From IMG/VR virus record IMGVR_UViG_3300037672_001277, positions 1 to 24,790 of that record: DNA of 24,790 nt. One strand, 5' to 3'. Each line of letters begins with the position of its first letter. The stretch's first letter is position 1. This document shows positions 1-24,790 of the stretch, in pieces. This DNA is from a virus. A model generated the notes under the pieces. The model saw only the letters and a program-made list of their open reading frames with translations, did not search any database and was not told where the DNA came from. The position numbers were made by a program, and so were the translations under genes.

Positions 1-3000
1 AGTCCATTTGCATCTTTAACTTGAATGGATTCAACAGATCTCTCAAGAAGAGACAATGTTGTAACCTCTTCAAGGTTCTTGACTCTGTTTGCGATATTAT
101 CAATATCGCGCATTGTGTAACGCTTATTCTCTTTATGATAAACTCTAACTTCACTTGTATCTCTAAGGAATGCAGGAAGCAGAACTGTTGCTACCTCCAT
201 TGACTTTTCAGGCGCTGCTGGAGCAAGAGGAGATCTTGCGGGTTTACCTCTAACAAGATTGAATTCGTCGGAACCAGCCTCAAGAACTAACTTATCAATT
301 CTTGCAAGATAGTATGAATAATCAAATACACAACTACCATTCGGCGTCAGGATTCTATCTGGTTTGCCAGAGAAATCTCTTGATGTGTAGAAGAATGGTG
401 AAATTGTAGCAGTATCTGGATTAAATGTATCAACCCTTGGTCTAAAGTCAAGAACATCATGTGCAAAGACTTGACCAGGACCAATCTGCGGAATATCGTC
501 TTTATATCTTTCCTGATCATAACTGTTTACTGTGAATACATCACCAGTATCAGTTGAAGGAACAGAAAATCTGTTAAAGATAACTAATAGCTGTTTAGAA
601 GGAGCATACGATCCAGAGTTTCTAGTAATTCTGGAATAGTCATAATATTGATTTTCTTGCCCCTTATCCAGAATATAATTTGTTGTAATGTTTCTATACT
701 TACCAGGAGTCAAAGCCTGACATACGGCAGATGTGTTTGATTCTAAGAAAGATAGGTTTTCTAGAATATTGAATCTAGCATTGTTTTTATAAACAACATT
801 AATCTGATTACTTCCAGAATCAATAGAAACTACAGTAGCAAGTGCCTTGCTAATTTCACCAAAAATTACTTCACCAACAATAGCTATATTAAAGATATCA
901 TCAGTTGATGTAAATGTAAGTTTATCTAATATGGGTGCATTAAGATCTAGTGACTCATAGATTGCTACAATATTTGAAACATCAGGATAATTGAGACAAA
1001 CTTCCCTATCTTGAACTCTAATTCCATATAGATCGCTATGGTTTAAACCATCATTAACACTGGTTTGAATACCTACACCAGATCTCAAATTGGTTGATCT
1101 AGTGATAGAAGTTTGAGTGCATCTAATAAAATCTTTTACTTTGTTCTTAATTACCAGTTTTTCAACTACAACATTTACTGTTACATTGCTCTGACTAAAC
1201 GCGAGACCTGTAATAGTAAGTTGAGTTCCATTGGTAACTGTAACTTGAGACGAATCAATAGTCGCAATCGTTCCGTTGCTGTAAACTACTTGATAGTCTT
1301 CTTGGTCAAATGGTACGAATATAACATCATCTAAATCTACGGAACTGATTGATACGACCAATACGCCTACTGCGCTAGTCGTTTCATTTCTAACTTGAGA
1401 ACTAAGGCGGAGTGTAGAGTCTGTAAAGTCTACATTCTCAATCAATGCATCTGGGATGGGTGCAATGAGAGAGCTATTAACCAGAGAAACATCTTGCTGT
1501 CCTCTAAAAATTTTACCCGTGAACGCCTTAACACCACCATCAAACAAGTCAGATACAGTTGTCATGGCACCGACTCTCATCGATGTGCCGCTTGCATCAA
1601 TATCGCGAACAACATTTCTTGTAAGAACAGATGTATTAACACCAGCACTTGTGTTAGGTACTTCAAAAACAACAACATCACCGGGTTTGAAGACTCTAAA
1701 GTCAACATTAGTACCTGAGGTGACATCACCACCTGAAGTGACCTTGACATTACCGTCTCCAATAGAAGGAACTGGTCTCTTCGTCAGTTTCTTCTGGCAG
1801 GAAAAATTACCAGGGTCTTGAGAAAAGTTATAGACATCGTTGATACCAAAACGAGTTGTCTCTTCTACAGTTCTACTAATATCTGCTCGTCCATTAATAG
1901 AGATTTTTTCTCCTGCAATAAAAGATCCAGAAGTTTGTGTAACATTAACAGTACTGCTACCTGCACCTGCAGCTACAGCATATCCAGATGCACCACTCCT
2001 TTCACCAACAATATAAGACGAAAGAATCATTTCATCAGCACTGACATTCTCGTTGAGTTGCAGTGTGGTGTATGTTTGGATATCATACAAATACAAATTC
2101 CAGTCTGTGCTGTCATTCTCATAAGCAGCATCTTTTAGACCGAAGTTATAAATTTTTGCATCGCCAATTTTGCTTGCAGTGCCAGCAGCTAAATTAGTGA
2201 CACTATTGTTGGGACCACCATACAAATCAACTCTGTTTGTAAGTGTGGCAACACCAACTACATCATTAACAGCAAACTTGTTACCCATCTCAAAGATGAA
2301 TTGAGATTTGACAACATTCTCAACATCTCTAGGTTTGTCAAAATCAATGATGGTTGGACTATCTTTAACTACATCATATCCATAAACATATGCTTTACCA
2401 GAACTAATTTTCAAGCAAGCTAGATCTTCACCAGGTTCATTGCCATCAAATGTTGTCTGATCTTCAAAATATACACCTTCGTTACCCTCCCTATCATTCA
2501 GACAGTCAGCAGCACTAACCTTGAATGATTCTACCGTATAGTTTCCAGACTCATCAAATGTTCTCTTTGCCAGGTAATCTCTAATTCTATTATATTCAGT
2601 GTCTATCTTAAGATTAAAGGTAACACCTTCTTGAACTCTTACAATTTCTACAAAGTCAGTGTCGTCAAATTCACCAAGATCCTTGGTGAATAACTGCAGA
2701 TCAATTTTAAATCTATCTGCACCAGGAGCTGCAAAGTTTGAAAAACCTTTTGCGTTATCATAAAGAGTATTATCTGCTTTAGCAGATACTGTAGATTCTA
2801 AAACTCTGAGACCAATTCTTTTTGATGGTTCAGGGCTATATTGATCTAGAATAATTGTTTGCTTATTTACCTTTACAAAGTGACCTCTGATAAAGTAAAT
2901 GCCATCATCGACAGAAGCTGCAGATCCAATAAGACATGCATCAATACTAATCGTAGATGCAAATGTAGATCCAGTATTAATTGTCGTATTACCGTAAGTA

Positions 3001-3464
3001 ACAGTCTCTTCAGTAATCAGAATTTCTGAGTTATCAAAGAAAGAAAAGTCACCACTAGTATTTGAATTAATATATTTTACATATAATGTGTCGTAATCCT
3101 TATCTGATTGCGCCGATGTAATATAATTTACAACTTTTGCAGTGACTCCAGTGCTCTGTCCTCTAATTCTTTTACCAATAAAAGACTGTGCATAAACGCC
3201 AACATCAATGCCAAGGTGTGTTGGATTTAATTGAACAGCAAAGTATTGTGGGTCAAATGTAACGCCACCAGGAACCACCATGGATCCCTCTTTGAACATA
3301 TGTGTTCCAAAGGATTCTACTTGGTTCTGTAGAATCGACTGTAGTGTCGATAATTCTCTAGCCTGAACAGGAAACCCAGGTTTGAACAGAACTCTGTGAT
3401 ATCCCTTTGTAGGATCAAAGTCGTCATAAAATGGGCTGACATTTAAGTTAGTCTGTTGTGGCAT
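1..3464 (-). CDS. DUF4815-type virion (tail/baseplate-periphery) protein, 3' end beyond window
   Basis: The minus strand stays open from an ATG at 3464 down to base 1, giving at least 1154 codons with no stop in the window. The first 60 residues contain FYDDFDPTKGYHRVLFKPG followed by VQARELSTLQSILQNQVESF, the hallmark opening of DUF4815 proteins of T4-like cyanophages (recognised, not searched). Near the visible end lie RVYHKENKRYTMRDIDNIAN and LEEVTTLSLLE, a second conserved block of these proteins. The body is Thr/Ser/Gly/Val-rich and beta-like. It starts 4 nt after the gp8 stop, and I see no late promoter in the 3' end of gp8, so it is probably cotranscribed and translated after gp8. An AAGAAG sits directly before the ATG as a weak ribosome site. 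The known family role is virion structural protein; a place at the outer baseplate or fibre attachment is inferred from position. No signal peptide or membrane segment is seen. Confidence 0.88.
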   Translation of the reverse strand, partial: MPQQTNLNVSPFYDDFDPTKGYHRVLFKPGFPVQARELSTLQSILQNQVESFGTHMFKEGSMVVPGGVTFDPQYFAVQLNPTHLGIDVGVYAQSFIGKRIRGQSTGVTAKVVNYITSAQSDKDYDTLYVKYINSNTSGDFSFFDNSEILITEETVTYGNTTINTGSTFASTISIDACLIGSAASVDDGIYFIRGHFVKVNKQTIILDQYSPEPSKRIGLRVLESTVSAKADNTLYDNAKGFSNFAAPGADRFKIDLQLFTKDLGEFDDTDFVEIVRVQEGVTFNLKIDTEYNRIRDYLAKRTFDESGNYTVESFKVSAADCLNDREGNEGVYFEDQTTFDGNEPGEDLACLKISSGKAYVYGYDVVKDSPTIIDFDKPRDVENVVKSQFIFEMGNKFAVNDVVGVATLTNRVDLYGGPNNSVTNLAAGTASKIGDAKIYNFGLKDAAYENDSTDWNLYLYDIQTYTTLQLNENVSADEMILSSYIVGERSGASGYAVAAGAGSSTVNVTQTSGSFIAGEKISINGRADISRTVEETTRFGINDVYNFSQDPGNFSCQKKLTKRPVPSIGDGNVKVTSGGDVTSGTNVDFRVFKPGDVVVFEVPNTSAGVNTSVLTRNVVRDIDASGTSMRVGAMTTVSDLFDGGVKAFTGKIFRGQQDVSLVNSSLIAPIPDALIENVDFTDSTLRLSSQVRNETTSAVGVLVVSISSVDLDDVIFVPFDQEDYQVVYSNGTIATIDSSQVTVTNGTQLTITGLAFSQSNVTVNVVVEKLVIKNKVKDFIRCTQTSITRSTNLRSGVGIQTSVNDGLNHSDLYGIRVQDREVCLNYPDVSNIVAIYESLDLNAPILDKLTFTSTDDIFNIAIVGEVIFGEISKALATVVSIDSGSNQINVVYKNNARFNILENLSFLESNTSAVCQALTPGKYRNITTNYILDKGQENQYYDYSRITRNSGSYAPSKQLLVIFNRFSVPSTDTGDVFTVNSYDQERYKDDIPQIGPGQVFAHDVLDFRPRVDTFNPDTATISPFFYTSRDFSGKPDRILTPNGSCVFDYSYYLARIDKLVLEAGSDEFNLVRGKPARSPLAPAAPEKSMEVATVLLPAFLRDTSEVRVYHKENKRYTMRDIDNIANRVKNLEEVTTLSLLERSVESIQVKDANG

Positions 3465-3468
3465 CTTC

Positions 3469-5040
3469 TTAGAATTCTAAAACAATTTTAATGTCTTCTT
3501 TTTGACGCTCATTTCTAGAAATAGATGGTCTATTGTCTAGGTAAATAATTTCGCCAGTCCTCTTATTTAGTTCAGGACCAGCAAGACCATTGGTGTAAGA
3601 CACACCTAGATCAACAACTTTACCCGATGGAGTAACAGTAGAAATACCAGTAAATCCTGAGTCAATCGTTACACTAAATGGTCCAGATGTAACTGCATCA
3701 CCAGTTGCACTGAAAGGAACAACCTTGGCATCGAGACTCACGCCAATGTTATCGGTCTCATCGTATTTGTCAGGATGTAAAAATAGATTTCTGTCAGAGA
3801 AATATTTAACCACCTGAGTGCTGGTGTCATATGATGCGACATAACCTCTTGCAGTTCCTACACCAGGGATATTTTGCGTAATCTCACTACCAATAGCGAG
3901 AGACTGTGTAATGTCTCCTGTGTATTTTAGAGCACTAGCAGCAGTAAACTCAGATGTGTTTAACAGAGCCGTAGAACCAGCACCAGCTGACACTGGGTTC
4001 TTAAGAAGACCTACCTGAGCAAACACAGTGTCCGAAATAAAGTCATAACTAGAATTATCAAATCTAGTGTAAATCAGGACTTTATCTGTACCCAACTCTT
4101 TATAAAGATCGAATCCATGACCTCTAGATGGGGGAATGATTGGAACCAGTTTTGCAAACCTAGCAGCAGATCCATTAATAGAAGAAAGATCAATTCTGGC
4201 AAAACTATATCCTTGACCACCTGCGGTTACTTTTGCAGAAATAATTTGACCACTAGTATTGGTTTGTACTCTACATTTTCCACCAACACCATCACCAAGA
4301 ATATCAACCTCAATTGGTGAGGCAAGGAAAGAGTAACCAGCTCCCTGCTCGTCAATAGAGATTACTTTAATTTGGTTATTATTAATTATTGAGTCACCAT
4401 TTTCTCGAACAACCTTAACTTCGTTTTCTACGGAACTGCTCCATTGATTAGGAACAGCCACATATTCGGTTGAGTCAAATTTGACAATATCAGCAGGAGG
4501 AACAGTAAAGAGGTATTTCCATAGATAACCGTCACCACTCGTTCCAGCAGCGGATGGTTCTAAATCAGTAAATGTTGGTTCATCTAGTGATGCTCCCGCG
4601 ATGGAGTTAATACCAGCTGCACCATTATCAATACAAATATAGACTCGAAAGTCTTTATTCATTATATAATAATTCGCGGAATATAATCTACTAGAGTTAG
4701 AAACTAGAGATCTATTGTTTGTGTCATAGTCATGTCGGTACATATCATACGATGTACCTTTTGTCCATTGAGTTTTGCGAACTAGTCTACGAACATCTCC
4801 AGGAAGAATCTTTCTTCCAAACAACATAGTATCATAGACATGATTACTATAACTAATACTATCCACTGGAGAAGGTGGTTGAACAGTTGTACTGTTCCAG
4901 GTATCAGTTCTGCCGTATCCTGCAATTGTAGGATTCGCTAGACTCAGAAATGTGTAATAGGAATTATCGCCACTAATAACGGACTCAACAAAATTGTTGG
5001 CATTAATAATCCTAAATTGATCGGTAATGATTGCAGCCAT
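3469..5040 (-). CDS. gp8: Baseplate wedge subunit gp8
   Basis: This 523-aa protein resembles T4 gp8, a dimeric wedge component that joins gp10, gp7 and gp6 in the baseplate. The N-terminal part matches the family in order: SKFR-like start (TDQFRIINANNFVES, residues 5-19), a GRTDTW segment where T4 has GRSEPW, PPSPVDS, and GDGYLWKYLFTVPPADI (about residues 168-184), equivalent to T4 GDGYVWEYLFEIPPD. The C-terminus has TGEIIYLDNRPSISR followed by EDIKIVLEF, a block typical of cyanophage gp8. It is longer than T4 gp8 (334 aa); the extra length is a Gly-rich beta region around residues 230-480 with GAGYSF/GQGYSF repeats shared in style with the giant neighbour. ATG at 5040 is preceded by a late promoter at 5074-5081. 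No strong Shine-Dalgarno is visible. The order gp6, giant protein, gp8 mirrors T4 genes 6-7-8. Confidence 0.88.
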   Translation of the reverse strand: MAAIITDQFRIINANNFVESVISGDNSYYTFLSLANPTIAGYGRTDTWNSTTVQPPSPVDSISYSNHVYDTMLFGRKILPGDVRRLVRKTQWTKGTSYDMYRHDYDTNNRSLVSNSSRLYSANYYIMNKDFRVYICIDNGAAGINSIAGASLDEPTFTDLEPSAAGTSGDGYLWKYLFTVPPADIVKFDSTEYVAVPNQWSSSVENEVKVVRENGDSIINNNQIKVISIDEQGAGYSFLASPIEVDILGDGVGGKCRVQTNTSGQIISAKVTAGGQGYSFARIDLSSINGSAARFAKLVPIIPPSRGHGFDLYKELGTDKVLIYTRFDNSSYDFISDTVFAQVGLLKNPVSAGAGSTALLNTSEFTAASALKYTGDITQSLAIGSEITQNIPGVGTARGYVASYDTSTQVVKYFSDRNLFLHPDKYDETDNIGVSLDAKVVPFSATGDAVTSGPFSVTIDSGFTGISTVTPSGKVVDLGVSYTNGLAGPELNKRTGEIIYLDNRPSISRNERQKEDIKIVLEF

Positions 5041-5073
5041 TATTAATAAGCAGTAGGAATCCTGGTTTTTTTC

Positions 5074-5081
5074 TATTTATA
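5074..5081 (-). promoter_or_regulatory. T4-type late promoter octamer before gp8
   Basis: The minus strand reads TATAAATA here, identical to the T4 late promoter consensus recognised by the gp55 sigma factor. It lies 34 bp upstream of the gp8 ATG. The octamer shares its TAA with the stop codon of the giant structural gene (5077-5079). Confidence 0.65.
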
Positions 5082-8000
5082 ACCGTCTTGGTAGAGCTCC
5101 AGTTTCTCTAAGACCAACACCTCTACGCTGAACGGTAGGATAAGCATCTAGATCATCCGAATATGTAAAACCACTAACAGCAAGTGCTACTGGTTGAGCT
5201 CCACGAGTAAACCCAGAGAACTTACCCCAAGTTAGATGACAATATGGAATTGCGGTAGATCCGATACCAACAAAATCACTCACATCAGTGTAAGAAGCAA
5301 TGTTCGCAGTGATGATTCCATTTCTACCACCGTTCTTAAATGTTAGAGCGGATGTATAGTAAATGCTGTCACCGTATTCTGTACTAATTGCAACAATTCT
5401 ACTGTCATGATCAAAGATACTTGTAACGGCAGCACCAAGTGTATTGATACCAGTACCATACAACTTGAACGGTCTGTTGGTTTCAAATCCAGTGACATTC
5501 TTTCCAGTGTTAACAAGATCGGAAATATCAAAGTCAATCTTCAGTGCAAGATCAGTTCCAATACCAGGACAAGTAGAAATACCAGTTACTAGACCAATAT
5601 AACCTTGGATGTTTGCAACTAGATTAGGAACACCTACAAGTTGCTCATGATTAATACCACTCGCTGCAGTCGTACCGAAACCAACTTCTGCAAAAGCGAA
5701 CAGATTCAATGTACTCGCTGACAATGCATCTGTAGTTCCTTTGAATAATGCAGTGGAATCAACATATACTTCAGCATCATTTGTTGAGAAATCTGCGATG
5801 ATATGAGAGAATGGATTAATTAATGCCTCAAGAGAGTCTCTAGCTTTGGTAACTAATTGACCTTCAATGATAAAGTCTCTCTTCTGCTTATTCCATGTGA
5901 CCGGTTTAAATACATCATTACTAATACCAACACCTTGATAGAAAGGAGTTTCTACAACAGCAGCACTATCAATCCTGGTAACAATTCTTTCACGCTCCTG
6001 AGCACCGCTTCTGCTGTCCTTAGGAACTCTATTAAATTCAACATCTGTGCTCTTATTGATTTTTAGACTATCACCAACTTTAACATTTTCATTTACACCA
6101 AAGATGAAACTATCTTGACCAATTGTTCCTCTGTAGAAGAAGATAACAACATTATCTTGTGTAGTGGGAGCAGTAGTAAACTCCAATATAGAACCACCAG
6201 TAAACTGATAGTTTCTACCTGGTTCCTGTACAACACCATTGATGAATACCAACAGAACTGTAGAAAGATCAATTTCTTTAGAATCTAAGTCATTAATGTC
6301 AGTCTCAAAGCTAACCAGTTGTCTTTCATAATACAACGGGAATCTCTTTCTACTTCCATCTTGATCAGCCTTGATGCTGTCAATATAGTCAATGTTACCA
6401 AACTGCCAAGATGCAATCTGATCAGTAAAGACAGAAACTACTTCAAGTTCAAATTCTTGGAAACTGTCACCAGCATTAGGATCGGTGGAAAGACCAGCAA
6501 CGGTAAATTTATCACCACGCTTGAATCCATATCCCTTCTTGCTAAATTCAAACTCCTTAACTTCAAAGAGTGTAGATCCAATACCAGTTGCAGTGCCCAC
6601 TCCAAGAACTTGGACACAGATAGATGCACCAACACCAGTTATGGTAGTGTTGCCCAATCCAATTCTTGATATACCGACGATTGGCAGATTTTCGCCATTA
6701 GGTTCTGGTGGCAGAGCATTTGCATTTACATAGTTACTACCACCATCATTGACAGTAAAGATCAGAGTTCCGCCTGCACCAACAACTGCACTGATGTCAG
6801 CTCCAGTTCCAGCACCACCACCAACACCAATATTAACTGCGATTGTATTAGTGGTGACAGAATTAATCGATGTAAAGATGCCAGCAACAGGATCTGTAGG
6901 TCTTGGATACAGGTGCTCTCCAAGATAATTATCTCTAGAACACTTAAATCCAATAGAATCAGTTGCGATAGCAACAGTGTTGCTGGTTGTCAAACCATGG
7001 TTGGGAATTGTAAGAATTAGATTACCAGTTGTGGATGCATAACTTGCAGTGGTTGCAGTATAAGCAGAACCAGTATTAGCAGTAATAGACCCTAAACCAG
7101 CTGATGAGAATGTATGAGCATACTCATAATCAGTGACTGCAATACCAATAGTTCCAATATTTGTTTTGTAACCAGAACCAAATGATAGAGGATAATATTG
7201 TGCAACTGTGCCACCACTTTCGTAAGTGTGTGGAATAGTCGAAGGACCAACCAGTGTCTTAAATGTTCTTGCTGAAATAATTCCAGTAACAGGAAGCGAA
7301 TCCTCATAGTCTGGGAAGAAACTGGTAGTAATACCCTGATAATTCAAAGTCTTAATAGAATCAGTAGTCGCACTGATAAATGTATGTACAGACTGAGGTA
7401 AAGACTGAATTGCGCTTGTAGCAGCAGAAACAAATGTATGTGCAGATGTTCCTGTTCCACCAGTACCGACATTTAGTTCAATTGTTCCTGTTTGCTTGAC
7501 TAGTGCTCCAGAAGCGGCAGAAATAAAGGTGTGACCATATCTCTGTCCAACAGGAGAGGCACCTACATCGATAGAGAATGTGTTTGCAGCGGTACTTGCA
7601 ACTGCTACCCACTTACCATTAATAGGATCGGATGACCTTGGATATGTGTGATTGGTTGCATTACCATCCTGAGTGCATGTAAATGTTAAGGAGTTGCCTT
7701 GAATCTGTACTCTGTTACCAACCATCAGGTTATGACCTGCAGAAGTTGCAGTCAGGATACCCGCAGTTGAATCATATTGAGCAGCAGTAATATTTGAAGT
7801 TACTGTACCAATTGCAACAACACTAAGAGATGTTCCAGAAGCTGGATCGGTAGCACGAGGATATGTGTGGTTAGTTGCGTTACTATCTTGAGCACATGTG
7901 AATGTAAATGCATTGTCTGGGATTACAACACCCTTACCAACATACAAATCATGAGTGCCAATAGTAACAGTCATAATACCTACATTAGGATTATAATCTG

Positions 8001-11000
8001 CCGCACTGGGATTCCAATAAACATTAGTTCCAGCGGCACCTACATTAACTCTTAGAGTATTTGCAGTTACATTGGAGATTGTCAAATATTGATTAAAAAT
8101 TGGATCAGTTGAACGAGGGTATGTTTTATTACCAGTACCCATAGCACAACTGAATGTGATGCCATTCTCTTGAATAGAAACAGCATCACCATTTACTAGT
8201 CCATGAGCACTTGCGAACGAGATGGTAGAAATACCCGTAGAAGGATCATAAGTAAACCCATTAGGAGTTCCGACAGGATTCTTGGGACATACAAATTTCA
8301 GCCTATCCAACTTCATCTGATCTTCAAGTCTAAGACCATGACTCTTGAGAGTAGAAACGGTCAAGATACCTGTCTTATTATCATAATCTGCATCAATAAT
8401 GCCGTAAGAGATACCTGTAGTAGGAACGCCTACAACGCCCGTGATGGAGTTTCCAGCACCAATCTCTAGTCTTACCCTAGCACCAGCAAACGGAGCGTAC
8501 CCACGCCCAGGAGTAGATGCCAGAGAGACAATGATGCCACCTCTAGGTAGTTGGTTTTCATTAATATCCCCTTCATCAATAATTAGATCTGAATATCCTA
8601 CTGAAGTAATACCAGTAAACTGAACACTTGCAATACCTCCTACTGTTTGTTCAATAATTTGGAAGTTATATGCTCCAGAATTATTAAATCCAAACGGAGC
8701 TTGGAACATGCTGTTAACAAACAGAACACCGTTACCCCCAGTTGTACCAATACCAGTAACGGCAGCACCAGCAGAAGTTAAACCAAATGTATTTTGAAGT
8801 CCATCAAACTTGTCAGAGATGTCATCAAAAATTTGGTTGGTATCGTAATCTTGTCTGAGGTAAGTTCTACCGCCAAACGATGCTCTAGGATATGATAGAT
8901 TACTTGGGTCAGTTTGACCTAAGTCACCACCAAGAGGAGCTTCTGTAAAGTGAACATTACTGTTAACAATTTGGAAAGATCCTCTATAGATTCTTCCCAA
9001 TGCACCTGCTGCATGATCTGTTGCTGCTGATCCAACTGCTCCACGCTCAACTTCTACAAGAGCCCAGGTTCCAATGCCAGTAATAGGTCCAATGGAAGTG
9101 GTGCCAAAACCTACAGTATTGACAATACTATATTCCTCATCAACACTGATAAGATCACCAGAAACAACTGTGCTGAGACCACTAAGAACAAATGCAGTTA
9201 CGATACCATTAACAGGAACCTCAAGATCATAAGAAACTGCGGTAAACGACAGTGGTTTCTGTACTAAACCATTAATAGCAACAATTGTTTTAGAGTCACG
9301 CTTATTCATGGTAAAGCGGTGCTGGTTACCTGCACCAACTCCATCTTCAAATGTTATACCAAGACCAGCTCTTGCATTATTAATTGTGGTTGCAATATTG
9401 AACTGATTATTGTTCTGTTTGACAATGTATACAGTTCCTGGCAGCGGTTCTGAGACAGGAGATGATAATGGGTAATATCTTAGAGCACTGGCAGCGATAC
9501 CGACCAGGTTAGAATCTGGCGTATAAGTAAGTTCTTCGGTGTTAGAGAAGAAGTGCTTAAGTGAGAATGTTCCATTTACTCTATTGAGCTCTAAAGGACT
9601 TGTAGGGTTGACTGCTCTCTCATAGATTGGAGTCCCTTGATACTTAAGTTCAAAACTACGGATATTTCTGTTGTTAATACCAAGATAGGTGTTTTGTGCT
9701 ACATTCTCAAATATCCTACCATAATCAAAGGAACCAATACCAGTAACATTACCGTTAGGGTCAAGATCTTTATAAAGAACTTCAGTGTAAGCTTTAATGC
9801 TTACCATTCCAGATACATTGGAATCAGGATACCACTTGAGCAATACCTGATTATTCTCAAATCCAGCACCAAATGTACCTACACCAGTTGTAGTTCCAAT
9901 CGCTGCAATTGGTTGCTGTGATAGGAATGTGTCTTGATTTGCTGGATCAGAGAGAACATAGATCTGATGGAGTGTTTGAGTGCTTCCATATGCCACATGA
10001 ACTGTGGACTTCATGGAGAGATCTACTCCACTGTTGATACCAACAACTGTTGTAATCCCAGTTGTAGCAGCAGCACTTACAACGATTCTTGCACTTCTTT
10101 CAGTGCCTTCTGGTGTGAAAGGAATATTGAAGTGTTTTACGGATGTGGTTCCAAGACCAACATTATTAAATGTGATAATTTTGGATCTTACATCCAGATT
10201 ATTAACTTCATCGTGAATATAATCAACTTTATATACATCATTTTCAATGTAACTGGTAAAGGTTCCCATGAACTTACCAGCAGAAAGACCACCCAAACTC
10301 TGCCTTGTATTGAATGATGCGAGTTCTGTAGTATATGTGTCAGAACCATCGTATTGCAGAGCAAGCTCTACATAGTCTGCCTCATTAGTACCTTTGTCAA
10401 TAATAACAAAATGTGCAAGTCCAGCAACAAATCCAGTTGTTGTTCCAATTCCAACAATATTAGTTGTTGTTCCTGTAGAAACAATTTTGTTGGAAGAAAC
10501 ATTCTCTACTACACCAAGTGTACCGATACCAGATCCAATGTCAGCAGCAAAACCTTGCTGCATAACCTTAATATCATAGTCAGTGTCATATGGTTCGTAT
10601 GGCTTGATTCTTAACTGGGTTTGATTAGAAAGAGTATCAAATACACTAAAGAATTGTGCAAGACCAGTAGAAAGACCGACCTGGTTAGTATTAACCATGT
10701 GCGACTTCTGAAGGAAGTAAGTATTCTTATTGATGGTAATAAGAATTGCTTCATTCAACTGATATTGATTCTTCTGAGGATCATTAGCTTTATGAACGGT
10801 TTGAATCAGATATCTAGAGAAGTTTCTACCTGCAATAACAGATGCAACTGTTCTTTCATCACTAAGATCGTTAGATTCGTTGCTAACAAACTCAGGACTG
10901 ATGTCATCATGAAGCAGAACTCTGTTAGTCTTACAGAGAATAAAGTCCGAAAGTCTATTAGATTCTAATTGAAGAAACTTAGAAACTGTTGCTGTGGCAT

Positions 11001-14000
11001 CAACATCTCGTGAACGGTCAAAATTGTAGATAGAGTCAACTCTTAGTGGATCAGAAACAAAGTCAAGGACTAATCCACCAGCATCATCTGCAGGTTCTAA
11101 AGACTCTCCAGCATTACCAACAGAAAGAATTTGTGTATTTGCAAAATTCTTAAATCCAGCTGGATGTACAATGTCATTTACATAATTCACTAACTCTTCA
11201 TATGTCTTAGAACTTTCAATCGCATAAGACATATTTTGATAATAATCATTATCTGGTAAGAATTGATTGCCATCATTAATCTTACCAACATTATCAGACC
11301 AACCAAGGTCTGCGTTTATCGTAGAGTCAATATTAAAATACCCATCAAATTCAATTACATCTTGAACTTCTGCAGAGTCACCGCTATTTGTACCGGTGAT
11401 TTTATCATCAATCTCAAGGTTGAAAGATCCACTGATTACCAGGATACCTGTCTTAGTATCAATAGAATCAAGAACAAGGTTTGTTGATAAGTCGTTATTT
11501 CTTCTCAGAGGTTCATTTAATTTGAATTCTGAGAATGCTTTTGTTACTGAGAATTGAGCAAGATTTTCTGCCTTGACAATCTGACCAAAACCAGGGATAC
11601 ATGTTGCACCAGTACCAACATTTGACGAAATTCCAATATAGTTAAATGTTACTTGTCTTGGGTTTGTAGCACTATTATAATCCGCAACAGAGAAGTTTTG
11701 GAACTTGTAGTCACCAGAGTTAAATCCGTCACCGTCGTTATTGAATGTAACTCCTTCTAAGAATACTATATCTCCAGTATTAAAAGGTTCGATTACATAA
11801 CCAAGAACTGGAGTTTGAATCTTACAAGTAAGGACACCAACATCACTGAACGCTTCAATAACACCAACACCATTACTATTCTGTAGTGGAGCTAGACCAT
11901 AGTCATTACCAGTAAGTCCTCTTGGATTTACAATAACACTAACACTGTTGACAGCAGAATCACTCAGTTCACAGGTAATCAGACCATTATCAATAATCTC
12001 TCCAGTTGACTTATCATACACAACCAGAGAAGGAGCGTTAAGATACTGTCTACCACCAAATACAACTTTTGCATCAATAAGTTTATTGGCATTTTTAGCT
12101 TGAACAATTCTAGGTAAGAACGCATCTGGTCTCAATGTAATATCAGAAGGATATCCATAAACATCTGTTGGGACAACAACCGAGTCTAAAAGGTTTATAT
12201 TATCGCCTGTAGGAGTAATAACTGCACTAATTCCAATCGTTCCTACACCAGATACCCCAGGAAGTTTAGAGTAATTGATGCCACCACTTTGCAATCTAAT
12301 CTTAGCAACACCACCAGTAGCTCCAATTGAAGTGGTTGTGTAGAAAATATCATCACAATCATCTCTAAGGTATGACAGTTTTTCGGGAGTTACTGCAATA
12401 TTAGCTGTAATAGTGGTTGACCCTACTCCAGTTACGGTGTAGTTACCAGTAAATCCACTATTAAAATAGAGAATTTGGTTGTTAGAAAGTACATCGTTAT
12501 CAGAAGATACGATGTAACCACCTTTTTCTATCGTATAGAATAAAGTTTCAGTTACCTCGGAATCAAAAGTAATTGTTTTTCTGGGAGTATCTGCTGGATT
12601 AGTGGTTGCAATACCAACTGTACCAACACCAATAACTTGGAGATTTGTTGTATTACCAGTTCCGATATACTCATTAAAGTTATTTGCGTCATAGAATATC
12701 TTTAAATCTGATCCAAGAAGACTTGAGTCGCTTAAGTTAAATACAATATCATTTTGTTTTGTGACATTGATAGGAGGATTGACGGGGTTTACTGTTTGAC
12801 CAGTAAATCCAGTGCTTGTAAAACCAACAACTTCTGGAGGATTTTTGAATAGTTGAGTATAAGAGTTTGTCAGCTGGAAATTATTATTATCAATTTTCAA
12901 CACAAAATATGGTCTCTGAGATAATCCACCTGGTACTTGACTAGGAACTCCGCCTGCACCATACATCAAGACTTTAAATCCTGTTTGTAAGTTATGATCC
13001 GCTACAGTAAATACATTCGTTGTGGTATTGACTCCAGATGTGGGAATCTCAACAGGATTTACAACAACAAAACCATCAAGAAGTCGGATATCTACCATCG
13101 TAGATGCTCCAATACCAGTCGCAAATCCTGGTCTTACGGTGAGATTTAACTCATCATTTTCAGATAATTTGTGATCATTCTCAGTAGTAATCGTAATAGT
13201 GCTTCTAGTTGCATCAGCAGTCTCTTGAGCATAATTTGTCTCAATAGAGTAAGTATATACATCGTCACCATTTGTGACAAAGAAGAGCTCATCAGAGTTT
13301 GTTGTAGTCTTTAAACCAATAGAACTATTAGTAAGTCTAGTTACAAAGAAGTCTCCTGAGATACCACTAGGAGCAATCCAAGGATCTACCGATCTAGTTG
13401 CTTGGATTGCAGTATTGCCATTGTTCTTTAAAGTAACTTTTTGATTATTGACTAATGGGTGATTATTAAGGTAGAGGTTCTGCGACATCAACGAAGCTGT
13501 ACCAGTATTAGGTCCAACAGTCACCAAAACTGATGTTGAAAGACCTGCAGTAGTTCCAACACCAACAGACTCCCTAGGATTGAAGTAGAATGTTTCTTGG
13601 AACTTAGAATTAAAAGGATCGGTCTCTACAGGAACTGTAAACTTATTTTGATAATAAGTGATAGCACTTCCCACAAACTCAGTCGTAGTAGTTACTCCAA
13701 CTGGTCTCTCAAGTCTAATATACGGACCAATTTTTTCTGATGGGAATGTTTCTAGAAGTCTAGCAATTTCTGTTCCAATACCAACGGAGTCACCAACGGA
13801 AACATTGGGTGGAATAAATCTTACATGAATATCGGTAACAATACCAGTAAAGGTAGTTGTAATAGCAACCGTTTTGTAATCAGTTACTGCAATTTTTTTA
13901 TATCCTTCAAGATTTCTAACAAAAGTAGAAACACCTGTAACTTCAATTACATCATTTGCTTGGAAATCATGGAAGGGGAAATTTTGAAAAGTAACTCCAT

Positions 14001-17000
14001 TTCCATCAAAAACGATTGGGCAAGAACTAAGCTTTCTCTTATCACTCTCAACTTTATTAACTTGTTGACCAAGTATTCTAGAAACTTCCGCATCAGCACC
14101 AGTGCCACTGGTTCCAACATTGTTAAAGATTAAGTTTTCTCCAATAGAGTACCCTTCACCAGGACTATCAATAACAAAACCATCGATAGAAGATACGATG
14201 AGGTTATCTGGATTTGATATCTGGTTAACTTTCTTATATGGTTGGAAAACATAATCATATGCAACACCATCACCAAACAAGTTGTAAGGTGTTGTATTTC
14301 TAGTTAATTCAGAACCCTCAAAGTTAAATTCAACTTGGTTCTGCATCTTACCCAGAAGAGTATTTTCTGGAACAGCAAAACTACGATAAGTATCACCAAT
14401 AAAGAATGGGAATACGGGTTTGTTTAGAATATCTACAGTAGCAAAATATGCATAAACACCTTGTGGGAATTCTGGAGTTTTTGTAAATCTTCCATTATGT
14501 TCATCTAAGTCGCCGTTCCCTGTATAAACAAAATCATCAACAAAGTATCCAAACGGGAATAAGGAAGATGCAGGTCTGTTTGGAATGTTTGTAGCAACAA
14601 TCTCATAACCAGAGATCATTCTTTTAACATCAGACTGAACATCAGCTGGATTGTTTAGTCCGTAAGGTCCATAAATTGGGTTTCCATCATACGCCCATCC
14701 AACAATAGGAGAGTGACCACTCCCATCATCATTCATAAATTCGCGGAAAGATTTACCATATCCAACATAATTTACAGCAAGACCCTCATTATTAGGATAG
14801 AGGACTGCCATCTCATCTTGATCTAAGTCAAATGCACTGCTGACAAGAATAGGTCTAATAGCAGCTTCACATTTAAAGTTAGTGCCAACAGGAAGCACAC
14901 TTATGCTGGTAGTTGTATCTGCATAACCAACACCAGAAGAAATGATCTTAACATCAGTAATTTTGCCGTTAGATACAATACTTCTAAGAATCGCGCCAGT
15001 AGCAGTGGCACCTACACTAACAACTTCTAAATCTGGTGGTCCAGTGTAACCAGACCCACCATTCTGAACAAAAGCATCTGCAATCTTACCATTTGCAATA
15101 ACTAAACCAATTTGCCCAAGAACTCCAAAAGGAATACTGACATTTGGAGAATTATCAAAACTTACAATATCTGATCCATAATTTCTACCTTCTTCATATA
15201 AGAGAATGTCTTCAATTTCTCCTCTAACAATTGGAGTAGCTACAAGTGTTTTTTCTTGACTATCCTTTGTAAGAATATTAACATTACACTTAATTTCTGG
15301 ACTAAAGAATCTCTGGAAACCAGATCCGTTAGTTTCTAAGATAATATTATCATGATTGAAGAAATCGGTAAAAATACCAACTTTATCACCTTTGTTTCCA
15401 GCTTCTGCTAATCTAAATCTATTTTCGTCCAATCTAAGGACTTTATATTGTTTAGATGAATCAATACCACTTACAGGAGTTGTATCATAAGTATAATTTA
15501 TGATATCGCCATTCTTCCAACCATGCCTCTTAAAATAGACCCAATTGTTTGCTGTATTGATACCAGCGGGTTTTACTGCAAGATGTCTATTAGAATATCC
15601 ACTGCCAGGATCCTCAACAATCAATTTACCAATTGTTGTTCTTTGTTCAGATGTTCTGAAGATATGAACACCAGAATTAGCTAAAAGAGCGTTCTCATCA
15701 AAGGTAATAGTGCTAAGACCTAAGATAGCATCAGTTTTGTTGTTATGTAAAGAGACAACCCTAGGACTCTTGACATTAGCAAAGTATACCTGACCATTGA
15801 AGAGACTAAGTTCTTGATTAGCTGGTCCAGTGGTTCCGATACCAAGATTTCCTGCGCCATTGTTATCATAAATGATTTTCTCACCATCTGAGAAGTTGTG
15901 ATCATTATTAAAAGCAATAGTGTTGTCAAAAGAGCGTGTATTACCACTAAGATTGGTGCTAACGCCTGAGAAGAAGACTTCTCTAAATCTTTCTTCTAAA
16001 AATGCTCTTGCAATTGCTCCAGAACCGTTTCCGCCAAAAATTTCAATGCCAGTGACCTTATCAATGTCAAAATCTGTTGGGTCAATGAAAATACTCTTTA
16101 CACTACCGCTAACTACAGATACCGCACCAGCAGTATTTGCTACGCTAACATTTTCATCTGTAATGACAATGTTTGGTGGATTTTGAGCATCATAATCTGT
16201 ACCAGAGTTCAGAATATTAACTCTTTCAATAGGACCGAAGAAAACTGTATCTGCAGACTTGTAATTTAGTATTTCTGTACCATTTACAAGCATTCCAGTG
16301 TTACCATCTGCAGTTCTTTCAGATGTTGTTTGTAATTCCTTACCACTAGTAAGATTTTGCTCTAAAACAAACCGACGAACTGGTCTAGAAGGGAAAATAC
16401 TTCTTCTTGCTTGAGATGCAAAAACAAAATCATGTTCACCAGTATTACCTGACAGAGGAGGTGAGAAATAAACAGGTAGATTAGCTTTAATAAAAGATCT
16501 TGACTGATAAAGTTTAATTTTGTTATTTGAACCTTGGACTTCAACAAAGAATGTCTTTGATTGATCAATGCCACCTATGGCAGGAGTTCCTGGAGCAGGA
16601 ACATACGAAATCTCATCTCCAGTTTGGAAAGGAACTGCATTGTCGAATGAAATAATAGCATATCCGTTTTTAATAGAGTCAAATCCTTGCCAGTTGCCTA
16701 ACGCAAGTGTTGGGTTTGTTAACTTTGCATGAACCTTGTCAATATTGATTGTGTAACTGGGAAGCGAACTAGAAGCAACAAAACCTTCTCTTTTTTTGCT
16801 ACTAGATACCGACTCATCCGAAATATATGTGTTATTGATATCAGCTAACAGTTGCTCATCCCCACCAAGGATTGGAACAATCGTAGATGTCGCTTTTTTC
16901 TGTCTTCTAATTATGTCATGGTCAAAAGTAGTATCAAGAGTACCAACATTGCCACTAACGGTAATTGAATTGGTAACTCTATTGATATTCGTTACTTTTA

Positions 17001-18501
17001 AATCGACCGCAACGATAGTTGACGCTCCTCGTCTGACAATATCAACCGTATCTCCAATCATTAGAGAACTTGGTTCAATATAACCACCAATTGTAAAATT
17101 GGAACCAGCAAAACTCTCAATTAAGAATCTAGTCGATGTATTGTAGATCCAACTGTTAAAAAATACAGTTTCATAGGTTCCATTATCAGAATCAAAGTAT
17201 CTACCTAAGTTTCTTACTCTAATGGCAGAACCGTAGTCTAAATTACGAAGAGGTTGGTTGCTTTTAAATTTAGAGATAACACCAGTTACTCTCATTTCGA
17301 CCTTTTTGGTCAAATCACTACTTTCATAACCATAAACTACTGTAGGTGCAGTAATAGTGATATTATCTGGAATTTCTACAGTAGTTGTATCAACATCATA
17401 GAATTGGTTTACACTTTTTGTAGTATAATTGAGTTGTTGATAATAACTATCTGTAGGTGTTCCAATTTCAAGTACACCTTCTGTAGAAAATCCAACAGTA
17501 GAATCTACTGTAAGTACAGAAGCACCTAAACCAATAATTCCAATATTTCTTGTTCTACCTGCGATGACAAATGTACCATCAGTTAGGGATCTCTCGTCAA
17601 AACCAGTAAAAAGTGATATTTTATAAAAATTATCTCTAATCTGAGTTACTTCAGAGATTGGACCTGAAGCTGCGTTGATCTTATCATCATTAGGATCGTT
17701 ATCTTGGAATAAAGTCTCACCAACAAGACCAAAAATGTCACCAGAGAGTAATTCTACAGAAATACTCTTTCTGCGAACATAGTTGGCAAACGAAGGTTTA
17801 ATAAGATATTTTTCAAGGTCATTAATTTTTGGTTCAAGACCAAATAATGCCTTGAACAAGATAACGAAGGAAGCTCTTGTTCCTTTAGACTCATATAAAC
17901 TTCTTGCTTCCTTAATAAAGTTGCCTACATTCAAATCTGGTGAGAGAGTTACACCCTCTAGACCAGGAGCATAAATTCCTTTTAATTTTCTATAAAATTC
18001 TTTTAAAAATAAAGAACTAAGGTTATTAACATTTGCGCCAGACTCATGAGAAGCAGCAGTAGTGTCCTCATAGATTAAATTTGAGAGATCGTTCCTTTTT
18101 CTGTAGGATGAAATGCCACTGAATCCACGAGAACACCCAACGAACGAAGTCTGAGTCTTTTCAGTGTAAGTAATGATCTCATCATTGATTTTTAGAAGAC
18201 CATATTTTGCTGGAAATCCATCTGTATCGTCTACAACGATAGTATCGTCAGACGCAGAAATAGAAGCGTTCAGAGAAGTAGTTCCTCTGATCACATCTTT
18301 GGTTAAATTGTCTAAACTGATGTATGCATCAAGATTTTCGATGATGTCAGCTGGACCACCACGGAAATCTTGAGAAATATAGTATTGTTCTAAGAATTTT
18401 GTAAAAAACGGATTCTCAGAAATGGCAAACTCAGGAATAGTCTGACTTACCGTCTGATAGGTTTTAACCCGAGGACTTAGAGGCGAATATGTTTCGATCA
18501 T
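5077..18501 (-). CDS. Giant virion structural protein (4474 aa) in the gp7 position, degenerate YHYH domain
   Basis: A single uninterrupted frame of 4474 codons lies between gp6 and gp8, the place of the wedge initiator gene 7 in T4 (gp7 is 1032 aa). Residues about 1-260 look like a distinct head: PEFAISENPFFTKFLEQYY, a DDTIVVDDTDGFPAKYGLLKI segment split by a Cys-Ser-Arg-Gly turn, then YESKGTRASFVILFKALFGLEP. Residues about 1224-1370 form a YHYH-type domain (GHSPIVGWAYDGNPIYGPYG at about 1260-1279), but the signature strand reads YAYF, so the histidines are lost. Residues about 3390-3905 hold repeated modules with HTYPRxTDP motifs and HTFxSA segments. Much of the rest is Gly/Thr/Val-rich with many GIGTT/GVGTT strings. 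The C-terminus (YPTVQRRGVGLRETGALPRR) looks conserved in cyanophages. ATG is 1 nt after the gp6 stop, with AGTAGG adjoining it. Virion location is strongly suggested by context; gp7 equivalence is inference from synteny. Confidence 0.9.
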   Translation of the reverse strand: MIETYSPLSPRVKTYQTVSQTIPEFAISENPFFTKFLEQYYISQDFRGGPADIIENLDAYISLDNLTKDVIRGTTSLNASISASDDTIVVDDTDGFPAKYGLLKINDEIITYTEKTQTSFVGCSRGFSGISSYRKRNDLSNLIYEDTTAASHESGANVNNLSSLFLKEFYRKLKGIYAPGLEGVTLSPDLNVGNFIKEARSLYESKGTRASFVILFKALFGLEPKINDLEKYLIKPSFANYVRRKSISVELLSGDIFGLVGETLFQDNDPNDDKINAASGPISEVTQIRDNFYKISLFTGFDERSLTDGTFVIAGRTRNIGIIGLGASVLTVDSTVGFSTEGVLEIGTPTDSYYQQLNYTTKSVNQFYDVDTTTVEIPDNITITAPTVVYGYESSDLTKKVEMRVTGVISKFKSNQPLRNLDYGSAIRVRNLGRYFDSDNGTYETVFFNSWIYNTSTRFLIESFAGSNFTIGGYIEPSSLMIGDTVDIVRRGASTIVAVDLKVTNINRVTNSITVSGNVGTLDTTFDHDIIRRQKKATSTIVPILGGDEQLLADINNTYISDESVSSSKKREGFVASSSLPSYTINIDKVHAKLTNPTLALGNWQGFDSIKNGYAIISFDNAVPFQTGDEISYVPAPGTPAIGGIDQSKTFFVEVQGSNNKIKLYQSRSFIKANLPVYFSPPLSGNTGEHDFVFASQARRSIFPSRPVRRFVLEQNLTSGKELQTTSERTADGNTGMLVNGTEILNYKSADTVFFGPIERVNILNSGTDYDAQNPPNIVITDENVSVANTAGAVSVVSGSVKSIFIDPTDFDIDKVTGIEIFGGNGSGAIARAFLEERFREVFFSGVSTNLSGNTRSFDNTIAFNNDHNFSDGEKIIYDNNGAGNLGIGTTGPANQELSLFNGQVYFANVKSPRVVSLHNNKTDAILGLSTITFDENALLANSGVHIFRTSEQRTTIGKLIVEDPGSGYSNRHLAVKPAGINTANNWVYFKRHGWKNGDIINYTYDTTPVSGIDSSKQYKVLRLDENRFRLAEAGNKGDKVGIFTDFFNHDNIILETNGSGFQRFFSPEIKCNVNILTKDSQEKTLVATPIVRGEIEDILLYEEGRNYGSDIVSFDNSPNVSIPFGVLGQIGLVIANGKIADAFVQNGGSGYTGPPDLEVVSVGATATGAILRSIVSNGKITDVKIISSGVGYADTTTSISVLPVGTNFKCEAAIRPILVSSAFDLDQDEMAVLYPNNEGLAVNYVGYGKSFREFMNDDGSGHSPIVGWAYDGNPIYGPYGLNNPADVQSDVKRMISGYEIVATNIPNRPASSLFPFGYFVDDFVYTGNGDLDEHNGRFTKTPEFPQGVYAYFATVDILNKPVFPFFIGDTYRSFAVPENTLLGKMQNQVEFNFEGSELTRNTTPYNLFGDGVAYDYVFQPYKKVNQISNPDNLIVSSIDGFVIDSPGEGYSIGENLIFNNVGTSGTGADAEVSRILGQQVNKVESDKRKLSSCPIVFDGNGVTFQNFPFHDFQANDVIEVTGVSTFVRNLEGYKKIAVTDYKTVAITTTFTGIVTDIHVRFIPPNVSVGDSVGIGTEIARLLETFPSEKIGPYIRLERPVGVTTTTEFVGSAITYYQNKFTVPVETDPFNSKFQETFYFNPRESVGVGTTAGLSTSVLVTVGPNTGTASLMSQNLYLNNHPLVNNQKVTLKNNGNTAIQATRSVDPWIAPSGISGDFFVTRLTNSSIGLKTTTNSDELFFVTNGDDVYTYSIETNYAQETADATRSTITITTENDHKLSENDELNLTVRPGFATGIGASTMVDIRLLDGFVVVNPVEIPTSGVNTTTNVFTVADHNLQTGFKVLMYGAGGVPSQVPGGLSQRPYFVLKIDNNNFQLTNSYTQLFKNPPEVVGFTSTGFTGQTVNPVNPPINVTKQNDIVFNLSDSSLLGSDLKIFYDANNFNEYIGTGNTTNLQVIGVGTVGIATTNPADTPRKTITFDSEVTETLFYTIEKGGYIVSSDNDVLSNNQILYFNSGFTGNYTVTGVGSTTITANIAVTPEKLSYLRDDCDDIFYTTTSIGATGGVAKIRLQSGGINYSKLPGVSGVGTIGISAVITPTGDNINLLDSVVVPTDVYGYPSDITLRPDAFLPRIVQAKNANKLIDAKVVFGGRQYLNAPSLVVYDKSTGEIIDNGLITCELSDSAVNSVSVIVNPRGLTGNDYGLAPLQNSNGVGVIEAFSDVGVLTCKIQTPVLGYVIEPFNTGDIVFLEGVTFNNDGDGFNSGDYKFQNFSVADYNSATNPRQVTFNYIGISSNVGTGATCIPGFGQIVKAENLAQFSVTKAFSEFKLNEPLRRNNDLSTNLVLDSIDTKTGILVISGSFNLEIDDKITGTNSGDSAEVQDVIEFDGYFNIDSTINADLGWSDNVGKINDGNQFLPDNDYYQNMSYAIESSKTYEELVNYVNDIVHPAGFKNFANTQILSVGNAGESLEPADDAGGLVLDFVSDPLRVDSIYNFDRSRDVDATATVSKFLQLESNRLSDFILCKTNRVLLHDDISPEFVSNESNDLSDERTVASVIAGRNFSRYLIQTVHKANDPQKNQYQLNEAILITINKNTYFLQKSHMVNTNQVGLSTGLAQFFSVFDTLSNQTQLRIKPYEPYDTDYDIKVMQQGFAADIGSGIGTLGVVENVSSNKIVSTGTTTNIVGIGTTTGFVAGLAHFVIIDKGTNEADYVELALQYDGSDTYTTELASFNTRQSLGGLSAGKFMGTFTSYIENDVYKVDYIHDEVNNLDVRSKIITFNNVGLGTTSVKHFNIPFTPEGTERSARIVVSAAATTGITTVVGINSGVDLSMKSTVHVAYGSTQTLHQIYVLSDPANQDTFLSQQPIAAIGTTTGVGTFGAGFENNQVLLKWYPDSNVSGMVSIKAYTEVLYKDLDPNGNVTGIGSFDYGRIFENVAQNTYLGINNRNIRSFELKYQGTPIYERAVNPTSPLELNRVNGTFSLKHFFSNTEELTYTPDSNLVGIAASALRYYPLSSPVSEPLPGTVYIVKQNNNQFNIATTINNARAGLGITFEDGVGAGNQHRFTMNKRDSKTIVAINGLVQKPLSFTAVSYDLEVPVNGIVTAFVLSGLSTVVSGDLISVDEEYSIVNTVGFGTTSIGPITGIGTWALVEVERGAVGSAATDHAAGALGRIYRGSFQIVNSNVHFTEAPLGGDLGQTDPSNLSYPRASFGGRTYLRQDYDTNQIFDDISDKFDGLQNTFGLTSAGAAVTGIGTTGGNGVLFVNSMFQAPFGFNNSGAYNFQIIEQTVGGIASVQFTGITSVGYSDLIIDEGDINENQLPRGGIIVSLASTPGRGYAPFAGARVRLEIGAGNSITGVVGVPTTGISYGIIDADYDNKTGILTVSTLKSHGLRLEDQMKLDRLKFVCPKNPVGTPNGFTYDPSTGISTISFASAHGLVNGDAVSIQENGITFSCAMGTGNKTYPRSTDPIFNQYLTISNVTANTLRVNVGAAGTNVYWNPSAADYNPNVGIMTVTIGTHDLYVGKGVVIPDNAFTFTCAQDSNATNHTYPRATDPASGTSLSVVAIGTVTSNITAAQYDSTAGILTATSAGHNLMVGNRVQIQGNSLTFTCTQDGNATNHTYPRSSDPINGKWVAVASTAANTFSIDVGASPVGQRYGHTFISAASGALVKQTGTIELNVGTGGTGTSAHTFVSAATSAIQSLPQSVHTFISATTDSIKTLNYQGITTSFFPDYEDSLPVTGIISARTFKTLVGPSTIPHTYESGGTVAQYYPLSFGSGYKTNIGTIGIAVTDYEYAHTFSSAGLGSITANTGSAYTATTASYASTTGNLILTIPNHGLTTSNTVAIATDSIGFKCSRDNYLGEHLYPRPTDPVAGIFTSINSVTTNTIAVNIGVGGGAGTGADISAVVGAGGTLIFTVNDGGSNYVNANALPPEPNGENLPIVGISRIGLGNTTITGVGASICVQVLGVGTATGIGSTLFEVKEFEFSKKGYGFKRGDKFTVAGLSTDPNAGDSFQEFELEVVSVFTDQIASWQFGNIDYIDSIKADQDGSRKRFPLYYERQLVSFETDINDLDSKEIDLSTVLLVFINGVVQEPGRNYQFTGGSILEFTTAPTTQDNVVIFFYRGTIGQDSFIFGVNENVKVGDSLKINKSTDVEFNRVPKDSRSGAQERERIVTRIDSAAVVETPFYQGVGISNDVFKPVTWNKQKRDFIIEGQLVTKARDSLEALINPFSHIIADFSTNDAEVYVDSTALFKGTTDALSASTLNLFAFAEVGFGTTAASGINHEQLVGVPNLVANIQGYIGLVTGISTCPGIGTDLALKIDFDISDLVNTGKNVTGFETNRPFKLYGTGINTLGAAVTSIFDHDSRIVAISTEYGDSIYYTSALTFKNGGRNGIITANIASYTDVSDFVGIGSTAIPYCHLTWGKFSGFTRGAQPVALAVSGFTYSDDLDAYPTVQRRGVGLRETGALPRRL

Positions 18502-18502
18502 C

Positions 18503-20425
18503 CTACTGTCTGATTAGCGTTCCGTTGGAGTAACTAGAAGTGATTTGATAGCCAATGCCAGAAATTTGCTGACCTGAGGAAATCGTGTCTCTAACAATAT
18601 TTATCTTGGTATTGGACATGTCTAATGCAAGATAAAGATCTTTTAGTCCAATTACATCATTTGATTCAGGATAAGCTTGAATTTCTACAATGTTGTTACC
18701 CTTAACTGTGTTATCAATGTTGATAGTATTCATAATTACTTCACCTTTAAGGTAATCTACAATTCCTGCAGATTTAACAACAACAGTAGCGGGTTCACCT
18801 GCACTTTGTGAAGGTTTAAAGATAGCAAGGTCACCAAATCTTCCATCATCTCTGGGAATATCAGAGATATACACAGTATCTGGGAATCCATCAATTTGGA
18901 ATCCAGTAGATTTAATTGTTCCGCCACCTTCTAGAATGTGGAACCGATTACCAAAGCATAACTCATACTGAGCAAACTGATTGACCAATGCTTTGAGATC
19001 TCTCCGCATGGTAACCTTCATAATATTGGAAGTAATAGAAGGATCAGTCTGATCAATGATTCTTTGGGCTTCAGAATATTTAAATCTACCTCCAAATGCA
19101 TTCAGGTTAGTAGATCTGCCATATTGTGTAAGAGATTCTGTAACCTCACCTTTCAAACTGTTTGCATCATCTAGAATACTATTGTTATAGTAAACAGAAG
19201 TGTCTAATTCAACATAAAGAATCTGCAGATCTTTGATTCTTTGGTTAATGCCTGCAATACCGTATTGCTTCAGTCGTGATAGAATAGTTGTCTTTGTAAA
19301 GTCGGATAAAAATGTACCGCCTTTTGGTTTAATACTTAAAATTACAGTTCCAAATTCTGGTGGGTCTAATTCTTCTCCACCAACAACAGAAATGGATTCT
19401 GCATTAGGATAAATGTCCGAAACGATAGCTTCGTAGTCCTTCGGTGTAACCGCCCTAGACTGCGCTGAGTAGAGTCTAGGAGCAAAGTATCGTATAGAGT
19501 CAATTGACTCGATGTCGCCGCCATTACGGGCAGGCTGAGAGGTGATTACATTGATTGGAGAGGGTGATACAACAGGATTACCAGAGTCATCTACGATTCT
19601 ACCTGAGAATGCAAAATTCTTTCCTTCATTTCCTGACTTTCCATCAGTCAAAATGAACGAAACATCAATCTGATCACCATTATTCAGTTTAGTACCGAAA
19701 ATACCATCACCAAAGAGGATTTCGTAGGTCTCATTTGCTGTTTCTTGGATCAAATAGATGTTTGACCCACTTGTTACATCAATAATATTGTCAACTTTAG
19801 AGAATTGGAGACCAGCAGACGCTCCAGATCGTCTTACAGTGACTTTTAGGGTGTCTAAATCGATTCCAGTGTTGTCTAAGAGGAATCTTTGCTCAGAACT
19901 TCCATTAGAAACGAAACTTCTTGTTAAAAATATGCCCTGAAAGACCGAGATACCGCTAAATTTAGCTGTTCTAGCAGGATTTTGTGATGTTGGGCTCTGT
20001 CCAGAGTCAATTGGACTAGCTATAGTGATATCTTCGGGTACAGAGAAGACAAAATTGGTGTCATTGATGACTCCAACCACTGCTAAACCAGCTTTTAAGG
20101 TTACTGTATTGCTATTGCCCTTAAATGGGAAGTCAAAATCAATAACTGCTAAGGGAGCTTTCTTAGATCTCGGTACATAACCAATGTTTCTTGCCAAAGA
20201 GACGACATTTTCTCTCAAAGTGGCAGAATCAAGGAAAGCTTCGTTAGCAATCATGTTGCTATTGAAGGCAGTAATATAAGTGTTGTATGCTAATACATCG
20301 ATTAGCACCGACATATTAGATCCTTCATAGTCAAAGTCACTAAAATCCGAGTTAGATCGGAGGTAATCTTTAATAGATTCCTTAATCTGCTCGAAATTTA
20401 AGTTTGTAAACTTAGTGAAGGGCAT
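18503..20425 (-). CDS. gp6: Baseplate wedge subunit gp6 (Baseplate_J family)
   Basis: This 640-aa protein is close to the length of T4 gp6 (660 aa), the subunit that forms the inner ring holding the wedges together. The N-terminus has the family opening: FTNLNFEQIKESIKDYLRS, DFDYEGSNMSVLIDVLAYN and FLDSATLRENVVSLARNIGY (residues about 5-85). The J-like core includes IRYFAPRLYSAQSRAVTPKDY at about residues 308-328, followed by VSDIYPNAESISVVGGEE. The C-terminal part is beta-rich, as expected for the dimerisation region. It begins 5 nt after the gp25 stop, with an AGGT about 9 nt before the ATG as a weak ribosome site, and ends 1 nt before the giant gene. Cotranscription with gp25 from the late promoter at 20853 is likely. 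The identification rests on family motifs plus the gp25-gp6 order found across contractile-tail systems. Confidence 0.94.
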   Translation of the reverse strand: MPFTKFTNLNFEQIKESIKDYLRSNSDFSDFDYEGSNMSVLIDVLAYNTYITAFNSNMIANEAFLDSATLRENVVSLARNIGYVPRSKKAPLAVIDFDFPFKGNSNTVTLKAGLAVVGVINDTNFVFSVPEDITIASPIDSGQSPTSQNPARTAKFSGISVFQGIFLTRSFVSNGSSEQRFLLDNTGIDLDTLKVTVRRSGASAGLQFSKVDNIIDVTSGSNIYLIQETANETYEILFGDGIFGTKLNNGDQIDVSFILTDGKSGNEGKNFAFSGRIVDDSGNPVVSPSPINVITSQPARNGGDIESIDSIRYFAPRLYSAQSRAVTPKDYEAIVSDIYPNAESISVVGGEELDPPEFGTVILSIKPKGGTFLSDFTKTTILSRLKQYGIAGINQRIKDLQILYVELDTSVYYNNSILDDANSLKGEVTESLTQYGRSTNLNAFGGRFKYSEAQRIIDQTDPSITSNIMKVTMRRDLKALVNQFAQYELCFGNRFHILEGGGTIKSTGFQIDGFPDTVYISDIPRDDGRFGDLAIFKPSQSAGEPATVVVKSAGIVDYLKGEVIMNTINIDNTVKGNNIVEIQAYPESNDVIGLKDLYLALDMSNTKINIVRDTISSGQQISGIGYQITSSYSNGTLIRQ

Positions 20426-20430
20426 TTTAT

Positions 20431-20829
20431 CTACCTAGTTGTTTCTAACAAGAACTCAAAGTTCTGTTTAGGGAAAGAGTCACCAACGATATCGTATGAA
20501 ATCATCACTTCAAATGAATGATCATCGGGTCTTGGTTCTACATTCACCTGAACATTGTCAATTCTACCCTCAAAACCGTTCAGAACATCAAATATTTGTT
20601 GTGCAACTACTGATGCAGTAGGGAAATCAATGAATTCAAATAATGCATCACGAACGCCAGTACCTAGAGCATCCTTAAACGGTCTCTCACCAGAACTAGT
20701 CTCAATTAAATTACGAACAGCCCTTTTAATAGCATCCTCATTTTTCAGAACTGCGATGTCGCCAGTTACTGGATGAGGTTGAAAAGATAAACTAATATCT
20801 TTGAATGCTTTAGAAGCGTCTGAAGCCAT
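20431..20829 (-). CDS. gp25: Baseplate wedge subunit gp25 (GPW_gp25 family)
   Basis: The product is 132 aa, the same length as T4 gp25, which together with gp6 forms the core bundle of each wedge and starts sheath assembly. Visible family features are a disordered start, DIAVLKNEDAIKRAVRNLIE (about residues 24-43), then SSGERPFKDALGTGVRDALFE (about 45-65), corresponding to the GERP...G.G...LFE signature of GPW_gp25 proteins, and a C-terminal beta half with VEPRPDDHSFEVMISYDI. T4 gp25 was once labelled a lysozyme; nothing here suggests enzymatic activity. The ATG at 20829 stands 24 bp below a perfect late octamer, implying a very short leader, and no clear Shine-Dalgarno is present. The gene is followed after 5 nt by gp6. 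Confidence 0.95.
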   Translation of the reverse strand: MASDASKAFKDISLSFQPHPVTGDIAVLKNEDAIKRAVRNLIETSSGERPFKDALGTGVRDALFEFIDFPTASVVAQQIFDVLNGFEGRIDNVQVNVEPRPDDHSFEVMISYDIVGDSFPKQNFEFLLETTR

Positions 20830-20852
20830 GAAATGGCACTATATATCGAGAT

Positions 20853-20860
20853 TATTTATA
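20853..20860 (-). promoter_or_regulatory. T4-type late promoter octamer before gp25
   Basis: The minus strand reads TATAAATA, a perfect T4 late consensus, in the gap between the 46-aa His-rich gene (stop at 20866) and gp25 (ATG at 20829). The predicted start of transcription would leave a leader of only about 15 nt. Confidence 0.7.
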
Positions 20861-20865
20861 GAGTC

Positions 20866-21006
20866 TCACTCTAGGTCTTCATCATCTACAACTTCTTCGC
20901 TTAGTAAAGACTGCCTTTTGTGATCATGCTTATGATCACCAGCTACTTCTCTCAGCATTTTTTCATGCTGATGAGCAGCAAGATTATCTAGGAAGTCGTT
21001 TGTCAT
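20866..21006 (-). CDS. Small His-rich acidic-tailed protein, 46 aa, unknown function
   Basis: I choose the ATG at 21006 (MTNDFLDNLAAHQHEKML...) over an upstream start at 21117, because the longer form would overlap the upstream 221-aa gene by more than 90 nt and adds residues with no conserved look, whereas the short form leaves a 19-nt gap. The protein has an amphipathic start, a His/Lys/Asp patch GDHKHDHKRQ (about residues 24-33) and a strongly acidic end (EEVVDDEDLE). A late-promoter-like AATAAATA lies at 21027-21034, and the true late octamer of gp25 follows its stop. Its position immediately before gp25 suggests a role in baseplate assembly or a virion role, but I do not recognise the family. 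Two perfect inverted repeats fall inside this short coding region (20920-20939 and 20952-20971). No Shine-Dalgarno is apparent. Confidence 0.7.
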   Translation of the reverse strand: MTNDFLDNLAAHQHEKMLREVAGDHKHDHKRQSLLSEEVVDDEDLE

Positions 21007-21025
21007 ATTAAAAGACCATGTTTGG

Positions 21026-21691
21026 CTATTTATTCTCTCTAATAAACTTTTCTTCCTCTGTTTCCCAATAATATTCATCACAGTCACCAAGCCTACCCCA
21101 TCGGATACCGTTTTCAACTTGGAAATATTTCGTGCTGACCTTAAAATCGGGCACGAGCGGCGTTTCGGGGGTTATAGAGAGGTCAAAGATTCGTGTTCGA
21201 TTGTTGGGATATAAAGCGAATTGCCCATTTTCCAACTCAATACAGTTATGAGACTTATGTTCCTCAGGAATTTCGCTAACATTTGTATTTGTAGTGTCTA
21301 TGTCTGGGTGGAAGTTGTCCAGAGTGAAGCAGTATTCGCCGTTAAGGGTGCCGAAGTTGCGTGTGCGTACTTGGAAGTCCATTGACCCAATAAACTGCTT
21401 CTCAAGGCATCTGACGCCATAGTCCATACAGTTCCAAAACTGTAGGTTAGGTAAGTCTAAATCAGGATCAGGAATCTCTGGTCGGGACAAAAACGCAGAG
21501 ATCGGAAGCTTGTCAAACATTGCTGCATACTTAGGCAAATATGTCTCAAAATAAAAAGCGCGTCCAGGTATCGACTTAACCGATACCCAAACGCCCTCTA
21601 CAAACTCACCAAATCCATCTTGGAAATCTCTAAGGTATTCTTTACGAACCCAGACTTTCTGCGGTGGAAGATTGATGATTAATTGACTCAC
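21026..21691 (-). CDS. Conserved cyanophage protein of unknown function, 221 aa
   Basis: The frame begins with GTG at 21691, overlapping the stop of the upstream 48-aa gene in a GTGA arrangement, so translational coupling is likely; GGGGACAAGG lies just before it as a ribosome site. The protein is soluble-looking, with no signal peptide or membrane segment, and rich in Asn, Asp, Phe and Tyr. Distinct segments are NLPPQKVWVRKEYL (about residues 8-21), SIPGRAFYFETYLPKYAAMFDKLP (about 40-63, given here in parts: PGRAFYFETYLP and YAAMFDKLP), LPNLQFWNCMDYGV, and FALYPNNRTRIFD followed by VPDFKVSTKYF. I have the impression that such a protein is common in marine cyanomyoviruses near gp25, but I cannot assign a function. 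Its place in the chain leading to gp25 and gp6 fits a virion or assembly role. Confidence 0.88.
   Translation of the reverse strand: MSQLIINLPPQKVWVRKEYLRDFQDGFGEFVEGVWVSVKSIPGRAFYFETYLPKYAAMFDKLPISAFLSRPEIPDPDLDLPNLQFWNCMDYGVRCLEKQFIGSMDFQVRTRNFGTLNGEYCFTLDNFHPDIDTTNTNVSEIPEEHKSHNCIELENGQFALYPNNRTRIFDLSITPETPLVPDFKVSTKYFQVENGIRWGRLGDCDEYYWETEEEKFIRENK
21027..21034 (-). promoter_or_regulatory. Possible late promoter variant before the 46-aa gene
   Basis: The minus strand reads AATAAATA, one mismatch from the T4 late octamer, about 20 bp before the ATG at 21006 and overlapping the stop codon region of the 221-aa gene. The placement matches the late octamer overlapping the giant gene's stop codon. 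The first base is not the preferred T. Confidence 0.35.
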
Positions 21692-21834
21692 TTACCTTGT
21701 CCCCGATACCTCTTACGAGCCGCGTTCGCGCTCGTCGCACTAAGTTTTGTGTGCTTACCATTCCCCTGACGAGTTTTTTTGGGGATTGCTTCGATGAATG
21801 TTCCGCCGAGCAACGATTTTTTTACCTTAGCCAT
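21688..21834 (-). CDS. Small basic protein, 48 aa, unknown function
   Basis: This is a short frame starting with ATG at 21834 and ending TGA at 21688-21690. The product starts MAKVKKSLLGGTFIEAIPKK, continues TRQGNGKHTKLSATSANAAR and ends KRYRGQGK. It is strongly basic (Lys/Arg/His rich), with no acidic run and no membrane segment, which suggests nucleic-acid contact or a packed structural role; that is inference. It begins 8 nt inside the end of the 53-aa gene and ends inside the GTG of the 221-aa gene, so all three appear translationally linked. The sequence looks like a small protein I associate with marine cyanomyoviruses, without a known function. The compact coding fit on both sides is the main reason to call it real despite its size. 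Confidence 0.8.
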   Translation of the reverse strand: MAKVKKSLLGGTFIEAIPKKTRQGNGKHTKLSATSANAARKRYRGQGK

Positions 21835-21988
21835 TTAGATCTCTAATAATATGTGTGACTGAATCAGGATGAGGAGTACCTGTCTGATAAAATGAGATAG
21901 CATACTCCTCCATAAGATCCATGAATTCGTCTTCACTTACATCGGTGTGCCTCTCAGACCCATCAACATAGATTGTGTAGACTTCCAT
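21827..21988 (-). CDS. Small acidic protein, 53 aa, unknown function
   Basis: ATG at 21988 opens a 53-codon frame, 7 nt after the stop of the glycosyltransferase gene, and it overlaps the start of the next gene by 8 nt. The product begins MEVYTIYVDGSERHTDVSED, has an acidic helix (EFMDLMEEYAISFYQ) and ends with TGTPHPDSVTHIIRDLNG. The layout, a short beta start, then an acidic helix, then a TGTPHP turn, resembles small hypothetical proteins common in cyanomyovirus genomes. No catalytic motif, signal peptide or membrane segment is present. No Shine-Dalgarno is visible before the ATG, so translation may depend on coupling with the upstream gene. Function unknown. Confidence 0.75.
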   Translation of the reverse strand: MEVYTIYVDGSERHTDVSEDEFMDLMEEYAISFYQTGTPHPDSVTHIIRDLNG

Positions 21989-21995
21989 AGATCAA

Positions 21996-22751
21996 TCAGA
22001 TAACCCGAGTCTTCTCGTGACCAACCCTGATACGGGGATCACACCAAATCTCAAATCCTGCTTCGATAGCGTCGAGGCAGAAACTCACATCCTCTCCACA
22101 CATATCCTGGACATCGCCAGACTCAAAGACTTGCATCTTCGGTGCGAACCATGGATACTTCATCTCTTCGTGCTCAAAGACTCCATTCTTAATCAGAACC
22201 CATCCGAAACCTGTGTAGTCTACAGTGAAGGGCTTCTTACGCTTGGACATCGTTTCACCAGTCTCATGATTCATGACACCACCGTTGTTACGGAAGTCTC
22301 CTTCTTCTAACCAGTGAGCAACAGATGTAGTACGACCATCTTCAGTCATATACCAACCAGCTGCAATTTCCTTCTCCATAAGAACCAACTGCAAGAACTT
22401 CTCAGTATTGTAAACAATATCCGAGTCGATCCACAACTGATAATCATACTTAAGTTTTCCGTCCCAGGGAACCTGATCAGGACCACGAAGGACATTCGCT
22501 CCAAGACACTTGCATCTTGCAAAGTTTACCATGGAGGAATAGTCTTGACTGATCTGAATACTGGCTCCCATTTGCACCAGATCAAAACTCAGTTGTAAAA
22601 AACTCTTGAGGAACTGATAAGAACATCCGCGACCTGGCATACAGAAGACAATTGCCTTGCCCCTGAGCATCTCGCGAGCCTTATCATAGTCCCATTCTGG
22701 TTCTTCTTTCTTCTGGGGTGCTTTTGCTTTTACAGTAAATCCTTTAGCCAT
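21996..22751 (-). CDS. GT-A fold glycosyltransferase-like protein, 251 aa
   Basis: After a Lys/Pro-rich lead (residues 1-25) the protein has a beta strand KAIVFCMPGRGCSYQF (about 32-47), then YDYQLWIDSDIVY, in which D109-S110-D111 is a DxD motif expected to bind metal and the nucleotide-sugar phosphate. Further on are CGEDVSFC (about 218-225), matching the ED-containing acceptor segment of GT-A enzymes, and VGHEK, with H245 a likely third metal ligand. Length and layout fit a single-domain GT-A transferase. The sugar donor and acceptor cannot be read from sequence. Candidates include virion proteins encoded just downstream, phage DNA, or a host surface target. A sigma70-like promoter at 22773-22801 sits 22 bp before the ATG, so it may be expressed before or independently of the late genes. 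It is followed after 7 nt by the 53-aa gene. Confidence 0.82.
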   Translation of the reverse strand: MAKGFTVKAKAPQKKEEPEWDYDKAREMLRGKAIVFCMPGRGCSYQFLKSFLQLSFDLVQMGASIQISQDYSSMVNFARCKCLGANVLRGPDQVPWDGKLKYDYQLWIDSDIVYNTEKFLQLVLMEKEIAAGWYMTEDGRTTSVAHWLEEGDFRNNGGVMNHETGETMSKRKKPFTVDYTGFGWVLIKNGVFEHEEMKYPWFAPKMQVFESGDVQDMCGEDVSFCLDAIEAGFEIWCDPRIRVGHEKTRVI

Positions 22752-22772
22752 AACGATTAATTACGCATCATC

Positions 22773-22801
22773 ATTCTAACAGTTTATATAGTACGAGTCA
22801 A
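22773..22801 (-). promoter_or_regulatory. Sigma70-type promoter for the glycosyltransferase gene
   Basis: On the minus strand TTGACT (22801-22796) and TAGAAT (22778-22773) are separated by exactly 17 bp; each hexamer matches consensus at five of six positions. A start near 22766 would leave a leader of about 15 nt before the ATG at 22751. The -35 directly abuts the stop codon of the 58-aa gene, and its spacer contains an AT-rich TATATAAA. Confidence 0.5.
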
Positions 22802-22978
22802 TTACCCGTCATATTCTTCTTCGAGGAAGATCCCATCGACATCCAGAGTCATTACGATCTCTGTCCCATCATACCAATCAAGTTCATTACAATAGTTCTC
22901 AGGTATTGTTATGACATACTCATTACTTACAGGATCGACCCATATAGTAGATTTTACCTTGTGGGATTTTTTTTCCAT
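22802..22978 (-). CDS. Small AbrB/SpoVT-like swapped-hairpin protein, 58 aa
   Basis: ATG at 22978 opens a 58-codon frame ending TAA at 22802. After a basic start (MEKKSHKVKS) the pattern is TIWVDPVSNEYVITIPENY followed by CNELDWYDGTEIVMTLDVDG and IFLEEEYDG. This follows the AbrB-like beta-hairpin plan: strand, polar turn, ITIP-type strand, short helix, then a D.....GTEI strand and a final hairpin. AbrB-fold proteins are dimeric DNA-binding regulators in bacteria, but the strongly acidic tail and small size make DNA binding uncertain, and many phage relatives are uncharacterised. A perfect hairpin (22981-22998) ends 2 nt before the ATG and replaces any Shine-Dalgarno, so translation or transcription is likely controlled there. 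Fold assignment is by pattern only. Confidence 0.65.
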   Translation of the reverse strand: MEKKSHKVKSTIWVDPVSNEYVITIPENYCNELDWYDGTEIVMTLDVDGIFLEEEYDG

Positions 22979-22980
22979 AC

Positions 22981-23002
22981 ACGAACCTATGAGTTCGTTT
23001 TT
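22981..23002. promoter_or_regulatory. Hairpin/operator-like inverted repeat before the 58-aa gene
   Basis: ACGAAC (22981-22986) and GTTCGT (22993-22998) form a perfect 6-bp stem with loop CTATGA. On the plus strand it is followed by a T run, so it could end plus-strand transcripts. On the minus strand it stands 2 nt before the ATG of the 58-aa gene. A third GTTCGT lies at 23052-23057. It may be an operator, an RNA hairpin that limits ribosome access, or a terminator. Confidence 0.45.
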
Positions 23003-23097
23003 ATATATGAAATATTTTTTTTATTCCATTGATATATCGAGCTCGAATTCGGTTCGTTGTAGGTTACAAGGACCCATCAAATTTAAACCACTGTCTA

Positions 23098-23112
23098 ATA
23101 AGAACTGTGTGT
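23098..23112. repeat. 15-nt direct repeat, copy 1
   Basis: ATAAGAACTGTGTGT occurs here and again, identical, at 23309-23323. Similarity continues after a 2-base mismatch (ACTA in both), so the shared block is about 21 nt. The copies are 211 bp apart and flank the minus-strand promoter and the CTCAG tandem repeats. Confidence 0.6.
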
Positions 23113-23161
23113 CTACTAAGTGATACTCACAGCATCATGATGTAGGTCCCCCTCAATGATA

Positions 23162-23191
23162 CTCAGAATACCTCAGAATGCCTCAGAGCTG
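23162..23191. repeat. Three 10-nt tandem units beginning CTCAG
   Basis: CTCAGAATAC, CTCAGAATGC and CTCAGAGCTG follow head to tail. A related TGATACTCA occurs twice nearby (23121-23129 and 23157-23165). The block would lie in the leader of a transcript from the promoter at 23262. Confidence 0.55.
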
Positions 23192-23261
23192 TTACATAGT
23201 GCCTGTGAGTGATTGATAGCCAGCTGGCATGTGATTGGTGTGCCTGGGTGATGTCCTCCCT

Positions 23262-23291
23262 ATTATACCATGATGATGCCAGTCTTTGCAA
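23262..23291 (-). promoter_or_regulatory. Sigma70-type promoter with extended -10
   Basis: The minus strand has TGGTATAATAG, a perfect -10 hexamer (23267-23262) with an extended TG, and TTGCAA (23291-23286) 18 bp upstream as a -35 matching four of six positions. Transcription would start near 23255 and run through the repeat-rich region to the 58-aa gene, giving a leader of about 275 nt. The strong extended -10 is typical of host-RNA-polymerase early promoters. Confidence 0.55.
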
Positions 23292-23308
23292 TGTGTCTCA
23301 TAATACTC

Positions 23309-23323
23309 ATAAGAACTGTGTGT
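23309..23323. repeat. 15-nt direct repeat, copy 2
   Basis: Identical to the block at 23098-23112. This copy lies about 20 bp upstream of the -35 of the minus-strand promoter at 23262-23291. Confidence 0.6.
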
Positions 23324-23352
23324 GGACTATGTAACATAAAAATCCGAATTAC

Positions 23353-23381
23353 TTGACAAACTCCGATCCTCATGGTACGCT
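23353..23381 (+). promoter_or_regulatory. Possible plus-strand sigma70 promoter
   Basis: A consensus -35 TTGACA (23353-23358) is followed after exactly 17 bp by TGGTACGCT (extended TG, weak -10 TACGCT at 23376-23381). It points against all genes in the window. A T-rich hairpin follows about 55 bp after the -10. The poor -10 hexamer keeps this tentative. Confidence 0.25.
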
Positions 23382-23433
23382 CGCTTAGCTGACATCTCCT
23401 CCGCACATTTCTAAGGTTTATAACACTTTCTAC

Positions 23434-23456
23434 AAAACAGGCATATATGTTTTTTT
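23434..23456 (+). terminator. Weak terminator-like hairpin with T run
   Basis: AAAACA (23434-23439) pairs with TGTTTT (23448-23453) around an 8-nt loop and runs into a T tract. The stem is AT-rich and therefore weak. It would end a plus-strand transcript from the possible promoter at 23353-23381, giving an RNA of roughly 65-70 nt. Confidence 0.2.
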
Positions 23457-23481
23457 AACCCTTTTTAAATGATTTGATAAT

Positions 23482-23503
23482 ACACTTGGAAGACACTTGC
23501 AAG
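23482..23503. repeat. 11-nt tandem duplication
   Basis: ACACTTGGAAG and ACACTTGCAAG follow each other without a gap and differ at one base. They lie just beyond the stem-loop at 23507-23527. Confidence 0.6.
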
Positions 23504-23506
23504 ACG

Positions 23507-23527
23507 CCCCAGAGACACTCAGAGGGG
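23507..23527. terminator. GC-rich stem-loop after the 61-aa gene
   Basis: CCCC/GGGG (23507-23510 with 23524-23527) and an inner GAG/CTC (23512-23514 with 23518-23520) form a stem with an internal loop, directly after the stop of the 61-aa gene on the minus strand. There is no T run, so factor-independent termination is doubtful; it may instead stabilise the 3' end of the message. Confidence 0.3.
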
Positions 23528-23528
23528 T

Positions 23529-23714
23529 CTATTTGTCGTCTATGATGATTATACTATGTTGCTGGTTAGGGTACACACAGATGCAACACTGATTACTTCC
23601 GCGTCCATCAGGATTAGGTTTAGAGCTAAGGCAAATGGTTACATATTCTTCATCGATGAAGTTAATGAAACCTTTCATTCCTTGGTAGGTTACTGACTGA
23701 CCGCTGATGAACAT
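23529..23714 (-). CDS. Small conserved-looking protein, 61 aa, unknown function
   Basis: ATG at 23714 starts MFISGQSVTYQGMKGFINFI, followed by DEEYVTICLSSKPNPDGRGS, NQCCICVYPNQQHS and an Ile/Asp end (IIIIDDK). The first half has the plan of a small beta barrel (SGQ.V.Y.G..GFI.FIDEEYVTIC), and a Cys pair follows, CCIC. Proteins of this plan recur in marine cyanomyoviruses, but I know no function. The start lies 25 nt inside the end of the 56-aa gene, so the two are probably translated from one message. No Shine-Dalgarno is present. After the stop comes a GC-rich stem-loop and then the non-coding region, so this looks like the last gene of its transcription unit. Confidence 0.78.
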   Translation of the reverse strand: MFISGQSVTYQGMKGFINFIDEEYVTICLSSKPNPDGRGSNQCCICVYPNQQHSIIIIDDK

Positions 23715-23860
23715 GGTGATGATAGTTGATAGAGTGTGCTATCTAATAGGTCTGTGATATGTAAAGGCAATTGACCTTTACTTTCCCATCTATTTCTATA
23801 CTCTACTGTGAGTGATCTAAGTAATCCTAACTGTGTTGCACTAAGTTCAACTTTCATCAT
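23690..23860 (-). CDS. Small protein, 56 aa, unknown function
   Basis: The frame starts ATGATG at 23860 (a second in-frame ATG at 23857 is equally possible) and shares one base with the stop of the 46-aa gene in a TAATG junction. The product is MMKVELSATQLGLLRSLTVE followed by YRNRWESKGQLPLHITDLLD and a Ser-rich end. The pattern is a short strand followed by helices, with ELSATQLGLL and ITDLLDSTLYQL likely helical; no metal site or membrane segment is seen. Its last 25 nt overlap the start of the 61-aa gene in another frame. The head-to-tail junctions on both sides support it as real. Function unknown. Confidence 0.62.
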   Translation of the reverse strand: MMKVELSATQLGLLRSLTVEYRNRWESKGQLPLHITDLLDSTLYQLSSPCSSAVSQ

Positions 23861-24000
23861 TACCAATTAGCGAGGATAAGTTCTTCAGATAGGACAGGTT
23901 CTTCGGGGACAATGTTTAACAAATCGTCTCCTCTATTATACCACCAATCATGGGGGATTGCATCCATGATTTGTTCGATGTCGTAATCAAGTTTATCCAT
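23860..24000 (-). CDS. Small acidic protein, 46 aa, unknown function
   Basis: ATG at 24000 is preceded by AGGAG with a 10-nt gap, one of the clearest ribosome sites in the window, and follows the stop of the upstream gene by 18 nt. The product is MDKLDYDIEQIMDAIPHDWW followed by YNRGDDLLNIVPEEPVLSEE and a hydrophobic end (LILANW). It is strongly acidic with two Trp in a row (DWWYN). No known domain is seen. The stop shares a base with the start of the 56-aa gene (TAATG), indicating coupling. The coding strand also contains TGGTATAATAG at 23945-23935, nearly the same as the promoter at 23262, discussed separately. Function unknown. Confidence 0.7.
   Translation of the reverse strand: MDKLDYDIEQIMDAIPHDWWYNRGDDLLNIVPEEPVLSEELILANW
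23935..23942 (-). promoter_or_regulatory. Possible internal extended -10 element
   Basis: Within the 46-aa gene the minus strand reads TGGTATAAT with a perfect -10 (23940-23935), followed by AGAGGAG, closely like the element at 23262-23270. A TGCAAT lies 16 bp upstream as a poor -35. It could give extra expression of the 56-aa and 61-aa genes, or be chance coding sequence (TGG TAT AAT encodes Trp-Tyr-Asn). Confidence 0.25.
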
Positions 24001-24018
24001 GGCGGTGATACTCCTAGT

Positions 24019-24288
24019 CTAGAGAATTTCCAGAGATGTGACATCAATGTCTTCTAACATTATATCACATATGCGAGCAATTTCCTTTTGGGATGATGCT
24101 TCGATCTTAAAGATGAATCCATCGGTATCATGACGCAGAATCATGATGTTCATATGTTCTTCATATTTAGCGATGAAGTTGGCAATCAGATGAGGATTAT
24201 CATCAGTGAATGATATGAATAGTTCAGCAGATTCGGGCGAATAGAATTCAATACCTTTGGCAAGATTGTCGAGGGAGAGCTTAGACAC
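24019..24288 (-). CDS. Small protein, about 89 aa (start uncertain), unknown function
   Basis: The frame is open from a GTG at 24357, but that start lies in the terminator hairpin after the upstream gene, and the extra residues (about 1-23) are Pro/Phe-rich and unlike the rest. I therefore prefer GTG at 24288, giving (M)SKLSLDNLAKGIEFYSPES and onward; another GTG lies 15 nt upstream. No Shine-Dalgarno supports either, so the start is unsure. The protein has alternating strands and helices (AELFISFTDDNPHLIANFIA, MNIMILRHDTDGFIFKIEA, ISMLED-like acidic end MLEDIDVTSLEIL), suggesting a small alpha/beta fold. No motif identifies a function. It is followed after 18 nt by the 46-aa gene with a good ribosome site. 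Confidence 0.65.
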   Translation of the reverse strand: MSKLSLDNLAKGIEFYSPESAELFISFTDDNPHLIANFIAKYEEHMNIMILRHDTDGFIFKIEASSQKEIARICDIMLEDIDVTSLEIL

Positions 24289-24337
24289 GAAAGGAAAAGT
24301 CACAGGATGAGGAGTAAGAAAAGGATGGAATAAAAGC

Positions 24338-24365
24338 GGGCATAGATTGATGCCCACTCTTTTTT
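24338..24365. terminator. Hairpin terminator, possibly bidirectional, after the 115-aa gene
   Basis: GGGCAT (24338-24343) and ATGCCC (24350-24355) form a perfect 6-bp stem with a 6-nt loop. On the minus strand, which carries the genes, it begins about 20 nt after the stop at 24377 and is followed by GCTTTTATT. On the plus strand it is followed by a longer T run (24360-24365). A factor-independent terminator is the simplest reading. Confidence 0.6.
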
Positions 24366-24376
24366 AGATTTAATCA

Positions 24377-24724
24377 TCAGGCGAAGCAATAACCGTTAAC
24401 AAAATCATCAGCGTTGAAGACTTTGCTCTGACCTGCCTGCCCTACAAATTTGCGGACATACCAAACGAAATCCTTTTGAAATACTCCTTCGCCAGTGATG
24501 CAGAACTCATCACAGAGAGCGTTGAGGCGTGATTTTGTGGTTACAGACTGCCAACCGCCATCGAAGATGGTCATATCGTTGTCTGAGACCTCAGCGATTT
24601 TGTTGCCGTGTAGGCGGACGATGCTGATGCCTGTTTCTGAATCGAAGTGGACTGAGGTGTTGCCAGACTTCCAATCGATGTTGGCGTGGATGGCAGCGTT
24701 CATCTGAGTTTCGATCTTTCGCAT
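24377..24724 (-). CDS. Conserved cyanophage protein of unknown function, 115 aa
   Basis: I place the start at ATG 24724 (MRKIETQMNAAIHANIDWKS). An in-frame GTG at the window edge (24790) would add 22 residues but covers a stem-loop, and the ATG form matches my memory of a widespread cyanomyovirus protein beginning MRKIE.QMN. Further features are NTSVHFDSETGISIVRLHGN, KIAEV, the strong block FDGGWQSVTTKSRLNALCDE, then GVFQKDFVWYVRKF. The pattern suggests a small helix plus beta protein; the GGW and TTKSRLNAL segments look like its most constrained part. No enzyme or DNA-binding motif is recognised. A hairpin terminator follows its stop, so it ends a transcription unit; its promoter is probably near or beyond the right edge. 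No Shine-Dalgarno is seen. Confidence 0.82.
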   Translation of the reverse strand: MRKIETQMNAAIHANIDWKSGNTSVHFDSETGISIVRLHGNKIAEVSDNDMTIFDGGWQSVTTKSRLNALCDEFCITGEGVFQKDFVWYVRKFVGQAGQSKVFNADDFVNGYCFA

Positions 24725-24752
24725 GATGTAGAAGAGAAGAGAGTTTGAGAGC

Positions 24753-24775
24753 GTGGCGGGTGTTATCCCCTCCAC
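24753..24775 (-). promoter_or_regulatory. Stem-loop in the leader of the 115-aa gene
   Basis: On the minus strand GTGG and CCAC enclose GGG and CCC with single opposed bases (A opposite G) and a 7-nt loop. It lies about 28 nt before the ATG at 24724. It lacks a T run and may be a leader structure. Confidence 0.35.
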
Positions 24776-24790
24776 TCCTTTAATATACAC

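Follow-up and report, generated by a model that had tools for sequence, protein, structure and literature searches.

The window, i.e. the whole 24,790-nt stretch of viral DNA analyzed here, carries a run of baseplate genes on its minus strand, with a single frame of 13.4 kb filling the slot between gp6 and gp8. The source record consists of this 24,790-base fragment alone, the rest of the genome lying outside it. Pfam and PHROGs agree on the identities of gp6, gp8 and gp25, and the genes are arranged as follows:

3..3464, minus strand: VrlC (DUF4815), truncated at the window edge (PF16075, E 1.8e-49)
3469..5040, minus strand: gp8, wedge (PF09215, E 3.7e-17)
5077..18501, minus strand: the giant, almost certainly a gp7 orthologue (4474 aa, 481 kDa, predicted pI 4.8)
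18503..20425, minus strand: gp6, the wedge partner of gp7 (PF21379, E 6.6e-17; phrog_219)
20431..20829, minus strand: gp25, wedge (PF04965, E 4.1e-10)

As reported in the earlier note, which was silent on the strand, the giant frame is uninterrupted, running from an ATG start to a stop codon with no internal stop in the ORF translation. It begins 1 nt after the end of gp6 and is followed after 36 nt by the start of gp8. This frame is a real gene, as its relatives align over the full length: P-SSM2 gp7 and S-T4 gp197 share ~30-35% identity with it end to end, and the phrog_2885 profile ('baseplate wedge subunit', 4179 positions) covers residues 11-3544 of 4474 (E=0, 2902 bits). A 24.8-kb virus fragment raises the concern that a fusion or faulty metagenomic assembly created the frame, but the probability of this is negligible: complete genomes of isolated cyanophages encode proteins in the same slot, within the same range of lengths and similar from end to end, and the frame is likewise uninterrupted in many other viral contigs.

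Two other ORFs of the window, both on the minus strand, were noted. The one at 21996-22751 (251 aa) contains a DxD-like 'WIDSDIVY' segment and appears glycosyltransferase-like by eye, with no Pfam or PDB sequence match; at the DNA level it is nevertheless the most conserved part of the window (79% to S-T4), and several relatives have an ORF of about this length upstream of gp25. The other (21026-21691) encodes a 221-aa protein of phrog_3704, where it is called 'ferredoxin', while some records name it 'purM' or 'phosphoribosylaminoimidazole synthetase'; no Pfam family matched it.

Size and relatives among cyanophages

With the N-terminal 260 aa of the giant as query, matches were obtained in 472 phage records, almost all from cyanophages. 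The protein in the gp6-gp8 slot measures 5195 aa in P-SSM2 (gp7), 4749 in S-T4, 4454 in P-HM2, 4156 in S-SM2, 4067 in Bellamy, 3895 in S-SRM01 and 3048 in S-PM2, and the relatives together range from 1937 to 6376 aa, many being already annotated as gp7. The longest, Syn33_092 (6376 aa), follows gp6 and is separated from gp8 by a gp9-like and another baseplate gene; the S-RIM2 giant has nearly the same length and core positions. Since the complete-genome relatives in this slot span comparable lengths, 4474 aa is middling for the family and normal for marine cyanomyoviruses, and the size is not extreme for the class of phage, as had been supposed. The order gp25-gp6-giant-gp8-VrlC recurs in P-SSM2, S-SRM01, S-T4, S-SM2, Bellamy and P-HM2, and in S-PM2 with one small ORF inserted before gp8.

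Mass-spectrometric evidence from virions, proposed earlier as a check, exists for a relative: S-CREM2 gp122 was found in purified virions with 91 unique peptides (PMC10665884). This protein, Syn33_092 and S-RIM2_088 are labelled 'virion structural', 'hypothetical' or 'wedge, intermediate'. In addition, five PHROG families named 'head and packaging', 'head closure Hc2' or 'unknown function' (phrog_4406, 701, 19630, 3465 and 26741) match the gp7 core pieces described below and, judged by these matches, look misannotated.

A gp7 wedge core split in three

Between residues ~640 and 890, T4 gp7 comprises, in order, a helical segment, FYSTKGIEASYKFLFKVLYN, domain V (766-861) and ...DVIRFVHPVGFGF. 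The giant contains counterparts of all these elements, with LYESKGTRASFVILFKALFG near residue 203 and YYQNMSYAIESSKTYEELVNYVNDIVHPAGFKNF near residue 2417:

18301..18456, minus strand: core piece N1, helical (residues 16-67; counterpart T4 gp7 645-693, Pfam Gp7_helical 643-689)
17752..17931, minus strand: core piece N2, 'LYESKGTRASFVILFKALFG' (residues 191-250; counterpart T4 gp7 724-759, 'FYSTKGIEASYKFLFKVLYN')
17251..17781, minus strand: region resembling T4 gp7 domain V (residues ~241-417), overlapping the end of N2 (VIA match)
11128..11364, minus strand: core piece C, 'DNDYYQNMSYAIESSKTYEELVNYVNDIVHPAGFKNF' (residues 2380-2458; counterpart T4 gp7 864-891, '...DVIRFVHPVGFGF')

Profiles built for each piece scored 25.8 (N1, E 4.4e-8), 29.5 (N2, E 2.5e-9) and 53.5 bits (C, E 9.3e-17) on the giant, as compared to best scores of 3.5, 1.2 and 3.1 bits, respectively, in controls comprising 200 shuffles and the reversed giant sequence. 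The 'KGxxxS...LFkxLf' core of N2 and the 'HPxG' core of C were recovered in order by sequence profile, and a scan with the piece-profiles found N1, N2 and C once each, in order, in every named giant (in S-CREM2 gp122, for instance, at 14-58/169-237/1847-1921).

Searches of PDB sequences with the N-terminal 260 aa or with cyanophage-only profiles returned no gp7 match, the divergence being too large to span unless compact relatives serve as intermediates, and residues 2330-2560 gave chance matches or none. The second motif led to such compact proteins, of 503-631 aa, in the same gp6-gp8 slot: a 503-aa gp7 in the Stenotrophomonas phage BUCT608 (order gp25-gp6-gp7-gp8-VrlC), a 631-aa 'T4-like gp7' in the Ochrobactrum phage OC and a similar 586-aa protein in the unannotated record of Desulfovibrio phage 7757. 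By blastp, BUCT608 gp7 aligns collinearly with the giant in three stretches (13-38 with 22-45; 70-136 with 183-247, E 1e-6; 381-454 with 2401-2470, E 1e-6), and residues 231-280 of OC gp7 match 2412-2461 of the giant (E 7e-10). A profile of 90 compact gp7s, mostly from viral contigs and built with T4 and the cyanophage giants left out, detected both T4 gp7 (8.5e-13) and the giant (4.1e-26); a compact-gp7 profile searched against all PDB sequences ranked two entries named 'Baseplate wedge protein gp7' at the top (E 3e-11 and 1.7e-10). Pfam family PF23786 (Baseplate_wedge) scores above its cut-off in the compact relatives and below it in the giant, yet there is collinear at N2 and C. More directly, hhalign of 47 cyanophage-type N-termini with 14 T4-type gp7s aligned the first motif and the next strand (E 6.4e-6) and placed the second motif at the right position in T4 gp7, albeit weakly (E 0.017). 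Piece C alone is likewise weak against T4 (E ~0.02), and homology there rests on the compact-relative bridge.

Predicted structures point in the same direction. An AlphaFold2 model of residues 1-480 of the giant reached a pLDDT of 62, with helices under 50, and Foldseek returned no match below 1e-3 for this N-terminal model; for these reasons a 299-aa compact relative was folded instead (pLDDT 78.8). Among 350,542 chains, Foldseek identified as significant for the compact model the gp7 chains 9f4a, 5iv5 and 5hx2 (7e-11, 2e-9 and 5e-7), the next best hit being at 0.067; residues 1-267 of the model align to T4 gp7 639-888. In prediction, a relative with a nearly continuous core is shown to fold like this part of T4 gp7. 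As for the giant itself, comparison of its N-terminus with T4 gp7, as the earlier note had suggested, bore out a structural likeness in part, the Foldseek search and the poor model standing against it: VIA aligned the low-confidence model with 5iv5 gp7 632-846 (Z 8.6, overall rmsd 21.6), without reproducing the domain placement of T4 gp7, and residues 241..417 with KP1 gp7 761..851 (Z 8.2, rmsd 4.3 over 83 residues), the Pfam domain Gp7_5th spanning 766-861 in T4. Residues 65..162 resemble the phage virion proteins 9in6_M (Z 10.4) and 8jov_1 (Z 9.5). Alignments of the compact model by VIA and Foldseek have high rmsd too, presumably owing to differing domain orientations. Given these high overall values, the structure matches are evidence for fold and order and not a model of the assembly. 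Our literature search found no published structural test of the gp7 label on cyanophage giants.

Homology to gp7, the order of the pieces and the single copy of the core are thus observed, and we consider the giant almost certainly to be the cyanophage orthologue of gp7. The proposal of a gp7-like anchor with a very large addition stands as to orthology and to the presence of core sequence at the N-terminus. The anchor, however, is split: the first 260 residues are not a compact, separate domain but hold two-thirds of the core, with residues ~68-165 among them forming an inserted beta module, and the last third lies at 2380-2458, which places roughly half of the added sequence inside the core.

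A quite different reading holds that cyano- and pelagimyophages lack gp7 and have VrlC in its place, as stated in the literature (PMC7029224), the giant being an unrelated tail-fibre-like protein that sits between gp6 and gp8 by coincidence. Direct sequence similarity to T4 gp7 is weak, gp7 has been listed among genes too divergent to cluster (PMC3037559), and much of the giant resembles tail-fibre or generic virion modules. Against this, all three gp7 core pieces are present in the giant, once and in order. In seven complete cyanophage relatives, on which the single-core count rests since the window's record is a fragment, the pieces occur only in the giant, with other matches confined to the middle region of the G.GY type; in place of a giant lacking gp7 similarity and a separate gp7 elsewhere, which the earlier note had named as the contrary outcome, we find similarity and a single core. 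Neither a complete VrlC (S-B64) nor the partial VrlC of the window matched N1, N2 or C. Instead, the N-terminal ~84 residues of VrlC match the DUF4815 chain of 9euf and related solved structures (E 1.7e-16), and BUCT608 has VrlC and its compact gp7 side by side. VrlC is therefore rejected as a gp7 substitute, the published replacement claim is contradicted, and the reading as a whole is very improbable. The 9euf match is at the same time a candidate structural lead for the poorly understood cyanophage VrlC.

Inserted modules and their proposed role

Sequence has been added to the gp7 core at two internal slots and after its end:

17932..18300, minus strand: insertion slot 1 (residues 68-190, beta module ~68-165), about 123 aa between N1 and N2
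11365..17250, minus strand: insertion slot 2, the main one (residues ~418-2379), beta-rich modules, from comparison of N2-C gaps
14431..14727, minus strand: YHYH-like module (residues 1259-1357; PF14240 E 1.2e-24, profile 88-183 of 193)
5080..11127, minus strand: C-terminal tail (residues 2459-4474, ~2,016 aa), almost none in S-CREM2 and short in T4
6712..8280, minus strand: repeat region (residues 3408-3930), four repeats of ~75-85 aa

Slot 1 measures 1-6 aa in most compact gp7s and ~612 aa in Syn33. The gap between N2 and C forms a series, from 56-80 aa in OC-like proteins, ~105 in T4 and 235 in BUCT608 through ~300 in many viral contigs, 600-900 in a few and 1554 in S-PM2 to ~2,090-2,320 in common cyanophage giants (2130 in the giant of the window) and ~2,685 in Syn33. 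In an unrooted, short and poorly resolved tree of the core, insertions >1,500 aa occur in cyanophage-type sequences; the number of times that insertions grew is not readable from it. The remainder of the protein had been described as beta-rich and repetitive. Beta-rich modules do fill slot 2, while clear repeats are restricted to residues ~3408-3930, with one weak repeat pair outside them and DNA almost without tandem repeats. The repeat region matches the 'tail fiber' families phrog_5342 and phrog_1276 and is mostly absent from S-SRM01.

The YHYH-like module, which lies within the main insertion, is present in all giants examined. YHYH domains have been predicted to be metal-dependent hydrolases (PMC7824862); the naming histidine motif, part of the predicted metal site, is not conserved in the giant, where it reads YAYF (YxYF in most relatives), which makes hydrolase activity unlikely. 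Two further features of the family were noted. Modules of the 'G.GY' type resemble tail sheath domain I and tailspike segments, and the one inside compact gp7s matches domain I of the tail sheath protein gp18 (PF22639 in BUCT608 gp7; PDB matches), suggesting, at the level of sequence, a module common to sheath, spikes and wedge proteins. The giant ends (window 5080-5124, minus strand; residues 4460-4474) in a motif like 'YPTVQRRGxGLRxTG', similar to the ends of the S-SRM01, P-SSM2 and S-T4 giants, which is possibly a terminal assembly or attachment signal.

In T4 and XM1, gp7-type proteins contribute helices to a (gp6)2-gp7 core bundle in each wedge (PMC10457771, PMC3004832). By analogy, we infer that N1, N2 and C come together in one domain of the folded giant, which would form the bundle together with N-terminal helices from two gp6 chains at each of the six wedges, with gp8 near the bundle and the inserted modules leaving the wedge as a large arm. 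As an explanation of the whole, a split-core gp7 orthologue with such an arm is highly probable. The core would serve as the anchor and the additions would make up the outer baseplate, six copies adding about 2.9 MDa. This assignment draws on three observations: gp11 and gp9/gp10-N families were undetected in seven giant-gp7 cyanophages, a gp9-like protein being present in Syn33, although a negative sequence search for gp10 or gp11 does not prove that they are absent; S-CREM2 gp122 is a virion protein; and S-PM2d081, of the same length as S-PM2 p084 (3048 aa), picked up a non-synonymous mutation at an early stage of coevolution with Synechococcus (PMC9910659). The arm might contact the host surface or carry receptor-binding proteins, a role that we regard as on balance probable, and might thereby do the job of the gp7-gp10-gp11-gp12 periphery in T4, whose wedge and pins have been described (PMC3004832). 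In the XM1 gp7 orthologue, tail spikes attach at loop 80-106 and at the C-terminus (PMC10457771); the additions of the giant follow the first helical segment and the core, and are plausible counterparts of these attachment places.

Alternatively, the protein may be gp7 by descent with insertions whose main task is to scaffold or cement a larger, two-layered baseplate from within and not to contact the host as an arm. A double-layered baseplate has indeed been proposed (PMC7029224), most of residues 1-3300, with the main insertion in its entirety, shows ~30-38% conservation between several genera, which would be expected if it were a structural scaffold, the loss of the naming histidines from the YHYH module argues against an enzyme, and the neighbouring VrlC matches a phage DUF4815 chain of solved structures. 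On the other hand, the corresponding loop and C-terminus of the XM1 orthologue bind spikes, the C-terminal tail varies, with whole repeat modules lost between relatives, and the S-PM2 counterpart changed during host coevolution. We consider this scaffold role a possibility to be taken seriously, though one that falls short of being probable. Returning to the arm, its fullest version, in which a gp7 core opened at two loops and extended at its C-terminus is the outer baseplate, i.e. a chain of ~0.5 MDa per wedge taking the roles of T4 gp7, gp10, gp11 and gp12, with modules swapped between lineages as host range changes, is put forward tentatively, as less likely than not.

The gp7 annotation and the giant size were already known in this family, and the protein of the window is ordinary for its phage group; what is informative is the split architecture, together with the correction regarding VrlC and a unifying test. 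These giants are among the largest proteins of marine cyanophages and carry labels as diverse as gp7, 'head and packaging', 'head closure', 'unknown' and 'hypothetical'; testing for the three-piece core brings several families with conflicting names together. Contrary to the published statement, gp7 is retained in the wedge of marine T4-like phages, and the makeup of the baseplate periphery in cyanophages becomes a defined structural target. No T4-like cyanomyovirus baseplate solved by cryo-EM turned up in our literature search, although one may exist. Finally, the graded lengths of a single loop, ~50 to ~2,700 residues, illustrate how a phage scaffold protein can grow.

Comparison with known gp7 proteins

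T4 gp7 (1032 aa; PDB 5iv5, 5hx2) shares with the giant the order N1-N2-domain V-C and the slot between gp6 and gp8. It differs in the spacing between N2 and C (~105 versus ~2,130 aa) and in the ~640 residues that precede its core, whereas the core of the giant begins at residue 16. These pre-core domains are missing from the compact gp7s as well and are a feature of the T4 lineage that does not define the wider gp7 family. Like the giant, the compact proteins of BUCT608, OC and 7757 have the core at the N-terminus, and BUCT608 and OC share the order gp25-gp6-gp7-gp8 with the giant locus; unlike it, their core is nearly continuous (N2-C gap 58-235 aa) and extra modules are none or small.

The closest counterparts are the phrog_2885 giants of P-SSM2, S-SRM01, S-T4 (gp197), S-SM2 and P-HM2, which have the same slot, a split core and 3.9-5.2 thousand aa. 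P-SSM2, S-T4, S-SRM01 and S-SM2 align with the giant over most or all of its length, S-SRM01 being without the repeat region and S-SM2 without the last module, whereas P-HM2 gp7 aligns in patches only. Syn33_092, S-RIM2_088 and S-CREM2 gp122 also possess a single-copy split core; Syn33 and S-RIM2 depart from the giant in a slot 1 of ~612 aa, and S-CREM2 gp122 (1937 aa) in ending directly after piece C.

Follow-up and report, generated by a model that had tools for sequence, protein, structure and literature searches.

The window, by which we mean the whole stretch of viral DNA analysed here (24,790 bp), carries minus-strand genes including those for baseplate wedge proteins and a ferredoxin-family protein. 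Another minus-strand protein showed a weak match to a glycosyltransferase family, and is labelled GT after the annotation at its place in Sf-CH8. The relatives of the window are phages of Synechococcus and Prochlorococcus, so its source is, judging from the sequence, a T4-like cyanophage. A single 4474-aa ORF at 5077-18501, after gp6, occupies the place of the very large baseplate-wedge genes (gp7-like or initiator) of other cyanophages.

Most neighbouring ORFs taken as genes overlap or sit within about 50 bp of each other. The gap at 22979-23528 (550 bp) is the largest in the window, the second largest having about 196 bp (20830-21025). It is flanked by minus-strand ORFs at 23529-23714 and 22802-22978, and lies upstream of gp25 and gp6 in the sense of transcription, beside an island of small genes. 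The initial annotation had described it as a repeat-dense non-coding segment in an otherwise packed genome, which is matched by its size and by repeats exceeding those of shuffled sequences. Relatives of the 58-aa neighbour gene are encoded in 17 loci, and the gap aligns in those of the 17 with enough upstream DNA; the nine relatives used below are nine of these alignable loci, near-duplicates included.

The gap was also said to hold no convincing gene, and we reached the same result. Thirteen ORFs of at least 18 aa overlap it; the best (23021-23080, within the element called block B below) is intact in seven of the nine relatives and the others in zero to six, whereas both flanking genes are open in all nine. 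A small protein beginning MSAKRAYHEDR seemed conserved, but it has stops in L003 and L005 and is intact in none of the nine, so it is not a gene. The 19-aa frame MGPCNLQRTEFELDISME of block B, intact in seven of nine, was considered doubtful and rejected as a gene; by eye, the block B element persists in phages whose sequence loses the MGPCNLQRTEFELDISME frame. No Rfam family was matched and no tRNA was found in the gap, and a hairpin at 22981-22998, before the start at 22978, is not kept in the alignment with relatives.

A candidate promoter pointing against the phage genes, P1, was located at 23353-23388 on the plus strand. Its sequence and conservation suggest a sigma-70-type promoter, whose parts are TTGACA (23353-23358), a 17-nt spacer with the extended -10 TGG, TACGCT (23376-23381) and CGCTTAG. 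Scanning viral contigs with the P1 pattern gave at least 119 stretches. Among the 119 matches listed, the spacer is 17 in 109, the variable base is preceded by TG in 89 and by TA in 17, and P1 opposes recognisable neighbour genes in 71 of the 72 having such a neighbour. The lone exception sits in a contig-end palindrome and looks artefactual; the inverted double copy of P1 in L022/L115 is likewise a perfect contig-end palindrome, and was read as an assembly or amplification artefact. The remaining 47 listed matches, which have no recognisable neighbour, include 37 with spacer 17 and 10 with another spacer, and many of these 10 look like chance.

Of seven records searched whole, six contain the exact P1 once, and the seventh, SynMITS9220M01, has a variant instead; a dispersed phage promoter was rejected on this ground. 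A P1-like pattern gave 22 scattered matches in 84,980 bacterial and archaeal genomes, none of them in records titled Synechococcus or Prochlorococcus, and a host-derived promoter was rejected. At the -10 position other cyanophages have TATAAT (S-SSM7, SynMITS9220M01), TAGAAT (S-SM2, S-B43), TAGACT (Bellamy), TAGAGT (S-SKS1), TATGAC (S-T4), TAGCCT (Sf-FS3) or TAAGAC (S-SSM4), with spacers of 17 or 18. Such drift, with the A at position 2 kept, is consistent with what is expected of a sigma-70 promoter, but it is not independent evidence, because the search accepted only sequences with this A and with T or C at the end. Syn9 has no convincing P1 and retains only what lies downstream of the promoter. 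The start of the predicted P1 transcript (23389-23416, plus strand) is conserved as ..ACA....CACATTT... in a profile of 74 distinct sites, chance matches left in.

For comparison among loci, 98 P1 candidates were reduced to 86 with full flanks and then to 53 clusters, the P1 loci. L106 was taken as a chance match and dropped from the analyses of the A/T motif, of P2 and the named phages, and of folding and conservation, leaving 52 loci. Bellamy, S-SKS1 and S-SSM4 are not independent, because they were fetched for matching another origin locus.

Divergent from P1 is a putative sense promoter, P2 (23262-23291, minus strand; TTGCAA-18-TATAAT, extended -10), found by promoter scan and with TGGTATAAT kept in relatives. 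A sigma-70-like counterpart behind P1 on the gene strand, scoring at least 11, is present in 43 of 52 loci, compared with 59 of 920 random windows. Opposing promoter signals had been noted in the initial annotation. Their counts alone are not above chance: a simple promoter scan of 21900-24790 found 3 where 7.4 were expected, and overlooked the most conserved promoter, P1, with its -10 of TACGCT. The signals are credible because they are conserved, and not because of their number.

Two divergent conserved promoters are also what would be expected if the gap were an early transcription control region only, in which P1 would make a non-coding antisense RNA regulating the early small-gene operon, P2 would drive this operon, and the repeats would be operators for a phage regulator. 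A precedent is the antisense RNA CfrI of cyanophage S-PM2, as described in the consulted part of PMC2984593. CfrI and the predicted P1 transcript are alike as antisense transcripts of T4-like cyanophages; according to the same part, CfrI runs over psbA and a homing endonuclease gene, whereas P1 lies in the early gap upstream of gp25-gp6. Folding is divided: the P1 transcripts of 14 of 52 loci fold with z below -2, but structure is weak on average (mean z -1.1 over the 52 loci) and absent in the window, where the transcript folds no better than shuffles (z 0.75). This reading explains the promoters equally well, but does not account for the combination of A/T-rich block, repeat arrays and DnaA boxes. 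We rank it as the main rival to a replication origin, and consider it rather unlikely.

Several repeat types had been reported in the gap, and phased TGAG repeats, a 27-nt direct pair and an 11-nt inverted pair were indeed recovered. On its minus strand TGAG occurs 9 times, against 2.35 in dinucleotide shuffles, and TGAG pairs at 9-11-bp spacing occur 4 times, against 0.03 expected; none of 2000 shuffles reached either value. Array I (23482-23526) consists of 10-11-bp phased repeats (ACACTTGNAAG / ACACTCAGAG), has a TRF period of 11 and shows phased CTGAG in relatives. Array II (23126-23188, minus strand) consists of 10-bp phased TGAG repeats, as supported by the shuffle test. The copies of the 27-nt direct repeat, detected by repeat search, lie at 23095-23121 and 23306-23332 on the minus strand, and the second is 85% identical to the first. 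Phased CTGAG pairs number 29 in six related records, and 25 of them form two clusters within the gap; in two named phages the gap has no such pair, and three lie elsewhere.

Downstream of P1, TRF found 46 direct-repeat arrays in 19.4 kb, compared with 79 in 440 kb elsewhere. Since they occur in 26 of the 53 loci, evenly spaced arrays are not present in all relatives. The repeat units differ by lineage, from 10-11 bp in that of the window to 20-33 bp in L111, L116, L139, L166, L187 and L193; in these latter loci a unit is tandemly repeated of which the start of the predicted P1 transcript is one copy. Upstream of P1, palindromic repeats ATCTAGTCGAGAT / TCTCGTCGAGAT were seen at L249 11100-11270 (P-SSM2), L247 9440-9710 (S-T4) and L256 4630-4750 (S-SKS1), and no element of this type was seen by eye in the window. 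Boxes of the TATTGAGAATC type occur in both orientations downstream of P1 in many loci (e.g. L111, L147, L169, L196, L214), and are possible candidates for an initiator binding site. The sequence ATTGATTCTCAATA is found downstream of P1 in 8 loci and nowhere in 433 kb elsewhere.

Block B (23030-23085, minus strand; TAACCTACAACGAACC...) is a separate conserved element upstream of the 58-aa gene, and is also present in S-SSM7, Sf-FS3, S-B43, S-SSM4 and Syn9. Its sense-strand form CCTAACCTACAA(C/A)G.., often preceded by an A/T box TATATAAAA, recurs in many cyanophages; sites are at L100 about 4069, L258 4507, L253 6739, L252 7727 and L257 4139, in some cases apart from P1. It is possibly a leader or promoter element.

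Alignment with relatives, proposed earlier as a check, revealed conserved blocks. Mean identity to the nine relatives is 89% for P1, 86% for block B and 84% for array II. It is 58% for P2 as aligned, about 60% for the A/T-rich block and 40% between P1 and P2. The freely drifting spacer between the promoters and the lack of a conserved ORF would suit a neutral spacer left by gene loss, with repeats arisen by chance. This explanation is refuted and we give it practically no credence, because the flanking genes, with 60% and 75% identity in the same alignment, are less conserved than P1, array II and block B.

Downstream of P1 is an A/T-rich block (23434-23479, plus strand), a candidate DNA unwinding element with a motif score of 32.1 in the window. 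Counted from the -35 of P1, A+T climbs from about 0.60 to about 0.73 at +100 to +179, and in most relatives the block lies about 80-270 bp downstream. The most A/T-rich 60-mer of the locus falls downstream of P1 in 33 of 53 loci. The motif obtained by iteration downstream of P1 is AAAacAca.at.tATaTTTataaa..taTTTa...; with this profile, which was trained on the same loci, 38 of 52 score at least 24.9 and 14 score below 20, and only one locus holds a stronger match at some other position. Seven cyanophages had been fetched independently of the motif (SynMITS9220M01, S-T4, Sf-FS3, S-SSM7, S-SM2, S-B43 and Syn9; 12-67 kb of each scanned), and in every one of them the best match is antisense to the genes, the score in S-T4 being low (10.1). 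A terminator function of the block was rejected, as its hairpins looked unconserved by eye.

DnaA boxes (TTWTCCACA) number 14 in 19.4 kb downstream of P1 against 7 in 433 kb elsewhere, about 45-fold, and are confined to 6 of 53 loci; in 13 named phages there are 9 in 5.85 kb against 4 in 145.5 kb. The A/T block thus has direct repeats around it and, in some lineages, these boxes as well. In the window, the stretch from 34 to 400 bp beyond the P1 -35 contains no DnaA box. Paired boxes occur in one place per genome, at the P1 locus, in S-SKS1, S-SM2, Syn9 and S-SSM4, that is in 4 of the 10 records searched whole. S-SKS1 is the clearest case, with a P1-like promoter, five tandem 22-bp repeats, three DnaA boxes and then the A/T block. 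As TTTTCCACA is the DnaA box of most cyanobacteria according to the consulted part of PMC4674748, the TTTTCCACA-type boxes beside A/T-rich DNA in these four phages resemble a cyanobacterial oriC. The phage loci differ in having two or three boxes, in some lineages only and not in the window, and in being tied to an antisense promoter. The likeness would suit a strictly DnaA-dependent origin, opened by host DnaA like a bacterial oriC, with the antisense promoter helping only by transcriptional activation. Such an origin seems quite improbable, given that neither the window nor 47 of 53 loci have boxes, and that the other six records searched whole have no pairs.

The guesses in the initial annotation were early control, an origin of replication or small RNAs. 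Divergent promoters, an A/T-rich block, direct repeats and, in relatives, DnaA boxes make the anatomy favour an origin combined with a control region, but the support for a structured small RNA is weak at best. On this comparison the gap probably serves as the replication origin, or one of them, of a T4-like cyanophage and also houses a divergent pair of early promoters. Host RNA polymerase would make the P1 RNA early, and proteins on the repeats would help the A/T block to open, either a phage protein or, in lineages with boxes, host DnaA. The P1 RNA would then stay annealed as an R-loop and prime leading-strand synthesis, as at T4 oriF and oriG, and P2 would meanwhile start the early genes that lead to the glycosyltransferase and in the direction of gp25-gp6.

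The conserved antisense P1, the A/T block, the repeat arrays, the DnaA boxes of some lineages and the divergent P2 support the origin. Against it are the rarity of DnaA boxes, the 14 of 52 loci with an A/T motif score under 20, the varying repeat units and the missing convincing P1 of Syn9. GC skew, tried as an independent test, gives no support for an origin: the cumulative minimum, the usual sign, was not found at the locus in the complete genomes of Sf-CH8 or Syn9. Instead a maximum lies within about 6-8 kb, at 30.4 kb in Sf-CH8 (P1 at 36.5 kb) and at 44.5 kb in Syn9 (locus at 52.6 kb). Detrended minima near 102 kb in both genomes mark a compositional boundary.

In T4, oriF and oriG have a promoter firing into an A/T-rich unwinding element, and the transcript forms an R-loop that primes replication, as described in the consulted part of PMC3016281. 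The gap has the same order of promoter and candidate element; the T4 promoters are MotA middle promoters, whereas P1 looks like an unmodified sigma-70 promoter, and cyanophages are without motA and asiA in the consulted part of PMC2984593. Because of this anatomy and the antisense position behind gp6, we read the gap as an origin that may work like oriE. By the T4 record annotation, oriE lies 1.7 kb upstream of gene 6 and its primer is complementary to the gene 5 transcript; P1 is antisense and 2.4-10.5 kb behind the gp6 start in 39 loci. The T4 primer RNA is antisense to late genes, and P1, a promoter by its sequence, is antisense to structural genes in the 71 of 72 cases among the matches listed. 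The same part of PMC3016281 gives oriE an early-type promoter and evenly spaced direct repeats of unproven role, and the arrays of the window are spaced at 10-11 bp. Unlike the non-coding cyanophage region, oriE is inside gene 5; DnaA boxes are not mentioned for T4 in that part of the paper. No match to P1 or to the A/T motif was found in T4 74.5-86 kb. The likeness to oriE is one of design and position; the search in T4 gave no sequence homology.

Near T4 oriE, 12-nt repeats at 24-nt spacing lie within gene 5 (L102 4926-5034). We take T4 gp5 to contain an eight-residue protein repeat, which 24 nt would fit, so these gene 5 repeats might reflect coding.

Besides a single theta origin predicted for Syn9, cited in PMC2984593, we found no mapped origin for T4-like cyanophages and no description of this element in open-licence PMC papers. 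That prediction, as given in the consulted part, agrees with the single unique locus per genome proposed here. Sullivan 2010 (PMC3037559) predicted promoters genome-wide, and the element is not described in the part of it consulted.

It is conceivable, though we hold this broader view only tentatively, that T4-like cyanophages of different genera replicate from a single dedicated, conserved origin, where an antisense promoter for host RNA polymerase makes the primer, and that several lineages have added host DnaA boxes. If this is true, T4-like phages borrow the initiator of cyanobacterial chromosome replication, and phage DNA synthesis could be tied to the light-dependent replication state of the host. 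T4-like cyanophages are abundant ocean viruses. If the origin reading is right, it predicts origins in P-SSM2, Syn9, S-SM2, S-SSM7, Bellamy and numerous uncultured phages, and supplies a counterpart to T4 oriE, whose repeats are still without an assigned role. The use of host DnaA by a T4-like phage would then become directly testable.
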